In this document: positions 1 through 48,082 of the stretch, piece by piece | Numbering within the stretch: position 1 is the stretch's first letter | Layout of the letters: the number at the start of each line of letters is the position of its first letter | Notes under the pieces: generated by a model | What the model saw: the letters and a program-made list of their open reading frames with translations, nothing else | Told to the model about the DNA's origin: nothing | Databases searched by the model: none | IMG/VR virus record: IMGVR_UViG_3300037540_000254 | Coordinates: 1-48,082 of that record | Reading direction: 5' to 3' (one strand) | Length of the DNA stretch: 48,082 nucleotides | Origin: a virus | Translations under genes and position numbers: made by a program

Positions 1-470
1 CTAAGATCATGCCGATTATGATTAACGGCGAAAATCATTACGTTACTGTAATGAATTCCTGGCAAGTGTACGATGTTCGCACAAATGTCAATACCGGCCA
101 GTGGCTCGATATTCAGAAAGCGGCCGCGGGCGCCGAGGGCAGGAACAACCCCATTTTTAAGGGCGCCCTGGGTATGTATAACAACATCGTATTGCACGAA
201 CACGAAAATCCGATCCGGTTTAACGATTACGGATCCGGCGGGGATATTGAGGCCTGCAGGGCCCTTTTCCTGGGTGAGCAAGCGGCAGTTTGTGCGTTTG
301 GATCCCCTGGTACCGGCCTGCGTTTTGGCTGGTTTGAGGAAACCCGCGACAATGGCAATCAGCTGGTTATCTCAACCCATTCCATTTTCGGCGTGAAGAA
401 AACCACCTTTAATGGAAAGGATTACGGTATTTATGTGATTGATACCGCGGCCAAAAACCCGACCACCTAA
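1..470 (+). CDS. Major capsid protein, N4-gp56/DUF4043 type (C-terminal part)
   Basis: The reading frame is open at the window's left edge, so only the last ~155 residues are present; the first ATG at 9 is probably internal. The text matches what I know of the N4-gp56 family major capsid protein C-terminus: a 'QVYDVRT..TGQWLDIQKAA' stretch, then 'NNPIFKGALGMYNNIVLHEHE', then 'ACRALFLGEQAAVCAFG' and a final beta-rich 'FGVKKTTFNGKDYGIYVIDTAA'. This protein would build the icosahedral head shell (HK97-type fold in this family). It opens the virion cassette and is followed after 69 bases by a small gene with a strong Shine-Dalgarno site, the usual place for a decoration protein. Portal and scaffold genes would be expected upstream, outside the window. 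Confidence 0.85.
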   Translation, partial: KIMPIMINGENHYVTVMNSWQVYDVRTNVNTGQWLDIQKAAAGAEGRNNPIFKGALGMYNNIVLHEHENPIRFNDYGSGGDIEACRALFLGEQAAVCAFGSPGTGLRFGWFEETRDNGNQLVISTHSIFGVKKTTFNGKDYGIYVIDTAAKNPTT

Positions 471-539
471 ACCATTAACCTTTAACTGTTTTGTAAAATA
501 TTATTCGCTTTTAACCGAAATTTTACAGGAGGAACTATC

Positions 540-1016
540 ATGGCAGAAATTTACACAGCAAACATGGCAGGCGAAAAAGCACCCGCCAAGAGCCCCCATT
601 CGGCTGGTGAGGTATATGTCAGTGATGGCTATATCGATCTCACGGTGGCGATCGATGCAGATGATCTTATCCAACTCTGCATTTTACCGCCTAAGTGCAT
701 CCCGCTGGATTTCGTTTTGGAGTCCGAGGATTTGGACACCGTAGCGGATTTGACCTTAACCGCAGCCCTTATGCTGCGATCCGGTACCGATATTTTGACC
801 AACTATAATTTCTTTGTTGATTCAACAGTTGGCCAGGCAGGCGGTATCCAGGCAAAGGAGTGGGTTGCGGCGTCTTTTGACAATCTGCGAGCGATCTATT
901 CAGATACCGTCGAGGCGCTTGTGGCGATCAAGGTCACAACGGCACCGGCCGGCGGCGGAGTCGGCGCAGTGCGCGGCCGTTTGACCTATCGGGCAGTAGA
1001 GCAACAGGACCGATAG
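540..1016 (+). CDS. Putative head decoration or accessory capsid protein
   Basis: This 158-residue protein starts at an ATG preceded by a strong CAGGAGGA site. It is an Ala/Val/Asp-rich beta-type sequence without signal peptide or membrane span. I recognise no catalytic motif. Position is the main clue: it directly follows the major capsid gene and has its own good ribosome site, as do decoration or cement proteins made in high amounts. The middle ('PPKCIPLDFVLESEDLDTVADLTLTAALMLRSGTDIL') looks like alternating strands, and the end ('GGVGAVRGRLTYRAVEQQDR') like a closing sheet. The role is inferred from context; a minor head protein is the alternative. Confidence 0.5.
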   Translation: MAEIYTANMAGEKAPAKSPHSAGEVYVSDGYIDLTVAIDADDLIQLCILPPKCIPLDFVLESEDLDTVADLTLTAALMLRSGTDILTNYNFFVDSTVGQAGGIQAKEWVAASFDNLRAIYSDTVEALVAIKVTTAPAGGGVGAVRGRLTYRAVEQQDR

Positions 1017-1047
1017 GAAATTATTAGGCAACCACGCGACTAACCCA

Positions 1048-1072
1048 GGGGCCCCTGGCAGGCAGGGGCCCC
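1048..1072 (+). terminator. Strong GC hairpin after the capsid/decoration pair
   Basis: The arms GGGGCCCCTG (1048-1057) and CAGGGGCCCC (1063-1072) are perfect inverted repeats around a 5-base loop. It lies in the 84-base gap between the decoration-type gene and the next gene. No U-run follows, so a classical intrinsic terminator is doubtful. A partial terminator, RNA-end stabiliser or processing stop that lowers expression of downstream genes relative to capsid is equally possible. Confidence 0.45.
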
Positions 1073-1100
1073 GCAACCAAAAGGACAGGAGGCCTATATC

Positions 1101-1736
1101 ATGTTGATTAAATGCACGATGCGCGAGGGAATTACCGAGGCGGATATAGAGGGATACCGCTATACTTTCCGGCCAGACGAGGCCGGCAATCCGCTATGCA
1201 GTGTTACAAAAGAGGGCCATATAAAGCAATTATTGAATATGGGCCCGCATTGTTACGTCGAATATTTACCGAAAGTGCCCTATGAGCAAATGAGCGCAAA
1301 GGATATTATGGCGCTACCCGACGGCGAGGCCGAGGATCATAAACTAAGGATCCGCGAAGAACAGGACCGAGCGGACGCCATAGAGGCCGAAAAGAAAGAA
1401 AAGGCGGCCCAGGATCCGGAGGCCAGGCTAAAAAAGCTGGAAGATGATAAGGCGGCCGATCCGCCAATAAAGCAGAGCGCGGCCGCGAACCTGGCAGAAA
1501 CCAGGATAACCGAGTTAATAAATAGCTTTAGAACGCTATCTAAAAAGCGGTTTGAAAGCTGGATTGAAAATAACCGCGATCAAATAGGAATGATGCCGAT
1601 CGATGTTAAGGCGGCCCTGGCAAAAAAGGTAATGAAAGCATTTCCTGGCCTGGATCCGGAGATACCAGGCCTCAATTTGGAGCAATATGCCACAAGCACC
1701 GACGCCACCAATAAAGGACATAGTAATAACAAGTGA
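1101..1736 (+). CDS. Hypothetical virion-cassette protein, charged helical
   Basis: This 211-residue protein starts at an ATG after an AGGACAGGAGG site. The first ~75 residues look like a compact beta domain ('IEGYRYTFRPDEAGNPLCSVTKEGHIKQLL'). Residues ~80-130 are a highly charged Glu/Lys/Ala helix, probably coiled coil. The rest is a helical domain ending in a polar tail. The last 50 bases overlap the start of the next gene in another frame, implying translational coupling. I do not recognise the family. Its place just after the capsid genes fits a head completion or assembly protein, but nothing proves it. Confidence 0.6.
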   Translation: MLIKCTMREGITEADIEGYRYTFRPDEAGNPLCSVTKEGHIKQLLNMGPHCYVEYLPKVPYEQMSAKDIMALPDGEAEDHKLRIREEQDRADAIEAEKKEKAAQDPEARLKKLEDDKAADPPIKQSAAANLAETRITELINSFRTLSKKRFESWIENNRDQIGMMPIDVKAALAKKVMKAFPGLDPEIPGLNLEQYATSTDATNKGHSNNK

Positions 1737-3363
1737 GGATCCGGAGCTAATTGAGATCCTAAAGGAGATCAAGCAAACCCTGGATATACGCGAGGGGCGC
1801 CTGGGTGATACCGGTTTTCGCTTTATCGATTACTATGAACTTATCGAGCTCCTGGCCGGTGATGAAACCATAACGATTACGGTTTTACCTGGCGCCCACA
1901 ACCACCCGCATAATGATCTATCCACGATCCAGGGCGGCACCACCGACGAGTATTACCATTTAACCCTGGCCGAGTATGGCGCCCTGGATCCGCACCCTGC
2001 CAACTTAATTGAGCAAGTCGATTCTAAAATCGAGGTTACAGATACCGGCCTAACCCCTTTTAGCGGAAAAATTATTATGACGCTCGATGGGGTGGAAGTA
2101 GGCGAGTTTTGGAGCAATTATCAAAGATTAGGACAGGCCGCAGCCGCGACCAAAGGTGCTCTTGAAGTTTATTCAGACCCGCCGGAACTTTTCTGGCAGC
2201 AAGGCCTTGATACATATCTGCATATTGAAAATAACCGGATTGAAATTGGCGACGCAGCCAATAATATGCACATAGATATATCCGGCCAGACCATCGAATT
2301 TGAAATTAACAATATCGATACGTTTGAAATGAGCACAAGCGGCGTAAAGTTGAGATCCGGCGCCTGGGTAGATGATATTGAAACCACCCTAACCGACGAT
2401 GATACCCACCTGGCCACAAGCGGCGCCATTTTTGATGCGATCGCGGCCGCGGTACACGACAAAATAGCCGAGGGCGATAGCTCGGTCGAAGTGATTGACG
2501 CCGGCACTGGCCAGGTAGATATTACGGTGGACGCCACCCTGGTAGCGCGGTTTAAAGACGATCAATTCTTTATAAATATGTCGGCCACCAATTTTTTTGA
2601 TATTGCGGCCGATAACCAGATATTAGGGAATGATGCAACTGAGTCGATAAATGTCAATCAATCGGCCGCAACAATAAGGGCCTATATCGGCGGCATTACG
2701 CAGATCATAATAGATGGCAGCGCGGTACAATTCCGGACCGGCCTAATTGAAACCAATACCGGCACCCCTTTAGATTTAACCGTCGATTGCGGTACCGAGA
2801 AAACTATCGAGCTCGCCCAGGCCGTTTGGAAAGATATAAACGTCGGCGGCGCTCAATTAAACCCGATACCGGCCTTTGCACCGGACCTGGTAAAGTTTTT
2901 AGACGAGGGCGGCGGCGATACCGGCATTTACACCCTGGCCTTTGATATTAACGAAAGTGCATCCGGATCCTTTGAGATCCAGCACGATTATAAAGAGGGC
3001 ACCGATATATCTTTCCACGTTCACTGGCAGGGCAACGCGGCGCCGAGCGGTACCGATTATGTAAAATGGGAGCTCACTTATACGATCGCAAGGTTTGACG
3101 CAACCTTAGATGCGTCCACCGTGATTGTGATCGAAACCGCGATTGATACTCAATATAAAATGTATACTTCCGTTTTTCCTATCATAAGCGGCACGACCGG
3201 CGGCAATAATGGCGGGCCTATTCAGATGGGCGATCAATTTTTATTGACCGTAAGGCGAATAACGGCAGCCGGTGACGCCTATTCCGGTGATGCCTTAGTT
3301 ATGACCGCCGGCCTGCATTACCAGGTTGATACGATGGGATCCAGACAAATAGGAGATAAATAG
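1687..3363 (+). CDS. Phage fibre-like structural protein
   Basis: This 558-residue protein has an ATG at 1687 with GGAG a few bases upstream, inside the previous gene. Around residues 73-100 is a 'HNHPHNDLSTIQGGTTDEYYHLTLAEYGAL' type segment, a common junction motif in phage tail-fibre proteins. The middle holds beta-strand repeats of fibre type and one copy of an 'ETTLTDDDTH..TSGAIFDAI' module that recurs in the gene at 14089. The last ~170 residues form a Gly/Thr-rich beta domain typical of fibre tips ('FDINESASGSFEIQHDYK..FHVHWQG'). No chaperone or enzymatic motif is visible. It probably forms an appendage outside the head or tail; the precise site on the virion is unknown. Confidence 0.65.
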   Translation: MPQAPTPPIKDIVITSEDPELIEILKEIKQTLDIREGRLGDTGFRFIDYYELIELLAGDETITITVLPGAHNHPHNDLSTIQGGTTDEYYHLTLAEYGALDPHPANLIEQVDSKIEVTDTGLTPFSGKIIMTLDGVEVGEFWSNYQRLGQAAAATKGALEVYSDPPELFWQQGLDTYLHIENNRIEIGDAANNMHIDISGQTIEFEINNIDTFEMSTSGVKLRSGAWVDDIETTLTDDDTHLATSGAIFDAIAAAVHDKIAEGDSSVEVIDAGTGQVDITVDATLVARFKDDQFFINMSATNFFDIAADNQILGNDATESINVNQSAATIRAYIGGITQIIIDGSAVQFRTGLIETNTGTPLDLTVDCGTEKTIELAQAVWKDINVGGAQLNPIPAFAPDLVKFLDEGGGDTGIYTLAFDINESASGSFEIQHDYKEGTDISFHVHWQGNAAPSGTDYVKWELTYTIARFDATLDASTVIVIETAIDTQYKMYTSVFPIISGTTGGNNGGPIQMGDQFLLTVRRITAAGDAYSGDALVMTAGLHYQVDTMGSRQIGDK

Positions 3364-3364
3364 A

Positions 3365-4027
3365 ATGGGCACAATATCAGTGGGCAGCGTGATAGATCAA
3401 TTTGAAAGAAAGATCCTTGACGAGCAAAACGAGGATTGGACCGAGGCGGAAAACGTAACCCTGTTTAATAACGTGATCCGGACCATGATTTTGCTTGTGC
3501 CTAAAATCCATAGCAAAACCGAGGCGCAGTTATTGGCGCCTGGCGTCCTGCAGTTTTTGCCGGCAAACGGTATCGAGTTAGTTGATATTCCCTTAAATAT
3601 GGGATCCGACGGCCAGACCCCAGGGGCCCCGCTTAGAGAAACCACCTTAAAGATCTTTAATGATGTTTGGCCGTCCTGGGCCTATGATCCGGAAAGCGCC
3701 TTGATCGAGCACTACATGAAAGACGATAACGAGGAACGCCGGTATTATGTATATCCGCCGGTGCACAGCACAGAGCAAGTTTATGTTTTAATCCAAATGA
3801 GCACCCTACCGACGCCGGTATCTTATGATCCGTCGAATGATTGGAAACTGCTAACAATTCCGATAGAGGATCAATATATCGATGCGATCCACAATGGTAT
3901 GCTTTATATGTTTTATGATGATGATAGCGACAATCCAGGCAATACCCCGCGATCGCAGATCTATTATCAAAGATTTCAAACCGCCCTGCAGATCGAAACG
4001 GTTAAACCCAGGCAGAGGCAATCCTAA
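3365..4027 (+). CDS. Putative adaptor-type phage protein (DUF6682-like)
   Basis: This 220-residue protein starts one base after the previous stop, with AGGAGAT upstream. The sequence resembles the DUF6682 family as I remember it: an N-terminal helical segment ('SVIDQFERKILDEQNEDWTEAENVTLFNNVIRTMILLVPK'), a Pro-rich beta core ('PSWAYDPESALIEHYMKDDNEERRYYVYPPV') and a C-terminal helix ending 'YYQRFQTALQIETVKPRQRQS'. Such proteins sit downstream of N4-gp56-type capsid genes and are thought to act at the head-tail junction. A second candidate adaptor lies at 8283. The family call is from memory and should be treated as moderate. Confidence 0.55.
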   Translation: MGTISVGSVIDQFERKILDEQNEDWTEAENVTLFNNVIRTMILLVPKIHSKTEAQLLAPGVLQFLPANGIELVDIPLNMGSDGQTPGAPLRETTLKIFNDVWPSWAYDPESALIEHYMKDDNEERRYYVYPPVHSTEQVYVLIQMSTLPTPVSYDPSNDWKLLTIPIEDQYIDAIHNGMLYMFYDDDSDNPGNTPRSQIYYQRFQTALQIETVKPRQRQS

Positions 4028-4040
4028 AGGAGTTTAGGCT

Positions 4041-4490
4041 ATGACAACAGCACTATATCGAACAAACGGCGGCGAAGTTGTTAAGATCTCGCTAACCGAT
4101 CAAACTTTCGATCAAAGGGATACAGATTATTGGACGGTGGCCGCGGATCCGGCCTTTCCGGATGGCACCGAGCTCCGACCGGATGAGGGCGCGGGCCCGC
4201 TTAGAACCCTGGGCTATGCAAAGATCATGGACGGTGGCAGCTGCAGGAACGCAACGCAGCCCGAAATAGATGCTTTTCCGGCCGCATTACTGGCCGATGA
4301 GAACCTAATGGACCGCGACGGCGCAAAGGATCTCTTTCAATTTCACCCGCGATTTAGAAAAATGATGATCGCCTTTGCCGATATTCTCAAAGATGAGATT
4401 AATATTTTGCGGGCCGAACACGCTTTACCAGCGCGTACACTCAACCAGCTTAAAACGGCGATGCTTAACCGAATGAGCGAGGACGATTAA
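4041..4490 (+). CDS. Hypothetical virion-cassette protein
   Basis: This 149-residue protein has a good AAAGGAG site. The N-terminal half is beta-rich ('LYRTNGGEVVKISLTDQTFDQRDTDYWTVAADP'), and the C-terminal half is a long amphipathic helix ('RFRKMMIAFADILKDEINILRAEHALPARTLNQLKTAML'). This layout, a small beta domain plus a helix, is frequent in minor proteins encoded beside DUF6682-type adaptors. Its stop codon is immediately followed by the ATG of the next gene, so the two are probably translated together. No enzymatic motif is seen; function unknown. Confidence 0.6.
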   Translation: MTTALYRTNGGEVVKISLTDQTFDQRDTDYWTVAADPAFPDGTELRPDEGAGPLRTLGYAKIMDGGSCRNATQPEIDAFPAALLADENLMDRDGAKDLFQFHPRFRKMMIAFADILKDEINILRAEHALPARTLNQLKTAMLNRMSEDD

Positions 4491-4949
4491 ATGTATTTAC
4501 CGCGTAATTATCCAGTGGCCGAAATAGGTATCGCGTTATGGTCGATGGTACCGGAGCACGTTCAAGAGGGCGATATTTTGGAAGTCCGCCAGCCAGACCT
4601 GGGCATTGGATTAAAAGAGGCCAAGCAGTGCTTATGGTTGCTGGTCGATGGTATGGAGCAATTTGAATACGGCGAATTGAAAGAGGGCCTTTACGAACCC
4701 TTTGACGCTACCGGCGCCTATGATCCGCCAGGAGATTACACCCGATTTGATAGAAACCGTTATTGTGTACCCCTGGCCAGGTTGCAAACGGTATTTCCGA
4801 GCCTGGATCTAAACAGGGCCAGGGATGATGCCGACGCCTACCAGCCATTTTATACGCTCGATACAGATAACAATTTATGGCTAACCGGTCTTACACCACT
4901 GGCGATCGAGGGCCTTGTTTTCGATAAGGTAAATGGAGTCTATTTATAA
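4491..4949 (+). CDS. Hypothetical virion-cassette protein
   Basis: This 152-residue soluble protein is rich in Asp, Tyr and Pro. The start ATG follows the previous stop with no gap (TAAATG), with GAGG a few bases upstream. Its stop overlaps the next start by one base (TAATG), so it is the middle of a tightly coupled trio. I recognise no domain. The 'DILEVRQPDLGIGLKEAKQCLWLLVDGME' segment looks like a mixed alpha/beta fold. A minor tail or adaptor-associated role is inferred only from the neighbours. Confidence 0.6.
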   Translation: MYLPRNYPVAEIGIALWSMVPEHVQEGDILEVRQPDLGIGLKEAKQCLWLLVDGMEQFEYGELKEGLYEPFDATGAYDPPGDYTRFDRNRYCVPLARLQTVFPSLDLNRARDDADAYQPFYTLDTDNNLWLTGLTPLAIEGLVFDKVNGVYL

Positions 4950-5944
4950 TGGCAACGTCAAGAAGAACCGCGACAAATGAAAACATTAGCACTTTTGGCG
5001 GCGCCGGCCAGGGCCGCGATTATTTATCTTTAGCGGTATGGGCCGCGGCCACCGAATTAGATCTTGTGGGCGATACGCAATCAGAGGTGCTTGAATGTTA
5101 CGACGATGCGGCCAGCTTTAATCAAAAAATTGTTTTAGAGGCAGCCACCACAAACGCAAGTTATTTTAGAATAGTCCGGCCGGCAGCTGGTGAGGGCCAC
5201 GATGGAACACCAAATAACGGCCTTTTTTTCGATATATCCGGAGTGGGCGGGGATGCCTGGCGAGTCGATGAGCCCTATTCCGGATTTCAAGATATACTTA
5301 TTAAGGCCACGATAAACGATGCAAGCGGCCGATCGGTCTTTGATCTGCGCGAAGTGGGCGGCCTTTATGTTGGGTGTATTGTCTTTGATTCAAGTAATAT
5401 CGGCGCCGGCGTCCTGGCGGCAGGATTTGAACTGCAAGAGGATGATATTGTTTGTGTTAATTGCCTATCTTTAAATAATGCGCTGCGCGGGTATGATGTA
5501 GATGCACCCGCAGATGCCTATCTGTATAACTGCCATGCCATTAACAATGGCAGCACCGGCTTTTTTAATGATGCCGGCGGAACTTTTATTAATTGCCTGG
5601 GCGATAATAATACAGTGAACGATTTTAGCGGATCGCCGGCCGGCAACAATAATGCCAGCAGTGACGGTACCGCAACCGGCACCGGCAGCCGGATTAATCA
5701 AACATTTACCTTTGTGGCATCCGGATCCGACGATTACCACCTGGCCGGATCCGACGCCGGCGCCCTGGATTTTGGCGCGGATTTGAGCGCCGACGGCGTT
5801 TTTGCCTTTGACGATGATATTGATTTTGATACCAGGTCCGGCACCTGGGATATAGGTTTTGACGAGTTTATCTTATTAATTGGTTATCCGATCGTAACTG
5901 ATCGTATGGCAAGCTCATTAATTTTTGGCAGAATAGTGAGGTAA
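4949..5944 (+). CDS. Right-handed beta-helix appendage protein
   Basis: This 331-residue protein starts on a TAATG stop/start overlap. Residues ~50-230 show the spaced Val/Ile/Leu-Asn/Asp-Gly pattern of a parallel beta-helix ('GGLYVGCIVFDSSNIGAG', 'VCVNCLSLNNALRGYDV', 'AYLYNCHAINNGSTGFFN', 'GGTFINCLGDNNTVNDF'). The C-terminal part ('DYHLAGSDAGALDFGADLS...DIDFDTRSGTWDIGFDEF') is the ending often seen after beta-helices in pectate-lyase-like and choice-of-anchor proteins. On phages such proteins are spikes or fibre parts that bind or cut surface glycans. I cannot point to catalytic residues, so binding is safer than hydrolysis. Confidence 0.6.
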   Translation: MATSRRTATNENISTFGGAGQGRDYLSLAVWAAATELDLVGDTQSEVLECYDDAASFNQKIVLEAATTNASYFRIVRPAAGEGHDGTPNNGLFFDISGVGGDAWRVDEPYSGFQDILIKATINDASGRSVFDLREVGGLYVGCIVFDSSNIGAGVLAAGFELQEDDIVCVNCLSLNNALRGYDVDAPADAYLYNCHAINNGSTGFFNDAGGTFINCLGDNNTVNDFSGSPAGNNNASSDGTATGTGSRINQTFTFVASGSDDYHLAGSDAGALDFGADLSADGVFAFDDDIDFDTRSGTWDIGFDEFILLIGYPIVTDRMASSLIFGRIVR

Positions 5945-5949
5945 AAACC

Positions 5950-8283
5950 ATGAATTTAGGAAAATGGCTAATAGACGATTTTGTGACTTTCACCTGTAAC
6001 ACGCACGATGCGGCCACCGGCGCGGCCACCGATGCCGACGCAGTGCCGAGTTATCGCGTGTATGAGGATGAAACCGCGACACCGATTTTAACCGGCACAA
6101 TGGCCTTATTGGATTCTGGCAATACGGCCGGCCTTTATTCCGAGCGGATCCAGCTAACCGCGGCCAGTGGTTTTGAGGTAGGTAAATCGTACACCATTTA
6201 CATATCGGCCACGGTTGACAGTATCGAGGGCACTTTGAGCCACTGTTTAGAGGTTGAGATTGCAAAGGCCACTCAATCCTCGGTTGATGCGGTTGATAGT
6301 GTGGTGGATGATATATTAGTGGATACCAGCACGACTTTACCGGCCGAACACGCTACATTAGCGACGGCCGCGGCCCTTTCCACGCATGACGGCAAGCTGG
6401 ATACCGTCGATACGGTTGTCGATGCGATCAAAGCGGTAACAGATCTGCTACCCGACGCCGGCGCCTTAACCACGATCGACGCGAATATCGACGCCGTTTT
6501 AGTCGATACCGGTACCACCCTGCCAGCCGAACACGCCTTGTTAGCCACCGCGGCGGCGATAGCGGCGCTTAATGATCTATCAAGCGCCGATGTTGCAACC
6601 GAACTGGCCACCTATGATGGACCGACCAGGGCAGAGGCCACCAGCGACAAGGATGAAATTATCGCGGAAGTGGACGCAAACGAAACCAAGATCGATGCGG
6701 TTAAGGTGGATACCGCAGCTATCTTAGTCGATACCGGCACCACCTTACCAGGGGAACACGCATTACTGGCAACCGCGGCCGCAATCGCGGCGCTTAATGA
6801 TCTGAGCTCGGCGGATATTCAGACCGTATTGGAAACAAACGACCTCGATCATTTGCTTAAAGTGGCCCATCCGACAGGCGATCCGGTGGCCAGCACGATA
6901 TTTGATCTGGTTATGAATAAGGACGTTTCGCAGACCTTTGACCGCGCCGACGATTCATTAGAGGCCATATCAGACGGCGAGAGCACCGCACCGAGCGCGG
7001 CCGATGTTGCCGACGCGGTATGGGAAGAAGCGGCCGGCGATCACACAACCAGCACCACTTTCGGCGGGAAAAATCAAAAGGTTGTGCCCTCGGAAACCAT
7101 TAACGATTACAAAGCGGACGTTTCAGCCCTGGCCACGGCGGCGGCCCTGGCAACCGTCGATGCTAACGTCGATGCGATCTTAGTTGATACTGATACCACG
7201 ATACCAGGCTTAATCGCGGCCCTTAATGATCTGGCCGCGGCCGATATTCAAACGGTCCTCGAAACAAACGACCTTGACCACCTGGCCAAAGTGGCCCATC
7301 CGAGCGGCGATCCGGTGGCCGATACCCTCTTTGATCTGATTATGAACAAAGACGGCAGCCAGACTTTTGACCGCAGCACCGATAGCCTGGAAATAATAGG
7401 CGAGTCCAGCGGAGCAACGCCGGCGGCGATAGCCGACGCCGTTTGGGATGAGGACGCGGCGGACCATACCACCGCGGATACATTCGGAGATAAAAACCAA
7501 AACCAGGTACCAAGTGAAACCATAGGCGATTACAAGGCCGACGTTTCGGGCCTGGCCACTTCCGCGGCCCTGGCCACGCATGACGCTAAACTTGATACGG
7601 TTGATACAGTGGTGGACGCCATTAAGGCGGTAACGGATCTATTACCGGATGCAGGGGCCCTAAACGACCTGGCCTTGATCCTGGCAGATACGGCCGAGCT
7701 CCAAACAGATTGGACCGACGGCGGGCGCCTCGATCTTATCCTTGACGCCGTTAAGGTGGATACGGCCGCGATCCTGGTTGATACCGGCACAACGATACCC
7801 GCCAGCCTGGCCACCCTGGCCACCGCGGCCGCACTGGCCACGGTCGATAGCAACGTCGATGCCGTCCTGGTTGATACCGGTACCACAATACCGGCCACTT
7901 TGAGCGGGATTGAAAGCGATATAGCGGATCTAACCTCGGATCTAAACGATCACGATACAGATATTAAGGCCGATTTGGTGGATCTGAGCGACGATGTAGC
8001 CGACGTAAAGACCGATACGGAAACGATTATCGCAGCAGTGGGCGGTATTCCGGTGGGCGCGATAACCTGGACGTACAACGTAACCAACACAGTGAGCGGA
8101 AACCCGATCGCAGATACCGATGTATGGATTACAACCGATATAGGCGGCGTCAATGTGATTGCCAGCGGGAAAACCGATCAAAATGGAGATGTTACTTTTT
8201 ACCTGGATGCCGGCACCGTTTATGTATGGCGCCAGAAATCCGGCTTTAATTTTGAAAATCCGGATACGGAGGTAATAAGCTAA
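5950..8283 (+). CDS. Large repeat-rich virion protein (BppU-like start, coiled repeats, Ig-like end)
   Basis: This 777-residue protein has three visible parts. Residues 1-~105 are a beta domain reminiscent of BppU-type baseplate or fibre attachment modules ('WLIDDFVTFTCNTHDAATGAATDADAVPSYRVYEDE'). Residues ~110-690 consist of repeated Ala/Asp/Thr/Leu segments: 'VLVDTGTTLPAEHALLATAAAIAALNDLSSAD' occurs in two close copies and several partial ones, 'VLETNDLDHLxKVAHPxGDPVA' twice, and 'SETIxDYKADVSxLATxAALA' twice. The last ~85 residues ('AITWTYNVTNTVSGNPIADTDVWITTD') look like a carboxypeptidase-regulatory or Ig-like fold. It is probably a rod-like trimeric fibre or whisker. The repeats make copy-number change by recombination likely. 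Confidence 0.6.
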   Translation: MNLGKWLIDDFVTFTCNTHDAATGAATDADAVPSYRVYEDETATPILTGTMALLDSGNTAGLYSERIQLTAASGFEVGKSYTIYISATVDSIEGTLSHCLEVEIAKATQSSVDAVDSVVDDILVDTSTTLPAEHATLATAAALSTHDGKLDTVDTVVDAIKAVTDLLPDAGALTTIDANIDAVLVDTGTTLPAEHALLATAAAIAALNDLSSADVATELATYDGPTRAEATSDKDEIIAEVDANETKIDAVKVDTAAILVDTGTTLPGEHALLATAAAIAALNDLSSADIQTVLETNDLDHLLKVAHPTGDPVASTIFDLVMNKDVSQTFDRADDSLEAISDGESTAPSAADVADAVWEEAAGDHTTSTTFGGKNQKVVPSETINDYKADVSALATAAALATVDANVDAILVDTDTTIPGLIAALNDLAAADIQTVLETNDLDHLAKVAHPSGDPVADTLFDLIMNKDGSQTFDRSTDSLEIIGESSGATPAAIADAVWDEDAADHTTADTFGDKNQNQVPSETIGDYKADVSGLATSAALATHDAKLDTVDTVVDAIKAVTDLLPDAGALNDLALILADTAELQTDWTDGGRLDLILDAVKVDTAAILVDTGTTIPASLATLATAAALATVDSNVDAVLVDTGTTIPATLSGIESDIADLTSDLNDHDTDIKADLVDLSDDVADVKTDTETIIAAVGGIPVGAITWTYNVTNTVSGNPIADTDVWITTDIGGVNVIASGKTDQNGDVTFYLDAGTVYVWRQKSGFNFENPDTEVIS

Positions 8284-8996
8284 TGGGAACAGGACAAGGA
8301 ACGCCGGTAACTCCGGTAGGCGTAGGATTTACTAATATCGATAACTGGTTTACTCACATTTGGCCCGACGTTCCATTATGCCCTAATCCGAAGATCCGCG
8401 AGGCCATTATAGACACGGCCAGGCGCTTTTTTCTTGAAACCGAGTTATGGACCGTTGAATTAGAATTATTAAATATCGCTACGGACCAGGCCGAGTACAC
8501 CCTGCTATCCCCCCAGGGCGATATGGTTAGCCTGGATCATTACGAGATTAAAAGCGATAATTCCACCTTTTACCGTAAAAAGGTAATTTCCGAGATTGCT
8601 ATCGATGCTAATCCGGACGAGCGCGACGATTGGCGCAGCCAGACGCATGAGGATCCGGATGCGGCCTGGGTGGGGCAAACTCTAAAAATGCGTTTAACCT
8701 ATATCCCAGGCCTCGATATTACCGCCGGCTTAAAAGTGTGGATCAATATCATGCCCTTTGATGGGGCCCGCACAGTGCCCAAAATCCTATGGACGCATTA
8801 CAAGGATATAATTACGAGCGGCGCCGTTTCCGAACTCTTGATGATGGCAAATAAGCCCTGGTCTAATCCGGACCTGGGATCGGCGCATGGCGTTAATTTC
8901 TCCGGATCCTTTTTAAAGGCCAGGCAAAAGAAGTTTACCGGATTCGTAAGGCACCGGACCAGGGATATTATCACAACCAAATACACTGATTTTTAA
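8283..8996 (+). CDS. Putative SU10-like head-tail adaptor
   Basis: This 237-residue protein starts in a TAATG overlap with GGAGGT upstream. The beginning 'WPDVPLCPNPKIREAIIDTARRFFLETELWTVELELLNI' matches the pattern of adaptor proteins that dock under the portal ring: Pro-Cys-Pro, then a helix with Ala/Arg and 'F...T.LW'. A beta core with 'QAEYTLLSPQGDMVSLDHYEI' and a basic C-terminal helix ('KARQKKFTGFVRHRTRDII') follow, also typical. I therefore call it a short-tail adaptor. Together with the nozzle-type genes downstream it is the main support for a podovirus-like particle. It is not obviously homologous to the 3365 gene. Confidence 0.6.
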   Translation: MGTGQGTPVTPVGVGFTNIDNWFTHIWPDVPLCPNPKIREAIIDTARRFFLETELWTVELELLNIATDQAEYTLLSPQGDMVSLDHYEIKSDNSTFYRKKVISEIAIDANPDERDDWRSQTHEDPDAAWVGQTLKMRLTYIPGLDITAGLKVWINIMPFDGARTVPKILWTHYKDIITSGAVSELLMMANKPWSNPDLGSAHGVNFSGSFLKARQKKFTGFVRHRTRDIITTKYTDF

Positions 8997-9007
8997 GGAG
9001 TAAAATC

Positions 9008-9448
9008 ATGGCGGTATTCAAATTTGAGAATAACGCGATTGGGGCCCTTGAAAACGCGATCGGCGCCGGTGACGTTTCAGCTACTTTAGAAACCGGCCAG
9101 GGCGCCCTGTTTCCTACCCTGGGCGCAAATGAGCAATTTCTGGCGCTTATCTTAGAGGGATCTAAAAGCGAATGGGTGACAGTTACCGATCGCGCCGGCG
9201 ATATTATGACGATGATACGCAGCGCCACCCCGCAATCATTTTCCGCCGGCGCCTCTTTTGAATTAAGGATGAGCGGCGAGATCTTAGAATTATTCTTTCA
9301 AAAGGGCGAAAATCGAATAGTAACCGAGGATCCAGGCGGCAGCCTAACGGCCAATTATTTTGGCGAGGAAGTCTATAACTCGGTAAATGGCAAGTGGTGG
9401 AAAAACACCAGCGGCACCGATTGGCTTGAAATGGGAATAACTGATTAA
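9008..9448 (+). CDS. Short paralogue of the fibre attachment domain
   Basis: This 146-residue protein has a good AAGGAG site. It shares the design of the N-terminal ~150 residues of the next two genes: 'FKFENNAIGALENAIGAGDVSATLE', then 'LALILEGSKSEWVTVTDR', then a 'GSLTANYFGEEVY....KWWKN' block that parallels their 'GVLSPNYAGEKVFQYAGCAVRWWQS'. It thus looks like the attachment domain alone, without a receptor-binding tail. It ends on a TAATG overlap with the following paralogue. Possible roles are a connector or a capping subunit in the appendage; this is inference. Confidence 0.55.
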   Translation: MAVFKFENNAIGALENAIGAGDVSATLETGQGALFPTLGANEQFLALILEGSKSEWVTVTDRAGDIMTMIRSATPQSFSAGASFELRMSGEILELFFQKGENRIVTEDPGGSLTANYFGEEVYNSVNGKWWKNTSGTDWLEMGITD

Positions 9449-11001
9449 TGCCTTTTATATTCAACAATCGCGCCGTATCGCACCTAATAAAGGCGGTCGA
9501 TAGCGGCGATACCGAGCTCCGGATTACCCAGGCCGATTTTGAGCAGTTTAATCGATACGGCGCCGGATCCGATGATTTTATGTTTTGCGTGTTACGCGGG
9601 CCCACCGATCGAGAGATCGTTAAGATCATTCCGAGCCAGGTAAATTACGCGCCGGATCCCTACTTAGTTTGTGAACGCGGCCAGGGCGGTACACCCGCGG
9701 AGGCCTGGCCAGCTGGTACACTGATATTTTTATGCACCGTCGCGGATCATTATTCAGAGTTGATACAACCCGACGCCATTAGGCAGATCGAATTTAATCC
9801 GAATGGAGTTTTAAGCCCGAACTATGCCGGCGAAAAGGTTTTTCAATACGCCGGATGCGCGGTCCGCTGGTGGCAAAGTTTTAACGCCACGGATCCATAC
9901 TGGCACTTAATAGCCGGCGAACCCTGCCCGCCGGATGAGGAATTCGTAAACCCGACCGGCACTTTTGTATCTAAAGTTTGGTTTGTGACCTTTGTTTCAT
10001 GCTGGCAACAGTGGTTTAATAATTTTAGCTGGCAACCTGGCCATATCGATACCGTATGGGATGGCAGCCGATGGGTAGATACAACCGGCCCGACCGTAGT
10101 TAGGTTAAGTCCACCGATCGGCACCTGGTACCCAGGATTTAGGCCGCAGATTATGAAAGCCTATCGATCGTTAGCGGGTAATTGTCCAAACGTCCAATTA
10201 AGGCAGGCAGGCGGCGGGATTTTGGTTAATCATACTGGTGTTTATGTGGGCGACGAGCAACCCGACGGTTTAAAATTTGAGATACCGAGCGCGAATTATA
10301 ATACAGCAGTGGTGCCATTTACGGCGGACCTGGATCAATTTGACATAACCGGCAACATTAACGGCGAGGTTGAGCTAACCAATCTTGAATTTTTTGAATG
10401 TGAAAGCGATCCGCTAACGCCTCTTTATGACGCCTATATACACAATCAGGATCCGGTTTATTCAATTTCAAGGGATGCCGCGGTGGCAAACAATATGTCC
10501 GACACCAGCACTTTTATGTTTTGCGGATCAAATCATCATACGGGCACCCTCTATACTATACAACGGATCCACCTTTTTTATGATCTAAGCGGCGTTACCA
10601 TCGATGATATTAGAGAGGCCGCGTTAAGGATCCGAGTTGTATTTAACAGCATACCGCCGACGCTGGATAAACTTTGCATCCAAGAGGGCACCGCCGGCAG
10701 CTATCCGGTCACGCTAAACGATTGGCAGGCCCAAACAGGCCCGCTTTTAGCAGATCCGGTGCCAAATGTAGGCGCAGCGGTGGCCGTCCGGATCTATACA
10801 TTTTGGCTTAACGATTTTGGCAAAAACTATCTGGCCAGCAAATTAGGCGGCACCGCGGAAATCGTAATAAGAAATTATGAACACGATTATATAAACTTAG
10901 CGCCGGTAGCAGAAACAGGCACTTCTTATATCGATAGCATGGAGGCCGTCGGCACCTGGGCCAGGGTGCCGAGATTAACCATTTACGGTAATACGACCTA
11001 A
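9448..11001 (+). CDS. Putative receptor-binding/tail appendage protein, paralogue 1
   Basis: This 517-residue protein begins 'MPFIFNNRAVSHLIKAVDSGDTELRI' and runs into a conserved block 'RGQGGTPAEAWPAGTLIFLCTVADHY', 'QIEFNPNGVLSPNYAGEKV', 'WWQSFNATDPYWHLIAGEPC'. This N-terminal ~165 residues is shared with the next gene. The centre is divergent. The C-terminal ~190 residues ('FDLSG...IREAALRIRV...LDKLCIQEG..WLNDFGKNYLASKLGGTAEIVIRNYEHD') resemble a DNRLRE-type beta-sandwich carbohydrate-binding domain. The likely job is to bind host surface glycans. Start and stop overlap both neighbours by TAATG. Confidence 0.6.
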   Translation: MPFIFNNRAVSHLIKAVDSGDTELRITQADFEQFNRYGAGSDDFMFCVLRGPTDREIVKIIPSQVNYAPDPYLVCERGQGGTPAEAWPAGTLIFLCTVADHYSELIQPDAIRQIEFNPNGVLSPNYAGEKVFQYAGCAVRWWQSFNATDPYWHLIAGEPCPPDEEFVNPTGTFVSKVWFVTFVSCWQQWFNNFSWQPGHIDTVWDGSRWVDTTGPTVVRLSPPIGTWYPGFRPQIMKAYRSLAGNCPNVQLRQAGGGILVNHTGVYVGDEQPDGLKFEIPSANYNTAVVPFTADLDQFDITGNINGEVELTNLEFFECESDPLTPLYDAYIHNQDPVYSISRDAAVANNMSDTSTFMFCGSNHHTGTLYTIQRIHLFYDLSGVTIDDIREAALRIRVVFNSIPPTLDKLCIQEGTAGSYPVTLNDWQAQTGPLLADPVPNVGAAVAVRIYTFWLNDFGKNYLASKLGGTAEIVIRNYEHDYINLAPVAETGTSYIDSMEAVGTWARVPRLTIYGNTT

Positions 11002-12512
11002 TGAGTTTTTTATTTAATAATCGCGGAGTTTCACATTTATCTTTACCGGTTACGGATTCTGATACCGAACTCCGGATACCCTGGGAAGATTTTAACAGCT
11101 TTATGCGGTCAAACGCTCGCGCCGTCGATCGAATGATGGCCATATTACGCGGACCGATCGAGCGCGAAATAGTAGAGATCGATCTAAATAACAGCTTTTC
11201 CGGTACCACCGATAAGTATTTGAAAGTGACCAGGGGCCAGGGCGGTACGATCTCGGAAGATTGGCCGGCCGGCACCCTGCTATTTTTATCCACCCATGCG
11301 GATCATTACGAGGCCTGTTTTCAACCCGATAGCACCAGGCAGATCGATTATAATCCTAACGGCGTTTTAGCTCCGGATTACCAGGGCGAGAAAATACTGC
11401 AGTACTCCGGATGCGCGGTTAGATGGTGGCAATCTTTCGATGCGATTAACCCATATTGGCACTTGATCGCGGGCGAACCATGCGTAGGCGAGGAATTTAT
11501 CGATCCTGGGTGGGGTTTTAAAGTATGGATTGTAACGGTAGCTCAGTGCTTAGAGCAGCATTTTGATAATTCTAATTGGACCGGCGCGGCGTTTTGGCCT
11601 GGATCCTGGGATGGTACAAAGTGGGTGCATAATCAATATTTTAGGTTAGACGCGATCGGCGCCTGGGCAGATGGATACCGGCCGTCGCTGATAAAAGTTA
11701 AATTGCAAAACTTTTGCGAGCGCGGCGCCTTTCAGCTTTTTGATACAGACGATAACGTAATAGCCGAAAATGATCCCTGGAATTTTAGCCAAATTAATTT
11801 GGGCACCGAGGGCAGGCTATGGCATATTGATTGGTCAAACGGCCTGGATATAAAACAGATATATGTGCAAGGAATTTTTACCGATCCGGAGGCGCTAACA
11901 GATATAGAATTTTACACCACCACTTGTGGCACCCAGGCCACCCCGATTACAGTTAGCGGCGGGGATGCTCATTTAGGCGGGCCCGAAACCTTTGATTGGC
12001 CCTCTGCGAGGAACGCCAGCAACGCCACGGCCATAAGCACAACCGGTGACGTATGGGCCTTTGCCCATCGATGGAGCCCATATTATCGCGTATATCGATC
12101 GTTTTTAGATTTTGATTTATCTGGCCTGGGCGCATTATTCGGCGCTCCTATTTGGGAAGTCGAATTACATTATTTCGGCTTGTTTACCAGCGGCAGCTAT
12201 TTACACAATGTTGGCGTTCAAGAGTCGATACACACTCAACCGCTGCAATTATGGATGTTTCAATATGGTTATGGCCCTTTCTTTAATGCAGCACCGCTTA
12301 TGAGCCGGCAGAGCTCGCAGCAAAGTTTTTGGTTTAACCAGGCCGGCCGCGATTATGTGGCCGGCAAATTAGGTATCGGATCTGCTAAATTTTGCATTAA
12401 AGATTATTACGATATTGACAATATTGCACCGACGCATGGCCCCTGGTTTCATACGGCAAACAGTTATGACGGCGGTTATCCGGCAGAATTAAGAATATAT
12501 GGAGATTTTTAA
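11001..12512 (+). CDS. Putative receptor-binding/tail appendage protein, paralogue 2
   Basis: This 503-residue protein is a tandem duplicate of the preceding gene. The N-terminal part is closely similar ('LFNNRGVSHLSLPVTDSDTELRI', 'RGQGGTISEDWPAGTLLFLSTHADHYEA', 'QIDYNPNGVLAPDYQGEKILQYSGCAVRWWQSFDAINPYWHLIAGEPC'). The middle has diverged, and the end is again a beta-sandwich of the DNRLRE kind ('YRSFLDFDLSGLGALFGAPIWEVELHYFG'). Two related but different binding ends on a conserved mount suggest a branched or two-specificity adhesin. The start overlaps the previous stop (TAATG). Confidence 0.6.
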   Translation: MSFLFNNRGVSHLSLPVTDSDTELRIPWEDFNSFMRSNARAVDRMMAILRGPIEREIVEIDLNNSFSGTTDKYLKVTRGQGGTISEDWPAGTLLFLSTHADHYEACFQPDSTRQIDYNPNGVLAPDYQGEKILQYSGCAVRWWQSFDAINPYWHLIAGEPCVGEEFIDPGWGFKVWIVTVAQCLEQHFDNSNWTGAAFWPGSWDGTKWVHNQYFRLDAIGAWADGYRPSLIKVKLQNFCERGAFQLFDTDDNVIAENDPWNFSQINLGTEGRLWHIDWSNGLDIKQIYVQGIFTDPEALTDIEFYTTTCGTQATPITVSGGDAHLGGPETFDWPSARNASNATAISTTGDVWAFAHRWSPYYRVYRSFLDFDLSGLGALFGAPIWEVELHYFGLFTSGSYLHNVGVQESIHTQPLQLWMFQYGYGPFFNAAPLMSRQSSQQSFWFNQAGRDYVAGKLGIGSAKFCIKDYYDIDNIAPTHGPWFHTANSYDGGYPAELRIYGDF

Positions 12513-14084
12513 ATGCGCGAAGTTATCCAGGTATTTAGAGGGATCCGGCCCAGGGTAGGCGCCAGCCTGTTACAACCTAACGAGGCCCAGGACGCGGAAA
12601 ACGTCAAGATCACCCAGGGGCATTTGCGGCCCTGGTTGCAACAGCTGGTGGTTGACTCCGCGGAAACGGGTGAACTGGTCCGGACTATTTACTATTATCT
12701 ATCGCAATACTGGCTAACCTGGGATGCCGACGTAGATGTATTGCCTGGCCCGATCGCAGGCGATACCACCAACCGCTTATATTATACCGGAGATGGGATC
12801 CCGAAAAAAACAAACGAGGACGAGGCCACCACCGGCAGCGGCGATATGCCGATCAATTATTATCCGATGGGCCTACCGACGCCGGCAAAGGCGCCGATCG
12901 CAGCCCTGGGCGGCGGCGGATCCGGAGATGCGCGAGTGATTGCATACGTCTGGACGGTGGTAACGTCCTGGGGCGAGGAGGGCCCACCGAGCGCCGGATC
13001 TAACAATTTAACCGCCCTGCAGGGCCAGGTGGTGAATTTATCTAATATGGATCTGGAATGGCAGGCGGCCTTTGCATACACAACCGATGATTGGGTGATA
13101 CCCTCGGCCCTGGTCGATCATGTTTATAAATGCGTACAGGCGGGCACTTCCGCCGGCGGCGAACCTACCTGGGGCACCGTGATAGATGCCGATACCACCG
13201 ACGGCACTGTATTATGGAGGGCCTATGATAAAGAAATCCTTTACGGCACCGGCGGCGGTAAAAGGATCTATCGCGTAAATGTTGGAGATACATTTTCGCA
13301 ATATCAGTTTGTGGATCAAATACCGCAAACGTCAAGCGTGTACGTCGATAGCAAGCTGGATACGGACCTGGCCGAGGTTTTGAATACCCAAAATTACCAG
13401 CCACCACCCGACGGCATGATCGGCCTGGTATCACTCGGCCGGTTTTTCGCCGGATTTGTAGGCAAGGATCTGTATTTTTCCGAGGCTAATTTCGTCCACG
13501 CCTGGCCGCAGGCCTATCAAATAACGCTTGATTTTCCGATAGTTGGATTAGGAACGATAGGCAATATCCTGGTAGTGGGCACCACTGAAAACCCTTATGT
13601 GGTTTACGGCACCGATCCGAGCGTCATGCAGCCGCAAAAGTTTCCGGATCCGCACCCCTGCCTATCAAAAAGAGGGATTACCGAGATACCCCAGGGCGTC
13701 TTATTTCCAACAACCGATGGATATTATTTGTGCGGTCCGACCGATGGCCAGGTGGTAACAAAGGAATTTTTCACCAAAGAGGAATGGAGTCGATTTGTAC
13801 CTAATTCGATGGTGGCCGAGGTACACGATTCAAAGATATTTGCATTTTACCGCGAGGACGATGATACCCAGGGCGGCCTGGTGCTTCAAATGGAGGGCGG
13901 TTTTGCCGAATATGTAACCGAGCTCGATTTTTACGCCACGGCCCTTTTTAATGATGAAACCGACGATACCCTGTATTATATCCCCAGGGTGCTAACGGTC
14001 CGCCTGCGCGAGGCTGGTACACCGTATCCGACCAGGAGCGGCGTAAGACTAACCGAGGCCGGCGGCAACAGACTATTGGAGTAA
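12513..14084 (+). CDS. Tail nozzle/beta-propeller-like protein, N-terminal portion
   Basis: This 523-residue protein has an ATG directly after the previous stop and GGAGA upstream. The opening 'RPRVGASLLQPNEAQDAENVKITQGHLRPW' is the typical start of short-tail nozzle or stabilisation proteins, which form a beta-propeller-like ring under the adaptor (T7 gp12, P22 gp10 and SU10 nozzle as comparison). Further hallmarks are 'YVWTVVTSWGEEGPPSAGS', 'KRIYRVN', 'GMIGLVSLGRFFAGFVGKDLYFSEANFVHAWP', 'IVGLGTIGNILVVGTTENPYVVYGTDPSVM' and 'KRGITEIPQGVLFPTTDGYYLCGPTDG'. The end lacks the membrane-proximal domain normally fused to this family; a matching piece is encoded at 16360 after an intervening fibre gene. 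Confidence 0.6.
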   Translation: MREVIQVFRGIRPRVGASLLQPNEAQDAENVKITQGHLRPWLQQLVVDSAETGELVRTIYYYLSQYWLTWDADVDVLPGPIAGDTTNRLYYTGDGIPKKTNEDEATTGSGDMPINYYPMGLPTPAKAPIAALGGGGSGDARVIAYVWTVVTSWGEEGPPSAGSNNLTALQGQVVNLSNMDLEWQAAFAYTTDDWVIPSALVDHVYKCVQAGTSAGGEPTWGTVIDADTTDGTVLWRAYDKEILYGTGGGKRIYRVNVGDTFSQYQFVDQIPQTSSVYVDSKLDTDLAEVLNTQNYQPPPDGMIGLVSLGRFFAGFVGKDLYFSEANFVHAWPQAYQITLDFPIVGLGTIGNILVVGTTENPYVVYGTDPSVMQPQKFPDPHPCLSKRGITEIPQGVLFPTTDGYYLCGPTDGQVVTKEFFTKEEWSRFVPNSMVAEVHDSKIFAFYREDDDTQGGLVLQMEGGFAEYVTELDFYATALFNDETDDTLYYIPRVLTVRLREAGTPYPTRSGVRLTEAGGNRLLE

Positions 14085-14088
14085 TATC

Positions 14089-16356
14089 ATGGCCGACGAT
14101 CTAAAAATTAGCGAGATGGTAGAAATTTTATCCGGCGATCTTCACGACGATCTGGCATTTGAGGTTATCGACCTTTTAGAGCCTTTAGTCGAGGATCAAA
14201 ACAAAAAGGTTAAGCTGGTCACATTAGAGGCCTCTTTCGGATCCGAGGATAAGATCTTTAAGGATACAACCGTTGTGCAGGCCTGGGGTGATACGGATCC
14301 GGACGCGGTAACGATGGATATGTATGAAAGTGATAACGATGCAGTGCTCCGCTTTTTTGATGCCCAGGGCCAGAATAGCCGGCTGGATATTGGCGGTATG
14401 GGAGTGCCAGGCATCTTTATGCGTTTTGGGATCGGATCGGATCCCGATATTAGGGCTATGTCCGGCACTGATACCTGGATGCTACTCGAACCGGACCGGC
14501 AGCAATTAGGTAACTCGGCAGCTGGTAACGCCTTTCTAAGAGTCAATCCAAACACGCCGAATGTTGAGGCCTGGGCAAACAGTGTAGAGGTTTTAGATTT
14601 GGCCGAGCTCATCCAGCGGTTAGGCGTAACGGCCCAGGAGCGGATCGAGATCAATCAAACAAACGATACCATCCAGGCCTATGTCGAGGAAGGCGACGTC
14701 GGCGGAAATCAGCTGGTATTTGATATTGACGGCCAAAATAGCCGGATCAATCTCGGCCGAATTACAGAGCTCCATGCGCGTCAAGGCACCGGATCGGATC
14801 CCACCTTTCGAGTAATGAGCGGCACCGATGAATGGTTACATATCCACGGCGATCAACAAAGATTAGGCGCCGGATCCGGCAGCGATTCGCACGTTAGGGT
14901 AACGTCTGGCGGAGTCGAGGGAGTGGTGGCCGGCACGAATCAGCTTAATTTAACGACCCTTTTACAAAGGATCGGCGCGGCCGCGGATACCAATATCGAG
15001 ATTAATCAAACGAATAATACCGTTATCGCGGAGATCGCAAACGCTATTCGCTTTGAGCTCAATAACAACCACGGCCTTATCGGAAACCAGGCGGCCTTAC
15101 GCCTCGATGTTGATTGGGGGGATGATAAAGACATAAAGGCCTATGATGAAAACAACGTCCAAAATTTGCACCTTACAACCAACGTGCAGGAAATCGGCAC
15201 CCTGGGCGATACCTATATCCACTTTGACCAGGCAACCGGTATTTTCACTTTTCGATGCGACAATAATATCGAGGCCACCCTGGGGCCCACCGGTTTAACT
15301 TTGAGCGCCGGCGCCACGGTGGATAATATCGAAACCACTTTAACCGACGATGATACGCATATCCCGACGTCCGGCGCGGTATTTGATGCGCTCGGCGGAG
15401 CTCAACCAGGGGCATTGTATTTCGGCGGAAATGCAAGGGCCACTGCCAAAACCGATGGCATAGAGATCGAGGGGCCAAGTGCACAAATATTACATATCGA
15501 CGCGGCCACCGGTACCTTTAGCATTGAAACCCAGGGATCCATCCACCTTAGACTTGCAACCGGCGGAGAAAACGCGATCCGGTGCTATTATAATGGCGGC
15601 GTTTGGCTATATTACGACGCCATTAAAGAGGCTGAAACGGTATCCGGCGCCCTGCAAATTACCAACGCTTTGCAGCTAACAAGCGGCGGCAATTTGATAA
15701 ATGAGTTTGAAACCGCCCTTACAAATGATGCCAATAAGGTGCCCACCAGCTCGGCGGTATTCGCAGCGATCGGCGCGGCCACCAAGTTAGAGGTTTTAAA
15801 TACTAAAGTCGAGGTATCAGATACCGGCGCCGATGGCCTGGTCAATATTGTGGCCGATGGTTTTCAGCTATTAAAAGCCGAAAATGGAAAAATATATATA
15901 GGCGGAACAGACGGCAATTTCTTTACTATGGCGCACGATGCCGGCCACGTTTATATGAATAATCCTTTTGTTAATGGAGATTGGCACATACAGGGCACCA
16001 TCACAGGCCCCACCGTACACAATATGATCTCTATGCGGCCAGACGGCGGCATTGATTTGAGATATAACAATGTTATCAAAACGACGATCGGCGCCGATAC
16101 CCTGGAATTAAAAGGCGATCAAACCGGCGCCGAGGCCATTGGAAACGCGGCCACCACCGTAGCAATCACGTTTGGCACCGCTCATGCCGACGCAAATTAC
16201 CAGGTATTAGCCACCGTCGAGAACACAACCGACGGCGGGCCCCTGGTCCTGGCCGCGATAATCACGGCAAAGGCCACCACCGGATTTACCGCCACTTTAT
16301 CGGCGGCCACGGATTCGGCAAATTATGTGCTTAATTGGCTGGCAATTAGGAGTTAA
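14089..16356 (+). CDS. Tail fibre protein inserted between the two nozzle genes
   Basis: This 755-residue protein starts 'KISEMVEILSGDLHDDLAFEVIDLLE...NKKVKLVTL', an N-terminal attachment module common in phage fibres. Then come repeated strand modules: 'GQNSRLDIGGMGVPGIFMRFGIGSDPDIRAMSGTD' and 'GQNSRINLGRITELHARQGTGSDPTFRVMSGTD' are clear internal duplicates, and 'IEINQTNxTIxAyVE' recurs. Two 'ETxLTxDxxxxPTSxAVFxAxG' modules follow; one is very close to a module in the 1687 gene. The last ~80 residues ('ATTVAITFGTAHADANYQVLATVENTTDGGPLVLAAIITAKATTGFTATLSAATDSANYVLNWLAIRS') are a typical fibre-tip beta domain. It probably contacts the host. Confidence 0.7.
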   Translation: MADDLKISEMVEILSGDLHDDLAFEVIDLLEPLVEDQNKKVKLVTLEASFGSEDKIFKDTTVVQAWGDTDPDAVTMDMYESDNDAVLRFFDAQGQNSRLDIGGMGVPGIFMRFGIGSDPDIRAMSGTDTWMLLEPDRQQLGNSAAGNAFLRVNPNTPNVEAWANSVEVLDLAELIQRLGVTAQERIEINQTNDTIQAYVEEGDVGGNQLVFDIDGQNSRINLGRITELHARQGTGSDPTFRVMSGTDEWLHIHGDQQRLGAGSGSDSHVRVTSGGVEGVVAGTNQLNLTTLLQRIGAAADTNIEINQTNNTVIAEIANAIRFELNNNHGLIGNQAALRLDVDWGDDKDIKAYDENNVQNLHLTTNVQEIGTLGDTYIHFDQATGIFTFRCDNNIEATLGPTGLTLSAGATVDNIETTLTDDDTHIPTSGAVFDALGGAQPGALYFGGNARATAKTDGIEIEGPSAQILHIDAATGTFSIETQGSIHLRLATGGENAIRCYYNGGVWLYYDAIKEAETVSGALQITNALQLTSGGNLINEFETALTNDANKVPTSSAVFAAIGAATKLEVLNTKVEVSDTGADGLVNIVADGFQLLKAENGKIYIGGTDGNFFTMAHDAGHVYMNNPFVNGDWHIQGTITGPTVHNMISMRPDGGIDLRYNNVIKTTIGADTLELKGDQTGAEAIGNAATTVAITFGTAHADANYQVLATVENTTDGGPLVLAAIITAKATTGFTATLSAATDSANYVLNWLAIRS

Positions 16357-16359
16357 AAC

Positions 16360-16890
16360 ATGGGATTTGCTAATTATATATGGGAGTGGGAGGGCGACGA
16401 AACCCAGGCTTTTGGCGAAATGTTTTGGAAGTCAAAGGAATTCCTGTATCCTAAAAAGATCCGGTTTGCGGCTTGTAGGATTATATTCATTACCGGAGAT
16501 CTGGACGAGTACCAGGCGCTTTTAGATGAACGCGAGGCCATTATTAAAAGAAACCTGGACAAACTGGCCACCGGCGCGATCGGCACGATCGGCGGCACCG
16601 AGGGCGGTTTTATCCATGCTCATTATCCGATTGCGGGCGATAACCTGGAAGACGTACCAGCTGAACCAACTTACGCCGGCGAGCTATCTTTGATCTTTAA
16701 ATTATATTGTAATGATATTTTAAGGCATACCAAACAATTATACACTACCGAAATTTTCAAACTGCCAGGAGGCTATCGAGGCCGCAGACATTTCTTTACC
16801 TTAGAGGGTAATGTGGAACGGATCAAACGAGTTGATCTTGCTACCTCAATTTGGGAATTGAAACACGATCAAGGTGAATTCGGAGGTTAA
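16360..16890 (+). CDS. Tail nozzle-like protein, C-terminal portion (separate gene)
   Basis: This 176-residue protein has an AGGAG site. In nozzle-type proteins I recall a C-terminal region that runs 'W.SK.F..P....F....I', then '....LYCNDI....', then 'FKLPGGYR..R..F.LEGN..V..I.LATSI.EL'. This gene has exactly that series ('MFWKSKEFLYPKKIRFAACRIIF', 'FKLYCNDI', 'TTEIFKLPGGYRGRRHFFTLEGNVERIKRVDLATSIWELK'). So it looks like the missing end of the protein at 12513, now a stand-alone subunit separated by the 14089 fibre gene. The two are expected to assemble together. Confidence 0.5.
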   Translation: MGFANYIWEWEGDETQAFGEMFWKSKEFLYPKKIRFAACRIIFITGDLDEYQALLDEREAIIKRNLDKLATGAIGTIGGTEGGFIHAHYPIAGDNLEDVPAEPTYAGELSLIFKLYCNDILRHTKQLYTTEIFKLPGGYRGRRHFFTLEGNVERIKRVDLATSIWELKHDQGEFGG

Positions 16891-16891
16891 A

Positions 16892-17947
16892 ATGACCACA
16901 AGGGCATATTTGAGAAAGCAAGGCCAAAAGTTTCAGCAGGCGCAGGCCCAGGAAGAAGCGGACCGCAAGCGCGGCATCGAAATGGAACAAATGCAAATGG
17001 ATATGATGCAGCGCGAAATGCAGTTAGGCGAGGCCCAGGCGGCATCTCAAATGGCCGCGGCGAAATCTGCAGCGCCACTGGCTAAAGAGTATATGCAAAA
17101 ATGGAATAAGGCGTTAAACAGCACCCAGGGTATGTTTAATAAGGCCATGTCCAGTGTCGATGCCGGATGGGCAGCTATTAAGGATATGCAGGATAATAAG
17201 GTCGATTTTTCCGGTATAGCCGCAGATCTTGAATCCGAATGGGAAAACGTCAAGGGTAAATTCGGCGGCCTGCAGGATCAAGCTATCGAAATGGCCGGCG
17301 AGGAAATGACCCAAAGGCGCGAGCTCGGCCGGCAAATGACTAAATTAGCGCAGCCCGATTACGAGGGCGCAGCTGGCCGCGCTATGGCCGATGTATCACG
17401 ACAAGCGGAACTCGGAAAGCAGGCCGAGGCCCGCAGATTATCCAGCCTGGGCATTGATCCCACCAGCGGCCGCGGACGGTCCGCCATGAATACAATACAG
17501 GGGCAAGAGGCCCTTTCTAAGGCCACCGCAGCCACCCAGGCCCGCAGGGGTGAAAAAGAGCGTGTAACCGGAGTTACAGGCCAGGCCATGCAGCTGATAG
17601 ATCCATCTAAAACCGCACAAGTGGCAAGCGATATACAGGGTATTAAAGGTCAGATATTAGGCCAGCGTACAGGAGTGGCCGAGGCGGAAAGCAGGCAGGC
17701 CCAGGGTATCGCGGGCGCGATCGGCAGTATGGCCGGCGCGGCCGGATCCATAGCCCGCGGTATGGGTGAAACGGTAACGGCGCCCCTGGGTGAAGCGGCC
17801 GGCGTTTACTCCGGTATGGCCATGCAGGGCGGTTATGATCCAATTAGCGGACGGTCCGCCATGCCGACCACCAGGAGTGGTGGCAGCGGCAGGACAAAGT
17901 TTAAGGGTAATTTACCATCAAATTATGCGGGCAGCCGCTATTATTAA
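16892..17947 (+). CDS. Putative internal virion/DNA ejection protein
   Basis: This 351-residue protein starts at the ATG at 16892, which has GGAGGT at 16882; a GTG six codons earlier is less likely because it lies upstream of that site. The first ~60 residues are a Gln/Glu/Met-rich coiled coil ('QAQAQEEADRKRGIEMEQMQMDMMQREMQLGEAQAASQM'). The centre is helical, with 'RRLSSLGIDPTSGRGRS', which matches the 'lGldPssGr' motif of ejection (pilot) proteins in podophages. A Gly/Ala-rich hydrophobic segment follows (~260-310, 'GIAGAIGSMAGAAGSIARGMGETV'), then a basic Gly/Ser tail. This layout fits proteins stored in the capsid and pushed into the cell envelope with the DNA. It precedes the giant gene. 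Confidence 0.6.
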   Translation: MTTRAYLRKQGQKFQQAQAQEEADRKRGIEMEQMQMDMMQREMQLGEAQAASQMAAAKSAAPLAKEYMQKWNKALNSTQGMFNKAMSSVDAGWAAIKDMQDNKVDFSGIAADLESEWENVKGKFGGLQDQAIEMAGEEMTQRRELGRQMTKLAQPDYEGAAGRAMADVSRQAELGKQAEARRLSSLGIDPTSGRGRSAMNTIQGQEALSKATAATQARRGEKERVTGVTGQAMQLIDPSKTAQVASDIQGIKGQILGQRTGVAEAESRQAQGIAGAIGSMAGAAGSIARGMGETVTAPLGEAAGVYSGMAMQGGYDPISGRSAMPTTRSGGSGRTKFKGNLPSNYAGSRYY

Positions 17948-17969
17948 AAAGAATTAGGAGGTAAATCAA

Positions 17970-19139
17970 ATGGGTTTTGCATCTGGATTTAGAACTGGTT
18001 TAGCAAGTGGCGGCGGCGGCGGCCAGCGCAGGAGCATGATGCCGATCGTTCAAGGCCTGGGATCCATGATCGATAGAATTGAAAGGCGCAATAAAAAGGG
18101 ATCCGTCCGTATTGGCGGTAAGATCGGTGGTAAATCCTCTTATGATAAATACACCGAGCGCAAGGACGCCGAGGCCGCGGCAGCCGAGGAACAACGGCGC
18201 TATGATGCGGCCCAGGGCCAAAAGCGTGAACAAATGCAAACGGACCAGGCCGCAGCCGAACAACAGGCAGAGCGCCAGGCGGTACAAGATGAACAGGCGG
18301 CACAGATGCACGAAGAAAAAGTAGCATCGATCCAGCAGAAACGCGACGAGGCGGCCAAATTATTTGAGAGATCCGAGAAAAAAGAAAAAAGGATCGAGGC
18401 CTACCGCGGATTTGTTCAAGGAATTCAATCACGCAGCAAGGCCTTAACCGAGGCATCCTGGGCAGCCCTGGCACCGGATATGCCAAAGGACGAGGAAAAA
18501 GATTGGGCGGAGATCGAAACCGAGGATTATATAGATCCAAAAACCGGAAAACCGGTAATGGATAAAAACGGCAAGCCAATTAAAAAGTATATCGTCGGCC
18601 GCGGCAAAAAGGATCAAAAGGGTATGCCGGCGCCGTCGGTGGAATATAACGACGATGGATCTATAGCTGTTACATTTCCTGGCAGCGATGAGCCCGAAAT
18701 TTATGCAGACGCTAAAACCTTTGCGGAACAAATAGGCTATCATCTTAATCCTGAGTTTGAAACCGACGAAAAGGGCGGAAAGGGCAAGAAAAAAGAAAGG
18801 CGCCAGGAAACCCAGGATCAATTAAAATATGTTGAAAAGAAGATCAAGCGCCTGCAGAAACGGTATGATAATGAGGATCCGGATCTATCCGATGATGATT
18901 TTAAAGCGCAAATGGCCGAACTTGAAGCAGAGGAAGATAGACTAATGGGGCGAGGCGAAAAAACCGAAGTGGCCGCGGGCGGCGAGGCCGAACAAGCGGC
19001 GGGCAATCTTTATGCCGGCGAGGATCCACCGCCCGACTATCCAAATGCGAAACGCGCACCGGATGGTAATTGGTATGTTGCCGAGGGCGGCAAGTGGAAA
19101 CCGGTTTTAGAGTCCGAGGAAAACGTAGCGCAAAAATAG
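17970..19139 (+). CDS. Charged coiled-coil protein, possible second ejection protein
   Basis: This 389-residue protein has a textbook AGGAGG site. A short Gly-rich N-terminus ('GFASGFRTGLASGGGGGQRRS') is followed by a basic stretch and a long coiled coil of Glu/Gln/Ala/Lys (residues ~55-150). A small folded region ('DYIDPKTGKPVMDKNGKPIKKYIVGRG') and a second coiled coil (~275-320) follow. The tail 'PDYPNAKRAPDGNWYVAEGGKWKPV' is a short beta motif seen at the ends of phage internal proteins. No enzymatic motif is visible. Its place between the 16892 ejection-type gene and the giant polyvalent gene suggests that the three products are co-packaged. Confidence 0.5.
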   Translation: MGFASGFRTGLASGGGGGQRRSMMPIVQGLGSMIDRIERRNKKGSVRIGGKIGGKSSYDKYTERKDAEAAAAEEQRRYDAAQGQKREQMQTDQAAAEQQAERQAVQDEQAAQMHEEKVASIQQKRDEAAKLFERSEKKEKRIEAYRGFVQGIQSRSKALTEASWAALAPDMPKDEEKDWAEIETEDYIDPKTGKPVMDKNGKPIKKYIVGRGKKDQKGMPAPSVEYNDDGSIAVTFPGSDEPEIYADAKTFAEQIGYHLNPEFETDEKGGKGKKKERRQETQDQLKYVEKKIKRLQKRYDNEDPDLSDDDFKAQMAELEAEEDRLMGRGEKTEVAAGGEAEQAAGNLYAGEDPPPDYPNAKRAPDGNWYVAEGGKWKPVLESEENVAQK

Positions 19140-19146
19140 GTGAATC

Positions 19147-22100
19147 ATGGCTTTTAGATTAGGTGAGGCAGTTGAATATGATCCGTTTTCGCCCGAACCG
19201 CACAAGGGCGAGGATTTTAAATTAGGCGATCCAGTTGATTATGATCCCTTTAAAGAGGAAGAAGATCAACCAGGGATGATGGACCGGATCGCCGGATATT
19301 TTGAGGCAGAACCGCAGCCCGATATTGCCGGCGAGGTAGCACCGCACCAGCCACCGGCCGAACCAGCTGAAACTGGCCTACCGGAGGAATCCGAATACAT
19401 AGCAGCGCCTGGGCCCCTGGGCGAACCGATGTTAAAAGAGGATTTAGCCGAGCGGCCGATTACACCTTATGAGCAAGCATATCAAGAGGAAATGGCCGCA
19501 TTAGAGGGCGAGCCAGAACCGGACGAGGACGCACTCGAAAGCGAACTCCGGACCGCCCGCGAGGCAGAGGAAACCGGAGAGGCGCCAGCCGAACCCGAAG
19601 TGGATCCGAAAACCGGCCGGCCGATTATTCCGGATACTGAGCCCTGGCGGTGGGATGATGCCAAGAAAGATCTAAAGGCCTGGAAAAAGGCCCGCGCAGA
19701 AAAGGAGAAACGCCACGCGAACAACATAAACGAGGCTAAAAAATCAATTCTTAGGAAAGATCCTGATTACGCTTTTCCGGAGGGCCAGGGCCCCTGGGTA
19801 GATGATCCGCGAGAATTGCACCAAAGAAAGCGCGGCCTGGATCCGAGCGGCCAGGAGATTGATTTTGATGCCAGGGCACCGCGGGATATGACCGGCGAAG
19901 AAAAAAGGAGTTTTGCAAACCAGTTTGGCAGCCGAATGGTGCCAGGCGCCTATACTGGAATAAAAAGATTTGAGCAGGGCCTTTACACCACTAATTATTT
20001 ATTATGGGTACAAAGCGATAAGGAGCACCGAGCGGTACTTGACTCGGTAGTAGATCAAATATCAAAGGGCGCCTTTCCGGATGATGTTCAAAAGCAAGAG
20101 GCCTATAAGGTCAGATTTGCACAAGAGGCCTCGGATCTATGGGGATCCGGATACCTTATCGATGATCTAATTTGGGGTGAGGCCGAAAAACACGGCGTAA
20201 CACTTAAAGAGGATCCGCTCGATATAACCACGTTTTCGAACCCGCCCGAAAACATGGAGGAAACCAAAAAGAAAAACGTCGAGCGGGTTAAGCAAGTACA
20301 GCAGGATATACAGGATTGGTACGAAAAAAATCCAGAATATGCCCTGCCCGATGATTGGGATACATTAACGTCCGATGAACGCGAACAAAAATATCCTGGC
20401 ATATTTTGGGGTGAGCAAGTTTCCACAAATGCAATCAATTCCCTGTTATCGATCGGCACCTATTTAGGAGTACAGGCGGCCACCAAAAACGCAACAATAG
20501 CAACCCTGGCAGCCGGCCTGGTTTTATATCCGGCCTTTGTGCAGGAAATTGACGACGAATTAACCAGGTTAGAACAGGAAGAAGGTATAATAGTGCCCGA
20601 CGAGATTAGGGCGGAGCTCGCATTGTTGGGCGCGATCCCATCATCGATGATCGAGGGCCTTTCCGAGCGGTTTGGTTTTGGCCCTGGCGTGATGAAACAT
20701 TTTAAGAAACTCGGCCAAAAGGCCTTAAAGCGCGAACTGATTAGGCGGTTTGTGCAATCGGCTATGGCAAAAAAAGCCTATACCTTTGCCGGTAAACCTA
20801 CTTTGTGGGTAGCAAAACAGGCGCCCGCCGGATACGCGGAAGAAGCAGGGCAGACTATGGTATCAAACGCGGCCGCTCAATTTGTCGGATCCGAGCGATC
20901 ATTATTTCAAGGTGCAGGCGAGGCCGGCCGGATCGGCGCCTATCTTGAACCGATGTTAGGCGGACCGGCGGCAGCCACCACCGGATTATACCAGGTTAGG
21001 AAAAAGGCCAAAGCAAAAAAAGAGATCACAAAGGCCGAGAATAAAATTAAGGAACTCCTGCAGGATTACGACGGCCAGACGGCCGAGGATATTCTAACAG
21101 GGGAAGAACCGCGGCCAGCCCCAGGGGCACCGGTAGAAGAACCGACCAGGGAAACCGAATTTACAGGCGCCGAGTCAGTAGAGGCCGAGGAAACCGCGGC
21201 CGAATTTACCCCCGAAGAATTAGCGGCGGCAGAGGCAGCCGCACCAGCTGAAAAGCCAGCGCCCGAACCCGCAGCGCCCAGGGCCCCGAAACCGACCGCG
21301 GCCCCGCGTATGGGTGAGAAACCGACGGCCGCAGTTAAACGTATTTGGGGAGTACCCGAACAAGCGGGCGGCAAAAGGGTAGCACCTGGCCGCACCACGC
21401 CGGCCTGGCAGTTGCCAGCAGAAAAACGGCCCGAAGAAATCCAGCGGGTAAAAGAGATCTGGCAGGGCAAGCGGGCACCGAAACGCGGCGGGATTATCGA
21501 GGACGTATCTTTGCCACCGGCTAAAACGCGGATCACGCCGACCGGCCGGCGCAAGGTATTACAAAATTACGCGAATGAATTAGGCAAGGAGGCCGGCGCT
21601 AAAATCCGATTTGATAATGTGGTTTACCAGGACGAGCGGCCAATAGGCCTGCAAATGACCGTGACCGACGGACCGGCCAAAGGCGCCAGGTTTACCATTT
21701 CCGATCGAGCACATAAGACCAGGGCCCAGGCCGAGGCCTTTGTATCAATTATAGTTAATACCTATGCCAATGCCGAGGCGGCGGCGCCGGTCCTGGCACC
21801 TAAGAAAAAGGCACCAAAAAAGGACGCGCAGGCCGAACTTGACCAGCTGGTACAGACTCTTAACCCCGAACAAAAGGCGGCGGTTAAGGATTTAATCGAG
21901 TGGGCAGAAATGCCGATCGATCAACGCCTGGGCCTTATGCGGGCGGAGCTCGCCACCTTAGAGCAAAAAAAGGCACTCAAAGCAGCGGCACCGCCTAAAG
22001 AGGTTATAACAAAACCCGCCATAACCGCCCCACCCCCCGCGCCGGCGGCAGCCGCCCCCCCGACTCCGCCGGCAGCCCCACCAAAGGTTGCGCCAGGGGA

Positions 22101-25100
22101 GAAATTAGAACCCACCGCAGAGATACCAGGTCCGAGTCCTGGGGCCCGATGGACAACAGACCCAGGGGCCATACCAGGCGAACCCCTGCATTTTTTGGAT
22201 CAAACGCCTAACCTATTAGAGGATGATAGCGTAGCGGCCATAATTGAGCATGAGGTAGAGGATGGATCCCTTTTTGAATTGGTGGATCCGGACGGCCGCA
22301 GCCTGGGAATGTTTAAAGATGCCGAAAGCGCAGCACAAGCGGCCGAGGAACAATTCGAGGCGCCGAAAGAGAAAGCGCCGGCAAAGGCTAAACCAGTTTT
22401 GGCAGGCGGGCCCAGGGTGGCACCGGTCCGGAAAACTCCGCCAGGGCCACCACCGGCGGCCCCACCGGCGGCGGTAGAAAAGCCAGCGCCAGAAGAAAAA
22501 CCACTTGAAGTGATAAGACCGCCGGCGGAGCATATCGGATCCGCGGCGCCGATCGTAACCCCGCAAAATCCGGAGGGGTACGATGCTGAATATATGATAG
22601 TCGAGGAAAGGTTTTTAGTACCGAGCCACAATCCGGAAACCTGGCAAAAAGAGGGCGATTATCCGGAGGGCGTACAGGAACGCGCCTATCATTCCGATAC
22701 GGCCGAACAGGCCAAAGTAATTGAACACGCGCAGAAATTAGATCCGCGGATCCTGTTATCAGACGATCCGACGCCTACCAATGGGCCCCCGATTATAACA
22801 GAATCTAATTACGTTATATCCGGAAATTCCAGGGCTATGTCAATCGGCCTGGCCTTTAAGGATCCGAAAAAGGCAGCCAAATATAAAAACCAGCTGGTAT
22901 CTAAGGCCTCATCGTTTGGCCTGGCGCCTAAAAATGTCAAGGCTATGGATAATCCGGTACTGGTCCGCCGGATCGAAACCGAAAACAACGAGGAAATGCG
23001 AAAGCTGGCGCGGGAATTTAACGAAACCATGACGGCCGGCCTGGGCGAGGCCGCGGAAATTGCCTCGATGGGCAAGTCGATTACACCCGAAACAATGGAA
23101 AAGATCGGCACCAGGTTAGCCGACCGCGAGATCTCTTTGCGCGAACTCCTGGGCAAGAAAGACGGCCTTGAAATAATGGGATGGTTAGTGGATGATGGCG
23201 CGATCTCCGCGACACAGAGAACCCAATATTTGAACAAAGCAGGCGATTTATTGAACAAAAGAGGGAAAGAAACGATCGAAAGCGGCATATTTGGTAACAT
23301 CATCGATGATCTGGATCTAATCAATTCCGCCCAAAAATCCCACCTTAATAAAATCGAGAAAAGCCTGGCCGAGCTCGCAAAGGTTAAAGCTCGCGGCGAG
23401 GCCTGGGATATAACGCCGGATCTTAAAGAGGGATTGCGTCTGGCCACGGCAGCCCAGGCGCAAGATCTGAGCGTTAGAGAATTTTTGATGCAGCAACCTT
23501 TATTTGAGGCCAGGGTAGAATATACGACCGTTAGTGAACGCCTGGCCGATCTCATTATCAAGGATAAGCCCACCAGGTTTAAAGAACGCTGGAAAGGTTA
23601 TAGCATCGATGCGGTGGCCGATACGAAAAAGCAAGTCCAAATGTTTAAGCCGAAAACCCAGGCTGAATCCCTGCAGGAACATTTTGACATAGAGGCCGCG
23701 GAAGTCGAGGCGCCGGCCGAGGCCCCAGGGGAGATTGAAGCGGCGGCCGCACCCGAACCGACGGCGGCCCCCGAACCGGCCGAGATAACTAATTACTTTT
23801 CCGGAGCAAACCGCCTGGGCGATATGAAAGGCCATATTCAAGCCGGTGTACCGATCGGTGTAGAGATCTCGGAGCTATCGAAAAACGGCGAGGCCTTATT
23901 GATCGATTACCTAAAAGAGGGCGGCCAGGTATTTATCGACTCCGGAGCATTTGGCGCACAAAAGAAAGGGATCCAGGTAAACTGGCCGGCAGTGCTTAAA
24001 AATTACAAGCGGATAGCGGACGCGGCAGGGGATGGCGCTAAAAACCTGGTGGTGGTGGCACCCGATGTAATAGGGGATCCTTTAGCCACTATTAACATGA
24101 CCGGCAAATATAAAAGAGAATTAAACGTCCTGGCCGAGCAAGGGGTAGGCATTATTTTACCGGTCCACCGGCCGCCGGCGCCAGGTAAATTACGCGATAT
24201 TTGGGCCAATATGATAGGCAGCCTGGACGAGGGAAACAGGGCCCAGGGGATCGCCGGTTTTCCATCACAACACAAAAACCCCGATCGCCTTAATCCGGAA
24301 GATTACGCCGATATTTTTAAGGCCTTTTATCCACCTAAACGAGTGCACTTGTTAGGCATAAGCCCAAAAGCGGACGATTTTAGCGAGAGAACCGCGGAGC
24401 TCCGCCGGCTGGATCCGAATATTGAGATCATAGCAGACGCGAATAGATTGAGGGCCCAGGCCGGCAGAACCTTGAAACCGGAAATTTACGCGGCCGCGGC
24501 GGCCAGAAAAGCAAACGAGGGCCAGGCAAAACCGATCGAGGAATATAAAGATTTAAGGCCCGAATACGAAACCCGCGAGGGATTTGAATATACATTTTTA
24601 CCGGAGGGATTGAACGCGGACAAAGTAATGCAGATCGGAAAGGTTGAGGGCCTACCGGCCGAATTTGTACGCGAGTTTTTATATAATGTGCGTAGCGGGA
24701 TCCTGGGCACCCAGGTTAATTTTGCCATATCCGAGGGCGAATGGCGCGACGATACCATGATACCCTTTAAGGAATTCCACGATATTATTAGCCTGGGCGC
24801 CGAGCAAATAGCGCCGGCCATGAAACGAGCGGATATGGTACAGCTGGCGGTAGAGTGGGAACAAAAAAAGGCAGACGAGCGCGAGGCCGCCCGCGAGAAA
24901 CGCGAGAAAGAGGCAGCCAGGAAACCACCGCTTGAAGCACCTTTAGAAATAACACCAGGGCAAAGATTGGCCGAGCGGATCCGGACCGGCCAGGAGAAAT
25001 TAGCCAACCTGGAAACCTATAAATTAAAAGACCTGGTTAAGGCGGCGCAGGAATTGGGCGTTAGGGCCACCGGAAAAAAGGGCAAGATCTCGCAGCGGAT

Positions 25101-28100
25101 CCGGAAAGAGGCGCCCAGGATCCAGCAGGAATTTGACGAGAGCAAGGGCAAGCAACCCCTGGGTGGATCCGCGCAACAGCTGAAAATGATCCTAACCGGC
25201 CAGCTGGATATTAACCTACCGACCTTAGAACCCCTAAATAAAGAATATTTGCAGAGTCTGGCAATCGCGTTAGGTTTTCCAAAATCCGGCACTAAAGATC
25301 AAATTTCCGCTCGGATCATGGATCTAAAAAGTTTGCGGGATGAAATTAGCGTTTTAACAGAACCGGAGCATTTTACAGAACGATGGAGCAAACCCGAATT
25401 AAAGGATATGGCCGCAAAGGCTAAAGTATGGAAGTCCGGCAACAAGCGCCAGCTGGCCATATCATTAATGACCTGGGCGGCGCGATCGGTGAACCGCGGC
25501 CAGGTGGAAGTGCGGGCGGCGTTAGGCGCGGCGTTAGAGGCCAAAGGCCGCGAGGCAGAGGATATACCGGATAAAGTTTGGGATAAGCTCGGCCTATTAT
25601 ATAAGCCCACCATAACCGAGGAATTGGCAGCCGAATTACCGGCAGAGGAACGCGAGGACGCCGAAGTGCAGGCCGGCCTCGATGCCATGACGCCAGAAGA
25701 AAGGGCGGAAATGGCAAAGGGAGTCGATCAAAAACAGTACGAGAGAATTAAAGCCGGCAAGGATCCTTTAACCAGGAACATAGTAGGAATTATAACAAAA
25801 CCCTGGGTACAACAGCTGGCAATCGACCTGGGCCTGGCCAAGTCCGGCACCAGGGATCAAATAGTCGATCGGATTATCGAGGCTTATGATGGTAAATATT
25901 ATGCGGAAGTAGCACAGGCCGCGCCGGAAACGATACCGGCCGAGGGTATATGGATAGAGGGCCACTTGCAAACGCCGGACCGCTTTGACCGGTGGTGGAC
26001 TCATTTAATAAGGGCCAGAGAGGCCTTAAACGAAATCGCTAAAAAATCTCCGCTCGCTACCGAGTGGCTAAAGGGAGTCGATAACACTGATCTTGATAGT
26101 ATTGTGGCGGCCGTCGATGCTTACGACGAGGCCCAGGTAGAACCGCCGGCAGCCGAGGCACCGGCCGCACCAGCTGAAAAGGCCGCACCGGAGCACGAAA
26201 AGGCGGCCGGATCCACCAAGTTAGCTAATTGGGTAAACAATAAACTGGTTAAAGATGAGTCGATAGCCTGGCGAGATCTTTTCAAGCAGGCCGATACGGC
26301 CTTTGCGGGTACCCAGGCCGCGGGCAAATATAGCCCAAAAGATGCTTATGACGCTATGGAGCAGGGCGTTAATATTTACGTTCACGATCAAATGGCCATG
26401 CGGGATCCGGAAAACGCAGCCGAAAATGTAGCCTGGTTAAAAGAAACGATCGCAAAATTACCGACGCAAACCAAAAGAACGCGGGAGCAAGGAGAGTTTC
26501 AGCAATTCAGCACCCCGCCCCCACTGGCCTATGTGGCTAATTGGGCGGCGAATATCACTGAAAATGATACCTACCTTGAACCCTCGGCCGGTGTGGGCGG
26601 TTTAGCTATTTTTGGCCGCGAGGTAGTAGGCGATCGAGCTATCGTTAATGAACTTTCTCCGAGGCGGGCAGCCCTATTAGGCGAGCTCGGATTTAAAACC
26701 GTCTTTGTTGAGGATGCCAGCCAGCTTGATAATGTATTGCCGGATGCCGTTAAGCCCACCGTAATTGTTATGAATCCGCCATTTAGCGCGACGGCCGGCC
26801 GGTTAAAGGGCATTACGGCCACCAAGTTTGGCGCCCAACAGATCGAGCAAGCATTAAACCGCCTGGAAGATGGCGGCCGCCTGGTGGGTATCGTCGGTAA
26901 GGGCATGGCCGATAATCAACCTGGTTTTAAATCCTGGTGGAAGATTATAAAGGGCAAATATACCGTAAAAGCTAATGTGAGAGTATCCGGCCAGGAGTAC
27001 CGCAAATACGGCACCACGTTTGACAATCAGTTGATAATTATTGACAAAATAGGCCCAACAGACTATACTTTAGTAAAGGGTAAAGTCGATAAGATTGAGG
27101 ATCTTATACCCAAATTGGAGGGCGTTAGAAATGATCGACAAGAAATGGGTAAACCAGGCGCGGAAAGAAAACCGATTGCCGGCAAACCGGCTGGCGCTGA
27201 AATTCCTAAAGCAGAACAACCAGGCGCAGAACCAGGGCCAGTTGTGGATATTGCAGCTGGCGCAGTGGGCCCAGGAGCAAGACCTGGTGAAGTTACCAAA
27301 CCCGCTGCAGGACAAGCTGGACGAGTTGAACAGCTGGCGCCCGAACCTGGCAAGCCAATTCCTGAACCTGAAGCAGTTGAACCTGGACGCGGAGAATTCC
27401 CAGGAACTGATACAGAACCTGGTGAACGAGCTGGACCTGGCACTATCGGAAACGCTGCAGGGGTACCCACCCCTACCGGAGGCGAGTTATCGTTAGATCA
27501 ATTAGATAGCCTTATCGATGAGGTTATCGAGGCAGAACCCACCAAGAAAAAGGCGGCCGCACCTAAGAAACCCGCGGCCGCTAAACCCACCGCCACCAAA
27601 AAACCGGCCAGCCGCGACGATGCCTATAAGCAGATCGCCGGCATTATTAAAGCACTTCCTAAAGCAACCGAGGCCAAAGAAATCGCATTAGCTTACGGTC
27701 AGGATATGACCTTAGAGCATCCGGACGCATACGAGCAGGCCAAACCGGTTATAGAATTCACATATAATGATTTTATCGGTACCGAAAGCGCCACCGAGGA
27801 AAAGGCGCGGCAGTGGATAACCGACGCATATAGGGGCCTTTCGAAGTACGATATAGATCCTGCGATCATTAAAAACTGGATCCTGTATTATTATGCCAAC
27901 GATCGGCCAGGCGCCCTGCCAAAGTCGAAACCAGCACCGACGGCAGCACCGGCCGAGGCAACGCCGGAAAAGAAAGCGGAAATTAAAAAGGTTGAGAAAA
28001 AGCGCGAAGAAATATCCGCCAGCCTGTACGAGGATTATACCGGCGCCGTGACCGGTGCCACAAAGCACCCGACGCCTTTAGTTGAAACGGCCGCCCTGGC

Positions 28101-31100
28101 CGATACCGATTTTCCAAAACTTACATATAAGGTTGATTTGCCGGCCAGCGTTTTAAAACCCAAAAAGGCCGGTATGGGCATATCTGATATTCAATTAGAG
28201 GCCGTTATTTTGGCCGGCCAGGCGCATGAACAAGAATTAATTGACGGCCGCCGGCGCGGATTTTTCGCCGGCCACGGTACCGGAGTGGGTAAAGGCCGGA
28301 TTATCGGCGCTACCATTATGGATAACTGGCGCAAAGGCCGAAAAAAGGCGGTATGGATCTCGGAAAAAGCCAGCCTGGAAACAGACGCCAGGCGGGATCT
28401 AAACTCGATCGGCTGGCCAGAGGGCGGAAAGGCCCTGTTTAATCTGAACAAAACTAAGCTCGGCAGCAAGGTTAAAAAGCACGACCAGGGCATTATGTTT
28501 TCAACCTATAACACCCTGGCCAGCCAGTTTAGTAAGATCGATCCGCAAAAACCGGAAACGCTAAAGGAGCTCCGAGTTAGATTAAATCAGATCCGCGATT
28601 GGTTAGGCGAGGATTACGACGGCATTATCGCCTTTGACGAGTCGCACAATATGGCCAATTCAACGGCGCAACAGGGCACTATGGGAAAAACCACGCCGGC
28701 ACAAAAGGCCCTGGCCGGTATCATGTTAGAGGAATTATTACCAAAAGCCCGCCTGGTTTATGTATCGGCCACCGGCGCCACCGAAGTATCAAATATGGCC
28801 TATCTATCTCGCCTGGGCCTATGGGGCGAGGGCACCCCCTTTGCAAACCAGCGGCAATTTGTCAACTCGATCGCCGGATCCGGCCTGGCCGCTATGGAAA
28901 TGATCGCCAGGAGTTTAAAGGCAAACGGCCTATATACGGCACCATCGTTAAGTTATGACGGTGTAAATTATGACCGCCTGGAACACGACCTAACGCCGGA
29001 CCAGGCCGAAACATACAACACGATAGCGCGGGCCTGGCAAGTGATAATGAAAAACACCGAAAAGGCCCTTGATATAACAAATGGAAACCTAAACGGCGCG
29101 GCAAAGCGGGCGGCGCATAGCAAACTATGGGGCACCCAACAGAGGGTATTTAATCAGATCATAACGGCCATGCAGTTACCGACCATGATAGCCAAGATCG
29201 AAAAGGATATAGCGGCCGGTGACTCGGCGGTTATCCAGCTGGTAAATACAAACGATGCCCAGGCGCAGCGGGCTATGGCAAACCGTAAAGAGGGCGAGGA
29301 AATTGAGGATCTTGATTTCACCCCCAGGGCATCGATCGGTGAATATCTGAGAAAGGCATTTCCTACCGATCAATTTGAAACCTATTTAGACGATGAGGGG
29401 CGCGTAAGAACCAGGCCAGTAACAGACGCGGACGGCCAGCCGGTACAGAACCGAGAGGCTATTGAACTGCGCGAGAAAATGCTGCAGGATTTACGGCGCC
29501 TGGCCATGCCCGATAGCCCGCTGGATCAACTATTAGAAAATTTCGGCCAGGATCAAGTTGCGGAAATGACCGGCCGGAAAAGCAGGGTAATAATCGACTC
29601 GGAAACCGGCACCAAAAAGGAGCAAAAATGGAGCAAGTCTAAGGCCCTAAAAGATGTTGACGCCTTTACCGATGATAAAAAACGTATCCTGGTTTTCTCC
29701 GAGGCCGGCGGCACCGGCGCCAGCTATCACGCGGACCGCACTTTTAAAAACCGGCGGACCAGGCGCCATTATTTACTGCAGGCCGGCTGGACCGCCAGCA
29801 AGGCAGTACAGGGCCTGGGGCGTACCCACCGATCGAACCAAAAGCAACCGCCCGAATATTTCCTTGTTACCACCAATTTAAAAGCGCAAAAGCGTTTTAT
29901 ATCCTCGATCGCCAGGCGCCTTGACCAGCTGGGCGCCCTTACCAAAGGCCAGCGCCAGGCCGGATCCCAGGGGATTTTTCAAGCCCGCGATAACCTTGAA
30001 TCCGATTATGCGCGTGATGCACTGCGTAGGTTTTGGGAACAACTCGCGGATAATGAAATAGAGGGCATGACCTGGCAGCAGTGGGAAGAACAGAGCGGCA
30101 CTAAAATAGTGGATCCGCAAACCGGCGCCCTTTACGCGCAGACTCCCGATATGATCCGGACCATGAATAGAATGTTATCAATGGAGATCGACTCGCAGAA
30201 TATCGCCTTTGATGCGTTTTCGAAAAACCTGGATGCGGTTATACAGGAACACGCCGACGCCGGCACCCTCGATGTAGGTATCGAAACGATTACCGGCCTG
30301 GCAGTGGAAAAGGTATCTGAAAAGGTTGTTCATACGGTAGATGAAACCGGATCCACCGCTAATTATGTGCGCGTTAAAGTAACCAATCCATCAAATAAGG
30401 TGGCCTGGGAAAGTGTACGCGGCCAGCCGATTTTTCAAAATGTCAGATCCGGCAAAGTATGGGCGGGATCCGTGAGGCGATCGAGGACAACCAAACAGGG
30501 CGCGATCATTAATTATAGAGTCCTGCGATCGACGGCCGATACCACGCAACGCGCAGACGAGGACGTATTACAGGATCCTAAGAAGTGGCAACAGATGGAA
30601 GATAAGCCAGCCCAGGAGGAATGGAACAAGCAATTTACAACAATACCGGAAACCAGCGATCGTACTATCGATATGCTAACCGGCGATCTGCTACCTATTT
30701 GGGATCGATTAACCGGATTTGCCACCGTTTACCGCCTGCAGACCGACGCCGGCGAGCGACTATTAGGCCGCGTCCTGGCACCGCATGATGTTGATACCGT
30801 CCTTGAACGCCTGGGAGTGACCGCGGAAAAGGTCGAGGTTAAAAATAAAGATCTCGGCAATAAGATCTTAGCCGGCGGGCGGGCCACCCTGGCGAATGGA
30901 TGGGAGATCAAAAAGTCGATGGTATCCGGAGATGAGCGGATCGAGTTGATAGGGCCCCGCGGATCCGAGATCGATCTATTAGAAAAGCAGGGCGCCTTTG
31001 TTGAGGAAATAAGTTTTAGAGATCGGATCTTTATACCCACCACCGGTACCGCAACTATTTTTGACCGGATCCTGGTAAACCGGCCAGTGGTTAAAATGAT

Positions 31101-34100
31101 AACCGCCTACCAGGGGCCCAGGATCGCAGATACCGAAGTATCAGAACCCACCGCGGAGCTCGCGCAGAAAGTTAAAAAGAAAGTCGATGCCGGCGGCAAG
31201 ATCTCGCAGCTGGATATGTTTACCGGCACCGACTTTGAAACCCTGGATCCGATACCGGAGGGCCCGCAATATGTGACGGTTAAATCAACCGGCAAGATGG
31301 GATTTGAAAGCAACGTGATTGCCGACGTTCACGACGCGGCCGCCTTTGCAGCGCCCCTGGCGGATATGGCCCAGGAAAAAGGCTTTATGATTTCAACCGA
31401 TGCCCAGGGCGAAATTATAGAGGTACACTTTATCGGCAAGGGCGGCCGGTCCTCGGTGGGGATCCCGCTTGTTGAAACAGTAGGCCGGCTATTCAATACC
31501 CCAGGAGTGGCAAAGGCCTATTTTATACATAACCACCCATCCGGCAGGGTAGAACCCTCGGCAGAGGATCGAGGCATGGCCCGAAATATGGGCAAGATCG
31601 CGGCCACCGGCGGTATCGAAATGGATCAAGCGATAATAGCCGGTGACGAATACGCGACTTACAAGGCCACCAAAACACAAACCCTGGCATCCACCACAAA
31701 GAAGATCCGGAAAACAACCCGCAAAAAGAGAATTCCGGTAGTTGAGCGGGTGATTAAGCGCAAGGGCCCAGGCAAAGTAATAGCCAATTCCAACGATGCG
31801 CGGGAGCACATAAAAGATGTTTACGGCGATCGCCAGGGCTTTATGTTTTTAGATACAGGCCTGCGCGATATTGGTTTTTTAGAATTTAAACCAGGAACGC
31901 CGGCGCGGCAGCTGGTACACGATTTAATTCAAGAGGGCGAGCGCATTAATGCGACCGGATTTTTGTTTCATTCCAAGTCAGAAAGCCAGGAAATGCCGGC
32001 CGATCGCTTTACATTTTTAAAAGAATGGCAGAAACAGATCGGCAGCGGCGCCATGCAGCTATTTGAAATTTTGCACAATGGGGTATCCTATGCGGACGCC
32101 GGCGCGTTTACCAAAACTGGCATAATAGGCAAGCCGGATTACCAGGCGGATTATAGAATTATTTTAAGTGATGTACCGATTTACGCCAGCAAAAAGATAG
32201 CGCCGACCACCCCGCAAACGGTTGAAGATGTAAATTTGATGGTCAACGCGGTAACGGCACAATGGACAAGGGGCGGACCCGCGATCAAGGTATATCGCAC
32301 CCAGGAGGGATTGCCTAATATCGTTAAAGATTATTTGAAAGGGGAAAACCGCGAGGCTGATATTATAACCGGCGCCTATTATGATAACACTATTTACCTG
32401 GTAGCTGAAAACCTGGGATCCAACGAGGAAACCACCCAAACAATCTTACATGAGGGATTCGGCCACCACGGCCTGCGCGGTACCCTGGGCAAAGATGTTT
32501 TTCCGGTCCTGCGCGATCTGTATATAGCCAAAAAGGCGGAAGTGAACGCGATCGGCGCCGAGCTCGGCATTAATACGAAAACGGTTGACGGCCAGCTGCA
32601 GGCGGCCGAGGAATGGTTTGCCAACCAGGCGCAACTCGGTATCGAGTCAAAATGGTATGACCGCCTGGTACGCGCCATTAGAAACTGGATCCGGAAGATC
32701 GCAAACGCGGCCGGTATCGATATGGCCTTATCGGATCCGGAGATACGCGCCCTTATCGCTGCAGCGCGACAATTTACCCTGGCCGGCCAAAAGGTATCGG
32801 CCCACCCAGGCGCCACGCCGGCATTTAAAAAGAAGAAATACGGCAAGCGGATTGATTATAAACAACACTTAACCCCCGAACAGCAGCGCCGGATTAAAGC
32901 GGCCAAAGGAGTAGGCACCGAGGGATTTATCGAAAAGCGGAAAGAGGATCTAAAGCGATTGGCGGCCGAGCGGCAACACTTTCCGGAGCTAACCAAAGTT
33001 GAGGATCCAACCTTACGGCACCAGCTGGCGGATATTTTGCGCGTCCACCAGGAAATACCCGAAGTGGCCAAACAACAGACGGCCGAGAAAATGCGGGAAT
33101 TCATTAAGGATCTAAGCACAGACGCCTATGATGTTTACACGATGAATATAATCTTAGCCGATATGATCCGCGATATTGAAACCGGCCTGCTTAATAATCA
33201 GATGTTGGGCAAGGGCGAAACTTTCCCATTTGGTTTTGAGTCCGTCGAGCAGATAGCAGAAACGCATGAAAAATTTAAGACCCTGGCCAACGTCCATCCG
33301 GAGATCGGCACCGCTTTAAGGGAACGAAAGGCCTATATCGATGAAATGGCGCGGCAGCTGGTTAAATTTAAGATCCTTAAAAAGGAAGTTTTAAAGCATA
33401 ATGATTATTACCACCACCAGGTACTGCAGTATTGGGGCACAAAGGAGCAGAAAGGCAAAGGGGTAGCAACCGGATCCGCGGACGTAAGGCAACACTGGCG
33501 CCCCTGGATGGCCGCCCGAAAGGGATCCTTACTCGATTATAATACTGAATACGTCGAGGCCGAATTTGTGGCGCTATCGCAACAATACGCGCAAGTCGAA
33601 ACGGCAAAAACCCTGCAGCGGCTTAAAAACAAGGCGGATATATACGCGGATCTCAAAGACCAGGCAAAAAGGAAAAATTTAGTCAATTTCTATAAGCAGG
33701 AGGCCGAAAAACTATCTAAAATGTTTAAGACCACCATTACCCCTGCAGAGGTAATGGCCGACCACGAATTAGACCCCCTGTTTCAATACCGCCAGGCGAT
33801 TGCTATGTCGATCAACGCATTAGAGGGCATGGCGTACAAGGGCAAACTCGGCGGCGATTCAGAGTGGCAGGAGATAATAGACGGCCTGGCTATCGCGCAT
33901 GAGGATAAAAAAGAGGACCGCGAGGGAGTGTTTAGCCCTATTCCGGACGGCCGGCTATTTGATTTCCTGGCCTACCTGGTCCGGACCGGTCAACCTGGCG
34001 CGTCCTGGGCGGCCACGATCTTTAAAAATATCCACGGCAGGAGTAAGCATATAGAGGATGCCCTGGGCAAAAACTTTTTAACCTGGAAAACTGAAATGCC

Positions 34101-35982
34101 GGCCGGCTATGTGGAATGGAAACCCGAACCTGGTAAAGGCTGGTATTGGGCAAATACCCTGGCCGATCAAGTCCTGCAGCAAGTTATCGCCGGCGAGCGG
34201 GATTTGCAGGATACCGACGTTAGGCAAGTCCTGGCAAAGGGCCATGAGATTATTTGGGTATTACCGGAGGGATTAGCCGAAACCCTGGATAATTTCAAAC
34301 AACCGCCGGAGCTCCGATCAATCGGCCGAATGTCAGAGGCGGCATTAAGGGCCTGGAAACAGTATATCTTGATTAATCCCCTGCGCGTTATCCGGTACAA
34401 TCTAAACAACATGAGCGGCGATCTGGATATTACCCTGGCCTATAATCCCAGGATCCTAAAGCATTTTTTCGGCGCGATCCGCGATCTTAGGAGATACGGC
34501 AAGGGCACCGCCAGCGGAAGATTAAAAACCGAAATGGATTTGGCCCGCAAATTAGGTGTGATTGGTAGTGGCTGGTCGGTGCAAGAAGTCGAGGATATAA
34601 CAAAACAGATGGGCCTCGATAAGTTTGTGCGTAATATCATAATGGGCCAAAAGCCGAACCTGGCCGTCAAGTATTGGGAGGCCGCTAAAAATGCCACCAC
34701 CTTTAGAGAAAACATTTTACGCCTGGCCGCCTTTAGGCATTTTAAAAAGGAAGTCAAAAAGGGTAAAGGGGTGTATGGCGCCAGCAAGCGGCCGGAAATA
34801 GATGCGATCACGGATCCAACAGAAAGGGCAGCCAAACTGGCCCGCGAACTGGTGGGCGATTATGGGAATATATCTCATTCCGGCCAGTGGATCCGCAAGC
34901 GCATGATGCCGTTTTATAGCTGGATGGAAATTAATAGCCCCAGGTACGTCTATATGCTTAGAAACGTCCGCCATGAGGGCAGAAAGCCTGGCCAGGCAGT
35001 TAGCCGGATGGGCATTAAAGCACTCACCAAAACCGCCGGATTTGGCGTAAAGACCATGATGCTTTACACATTGGTACAGATCTGGAACCATCTATTATAT
35101 CCGGATGAGGAAAAAGAATTTGGAGAGGCCGGCCGGCGCCAGCTGCATTTAATATTAGGCCGGCGGGATGATGGAACGATTAGATCAATCCGTTTCCAGG
35201 GCGCCTTGTCTGATACGCTATCCTTTTTCGGCCTGGAAGATTGGCCCGACGATGTTAGAGATATTTACAAAAGCGAGGATCGAGTAGCGACGGTACAGGA
35301 AAAATTGATCGAGGTACCAAAGGCCTTTAGCACCCGACTTTATCACGGCGTAAGGCCCGAACCTAAACTCTTATTTGAGGGATTGAGCGGATACAGCTTT
35401 TATCCGGATCCGTATAGCCCGCGGCCGATCCGCGATACCGCGCAGCATATATTAAGAACCTTTAGCCTGGACAAGATTTATAATCGAGCAGTGGGCAAGC
35501 CTGGGCGCGGCAAAAATGTGGCCATGCACTTTTTAAACGATTTGAAAAGCCTTTTAATCTATACCTCGGATCCAGGCGAGCAGGCTTATTATGATGTACG
35601 CAATATGGTTATCGAGCATAAGAAAAAGACCGGTGACGAGCGGCCGAGCGGCCGGCCTACCAACAAGGGCAACGCGCTTTATTATTACCGGCAGGCCCTA
35701 AAGTATGGCGATTTTGAAGCGGCCGAGCGGTACCTGGTTAAATACTATGAATACGGCGGCAAGCGCACCGGCATTAAGGCGAGCATCAAAAGGGCCCATC
35801 CATTATCCGGCATTAAAAAAATGCAGCGGCGCAGTTTTAGAAAAGATCTTAGTCCTGCAGAACAAAAAACCCTGGAACGCGCTATCGAGTGGTATGATAA
35901 AACCTATCGGCAGCCAGGATCCAGGGATATAAGAATAAGGGCAAGGAAAACCTATCGAGAAAAGTTAGCGGCGAACCGTTAA
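19147..35982 (+). CDS. Giant polyvalent protein (5,611 aa): ParB/DdrB, TGT-like, SAP repeats, DNA methylase, SNO helicase, RadC-JAB, zincin, LPD38-like
   Basis: One uninterrupted frame starts at an ATG with AGGTGA upstream. Residues 1-~130 are acidic and ~430-510 hydrophobic. A ParB/DdrB-like domain spans ~1150-1455 (SGNSR 1225-1229). A tRNA-guanine-transglycosylase/DpdA-like barrel spans ~1547-1790 (DSGAF near 1598). Four SAP-like repeats lie between ~1958 and 2249. An adenine-type methylase spans ~2445-2650 (EPSAGVGG, then NPPF from 2543). A Pro/Ala/Gly linker covers ~2667-2780. A strawberry-notch SF2 helicase spans ~2990-3600 (GxGxGKG ending at 3050, DESH 3164-3167, QGLGRTHRSNQ ~3555). A RadC-like JAB spans ~4040-4170 (H4128, H4130, D4141), with a weaker copy to ~4320. 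A zincin motif HEGFGHH begins at 4435. An LPD38-like end covers ~5075-5440. These domains are known from polyvalent anti-restriction proteins of phages and plasmids such as P1 DarB. Injection with the DNA is inferred from its neighbours. Confidence 0.85.
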   Translation: MAFRLGEAVEYDPFSPEPHKGEDFKLGDPVDYDPFKEEEDQPGMMDRIAGYFEAEPQPDIAGEVAPHQPPAEPAETGLPEESEYIAAPGPLGEPMLKEDLAERPITPYEQAYQEEMAALEGEPEPDEDALESELRTAREAEETGEAPAEPEVDPKTGRPIIPDTEPWRWDDAKKDLKAWKKARAEKEKRHANNINEAKKSILRKDPDYAFPEGQGPWVDDPRELHQRKRGLDPSGQEIDFDARAPRDMTGEEKRSFANQFGSRMVPGAYTGIKRFEQGLYTTNYLLWVQSDKEHRAVLDSVVDQISKGAFPDDVQKQEAYKVRFAQEASDLWGSGYLIDDLIWGEAEKHGVTLKEDPLDITTFSNPPENMEETKKKNVERVKQVQQDIQDWYEKNPEYALPDDWDTLTSDEREQKYPGIFWGEQVSTNAINSLLSIGTYLGVQAATKNATIATLAAGLVLYPAFVQEIDDELTRLEQEEGIIVPDEIRAELALLGAIPSSMIEGLSERFGFGPGVMKHFKKLGQKALKRELIRRFVQSAMAKKAYTFAGKPTLWVAKQAPAGYAEEAGQTMVSNAAAQFVGSERSLFQGAGEAGRIGAYLEPMLGGPAAATTGLYQVRKKAKAKKEITKAENKIKELLQDYDGQTAEDILTGEEPRPAPGAPVEEPTRETEFTGAESVEAEETAAEFTPEELAAAEAAAPAEKPAPEPAAPRAPKPTAAPRMGEKPTAAVKRIWGVPEQAGGKRVAPGRTTPAWQLPAEKRPEEIQRVKEIWQGKRAPKRGGIIEDVSLPPAKTRITPTGRRKVLQNYANELGKEAGAKIRFDNVVYQDERPIGLQMTVTDGPAKGARFTISDRAHKTRAQAEAFVSIIVNTYANAEAAAPVLAPKKKAPKKDAQAELDQLVQTLNPEQKAAVKDLIEWAEMPIDQRLGLMRAELATLEQKKALKAAAPPKEVITKPAITAPPPAPAAAAPPTPPAAPPKVAPGEKLEPTAEIPGPSPGARWTTDPGAIPGEPLHFLDQTPNLLEDDSVAAIIEHEVEDGSLFELVDPDGRSLGMFKDAESAAQAAEEQFEAPKEKAPAKAKPVLAGGPRVAPVRKTPPGPPPAAPPAAVEKPAPEEKPLEVIRPPAEHIGSAAPIVTPQNPEGYDAEYMIVEERFLVPSHNPETWQKEGDYPEGVQERAYHSDTAEQAKVIEHAQKLDPRILLSDDPTPTNGPPIITESNYVISGNSRAMSIGLAFKDPKKAAKYKNQLVSKASSFGLAPKNVKAMDNPVLVRRIETENNEEMRKLAREFNETMTAGLGEAAEIASMGKSITPETMEKIGTRLADREISLRELLGKKDGLEIMGWLVDDGAISATQRTQYLNKAGDLLNKRGKETIESGIFGNIIDDLDLINSAQKSHLNKIEKSLAELAKVKARGEAWDITPDLKEGLRLATAAQAQDLSVREFLMQQPLFEARVEYTTVSERLADLIIKDKPTRFKERWKGYSIDAVADTKKQVQMFKPKTQAESLQEHFDIEAAEVEAPAEAPGEIEAAAAPEPTAAPEPAEITNYFSGANRLGDMKGHIQAGVPIGVEISELSKNGEALLIDYLKEGGQVFIDSGAFGAQKKGIQVNWPAVLKNYKRIADAAGDGAKNLVVVAPDVIGDPLATINMTGKYKRELNVLAEQGVGIILPVHRPPAPGKLRDIWANMIGSLDEGNRAQGIAGFPSQHKNPDRLNPEDYADIFKAFYPPKRVHLLGISPKADDFSERTAELRRLDPNIEIIADANRLRAQAGRTLKPEIYAAAAARKANEGQAKPIEEYKDLRPEYETREGFEYTFLPEGLNADKVMQIGKVEGLPAEFVREFLYNVRSGILGTQVNFAISEGEWRDDTMIPFKEFHDIISLGAEQIAPAMKRADMVQLAVEWEQKKADEREAAREKREKEAARKPPLEAPLEITPGQRLAERIRTGQEKLANLETYKLKDLVKAAQELGVRATGKKGKISQRIRKEAPRIQQEFDESKGKQPLGGSAQQLKMILTGQLDINLPTLEPLNKEYLQSLAIALGFPKSGTKDQISARIMDLKSLRDEISVLTEPEHFTERWSKPELKDMAAKAKVWKSGNKRQLAISLMTWAARSVNRGQVEVRAALGAALEAKGREAEDIPDKVWDKLGLLYKPTITEELAAELPAEEREDAEVQAGLDAMTPEERAEMAKGVDQKQYERIKAGKDPLTRNIVGIITKPWVQQLAIDLGLAKSGTRDQIVDRIIEAYDGKYYAEVAQAAPETIPAEGIWIEGHLQTPDRFDRWWTHLIRAREALNEIAKKSPLATEWLKGVDNTDLDSIVAAVDAYDEAQVEPPAAEAPAAPAEKAAPEHEKAAGSTKLANWVNNKLVKDESIAWRDLFKQADTAFAGTQAAGKYSPKDAYDAMEQGVNIYVHDQMAMRDPENAAENVAWLKETIAKLPTQTKRTREQGEFQQFSTPPPLAYVANWAANITENDTYLEPSAGVGGLAIFGREVVGDRAIVNELSPRRAALLGELGFKTVFVEDASQLDNVLPDAVKPTVIVMNPPFSATAGRLKGITATKFGAQQIEQALNRLEDGGRLVGIVGKGMADNQPGFKSWWKIIKGKYTVKANVRVSGQEYRKYGTTFDNQLIIIDKIGPTDYTLVKGKVDKIEDLIPKLEGVRNDRQEMGKPGAERKPIAGKPAGAEIPKAEQPGAEPGPVVDIAAGAVGPGARPGEVTKPAAGQAGRVEQLAPEPGKPIPEPEAVEPGRGEFPGTDTEPGERAGPGTIGNAAGVPTPTGGELSLDQLDSLIDEVIEAEPTKKKAAAPKKPAAAKPTATKKPASRDDAYKQIAGIIKALPKATEAKEIALAYGQDMTLEHPDAYEQAKPVIEFTYNDFIGTESATEEKARQWITDAYRGLSKYDIDPAIIKNWILYYYANDRPGALPKSKPAPTAAPAEATPEKKAEIKKVEKKREEISASLYEDYTGAVTGATKHPTPLVETAALADTDFPKLTYKVDLPASVLKPKKAGMGISDIQLEAVILAGQAHEQELIDGRRRGFFAGHGTGVGKGRIIGATIMDNWRKGRKKAVWISEKASLETDARRDLNSIGWPEGGKALFNLNKTKLGSKVKKHDQGIMFSTYNTLASQFSKIDPQKPETLKELRVRLNQIRDWLGEDYDGIIAFDESHNMANSTAQQGTMGKTTPAQKALAGIMLEELLPKARLVYVSATGATEVSNMAYLSRLGLWGEGTPFANQRQFVNSIAGSGLAAMEMIARSLKANGLYTAPSLSYDGVNYDRLEHDLTPDQAETYNTIARAWQVIMKNTEKALDITNGNLNGAAKRAAHSKLWGTQQRVFNQIITAMQLPTMIAKIEKDIAAGDSAVIQLVNTNDAQAQRAMANRKEGEEIEDLDFTPRASIGEYLRKAFPTDQFETYLDDEGRVRTRPVTDADGQPVQNREAIELREKMLQDLRRLAMPDSPLDQLLENFGQDQVAEMTGRKSRVIIDSETGTKKEQKWSKSKALKDVDAFTDDKKRILVFSEAGGTGASYHADRTFKNRRTRRHYLLQAGWTASKAVQGLGRTHRSNQKQPPEYFLVTTNLKAQKRFISSIARRLDQLGALTKGQRQAGSQGIFQARDNLESDYARDALRRFWEQLADNEIEGMTWQQWEEQSGTKIVDPQTGALYAQTPDMIRTMNRMLSMEIDSQNIAFDAFSKNLDAVIQEHADAGTLDVGIETITGLAVEKVSEKVVHTVDETGSTANYVRVKVTNPSNKVAWESVRGQPIFQNVRSGKVWAGSVRRSRTTKQGAIINYRVLRSTADTTQRADEDVLQDPKKWQQMEDKPAQEEWNKQFTTIPETSDRTIDMLTGDLLPIWDRLTGFATVYRLQTDAGERLLGRVLAPHDVDTVLERLGVTAEKVEVKNKDLGNKILAGGRATLANGWEIKKSMVSGDERIELIGPRGSEIDLLEKQGAFVEEISFRDRIFIPTTGTATIFDRILVNRPVVKMITAYQGPRIADTEVSEPTAELAQKVKKKVDAGGKISQLDMFTGTDFETLDPIPEGPQYVTVKSTGKMGFESNVIADVHDAAAFAAPLADMAQEKGFMISTDAQGEIIEVHFIGKGGRSSVGIPLVETVGRLFNTPGVAKAYFIHNHPSGRVEPSAEDRGMARNMGKIAATGGIEMDQAIIAGDEYATYKATKTQTLASTTKKIRKTTRKKRIPVVERVIKRKGPGKVIANSNDAREHIKDVYGDRQGFMFLDTGLRDIGFLEFKPGTPARQLVHDLIQEGERINATGFLFHSKSESQEMPADRFTFLKEWQKQIGSGAMQLFEILHNGVSYADAGAFTKTGIIGKPDYQADYRIILSDVPIYASKKIAPTTPQTVEDVNLMVNAVTAQWTRGGPAIKVYRTQEGLPNIVKDYLKGENREADIITGAYYDNTIYLVAENLGSNEETTQTILHEGFGHHGLRGTLGKDVFPVLRDLYIAKKAEVNAIGAELGINTKTVDGQLQAAEEWFANQAQLGIESKWYDRLVRAIRNWIRKIANAAGIDMALSDPEIRALIAAARQFTLAGQKVSAHPGATPAFKKKKYGKRIDYKQHLTPEQQRRIKAAKGVGTEGFIEKRKEDLKRLAAERQHFPELTKVEDPTLRHQLADILRVHQEIPEVAKQQTAEKMREFIKDLSTDAYDVYTMNIILADMIRDIETGLLNNQMLGKGETFPFGFESVEQIAETHEKFKTLANVHPEIGTALRERKAYIDEMARQLVKFKILKKEVLKHNDYYHHQVLQYWGTKEQKGKGVATGSADVRQHWRPWMAARKGSLLDYNTEYVEAEFVALSQQYAQVETAKTLQRLKNKADIYADLKDQAKRKNLVNFYKQEAEKLSKMFKTTITPAEVMADHELDPLFQYRQAIAMSINALEGMAYKGKLGGDSEWQEIIDGLAIAHEDKKEDREGVFSPIPDGRLFDFLAYLVRTGQPGASWAATIFKNIHGRSKHIEDALGKNFLTWKTEMPAGYVEWKPEPGKGWYWANTLADQVLQQVIAGERDLQDTDVRQVLAKGHEIIWVLPEGLAETLDNFKQPPELRSIGRMSEAALRAWKQYILINPLRVIRYNLNNMSGDLDITLAYNPRILKHFFGAIRDLRRYGKGTASGRLKTEMDLARKLGVIGSGWSVQEVEDITKQMGLDKFVRNIIMGQKPNLAVKYWEAAKNATTFRENILRLAAFRHFKKEVKKGKGVYGASKRPEIDAITDPTERAAKLARELVGDYGNISHSGQWIRKRMMPFYSWMEINSPRYVYMLRNVRHEGRKPGQAVSRMGIKALTKTAGFGVKTMMLYTLVQIWNHLLYPDEEKEFGEAGRRQLHLILGRRDDGTIRSIRFQGALSDTLSFFGLEDWPDDVRDIYKSEDRVATVQEKLIEVPKAFSTRLYHGVRPEPKLLFEGLSGYSFYPDPYSPRPIRDTAQHILRTFSLDKIYNRAVGKPGRGKNVAMHFLNDLKSLLIYTSDPGEQAYYDVRNMVIEHKKKTGDERPSGRPTNKGNALYYYRQALKYGDFEAAERYLVKYYEYGGKRTGIKASIKRAHPLSGIKKMQRRSFRKDLSPAEQKTLERAIEWYDKTYRQPGSRDIRIRARKTYREKLAANR
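27131..27496 (+). CDS. Candidate overprinted gene nested in the giant gene (121 aa, +1 frame)
   Basis: In the frame one base ahead of the giant gene, an ATG at 27131 has GGAGGG at 27117-27122 and opens 121 codons ending in TAG. The product starts 'MIDKKWVNQARKENRLPANR' and is helical, rich in Leu, Gln and Asn, with Trp at several places ('LQLAQWAQEQDLVKLP', 'QDKLDELNSWRPN'), so it reads like a folded protein. It uses codons typical of this phage (CTG-G, CAG, AAC, GCG). The giant frame here is low complexity (Pro/Ala/Gly/Glu) and switches to codons rare elsewhere in it (CCT, GCT, GGA, CGA). Function unknown. A chance frame opened by the repeated Glu-Pro-Gly linker is the alternative. Confidence 0.45.
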   Translation: MIDKKWVNQARKENRLPANRLALKFLKQNNQAQNQGQLWILQLAQWAQEQDLVKLPNPLQDKLDELNSWRPNLASQFLNLKQLNLDAENSQELIQNLVNELDLALSETLQGYPPLPEASYR

Positions 35983-36191
35983 GGATCTCGGCCGCCTTTA
36001 ATATACCGGAGCATCGGCGGATCATCCACCGGCGCAACATAGGTAATCCCCCGCCAAATATAAAAGGCCAGGCCCTGCTCGGCATGGATCAATTCACCAT
36101 ACATTTTGGCCCTTTCCATATCATGCGGATCGGCATAAAATACTTTATGATCGTAAACTTTGCCGACTATTTTAAGAATATCATCCATCAT
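35979..36191 (-). CDS. Small hypothetical protein, last gene of the leftward operon
   Basis: This 70-residue protein starts at the ATG at 36191, overlapping the end of the VRR-NUC gene by 11 bases; a GTG at 36218 is possible but would lie deeper in that gene. The sequence 'MMDDILKIVGKVYDHKVFYADPHDMERAKMYGELIHAEQGLAFYIWRGITYVAPVDDPPMLRYIKGGRDP' is a helix followed by a small beta part, without recognised domain. Its stop codon shares the TTAA at 35979-35982 with the stop of the giant gene on the other strand, so the two units converge with no gap. Confidence 0.5.
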   Translation of the reverse strand: MMDDILKIVGKVYDHKVFYADPHDMERAKMYGELIHAEQGLAFYIWRGITYVAPVDDPPMLRYIKGGRDP

Positions 36192-36564
36192 TTTTAACCG
36201 GTTTGATAATTTCCCCACTGATATATGCCTTTAATACCGATATGGCCGCGTCAGATCCTTTACAACAGACCGTGTAATGCCCCGCTTGTGCCAGCCTTAT
36301 TAGCCAACCGATTTGATCCTGAGAGGGATTAGGGCCCCCCTTACGCTTTAATTCTATCCATAATCCTAAGTATCCACCGCGGGCCACCGGTAAATTAATA
36401 TCCGGTTTACCTTTTTTCATGCCGGCCTTTTTCAATTTGTTTAGGATCCTGGGCGGGATCTGAGCGCCCATAATCGAACCATTTAAAAGCCAAAGGTCCG
36501 GATATTGCTTTTCGTATAAATAGGCCCATTGGAAAACGGCCACTTGTGAATCGTACTCACTCAT
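36181..36564 (-). CDS. VRR-NUC family nuclease
   Basis: This 127-residue protein is a complete stand-alone VRR-NUC domain (PD-(D/E)XK superfamily). Visible hallmarks are Glu3 at the N-terminal helix, 'NGSIMG' near 28-33, 'GKPDINLPVARGGYLGLWIELKRKG' with Asp55 and Glu71-x-Lys73 as the metal/catalytic set, and Gln84 in 'SQDQIGWL'. In phages such nucleases are thought to resolve branched DNA or cut replication intermediates. Its place behind the SbcC/SbcD-like pair fits recombination-linked DNA processing. The start overlaps the end of the upstream gene, implying coupled translation. Confidence 0.85.
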   Translation of the reverse strand: MSEYDSQVAVFQWAYLYEKQYPDLWLLNGSIMGAQIPPRILNKLKKAGMKKGKPDINLPVARGGYLGLWIELKRKGGPNPSQDQIGWLIRLAQAGHYTVCCKGSDAAISVLKAYISGEIIKPVKNDG

Positions 36565-36856
36565 TATGATACCCCGCTATCCATCCTGGCGTCAATGTTT
36601 GATGGTTTCCAACTATCTTGAAGTGCAAAAGGCATCCATTATACAATACCACGCGATCGGATACGACGGTCAGAGGCCCCAGGGTGTAACGCCTTTCGAT
36701 CCCTGGGCCCCATTCCGTCACAATATGATCCTCGCGTAGGGTGCCGAACAAAGAGGCCAAAAGGTACAAGAATTTGACTATTATATCCGGCTCCGACGTT
36801 GTGGGAGCTCCGGAAAATAGCCGGCCTTTTATCCAGCTTAGTAGGTTTTTAATCAA
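36557..36856 (-). CDS. Hypothetical protein with TTG start
   Basis: This 99-residue protein has no ATG in frame. The TTG at 36856 lies in the last codons of the SbcC-like gene, with AAGG about eight bases upstream, so translation by termination-reinitiation is likely. The first ~40 residues form one amphipathic to hydrophobic helical stretch ('MIKNLLSWIKGRLF', 'IIVKFLYLLASLFGTL'). The rest is beta-rich ('RYTLGPLTVVSDRVVLYNGCLLHFKIVG'). I recognise no family. Conserved spacing with SbcC and VRR-NUC suggests a link to DNA processing, but that is guesswork. Confidence 0.5.
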   Translation of the reverse strand: MIKNLLSWIKGRLFSGAPTTSEPDIIVKFLYLLASLFGTLREDHIVTEWGPGIERRYTLGPLTVVSDRVVLYNGCLLHFKIVGNHQTLTPGWIAGYHNE

Positions 36857-39317
36857 TATCGATGCCTTTTTCGCTAAATATCAACCGGTGATTGGCCAGG
36901 TTGACGGCCTCTTGCTTGTGCGAGATATAAAAGCAAGTATCAAAACCGCCTATGTCCATCATCGATCGATACAGGCCGATAAACTTGACCGCATTGGCCG
37001 GCGATAGGGCGCCGTCTTCCTCGTCCATTAGGACCGTCCGAAAATCGCGGCCGCCTTTTTCCTTTGAAAGTAGCGTTAAGGCCAGGCGTAAAGATTTAAG
37101 AATCCATACCGCCTCGCCACCGGATTTGTTTTCGAGCATTGTTTCGGTGCCGTCCGGATCCATAACGATGATATTTAGAACTTCTTTTAGATCCTCGTCC
37201 TGAGTTTCGAACCGGATTGTATTCATGGGCCCAAAGGTTGAGATTAATAAATCGTTTGCGTATTGCTCAATAACCGGTGATACGCCGTCGATTTCAAGCG
37301 CCTGCAGGCCTTTTTTACCGCAAGCGGCCTTTAGGTATTCCCACTGTACCAACTCGCCGGTAACGATGCCCTGGGCGGCCTCGACCTTGCTTAGATCCAA
37401 CTGCAGGCCTTTGATCGTTTCGGCCAGCCTGGTAGCATCGAGGATTTTATTTTCTGAATTGCGGATCGCCTTTGCGAGTCTTTCCTCGGTGCCCTGGCGG
37501 GCCTTTAGTGTTTCAACAAGTCTTTGCCATGCGTCCTCGGCGTCCTTGTTAAACTTAATCGCGCCTATCCTGGTGGCCAGGTCGGTTACAACTTTCTCCT
37601 GGGCCAGGGTTTTGGCTGAATATTCCAATTCGACCTCGGCATTTTGGCGCTTAACCGCGTCCTCTTGTTCTTCCAGGCGCGATAAACTGGCCGCGGCTAT
37701 ATCCAACTCAACAATTTTTTTGGCCAGGGGTGTAAGATTATCGAATTCTACTTGTATGGTTTTCTTTTGGGCCCCTTTAACGCCTATCGATGCCTGGATC
37801 GGATTTAGATCATCTTCAACGATCTTGACTTTTGCGCGGGCGGCGGCCAGGTTTTTCTCGGCCTCGATAATTTCCGCCTTATGTTTTTCCTGCAGGGCGG
37901 CCAGGTGGTTTATGCCCTCGCTTAATTTTACCTGGATTTCCTCGATACTTTCAGCATGACTATCGATCCAGGCGGCCGTATATTTGGCCATGTTATCTAA
38001 CAACTCCGCGGCGTCCTTTTTGGATTTGATTGCATCGACAATTAGCCCGCACGTTTCGCTAATACACTCGGCGTCTTTTTCATCCAGGGCCAGCGATTGC
38101 TTAACCAGGTGGCCATGCTCGGCCCTCATTCTGATAAGATCCGGATCGGCCTCGATCGACGTTTCTTGAACGTCGGTCAATCGCTGGCGCAGGGCGGCCA
38201 GGTTTTCATCGGCCTTTCTAACCAACTCGCTATTTTTACACTCGTCATGGATCCGCATTTTTTCGACTACCGCCTGGTTAAGATTATTAATCTCGGATTG
38301 CATATCATCTTGTGCCTTTCGGCCCGCCTCAATCTCGCCGGCCAGGCCCTTGATTTTAGTATCCAGGGCAAAGCATCTTTCCGAGGCCTGCTTGATTTCC
38401 TCGGCGCCCTCTAAGATCTTATGCGTTTCGGTGATCTGAACCTGTACCTTGTCGAGTTGATTGCCGATTGACGTTTGTTTGTGGGCCTTTTCGTTTATCA
38501 ACTCGATCAATCCATCTTTAGCGGCGATTAGATCCTGGGCGATCGCCTCTTTATTTTTCAGCTTTAACGCATTTGCGGTAATCTCCGCCTTTGCGTCCTC
38601 TATGCCGGTCCGGATCCGCTCAATCTCGTTTTGCAATTTTTCCAGGCTATGCTGATTGGCCTCTAAGGCCTCGCCCTCGTCTTTGATGATTTCATCCGGC
38701 CGGATCCCCTCGTATTTTTCCAACTCATTTTTAAAATACTGCGCGTTTTGGATAGCGCCCTGGCCGATACCTTGCACCATGCCCAGGGCCTGCTTAACCG
38801 TATCCTCGTATCCGGCGTATCGATCCAGGCGCAAAAACTCGGTAAACAATTCTTTCATTTTGCCGGTGGTAAGATCGGTTAGCTTTTTGGAATTCTGAGC
38901 ACAAAAGATGCTCCAAAAGAATAGGTTAGGCGATCCGAATATTTCCTTGATTGCCTTATCGTAGCTGGTCGGTTTACCATCCACCAGCGGCTTATCATTT
39001 ACCCATATAAAGCCCTCGTCGGCCCTGGTGGTTTGCGCGTCCATCTTGATTAGAGTCCGGATAATATCGCCGTTATATTCAAAGGTTAATTCTTTCTGGC
39101 TATCCTTTGCGAAACAATGCTTTTTCAAGGTGCCCCGCCGGCTGGCGAAAGTCCGGAAAGGTTGCATATTTTCAAGGATAGTAGTTTTACCGCGGCCGTT
39201 AGGACCGTCAAAGGCCACCAGGCCGGATAGGTCCGCCAGGGGTAGGGAGATTTCATCCAGGCCCATACCCTTGTTAAGGCCGATAAAGCCTTTTAATTTT
39301 AGGTCAATTAGTTTCAT
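36849..39317 (-). CDS. sbcC: SbcC/Rad50-like ATPase (T4 gp46-like)
   Basis: The start is the ATG at 39317 ('MKLIDLKLKGFIGL'), which follows AAGGAG and comes one base after the SbcD-like stop; a TTG seven codons earlier is not favoured. The product has 822 residues. Walker A is GPNGRGKTT at 38-46. Residues ~180-690 are a long antiparallel coiled coil. The ABC signature is 'NKSGGEAVWILKSLRLAL', and Walker B is 'TVLMDEEDGALSP' near the end. Such ATPases pair with an SbcD/Mre11 nuclease to open DNA ends and hairpins for recombination. The coiled-coil tip does not show the usual Zn-hook CxxC; the only candidate is Cys418-x4-Cys423. The start context indicates translational coupling to the nuclease gene. 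Confidence 0.9.
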   Translation of the reverse strand: MKLIDLKLKGFIGLNKGMGLDEISLPLADLSGLVAFDGPNGRGKTTILENMQPFRTFASRRGTLKKHCFAKDSQKELTFEYNGDIIRTLIKMDAQTTRADEGFIWVNDKPLVDGKPTSYDKAIKEIFGSPNLFFWSIFCAQNSKKLTDLTTGKMKELFTEFLRLDRYAGYEDTVKQALGMVQGIGQGAIQNAQYFKNELEKYEGIRPDEIIKDEGEALEANQHSLEKLQNEIERIRTGIEDAKAEITANALKLKNKEAIAQDLIAAKDGLIELINEKAHKQTSIGNQLDKVQVQITETHKILEGAEEIKQASERCFALDTKIKGLAGEIEAGRKAQDDMQSEINNLNQAVVEKMRIHDECKNSELVRKADENLAALRQRLTDVQETSIEADPDLIRMRAEHGHLVKQSLALDEKDAECISETCGLIVDAIKSKKDAAELLDNMAKYTAAWIDSHAESIEEIQVKLSEGINHLAALQEKHKAEIIEAEKNLAAARAKVKIVEDDLNPIQASIGVKGAQKKTIQVEFDNLTPLAKKIVELDIAAASLSRLEEQEDAVKRQNAEVELEYSAKTLAQEKVVTDLATRIGAIKFNKDAEDAWQRLVETLKARQGTEERLAKAIRNSENKILDATRLAETIKGLQLDLSKVEAAQGIVTGELVQWEYLKAACGKKGLQALEIDGVSPVIEQYANDLLISTFGPMNTIRFETQDEDLKEVLNIIVMDPDGTETMLENKSGGEAVWILKSLRLALTLLSKEKGGRDFRTVLMDEEDGALSPANAVKFIGLYRSMMDIGGFDTCFYISHKQEAVNLANHRLIFSEKGIDID

Positions 39318-39318
39318 A

Positions 39319-40530
39319 TTATGGGCGCTCCTTTCCAAACTGTTTTTTGATTAGATTTAAAACGGCCTCGGTTTTCATGCTTTCAATCATATCCGCCTTA
39401 TCCAGGGTGCCGGCCGGTATTTCATCGTCGGTGAGCTCGGCGCGGGCTATTAGCTTTTCGCGCAGGCGGTCAACGGCCAGGATCTTAGCCGATCGGATAT
39501 TCGGCCGCGGGATCCGCTGCAGGATAACGTCAACCTCTTTCGCGCCTCGCTCGATTAGGTTGTCGCGGATAATGTGATAATCCACCAACTCGGCCTGGTC
39601 GGCGTAGCATTTGATTTCAACTTGCATTTTATCGGTTATTTGATCGTCATCGATGTAAACGTGCGCGTCCTCGTTAAAAGGATCCGGATCGCCCACAATA
39701 TCGAATTTAACCTTGTTCATCGATGCGGCCGGCGTTTTGATGAATTCGGATCCTACATAAAATTTCCGGTCCGCTTGATCCCGATCGATGCTATGCACAT
39801 AAAACCCCTTGTCGGATTCGCGCTCGCCAAAATCAACGCGATAAGGGGATCCGGAGTAAAACTTTAGCCGGCCGATTTCCTGGGCATGATGGATATGCCC
39901 CAGGCACCATAGATCCGGCGCGGCCAGGTCCAGCTGGTCGGTGCTTATTTCAATATCATAGCCCATCATTTGTTGGGTGGGCCCTATCTTGGCACCGCGC
40001 ACCGTGAAATGCCCCAGGCAAATATGCGGGCCGTCCGGATACTGAGCGGCCGCGGATCCGAAACCGGTAAAGATGGAAGTTAAGGCGGTGAGCATCTTTT
40101 GATTAACGTCCTCTATATCTCCGGATGCCACGGATTCAAGATACTGCTTTGTCGGTTGCGGCAGGACCGATACCACAAAATTTTTATAGTCCTGGTCAAT
40201 AACATCGTAAATGATCGAGTTTGGATAATCGGCCACTATGACCTTATCAAGGCCCTCGAAAATTTTAGCGGCCTGGCCGTCATGCGACGGCGTACCGATC
40301 AAGATGATAACGCCATGCTTTGAATAGTCGGCCAGTTTTCTAACAATCATCATAGCCAGCCTGGCGGCGTCTGTATCCAGGCGAATATCGGCCGAGTTGA
40401 ACATATCGCCGGTAATGACGGTTAGATCCGGCATGATAACCGAGGCCTCGCCCACCATGAATTGCAGGACGCGGCCGGCCTCTATTATATTGGCGTCAAT
40501 ATGCCAATCTGCAGTATGTAAAATTTTCAT
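39319..40530 (-). CDS. sbcD: SbcD/Mre11-like nuclease (T4 gp47-like)
   Basis: The ATG at 40530 ('MKILHTADWHID') is chosen because a GAAAGG site precedes it and the family always begins with this strand. The product has 403 residues. Phosphoesterase motifs are DWH (Asp8, His10), 'ITGD' (Asp42), 'GTPSHDG' (79-85) where most relatives have GNHD, 'CLGHF' and 'CLGHIHH'. The metal site is therefore largely complete, but the Asn of motif III is absent. With the next gene it should form the MR-type complex that trims DNA ends. Gene spacing on both sides is one base, as in a tight operon. Confidence 0.88.
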   Translation of the reverse strand: MKILHTADWHIDANIIEAGRVLQFMVGEASVIMPDLTVITGDMFNSADIRLDTDAARLAMMIVRKLADYSKHGVIILIGTPSHDGQAAKIFEGLDKVIVADYPNSIIYDVIDQDYKNFVVSVLPQPTKQYLESVASGDIEDVNQKMLTALTSIFTGFGSAAAQYPDGPHICLGHFTVRGAKIGPTQQMMGYDIEISTDQLDLAAPDLWCLGHIHHAQEIGRLKFYSGSPYRVDFGERESDKGFYVHSIDRDQADRKFYVGSEFIKTPAASMNKVKFDIVGDPDPFNEDAHVYIDDDQITDKMQVEIKCYADQAELVDYHIIRDNLIERGAKEVDVILQRIPRPNIRSAKILAVDRLREKLIARAELTDDEIPAGTLDKADMIESMKTEAVLNLIKKQFGKERP

Positions 40531-40531
40531 G

Positions 40532-40858
40532 CTATTTATTTCCTTTCTTAACTTGTGGGATATGGTTTTCATCCTGGGCCAGTACGCGGCCACCGTCGGC
40601 CTCACAAACGCGGCAATAATAACGGCGCTTGATTAATGACATAATCCGCGAGCACACAGGGCAATAGTGTTTCATTACCTCGGCCAGCTGGCGAAAGATG
40701 ATTAAGGCGGGCCCTTTAACCTGGCGCCTGCCTTGTTCCCAGGATTCAACAGTTTTGCCGGTAACTTCAAACCGGCGGGCGAATGTTTCCGCATTTTCGT
40801 TGTACCACCGCCGGATCCTCTTGATCCGGTCCGGCGTGAATTCTGCTATTTCTGGCAT
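40532..40858 (-). CDS. HTH DNA-binding protein with C-terminal zinc ribbon
   Basis: The ATG at 40858 has an AAAGGGGG site; the frame extends upstream but without a better start. The product has 108 residues. Residues ~5-60 form an XRE/antitoxin-like helix-turn-helix ('RIKRIRRWYNENAETFARRFEVTGKTVESWEQGRRQVKGPALIIFRQL'). Residues ~64-85 hold two Cys pairs, 'CPVC' and 'CRVC', forming a small zinc ribbon. A HTH of this kind usually represses its own operon or acts as an antitoxin, but no toxin-like gene is adjacent. It sits between the 361-aa protein and sbcD, so it may tune the recombination genes. Confidence 0.7.
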   Translation of the reverse strand: MPEIAEFTPDRIKRIRRWYNENAETFARRFEVTGKTVESWEQGRRQVKGPALIIFRQLAEVMKHYCPVCSRIMSLIKRRYYCRVCEADGGRVLAQDENHIPQVKKGNK

Positions 40859-40871
40859 CGATAGACCCCCT

Positions 40872-41957
40872 TTAAAATGGAACATCATCATCCGGCATAT
40901 CGATAAGGGCATCGTAAAAGGATAACAGCTGCGCGTCTTTAAAATCGGCAAGCGGCACCTTTAGATTTTTCTTATCGTAATTTTTGCGGGTGATGAGTTT
41001 GTTAAGAATTGCGATTTTAGATTTAGGCTCGGCGCCCTCAAAATCAGCGCGGGCAACGTCGGCCTGGTCCGGAGCTCCGGAGGCCTCGGCGGCGGCCTCG
41101 GTGTAATCGGCATCCTCAACCTCGCCGTTTGGCAGGGCGTCTGGCTCGATTGATCCGTCATGGGCAATTTGTGGCGCGGGCCCTGCGAGTTTTGTACTAT
41201 CGCCGGCAACCGGCGCCGGCAAAATGCCAGGAATACCGAACACCTGGCCCTGGGCGCTAATAGCGGCCTGGGTGAGCATCATTTTGATTTGCGGATCCTC
41301 GTAATCCGGTTTTAAAACAACGCGGACCACCACAAAGGGCCTTTTCAATTCGTCCGGAGTGTAAAAGGTTTTAAGGCCCAACAGATCGCGCTTAACTCGC
41401 GCCTGGGCGCCGGATTCGCATAATTGATCTTTAAATTTGCGGCGGCGCCTAACCTCTTTGCGGGATTTATCGTTAATGTAATCCTGGCGCTGGTTTTCAT
41501 GCAGATTATTCGGCCACTGGTTATCGCCTTTATCCTTGCACCATTTTTTCATTTTATCCTGGTACATTTCTAAAACTTCTTCCTCGATAACTTCAAAATC
41601 CATGCCGTAGGTTTTGACGGCCATAACGACCGATCCATCGGCCTTTCGAATAAACCCGCCGGCCTGGTAAGAAATGTATTGCCGATCGGATCCGTTATCG
41701 GTCCGGACGGTTTTAATCATTTCGATGCCGGCCAGGTTAGATAGCTTTTCCAGGCCCTGCTTGTGGATTATCATTTTCCCTTTATCGTGCGGGTAAACGT
41801 CGCCCTGTTTAGGATCGGGCGATAACTCCAACTGTTCGACCGTAACAGCATGGAGTGGCGTTAGCCCCTCGGTGGTGATCGCCGGCGTTAGGATATTGCA
41901 TTTATCCTTTTTCGCCTGGGCGAGCGCCTTTTCTAATTGTTCTTTAGCTACTGACAT
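40872..41957 (-). CDS. Conserved phage protein of unknown role, possible recombination/annealing factor
   Basis: The ATG at 41957 ('MSVAKEQLEKALAQAKK') has GGAGA upstream; the frame opens ~200 bases earlier but that part is a shadow of neighbouring genes. The product has 361 residues. The core has the pattern 'VEQLELSPDPKQGDVYPHDKGKMIIHKQGLEKLSNLAGI', then 'GSDRQYISYQAGGFIRKADGSVVMAVKTYGMDF', a basic helical part with 'ARVKRDLLGLKTFYTPDELKRPFVVVRV', and an acidic Ala-rich tail that ends 'DDDVPF'. I recall similar proteins in many phages, usually beside recombination genes, but no settled function. An acidic C-terminus ending in Phe resembles SSB tails. A single-strand annealing or SSB-like role is a hypothesis. 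Confidence 0.55.
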   Translation of the reverse strand: MSVAKEQLEKALAQAKKDKCNILTPAITTEGLTPLHAVTVEQLELSPDPKQGDVYPHDKGKMIIHKQGLEKLSNLAGIEMIKTVRTDNGSDRQYISYQAGGFIRKADGSVVMAVKTYGMDFEVIEEEVLEMYQDKMKKWCKDKGDNQWPNNLHENQRQDYINDKSRKEVRRRRKFKDQLCESGAQARVKRDLLGLKTFYTPDELKRPFVVVRVVLKPDYEDPQIKMMLTQAAISAQGQVFGIPGILPAPVAGDSTKLAGPAPQIAHDGSIEPDALPNGEVEDADYTEAAAEASGAPDQADVARADFEGAEPKSKIAILNKLITRKNYDKKNLKVPLADFKDAQLLSFYDALIDMPDDDVPF

Positions 41958-41961
41958 TTTT

Positions 41962-42189
41962 TCAATCTCCTTTTTTCTTTTTGAATTTTTTGGCCAGCGG
42001 GCACGTTCCCCAATGTGGCCGGAAAACCTTGACCATTTCCCCTTTACCCTCGGCGGTGAAAACAGGATCCACTGGATACTCGGCAATAAAGACCATGTTT
42101 TCGGCCTTTGCATCGACCGGCATTTTTTTACCGGATACCATTTCGATAAAAGCAATATCGGCCCCGCACCTACATTTTTTGATATTCAT
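41962..42189 (-). CDS. Small Cys-containing protein, possible Zn binder
   Basis: This 75-residue protein starts 'MNIKKCRCGADIAFIEMVSGKKMPVDAKAE' and ends 'FRPHWGTCPLAKKFKKKKGD'. The pattern CxC near the start, 'SGKKMPVDA' in the middle and 'H..TCP.A..F' at the end is a recurrent layout of small phage proteins, with the Cys and His residues likely to bind one zinc. It lies four bases before the 361-aa protein gene and overlaps the gene upstream by four bases. The function of this family is not known to me. Confidence 0.65.
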   Translation of the reverse strand: MNIKKCRCGADIAFIEMVSGKKMPVDAKAENMVFIAEYPVDPVFTAEGKGEMVKVFRPHWGTCPLAKKFKKKKGD

Positions 42190-42374
42190 ATTTGATAGTC
42201 CTCGGTATCCCCATCGTTCATTTTAACCAGCCCCAGGCCGTCGCATTTCGAGCAGATAGCGGCCTTTTCCTTTAAGCTGGACCCATAGCCATTACAATGA
42301 TCGCACTGCTTGTATCCGTACTTTTCCGGATGCACTTGAATATCGATATTAACGCCTTTCGGTATATCTGACAT
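42186..42374 (-). CDS. Small DnaJ-type zinc-finger protein
   Basis: This 62-residue protein carries two CxxCxGxG-like elements, 'CDHCNGYGS' and 'CSKCDGLGL', the repeat found in DnaJ cysteine-rich domains, here without a J domain. It ends in an acidic tail. Such mini-fingers may bridge proteins or bind nucleic acid. The ATG at 42374 overlaps the end of the membrane-protein gene, and the stop overlaps the next start by four bases. The reading is supported by the motif and by tight operon packing. Confidence 0.65.
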   Translation of the reverse strand: MSDIPKGVNIDIQVHPEKYGYKQCDHCNGYGSSLKEKAAICSKCDGLGLVKMNDGDTEDYQI

Positions 42375-42618
42375 GATCCCCCTTTTGAGCTACCAGGCTA
42401 TCGTCCACCAACTCGTAATCGTCCTGGCGTGAGTCCGGATTCTGTTTATCCGGAAAGTAAAAATCAGCACCGACCCCGCAAATATACTCGCAGTTTTCGG
42501 AAACCTTATCGATGCACTCCTGCCTGGCAAAGCGCCGGCCTCGATGGATGCCGGCGGCATAGGCCACCGCTATAATGATTAAAGCGGCAATTATGTAAAG
42601 AATAATCTTGGATCTCAT
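42349..42618 (-). CDS. Small single-span membrane protein
   Basis: The ATG at 42618 with AAAGGGG upstream is preferred over the longer frame. The product has 89 residues. Residues ~5-23 ('IILYIIAALIIIAVAYAAGI') form a clear membrane span, preceded by a short basic end and followed by 'HRGRRFAR', then a Cys-containing region ('CIDKVSENCEYICG') and an acidic tail. I cannot settle whether the charged tail faces the cytoplasm or the outside. As an early-operon membrane protein it may act in superinfection exclusion or host takeover; this is speculative. Confidence 0.6.
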   Translation of the reverse strand: MRSKIILYIIAALIIIAVAYAAGIHRGRRFARQECIDKVSENCEYICGVGADFYFPDKQNPDSRQDDYELVDDSLVAQKGDHVRYTERR

Positions 42619-42629
42619 AGGATCCCCTT

Positions 42630-43004
42630 TCATGCGGCCCTGGATAGATCCGGCCAAAATTCCAGCTGGATAACCTGGGCCATGTTGACTTTAATTTTAG
42701 GTTTTGGGCGGGCCTCTAACCGTTTTATTTTCCTTAGAGTAGTGTTAGCCTGGGCCATAAAGCGCGGCAGCATTTCTTTTTCAATCTCCGCGTGTAAATC
42801 CCTGGCCCATTGTGGCGCCATAGAATTGTGCGGCGATCCGAAATTCATAAAGCGGGCCTTAATGCCTCGGCGCTCGCACTCGGCCGCGGCTAATTCTTCC
42901 CACTTATGGCCGGCGGCGAAATGGCAGGCGAGCTCGGCTTTTTCTTTCTGGCGCCGGTACCGCTCGCGTAATGTTGCTAATTCTTTTTCCAGTTTGGTTT
43001 TCAT
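42630..43004 (-). CDS. Hypothetical early protein, basic helical
   Basis: The ATG at 43004 has GAGG upstream. The product has 124 residues. The N-terminal ~35 residues form a charged coiled coil ('KLEKELATLRERYRRQKEKAELACHFAAGHKWEEL'). The middle has 'ECERRGIKARFMNFGSPHNSMAPQWARDLHAEIEKEML', and the C-terminal part 'LRKIKRLEARPKPKIKVNMAQVIQLEFWPD' is basic and may bind nucleic acid. I do not recognise a domain. Two His, two Cys and a high Arg/Lys content are notable, but no metal motif is clear. Confidence 0.5.
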   Translation of the reverse strand: MKTKLEKELATLRERYRRQKEKAELACHFAAGHKWEELAAAECERRGIKARFMNFGSPHNSMAPQWARDLHAEIEKEMLPRFMAQANTTLRKIKRLEARPKPKIKVNMAQVIQLEFWPDLSRAA

Positions 43005-43006
43005 GG

Positions 43007-43204
43007 TTAATAATCCTCTGGGCCCCAGGCCTCGCCGTTTAACTCGGCCTCGCGGCGCCAATCGGTGCCGGCGTGTATTTCCTCGCATTTAGAGCACAAC
43101 CAGGGCGTACCATGCGGCGAAGTGTTACCGCAGCGCACCGTGATTTCCTTGTAATCATATCCACTTGCTATATATTCCTGCATTTTTTTACCGCAACCGG
43201 CCAT
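43007..43204 (-). CDS. Small Cys-rich protein
   Basis: The ATG at 43204 follows AAGGAG. The product has 65 residues: 'MAGCGKKMQEYIASGYDYKEITVRCGNTSPHGTPWLCSKCEEIHAGTDWRREAELNGEAWGPEDY'. Cys at 'GCGK', 'RCGN' and 'LCSKC' plus a His can form one treble-clef-like zinc site ('C.N..PHG..WLC..C' is recurrent in small phage proteins). It ends three bases before the next start. Function unknown. Confidence 0.6.
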   Translation of the reverse strand: MAGCGKKMQEYIASGYDYKEITVRCGNTSPHGTPWLCSKCEEIHAGTDWRREAELNGEAWGPEDY

Positions 43205-43208
43205 AAAA

Positions 43209-43409
43209 TTAATCTCCTTTTGATTTATAGTCCTGCATATCCTTGATAACTCCGCGCAGCCCAGGGTGGCGATTGATTTTGTCCTGCAGATCGTGATTAG
43301 CTGAGTGGATTTCGTCGAGGGCCCTTTTAAATAGGGATTTGACATACCAATCTGGATGCTCAAAATTATCGTTAAAAAACTTAGTGAGATAGTCGAAACT
43401 GCTACTCAT
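43209..43409 (-). CDS. Small hypothetical early protein
   Basis: The ATG at 43409 has AAAGGGGG upstream. The product has 66 residues, all helical and polar ('SFDYLTKFFNDNFEHPDWYVKSLFKRALDEIHSANHDLQDKINRHPGLRGVIKDMQDYKSKGD'), without Cys. The frame is open further upstream, but that part covers a GC hairpin and the end of the preceding gene, so it is not counted. No family is recognised. Confidence 0.5.
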   Translation of the reverse strand: MSSSFDYLTKFFNDNFEHPDWYVKSLFKRALDEIHSANHDLQDKINRHPGLRGVIKDMQDYKSKGD

Positions 43410-43444
43410 CGATTCACCCCCTTTCAAATTGTATTTGGCAACCC

Positions 43445-43464
43445 CGCGCCGGCGGACCGGCGCG
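43445..43464 (-). other. GC hairpin with UNCG-type loop in leftward transcript
   Basis: CGCGCCGG and CCGGCGCG form a perfect 8-bp stem. On the minus strand the loop reads TCCG, an extra-stable UNCG-type tetraloop in RNA. It lies in the 82-base gap between two early genes, one of the few gaps in the operon. No U-run follows, so it is more likely an RNA stability or processing element than a terminator. Confidence 0.4.
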
Positions 43465-43491
43465 AACGCACAGGGCCTAATGCCACCCTGC

Positions 43492-43749
43492 CTAATATCC
43501 GAGATCCTTAACAAGTTGATCGTGCCTGGCGGCCATGCCGACCGGCAGATCGCGGCCCTCTTTGTAATCGTCGCGGGCCTGGATCCGGTCAAGCGCGGTC
43601 TTTTTCATTTTCCATACACCGTAAGGTACCGGCGGATAGACCATGCCCAGGTGATAAACGTAATCCTCTAATTGGCCGTTTTCCTCGGCCTGCCTTTTCC
43701 ACTCTTGCAAAATTGCCTCACTGATATAATCTTTTTGATTTCCCAACAT
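43492..43749 (-). CDS. Small hypothetical early protein
   Basis: The ATG at 43749 has AAAGGAGAT upstream, the same ribosome site as several other genes of this operon. The product has 85 residues, starting 'MLGNQKDYISEAILQEWKRQAEENGQLEDYVYHLGMVYPPVPYGVWKMKKTALDRIQARDDYKEGRDLP' and ending 'AARHDQLVKDLGY'. It is soluble and mostly helical with a central 'VYPPVPYGVW' turn. No known domain. Confidence 0.5.
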   Translation of the reverse strand: MLGNQKDYISEAILQEWKRQAEENGQLEDYVYHLGMVYPPVPYGVWKMKKTALDRIQARDDYKEGRDLPVGMAARHDQLVKDLGY

Positions 43750-43763
43750 GGATCCAATCTCCT

Positions 43764-43910
43764 TTACTTGATTTTGACCGTCCATCCGAAGTTAGGACCA
43801 TTTTCAACCGTGAAATTACCGCCATTAAATATGATAGCGTGTAAGAACCTGGCCAATTCCTCGATGCGGTCCTGTTCAAAATAAATGTTGTTTTCGCCGG
43901 CGTCTTTCAT
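43764..43910 (-). CDS. Small hypothetical early protein (48 aa)
   Basis: A 48-codon frame runs from the ATG at 43910, with AAAGGAGATT upstream, to TAA. The translation begins 'MKDAGENNIYFEQDRIEEL' and ends 'NGPNFGWTVKIK'. The helix 'RIEELARFLHAIIFNGGNF' is followed by two strands. It fills a gap that would otherwise be empty between two early genes and has the operon's standard ribosome site, which is the reason to accept it despite the length. No homology is recognised. Confidence 0.55.
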   Translation of the reverse strand: MKDAGENNIYFEQDRIEELARFLHAIIFNGGNFTVENGPNFGWTVKIK

Positions 43911-43924
43911 TAAATCAATCTCCT

Positions 43925-44128
43925 TTATCGTTCGAACCTTTTGGCGGGTGCAGTGTTAATGGTGTAGGTGATAATCGCGGAGTATCCGCACCCAGGCAGA
44001 AAGTGGGTTTTGACCGATACTATTTCTATATTCGGACTTGCTTCAAGCTGGCAGATTTCATCGTTTATCTTTTTTTCCTGGCCGTTATTCATGTGGTCCG
44101 CCTCGATCATTTTAATTCTTGTTTTCAT
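43925..44128 (-). CDS. Small protein resembling Cse60-type phage proteins; first gene of the leftward operon
   Basis: The ATG at 44128 has AAGGAG upstream. The product has 67 residues. The layout 'KTRIKMIEADHMNNGQEKKINDEICQLEASPNIEIVSVKTHFLPGCGYSAIITYTI' fits the small alpha/beta proteins annotated as sporulation protein Cse60 that are common in phages: a strand, a helix with 'IN..I', then 'I..V......G..Y.AII.Y'. The resemblance is from memory and the role of these proteins is unknown. It is the promoter-proximal gene of the leftward unit, with a ~90-base leader. Confidence 0.5.
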   Translation of the reverse strand: MKTRIKMIEADHMNNGQEKKINDEICQLEASPNIEIVSVKTHFLPGCGYSAIITYTINTAPAKRFER

Positions 44129-44225
44129 ATATTCGATCTCCTTTGTTATTGGTTTCCCTATATATGTGTTATTGGCTTTTCTTTCATATACTTTAGCTTT
44201 TTTTATCCTACTTTGACGTACTACT

Positions 44226-44255
44226 ATTATACACTGCTTAAAAAATTAATGTCAA
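44226..44255 (-). promoter_or_regulatory. Strong leftward promoter of the early operon
   Basis: On the minus strand TTGACA (44255-44250) and TATAAT (44231-44226), both perfect sigma70 boxes, are separated by 18 bases. It faces the leftward operon, whose first ATG lies about 100 bases downstream. The leader contains two copies of CCAATAACA 23 bases apart and a 9-codon open frame (44187-44158) without a clear ribosome site. Between this -35 and the rightward -35 are 14 bases with a CAAG-N9-CTTG symmetry, a possible operator. Confidence 0.75.
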
Positions 44256-44269
44256 GTCTATTTTCCTTG

Positions 44270-44298
44270 TTGACAAAAGTTTTTAATACCCATAAGAA
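44270..44298 (+). promoter_or_regulatory. Rightward promoter of the replication/lysis unit
   Basis: TTGACA (44270-44275) is a perfect -35 box. Seventeen bases on, TAAGAA (44293-44298) is a weak -10 box. The ATG of the Cro-like HTH gene lies about 25 bases after the expected start of transcription. It is back to back with the leftward promoter, so the two -35 boxes are only 14 bases apart and one regulator could block both. The surrounding 200 bases are much more AT-rich than the genes. Confidence 0.55.
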
Positions 44299-44330
44299 TA
44301 ATTTTAAACCAAATAAATGGAGGCCGTTTA

Positions 44331-44546
44331 ATGAAAGTCGAGGAATATCATAATTGGGAATTGGAAATGGCGATTAGAAAGTCAGATAAAGATCAAATGC
44401 AACTCGCCAAAGATGCCGGTATCGATGCGGCCAAACTTTCACATATCAAACGCGGCCGGATGCGGCCAACAGACGAGGAAGAAAAGGCGATAGCGGCGGC
44501 CCTGGGATTTCCAGTCAGTAAATTATTTATAAATAAAACCGACTAA
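44331..44546 (+). CDS. Cro/XRE-type HTH regulator
   Basis: This 71-residue protein has GGAGG eight bases before the ATG. The helix-turn-helix is easily seen: 'DKDQMQLAKDAGIDAAKLSHIKRGRMRPTDEEEKAIAAALGFPVSKLF', i.e. a Q-A helix, the 'G' turn, the recognition helix 'AAKLSHIKRGR' and the usual 'A..L......LF' end. Its size and place as first gene of the rightward unit are Cro-like. The control region upstream, with two facing promoters, is its most likely target. No partner repressor (CI-like, with a peptidase domain) is found in the window. Confidence 0.8.
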   Translation: MKVEEYHNWELEMAIRKSDKDQMQLAKDAGIDAAKLSHIKRGRMRPTDEEEKAIAAALGFPVSKLFINKTD

Positions 44547-44560
44547 TTGAGGGGTGTAAA

Positions 44561-45493
44561 ATGGCGGACCAGGGCGCCCCGCAAGTCGAGGACGGTTATA
44601 CTCGATATGCCAACGAATTATTAGAGGCCCTTTGTAAGTTGAAATGCCGTAATACTGATCGGCGTTTAATCGATGCAGTGGCCAGGCTAACCTATGGTAT
44701 TTATGGCCGGAAAAAGGCCAGGATTGAAAATACCGAGCTGGCCAAAATATGCGGTATGCCGATCGATAAGGTTTGCCGATCGCGCCGGCGCCTGGTAAAG
44801 AGAAATATTTTAAATGTTTCCACCAGTGGAAACCAGCGGGTACTAACATATAGTATTAACAAACATTATAAAACCTGGACCGAATTGCCACCGGCGGAAA
44901 AAACTGCCACCGGCGGAAAGCGTAATTCCGCGGGTGGAAAGGATCAAGCCACCGGCGGAAACGATCAAGCCACCGGCGGAAATGGTACCTTATATAAAGA
45001 AAATAATAATATAACTGAAAGAAAGGATGGCGCGGACGAACCGCCCGCCCCACCGCCCGCCCCTAAAATAATTCCACCATATAAAAAAATTATCGAATAT
45101 CTAAACCTATTAACAGGATCCGACTTCCACTATAAAAACGAGGCCACCAGGGGCCAGATCCGAGCACGTTTCCGGACCGGATATACAGAGCAAGATTTTT
45201 ATGATGTAATCGATATTAAAACCGATCAATGGTTAGGTGATCCGAAAATGACCAGCTATCTAAGGCCGGATACTTTATTTCGGCCGACTAAATTTGACGG
45301 TTATTTACAAGAGGCCAAAAGATCTAAAATCCTGGCCAAGTCCGAGAAACAAAAGATAAAGGAGCGCCGTTATAAAATAGCGGCCGGCATATTGCGCGAG
45401 TCTGGCCAGGAGGCCTGCCTGCGATATTGCCTTGATAACAAAATCGATGCAGAGGATTTTAAACAATGGATCTCGAAACTTACAGAGAATTAA
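44561..45493 (+). CDS. Replication initiator, lambda O-like
   Basis: This 310-residue protein has a GAGGGG site. Residues ~8-105 fit the phage replication protein O N-terminal winged-helix domain: 'VEDGYTRYANELLEALCKLKCRNTDRRLIDAVARLTYGIYGRKKARIENTELAKICGMPIDKVCRSRRRLVKRNIL'. Residues ~110-148 are Gly/Ala/Thr repeats encoded by DNA iterons that are probably the origin. A Pro-rich linker ('PPAPPPAPKIIPPY') and a C-terminal domain of the phage replisome-organiser type follow ('IIEYLNLLTGSDFHYKNEATRGQIRARFRTGYTEQDFYDVIDIKTDQWLGDPKMTSYLRPDTLF'). It should bind the iterons, melt the AT-rich tract and recruit a helicase or loader. Confidence 0.8.
   Translation: MADQGAPQVEDGYTRYANELLEALCKLKCRNTDRRLIDAVARLTYGIYGRKKARIENTELAKICGMPIDKVCRSRRRLVKRNILNVSTSGNQRVLTYSINKHYKTWTELPPAEKTATGGKRNSAGGKDQATGGNDQATGGNGTLYKENNNITERKDGADEPPAPPPAPKIIPPYKKIIEYLNLLTGSDFHYKNEATRGQIRARFRTGYTEQDFYDVIDIKTDQWLGDPKMTSYLRPDTLFRPTKFDGYLQEAKRSKILAKSEKQKIKERRYKIAAGILRESGQEACLRYCLDNKIDAEDFKQWISKLTEN
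44816..44833. repeat. Palindrome related to the iterons, inside the initiator gene
   Basis: GTTTCCAC-CA-GTGGAAAC is a perfect 8-bp inverted repeat with a 2-base centre. Its half site GTGGAAA equals the end of the divergent iteron (44926-44940) and is one base from GCGGAAA in the others. It lies 53 bases before the first iteron, so it could be an extra binding site for the initiator. Confidence 0.4.
44886..45025. other. Predicted replication origin: five iterons plus AT-rich tract
   Basis: TGCCACCGGCGGAAA is exact at 44886-44900 and 44905-44919. A divergent copy, TTCCGCGGGTGGAAA, is at 44926-44940, and AGCCACCGGCGGAAA at 44947-44961 and 44968-44982. Starts are 19, 21, 21 and 21 bases apart, about two helical turns, so all sites face the same side of the DNA. 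Directly after them, 44990-45025 is almost free of G and C. Iterons inside the initiator gene followed by an AT-rich tract is the design of the lambda origin. Confidence 0.75.
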
Positions 45494-45915
45494 TGAACGA
45501 ATTTTATGAAGCAACAGGGATAGAAAGGCCACCGGCGGCAACGATTGAAAGCTGGTTTTCGCACGTTGAAAAGGTGGAATTACAAACCCTGGCGGCCGTC
45601 TTAGATAAAATGAAAACGGAGCTCGGCCGGCGGCCTTATAATATGCTGTTTAAGTTAAAGGAATTTATAAGGATCTATTATGCCGATCATCCGGACGCCA
45701 GGCCTAAACCGGTCGATGAACCCTGCGACGATTGCAACGGCGAGGGCTTTTTTTTTGTTAAATACGACCACAACGGCACCGGCGATAAAAAACAATCGGC
45801 CATTGTTTTGTGCGGATCCTGCGAGAACTGGCGCAAAACCTATGGCACCACCCGCGGATTTTTGCGGTTAAAAAAATTTGAGGCCGAATATCAAGGATTT
45901 GAAATACAGAAATGA
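45466..45915 (+). CDS. Putative replication accessory protein with zinc-binding Cys cluster
   Basis: This protein has 149 residues if it starts at the ATG at 45466, which has AGAGGA upstream and overlaps the initiator end by 28 bases; the ATG at 45493, on a TAATG overlap, is the alternative. The N-terminal half is helical ('YRELMNEFYEATGIERPPAATIESWFSHVEKVELQTLAAVLDKMKTEL'). The C-terminal half has 'CDDCNGEGFFF' and 'LCGSCENW', two Cys pairs likely to bind zinc. Position after an O-like gene is that of a helicase loader or primosome helper, but it lacks a P-loop, so it is not a DnaC-type ATPase. Confidence 0.55.
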   Translation: MDLETYRELMNEFYEATGIERPPAATIESWFSHVEKVELQTLAAVLDKMKTELGRRPYNMLFKLKEFIRIYYADHPDARPKPVDEPCDDCNGEGFFFVKYDHNGTGDKKQSAIVLCGSCENWRKTYGTTRGFLRLKKFEAEYQGFEIQK

Positions 45916-45929
45916 AAGGAGCATAACAA

Positions 45930-46364
45930 ATGGCAGAAAACCATGAATTAATCCACAAGCTACAGCTGGCCGAAAAGGTGGCCTGGTCTTTACACGGCCT
46001 GCCTTATAGGTGGGGGGGATCAGATACGATCGAGGGATTTGATTGCAGCGGTATGTGCATCGAAATCCTTAAATCAGTGGGGATCCTGCCCAGGTCCGGA
46101 GATTGGACCGCCCAGGGCCTATACGATAAATTTGATAATGAGCGATCCGGAGCACAACTCGGATGCCTGGCGTTTTGGTGGAATTCACCTAAAACAAAAA
46201 TTATCCATATTGAATTTTGCCTTGACTCAAAGCATACGATGGGCGCCAGCGGCGGCGGATCCCGAACAGTATCCGAGGCGGCCGCGGCAAAGGCCGACGC
46301 ATATATCAAGGTCCGGCCGATCCGGATGGACAACCTGGCCGGCTTTAGGGATCCTTTTAGATAA
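45930..46364 (+). CDS. NlpC/P60-type peptidase, candidate endolysin
   Basis: This 144-residue protein has an AAAGGAG site. The whole protein is one NlpC/P60 domain: 'GLPYRWGGSDTIEGFDCSGMCIEILKSVGIL' with catalytic Cys39 in the DCSG motif, then 'GCLAFWWNSPKTKIIHIEFCLD' with the expected catalytic His93. No signal peptide or membrane anchor is seen. Enzymes of this family cut peptide bonds in peptidoglycan stems. Without other wall hydrolases in the late genes here, it is the best lysin candidate, needing a holin for access. An ejected, entry-phase role is less likely because it lies outside the virion cassette. Confidence 0.8.
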   Translation: MAENHELIHKLQLAEKVAWSLHGLPYRWGGSDTIEGFDCSGMCIEILKSVGILPRSGDWTAQGLYDKFDNERSGAQLGCLAFWWNSPKTKIIHIEFCLDSKHTMGASGGGSRTVSEAAAAKADAYIKVRPIRMDNLAGFRDPFR

Positions 46365-46375
46365 CCAGGAGGTTA
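46361..46375 (+). promoter_or_regulatory. Ribosome site within a small hairpin, copy 1
   Basis: ATAACCAGGAGGTTA contains the previous stop and the Shine-Dalgarno AGGAGG. TAACC and GGTTA pair as a 5-bp stem, so part of the site lies in an AGGA loop. The same 15 bases recur before the next gene (46741-46755). Confidence 0.55.
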
Positions 46376-46378
46376 GAA

Positions 46379-46744
46379 ATGCCAAAAAAACCGAGGATGA
46401 AAAGAAAAATCGATTTTGAGGTTTTAGATTATTATTCTAATTTTTGCGGTTTTACCATACCTTGCACCGATGGCGGCGAGCGGTTTATATCTCCGCGAGA
46501 TCTGATTGCGTATGCCAGGGATCCGGAGGCCTGGGAGGCCAACCTAAACGATACCACCGTCGAGGCTTTAAGGGCCTTTGTGGAATATAACCGCGGCGGG
46601 AGCATAGTACAGTGCAGCGGATCCACAAAAAGGGGTAAGCAGTGCAAAATTTGGATAACTCCGAAACCCTATGTATTTGGTGATTTAGAGGCATACGGCC
46701 GGCTGGTATATGGTAAAAAGTTTTATTGTCATTTACACGGATAA
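46379..46744 (+). CDS. Small protein with C-terminal CxH zinc motif
   Basis: This 121-residue protein has a very basic start ('MPKKPRMKRKIDF') followed by a domain with 'FCGFTIPCTDGGERFISPRDLIAYARDPEAWE'. The end has 'QCSGSTKRGKQCKIW...KFYCHLHG', the short zinc-binding pattern C.g.TkrG..C....C..H that recurs in phage and eukaryotic small proteins. It probably binds DNA, RNA or a host protein; the sequence does not tell which. It is preceded and followed by the same 15-base ribosome-site element. Confidence 0.6.
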   Translation: MPKKPRMKRKIDFEVLDYYSNFCGFTIPCTDGGERFISPRDLIAYARDPEAWEANLNDTTVEALRAFVEYNRGGSIVQCSGSTKRGKQCKIWITPKPYVFGDLEAYGRLVYGKKFYCHLHG

Positions 46745-46755
46745 CCAGGAGGTTA
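46741..46755 (+). promoter_or_regulatory. Ribosome site within a small hairpin, copy 2
   Basis: Exact second copy of the 15-base ATAACCAGGAGGTTA element, again made of the stop codon of one gene, a TAACC/GGTTA stem and the Shine-Dalgarno of the next. The ATG at 46759 follows at normal spacing and therefore fixes the start of that gene. Confidence 0.55.
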
Positions 46756-46758
46756 AAC

Positions 46759-47160
46759 ATGGACGAGCAACAGGAGTGCCCAGGGAGATTGGAGGCCATT
46801 AAGGGCGAGCAGCGCGTATTGTTTAAGGCAGAAAAAAATCATCCTAATTGGGGTAAAGAGGCGCGGGGATGGTTAGTAAAATATGCGCGGCAATATCCGG
46901 AACTTGAATTAAACTCGGAAGTGGTTAGGGATTTTGCAGAGGCACAAGGTTTTCAACCGGCGCATGATAATAGGGCCTGGGGCCCCGTTATGCGATTGGC
47001 AGCCGAGGGGCGGACGGACAACGAAACCGGTCTTTTTACACTTTTGCCAATAACATATTTTACCGGTAACTGGTATATTTCCACTCACAAAAAAAGCCAC
47101 TGCAGCCCTAAAAGATGCTATTTCGGGATCCTAAAGAATATAGAACGAAATGGAGAATAA
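46759..47160 (+). CDS. Hypothetical phage protein
   Basis: This 133-residue protein starts at 46759 because of the AGGAGG just upstream; the frame is open further but overlaps the previous gene without a site. The central 'YPELELNSEVVRDFAEAQGFQPAHDNRAWGPVMRLAAEGR' is a recurring phage pattern ('a...g..pp.DnRAWG.v...A...g.i'). I know it only from conserved hypothetical proteins near replication genes; it looks like a winged-helix element. The end has a Cys pair ('HCSPKRCYFGIL'). Confidence 0.55.
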   Translation: MDEQQECPGRLEAIKGEQRVLFKAEKNHPNWGKEARGWLVKYARQYPELELNSEVVRDFAEAQGFQPAHDNRAWGPVMRLAAEGRTDNETGLFTLLPITYFTGNWYISTHKKSHCSPKRCYFGILKNIERNGE

Positions 47161-47527
47161 ACGCGGACCAGGCCGGCCCAGGAAAAACCCACCGACTCTA
47201 AAGGAGATCTTAAAAACAGCTTATGAGTTGATTGATAAAAAGATCGAATTAGCTATAATCGAGTTGGTTGATAAAAGGATCGAGCAGGCGGTAGCAGAGT
47301 GGTGGCCAAATGCAAGAGAGGCCTGCGAGCAGGCGGCCGATAAATCGGCGGCCAATGCAGCAACCGAGGAAATGCGGCGAATCCTGGGCGATCAAAAGAT
47401 CGATTTTGTGACCCTGTTAAACGCTCACATTAAAAAATGGCATCCAATGTGCGATCCAAAGGAATTGGATCATGTTTTAAGACTCTTACGCGAGGAATTT
47501 GAAAGGAGAAAACATGGTCAATCCTAA
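47150..47527 (+). CDS. Hypothetical protein with AT-hook-like start
   Basis: This 125-residue protein overlaps the previous gene by 11 bases; its ribosome site is weak. It begins 'MENKRGPGRPRKNPP', a GRP-R-K core as in AT-hooks, which bind the minor groove of AT-rich DNA. A helical coiled region ('LKTAYELIDKKIELAIIELVDKRIEQAVAEWWPNAREACEQ') and a C-terminal helix follow. The AT-hook reading rests on that short motif only. A host-chromatin or origin-binding role would be speculation. Confidence 0.5.
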   Translation: MENKRGPGRPRKNPPTLKEILKTAYELIDKKIELAIIELVDKRIEQAVAEWWPNAREACEQAADKSAANAATEEMRRILGDQKIDFVTLLNAHIKKWHPMCDPKELDHVLRLLREEFERRKHGQS

Positions 47528-47855
47528 AAATGGCAGGATCAAGCAAGTGGTAACAGTTATCGGAGGTATTTTGGCACTCCTGGGCGCGGCCTGGGCGATC
47601 GATGAGCGATACGCACCGCGGGAAGTAACGGCCCTATGGATCTCGGATCTACAGAAACAAATGATCCAGATCCAGCGCAACAATCAGCTATCCGCGGCAC
47701 AAAACCAGCTTTATTATTGGCAGCGCCAGGTGGAAACCTTAACCGGCCGATGCGCGAGGGCGCCGGCGGATAACTATTGCAAGGTACAATTAACCGAGGC
47801 CAAAAAGCAGCGCGATTTTTGGCAGCGTGAAGTCCATAAACTCTTGAACCAATAG
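47514..47855 (+). CDS. Single-span membrane protein with coiled-coil tail, possible lysis protein
   Basis: The ATG at 47514 has AAAGGAG upstream; a TTG five codons earlier is not favoured. The product has 113 residues. Residues ~11-28 ('VVTVIGGILALLGAAWAI') form a membrane span after a short basic end, so the rest should face the periplasm. The tail is a Gln/Leu/Trp-rich coiled coil ('ISDLQKQMIQIQRNNQLSAAQNQLYYWQRQVETL') with two Cys. This shape fits an inner-membrane spanin or a holin accessory, and the NlpC/P60 gene is 1.2 kb upstream. No second spanin component is visible in the window. Confidence 0.5.
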   Translation: MVNPKNGRIKQVVTVIGGILALLGAAWAIDERYAPREVTALWISDLQKQMIQIQRNNQLSAAQNQLYYWQRQVETLTGRCARAPADNYCKVQLTEAKKQRDFWQREVHKLLNQ

Positions 47856-47870
47856 CGAGGATTGCTAAAA

Positions 47871-48082
47871 ATGATGCAAATACCGGTTGAGGGTGTAATT
47901 AGAGAATCGATCCGGCAGATACATTTTTGGTTAAGCGGCTATATCGAGGGCGTCCACGCGGAGCTCGATAAAGGCGCAAAGCAAAAATACGAGGGCCTGG
48001 ATCCGAGCCATTTAGATGCGCTCGATTGTGTTATGCAATATTTGGATGAGTTGGCCGAGCAACCAAAAAGCCTGCACGATAT
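47871..48082 (+). CDS. Hypothetical protein, cut by the right edge
   Basis: An ATG at 47871, with GAGG upstream, opens a frame that is still open at the window end after 70 codons. The visible part begins 'MMQIPVEGVIRESIRQIHF', continues 'AKQKYEGLDPSHLDALDCV' and runs on to 'MQYLDELAEQPKSLHD'; it looks like a soluble helical protein. It continues the rightward unit. Nothing allows a function call. Confidence 0.5.
   Translation, partial: MMQIPVEGVIRESIRQIHFWLSGYIEGVHAELDKGAKQKYEGLDPSHLDALDCVMQYLDELAEQPKSLHD

What the first reader, a model, noticed from the sequence alone, without database searches (positions are those of the whole stretch)
19147..35982. A 5,611-residue polyvalent protein with at least seven recognisable activities in one frame
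Seen: one uninterrupted frame of 16.8 kb with ParB/DdrB-like, TGT-like, SAP-like, DNA methylase (NPPF), SF2 helicase (DESH, QGLGRTHR), RadC-JAB (HNHPSG) and zincin (HEGFGHH) motifs. Known: proteins of this kind (P1 DarB class, large polyvalent proteins) are packaged and delivered with DNA to counter restriction. Inferred: this phage injects a complete DNA protection kit. The size and the combination of a barrel transglycosylase-like domain with the usual set look unusual, and gene order beside ejection proteins supports virion packaging.
Basis: partly seen in the sequence, partly recalled or inferred. Interest (0 to 1): 0.75.

Follow-up and report, generated by a model that had tools for sequence, protein, structure and literature searches.

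The report
Giant phage protein with DpdA-like domain
A phage gene encodes one 5,611-residue protein that strings together DNA-handling enzymes. One of them resembles DpdA, which swaps guanine bases in DNA for modified ones; that part recurs in other giant phage and plasmid proteins but has not been described there before, as far as I could find.

Summary
One open frame (19147-35982, 5,611 aa) holds a DdrB-like ParB domain, a barrel domain, SAP motifs, an adenine-methylase-like domain, a Strawberry-notch helicase, RadC and an HEXXXH zincin-like motif. It is a large polyvalent protein from a Bcep22-like podovirus. Relatives carry giants of 5,408 and about 6,000 aa at the same place, so size is not the news. 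It is not a DarB orthologue by sequence.

The news is the barrel (residues 1548-1790). It is a DpdA-like transglycosylase domain, supported by three database-wide profile hits, profile-profile comparison with six phage DpdAs, a confident (beta/alpha)8 model, and conserved acidic residues plus the DpdA-specific histidine. It is a clean insertion relative to one relative and is shared with another whose methylase-helicase differs. The same domain sits in at least eight other giant phage ORFs and in plasmid proteins, six times with or beside a methylase-helicase pair. None of these viruses has preQ0-synthesis genes; three DpdA phages checked do. Polyvalent-protein papers read here do not list it.

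Most likely it is ejected with the DNA and modifies guanines using host-made preQ0 (inferred). The substrate is untested. Packaging rests on virion mass spectrometry of the syntenic protein in phage JC1.

The parts
19147..35982 (+). single open reading frame of the large polyvalent protein, 5,611 aa
19147..21195 (+). N-terminal region (res 1-683), 57% identical to relative L009; candidate packaging/ejection region (the N-terminus of relative L010 hits DarB-like and N4-type virion RNA polymerase profiles)
22573..22974 (+). DdrB-like ParB domain (res 1143-1276)
   Evidence: PF18763 2.6e-19
23761..24879 (+). exchangeable module (res 1539-1911): DpdA-like barrel plus C-terminal extension, shared with L010 at 59% identity, absent from L009
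23788..24516 (+). DpdA-like (beta/alpha)8 barrel (res 1548-1790); D1598, D1640, H1734, D1764 at conserved positions
25240..25320 (+). SAP_new25 domain (res 2032-2058)
   Evidence: 3.2e-8
25816..25887 (+). SAP domain (res 2224-2247)
   Evidence: 3.1e-5
26413..27057 (+). DNA methyltransferase-like domain (res 2423-2637) with NPPF at 2543
   Evidence: PHROG 9133 3e-17, PHROG 6263 1e-10
28177..29022 (+). Strawberry-notch helicase N-terminal ATPase AAA_34 (res 3011-3292), DESH at 3164
   Evidence: 1.4e-95
29518..30288 (+). Strawberry-notch helicase C-terminal domain Helicase_C_4 (res 3458-3714), QGLGRTHR at 3555
   Evidence: 2.2e-84
31330..31665 (+). RadC-like JAB domain (res 4062-4173), HNHPSG at 4128
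   Evidence: PF04002 1.7e-12
32176..32826 (+). zincin-like region (res 4344-4560), HEXXXH at 4435-4440 and downstream EEW at 4488
   Evidence: motif level only
32176..35970 (+). constant C-terminal region (res 4344-5608), 62-70% identical in both relatives
12513..14084 (+). internal virion protein upstream, used to place the virus among Bcep22-like podoviruses
   Evidence: phrog_511 2.2e-106; tblastn
16874..17947 (+). virion structural protein just upstream
   Evidence: phrog_8003 6.5e-8

Best explanation
The gene makes a large polyvalent protein (about 620 kDa at 110 Da per residue) of a Bcep22-like podovirus. It is most likely packaged in the virion and ejected with the DNA (inferred by synteny and precedent). 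Inside the cell the methylase-plus-Strawberry-notch translocase tracks along the incoming DNA and methylates it. The DpdA-like barrel exchanges guanines in that DNA for a 7-deazaguanine, preQ0 or a derivative, that the host already makes, since no synthesis genes were found in the virus. Together these hide the DNA from restriction during the first minutes. The HEXXXH zincin-like part may cut the polypeptide into working pieces; the ParB, SAP and RadC parts bind or process DNA. Shown: the domains, their conservation, the modular swap, the recurrence of the DpdA-like domain in other giants, and the lack of preQ0 genes in the records at hand. Inferred: packaging, DNA as the substrate, host-supplied base, self-cleavage.
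For: DpdA-like identity: PHROG 887 is hit independently by this protein (1.9e-6), L010 (3.6e-7) and L142 (2.5e-7). Profile-profile against six phage DpdAs gives probability 96.7, E 3.6e-10 and 9.1e-9 for the wider family, while a reversed decoy gives 0.2. Of 20 weak tblastn hits in phages (E 0.1-1), 14 are annotated queuine/queuosine tRNA-ribosyltransferase, 6 are unnamed, none is named otherwise; the six I opened lie beside folE/queD genes. The barrel model has pLDDT 82.9, pTM 0.78 and eight strands; its best fold match among viral proteins is a polyvalent protein (4e-19), then a phage queuine tRNA-ribosyltransferase (1e-5). D1598, D1640, H1734 and D1764 fall at the strand ends expected; H1734 aligns with the DpdA histidine 196, and the D-D spacing of 42 is identical. 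Linkage to DNA modification: with or beside a methylase-helicase in this protein, L010, L142, L055, L118 and plasmid L148. No QueC, PTPS or FolE in 13 virus records with the domain; all three present in 3 of 3 DpdA phages. Phage 9g DpdA alone puts preQ0 into plasmid DNA in E. coli (PMC6884629). The JC1 giant is in virions (PMC9144972).
Against: No activity is shown. The PDB fold search returned generic TIM barrels at low TM-score (0.5 or less on the query), with no TGT in the top 50, and Pfam TGT does not match. The record is a fragment that starts inside the capsid gene, so preQ0 genes could lie in the missing part; several comparison records are fragments too. The window's own giant has no detectable blastp match to the BcepIL02 giant, so packaging is inferred from position and from relative L010. 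Relative G001 does without the domain.
Confidence: 0.45

Rival explanations
1. The DpdA-like domain acts on host tRNA (or other RNA), as canonical TGT does, for example to alter translation or to counter tRNA-cleaving defences, rather than on DNA.
For: The main substrate of the TGT superfamily is tRNA (established knowledge); no DNA substrate is shown here; some giants carry the domain without a methylase-helicase in the stretch seen (L025, L031, plasmid L147).
Against: It is closer to phage DpdA than to E. coli TGT, lacks the TGT zinc-site cysteines (no cysteine in the domain), has the DpdA-type histidine, and is repeatedly tied to DNA methylase-helicase pairs.
Confidence: 0.22
2. The barrel is a nucleobase hydrolase or glycosylase-like enzyme that removes bases from host DNA, or acts on nucleotide signals or modified bases, as a host-attack or counter-defence enzyme without base exchange.
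For: No source of replacement base is encoded; fold searches also list AP-endonuclease and UV-endonuclease type barrels; polyvalent proteins are known for nucleotide-targeting enzymes (PMC5512222, PMC7824862).
Against: The motif set of DpdA is kept, including the last-strand acidic residue in all members long enough to show it, and phage 9g DpdA is known to use host preQ0.
Confidence: 0.17
3. The giant is made late and works in the producing cell on progeny DNA; it is not ejected.
For: There is no proteomics for this virus; the gene lies behind the late operon, which alone does not show ejection.
Against: The syntenic JC1 giant is in virions with 51 unique peptides, P1 DarB is targeted into the capsid, and the N-terminus of relative L010 matches DarB-like and N4 virion RNA polymerase profiles.
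Confidence: 0.1

Closest known systems
Large polyvalent proteins of phages and conjugative elements (Iyer et al. 2017, PMC5512222)
   Same: many unrelated domains in one chain; DdrB-ParB, RadC, methylase-helicase dyad and HEXXXH metallopeptidase all described there; gene beside virion genes
   Different: no TGT, queuine or TIM-barrel term in that paper's text
DarB-like giants of Bcep22-like phages (BcepIL02 gp70 4,667 aa; JC1 gp69 4,515 aa)
   Same: same place in the genome after the internal virion genes, similar size; relative L010 aligns with gp70 over the methylase-helicase at 29%
   Different: window protein has a Strawberry-notch helicase and no detectable blastp match to gp70; no DpdA-like domain in gp70
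Phage DpdA (Queuovirinae phages such as 9g and SE1)
   Same: DSGAF, GDP, PxxH and HxxG motifs, last-strand Asp, conserved His196, barrel
   Different: fused inside a giant protein; no folE/queD/queC in the genome; about 22% identity
Singleton DpdA-like TGT of mycobacteriophages (for example Bhagsy gp55)
   Same: related sister branch (hhalign probability 97.8); singleton DpdAs without preQ0 genes are reported in PMC6884629
   Different: standalone of about 200 aa with DNG instead of DSG; not polyvalent

Membership tests
Large polyvalent protein (Iyer 2017) | several domains of disparate activity in one polypeptide | tested here: met
Large polyvalent protein (Iyer 2017) | encoded in a mobile element, for phages beside late/virion genes | tested here: met
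Large polyvalent protein (Iyer 2017) | zincin-like metallopeptidase domain (common, HEXXH or HEXXXH) | tested here: inconclusive
   HEXXXH and downstream Glu conserved in three viruses; predicted order helix, three strands, helix with HEXXXH and a later helix with the conserved Glu broadly fits the described core, but pLDDT 61 and no fold match
Large polyvalent protein (Iyer 2017) | delivered with the DNA | not testable with these tools
   precedent only: JC1 gp69 virion MS, P1 DarB capsid targeting
P1 DarB / DarB-like antirestriction | sequence match to DarB-like family (PHROG 10089) | tested here: not met
   no hit for the window protein; relative L010 hits at 6e-199
P1 DarB / DarB-like antirestriction | adenine methylase fused to SWI2/SNF2-clade helicase | tested here: met
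   methylase PHROGs plus Strawberry-notch helicase, a rare variant in PMC5512222
DpdA (phage DNA 7-deazaguanine transglycosylase) | sequence-profile relation to DpdA | tested here: met
DpdA (phage DNA 7-deazaguanine transglycosylase) | acidic residues of TGT (strand 3 DSG, strand 8 Asp) and conserved His196 | tested here: met
   D1598, D1764, H1734; H196 located in SE1 DpdA
DpdA (phage DNA 7-deazaguanine transglycosylase) | (beta/alpha)8 barrel | tested here: met
   viral fold matches, PDB matches generic TIM barrels only
DpdA (phage DNA 7-deazaguanine transglycosylase) | base exchange in DNA | not testable with these tools
   needs LC-MS of DNA
Canonical tRNA-guanine transglycosylase | match to Pfam TGT PF01702 and the C-terminal zinc site | tested here: not met
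   no match at E<=1; no cysteine in the domain sequence

The most novel reading that the evidence does not exclude
A widespread, undescribed class of injected DpdA: phages and conjugative elements deliver, inside polyvalent proteins, a base-exchange domain that rewrites guanines of the incoming DNA at once with host-made 7-deazaguanine, coupled to a translocating methylase, so that protection needs no new synthesis and no preQ0 genes.
Probability: 0.35. Interest if true: 0.78.

Novelty: new variant of a known kind. Interest (0 to 1): 0.56.

Why it matters
DNA with modified guanines is thought of as something a phage makes while replicating, usually with its own synthesis genes. A DpdA-like domain carried in a protein that is probably ejected would let DNA be re-marked on entry, using a base the host makes for its tRNA. 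The family is found here in phages and in plasmids (46 and 58 plasmid records in two searches), mostly annotated as hypothetical protein or not annotated, so one simple assay would give a function to many unknown proteins and add an enzyme to the polyvalent-protein list.

Tried and rejected
Single-sequence scans of viral contigs with the TGT and helicase parts found no relatives; the internal virion protein did. The genome-contig scan with A1 drew patterns from a poorly conserved stretch and found nothing. tblastn of residues 1452-2218 and of the C-terminal 1,093 residues in phages gave no match. A sequence-profile search of the PDB with the domain and with true DpdAs gave nothing sensible, so the missing TGT hit there is not evidence against. 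hhalign to E. coli TGT aligned only the DSG motif. Considered and rejected: peptidoglycan lytic transglycosylase (no such profile hit; DpdA-type motifs instead); recent foreign origin of the module (third-position GC 0.563 against 0.554 +/- 0.038 along the gene). The zincin fold test failed for lack of sequences.

Full report
What is in the window. The window is a whole IMG/VR virus record of 48,082 bases, a linear fragment that begins inside the major head protein (phrog_334 from profile position 215). A head/tail/internal-virion operon runs to 19139, followed by one frame of 5,611 codons, 19147-35982. The internal virion protein at 12513-14084 matches Bcep22-like podoviruses and kin (BcepIL02, JC1, Itty13, PBC5, Atu_ph08) at 28-32% identity. 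In BcepIL02 the same place holds gp70, 4,667 aa, 'DarB-like antirestriction', and in Microcystis phage Mwe-JY07 a 4,985-aa 'putative DNA methylase'.

Domain content. Pfam: ddrB-ParB at residues 1143-1276, SAP at 2032-2058 and 2224-2247, AAA_34 at 3011-3292, Helicase_C_4 at 3458-3714, RadC at 4062-4173. PHROGs: DNA methyltransferase at 2423-2637 and queuine tRNA-ribosyltransferase at 1592-1647. The zincin-like part has HEXXXH (4435-4440), a variant described for polyvalent proteins (PMC5512222), conserved in three related viruses with a downstream EEW. The model is poor (pLDDT 61) and has no fold match, so this part stays at motif level.

The barrel is DpdA-like. PHROG 887 is hit separately by this protein, by L010 and by L142. 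Weak tblastn hits in annotated phages all point the same way: 14 of 20 are named queuine/queuosine tRNA-ribosyltransferase, 6 are unnamed, none has another name. Six opened loci have folE and queD beside the gene. hhalign of the domain pair against those six gives probability 96.7, E 3.6e-10; the 13-member family gives 9.1e-9 and a reversed decoy 0.2. AlphaFold2 on a 24-sequence alignment gives a confident barrel, pLDDT 82.9, pTM 0.78, eight strands. Its best match among viral models is an ART-containing polyvalent protein (4e-19), then a phage queuine tRNA-ribosyltransferase (1e-5). The PDB search gives only generic TIM barrels. The motif order of E. coli TGT (TDSGGFQ, FDE, IIQG, GYAVGG, YLMGVG, MFDC; sequence) is mirrored by FIDSGAF, APD, ILPVH, GIAGFP, HLLGIS, IIADAN; this was read by eye on the two sequences. 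H1734 corresponds to the DpdA histidine 196 named in PMC6884629: the K-x-H-x-F-G histidine of Nonagvirus SE1 DpdA is residue 196. It is present in all 12 members long enough to show it. The canonical TGT zinc site is absent (no cysteine) and Pfam TGT does not match.

It is an exchangeable module. G001 (65,064 bases) has a 5,408-aa giant that is collinear with ours over most of its length at about 40-70% identity and has the ParB, methylase and Strawberry-notch regions and the zincin motif, but no barrel; the ParB part runs through a proline/alanine-rich linker straight into the SAP-like stretch. G004 (63,192 bases) has a 6,001-aa giant that shares with ours only residues 660-955, the module 1539-1911 (59%), and the C-terminal 4344-5608 (64%); its methylase-helicase is the DarB type. 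So in close relatives the DpdA-like module is gained or lost independently of which methylase-helicase is present.

It is a recurrent domain of polyvalent proteins. DNA-pattern scans of 2.9 million viral contigs followed by HMM search put the DSGAF-type domain in giant ORFs: L142 (methylase, Strawberry-notch helicase), L055 (helicase, methylase), L031 (ADP-ribosyltransferase, zeta-toxin-like kinase), L025 (LPD38), L027 (ddrB-ParB upstream, as here), L067/L088 and L070; L118 fuses it to a polyvalent-type pyrophosphatase beside a methylase-SNF2 gene. A sister branch (DNG type) is the 'DpdA-like tRNA-guanine transglycosylase' of mycobacteriophages and also occurs in giants such as L102, with RadC, kinase, pyrophosphatase and ART. 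On plasmids, 58 records match: a Cupriavidus LPD1 polyvalent protein of 2,174 aa carries it, and in Shewanella a 396-aa version lies next to a methylase-SNF2 gene with one small gene between. Sampling was by pattern, so these are examples, not frequencies.

Source of the base. QueC, PTPS (QueD) and FolE are absent from this record and from twelve other virus records with the domain (and from G001), several of them fragments, and present in 3 of 3 DpdA phages used as positive controls. Published work shows that phage 9g DpdA expressed alone puts preQ0 into plasmid DNA in E. coli, that is, with host-made base (PMC6884629), and that singleton DpdAs exist.

Delivery. The JC1 giant, in the same position, was found in CsCl-purified virions with 51 unique peptides (PMC9144972). 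P1 DarB is targeted to the capsid (PMC9024508). The N-terminus of L010 matches DarB-like and virion RNA polymerase profiles. For the window's own protein this remains inference.

Comparison with what is known. The text of the polyvalent-protein survey holds no TGT or queuine term. Library searches for polyvalent protein plus DpdA or queuine found only a BREX paper that cites the survey. The library is incomplete, so novelty is 'not found', not proven. I file the protein as a large polyvalent protein with a DpdA-like domain: a new variant of a known kind.

Verdict. Observation confirmed; interpretation partly supported. The size is ordinary and the DarB label does not hold by sequence. The DpdA-like module is real, recurrent and, as far as I could find, undescribed in this setting. 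Interest 0.56.

Noticed in passing
L102, L039, L085, L080: A sister branch (DNG motif) of the DpdA-like domain sits in further giant ORFs; L102 combines it with RadC, polyvalent kinase, inorganic pyrophosphatase and ART.
   Followed up: partly
L154:14890-15531 (Erythrobacter phage ZS04 gp101): A 213-aa standalone DpdA-like (DNG) protein is annotated 'DarB-like antirestriction protein', perhaps because some DarB-like family members contain this domain; looks like annotation transfer.
   Followed up: partly
L149:9001-9819 (Pseudomonas aeruginosa plasmid NZ_CP095924.1): A DpdA-like protein on a conjugative megaplasmid is annotated 'phage tail protein'; many Pseudomonas plasmids carry copies as hypothetical proteins.
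   Followed up: no
L148:1-1551, L149:15567-16367, L151:6505-7224: Genes named phosphoadenosine phosphosulfate reductase lie near DpdA-like genes on two plasmids and upstream of the giant in BcepIL02; a possible link to DNA modification, not tested.
   Followed up: no
L010 residues 1-717 (L010:17653-19803, - strand): The N-terminus of the related giant matches both DarB-like (2e-22) and N4-type virion RNA polymerase (3.9e-17) profiles, a hint of a shared packaging or ejection region.
   Followed up: partly
L031 (2,729-aa open ORF): Polyvalent protein with ADP-ribosyltransferase, DpdA-like domain and zeta-toxin-like kinase in one chain.
   Followed up: no
window 36181-36561 (-): Small ORF just behind the giant with a weak match to VRR_NUC nuclease (E 1.4e-4, slightly under the Pfam cut-off).
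   Followed up: no
window 36849-40605 (-): Two opposite-strand ORFs behind the giant: 829 aa without any Pfam match, and a calcineurin-like phosphoesterase; Mwe-JY07 has two opposite-strand carbohydrate esterase genes in the same place.
   Followed up: no
window 44561-45490 (+): Phage replication initiation O-like protein with Phg_2220_C; part of the early region.
   Followed up: no
window 17970-19136 (+): The 389-aa ORF right before the giant has only a weak match to an integrase PHROG (9.5e-4), probably chance; ORFs of 390 and 393 aa lie at the same place in the relatives.
   Followed up: no
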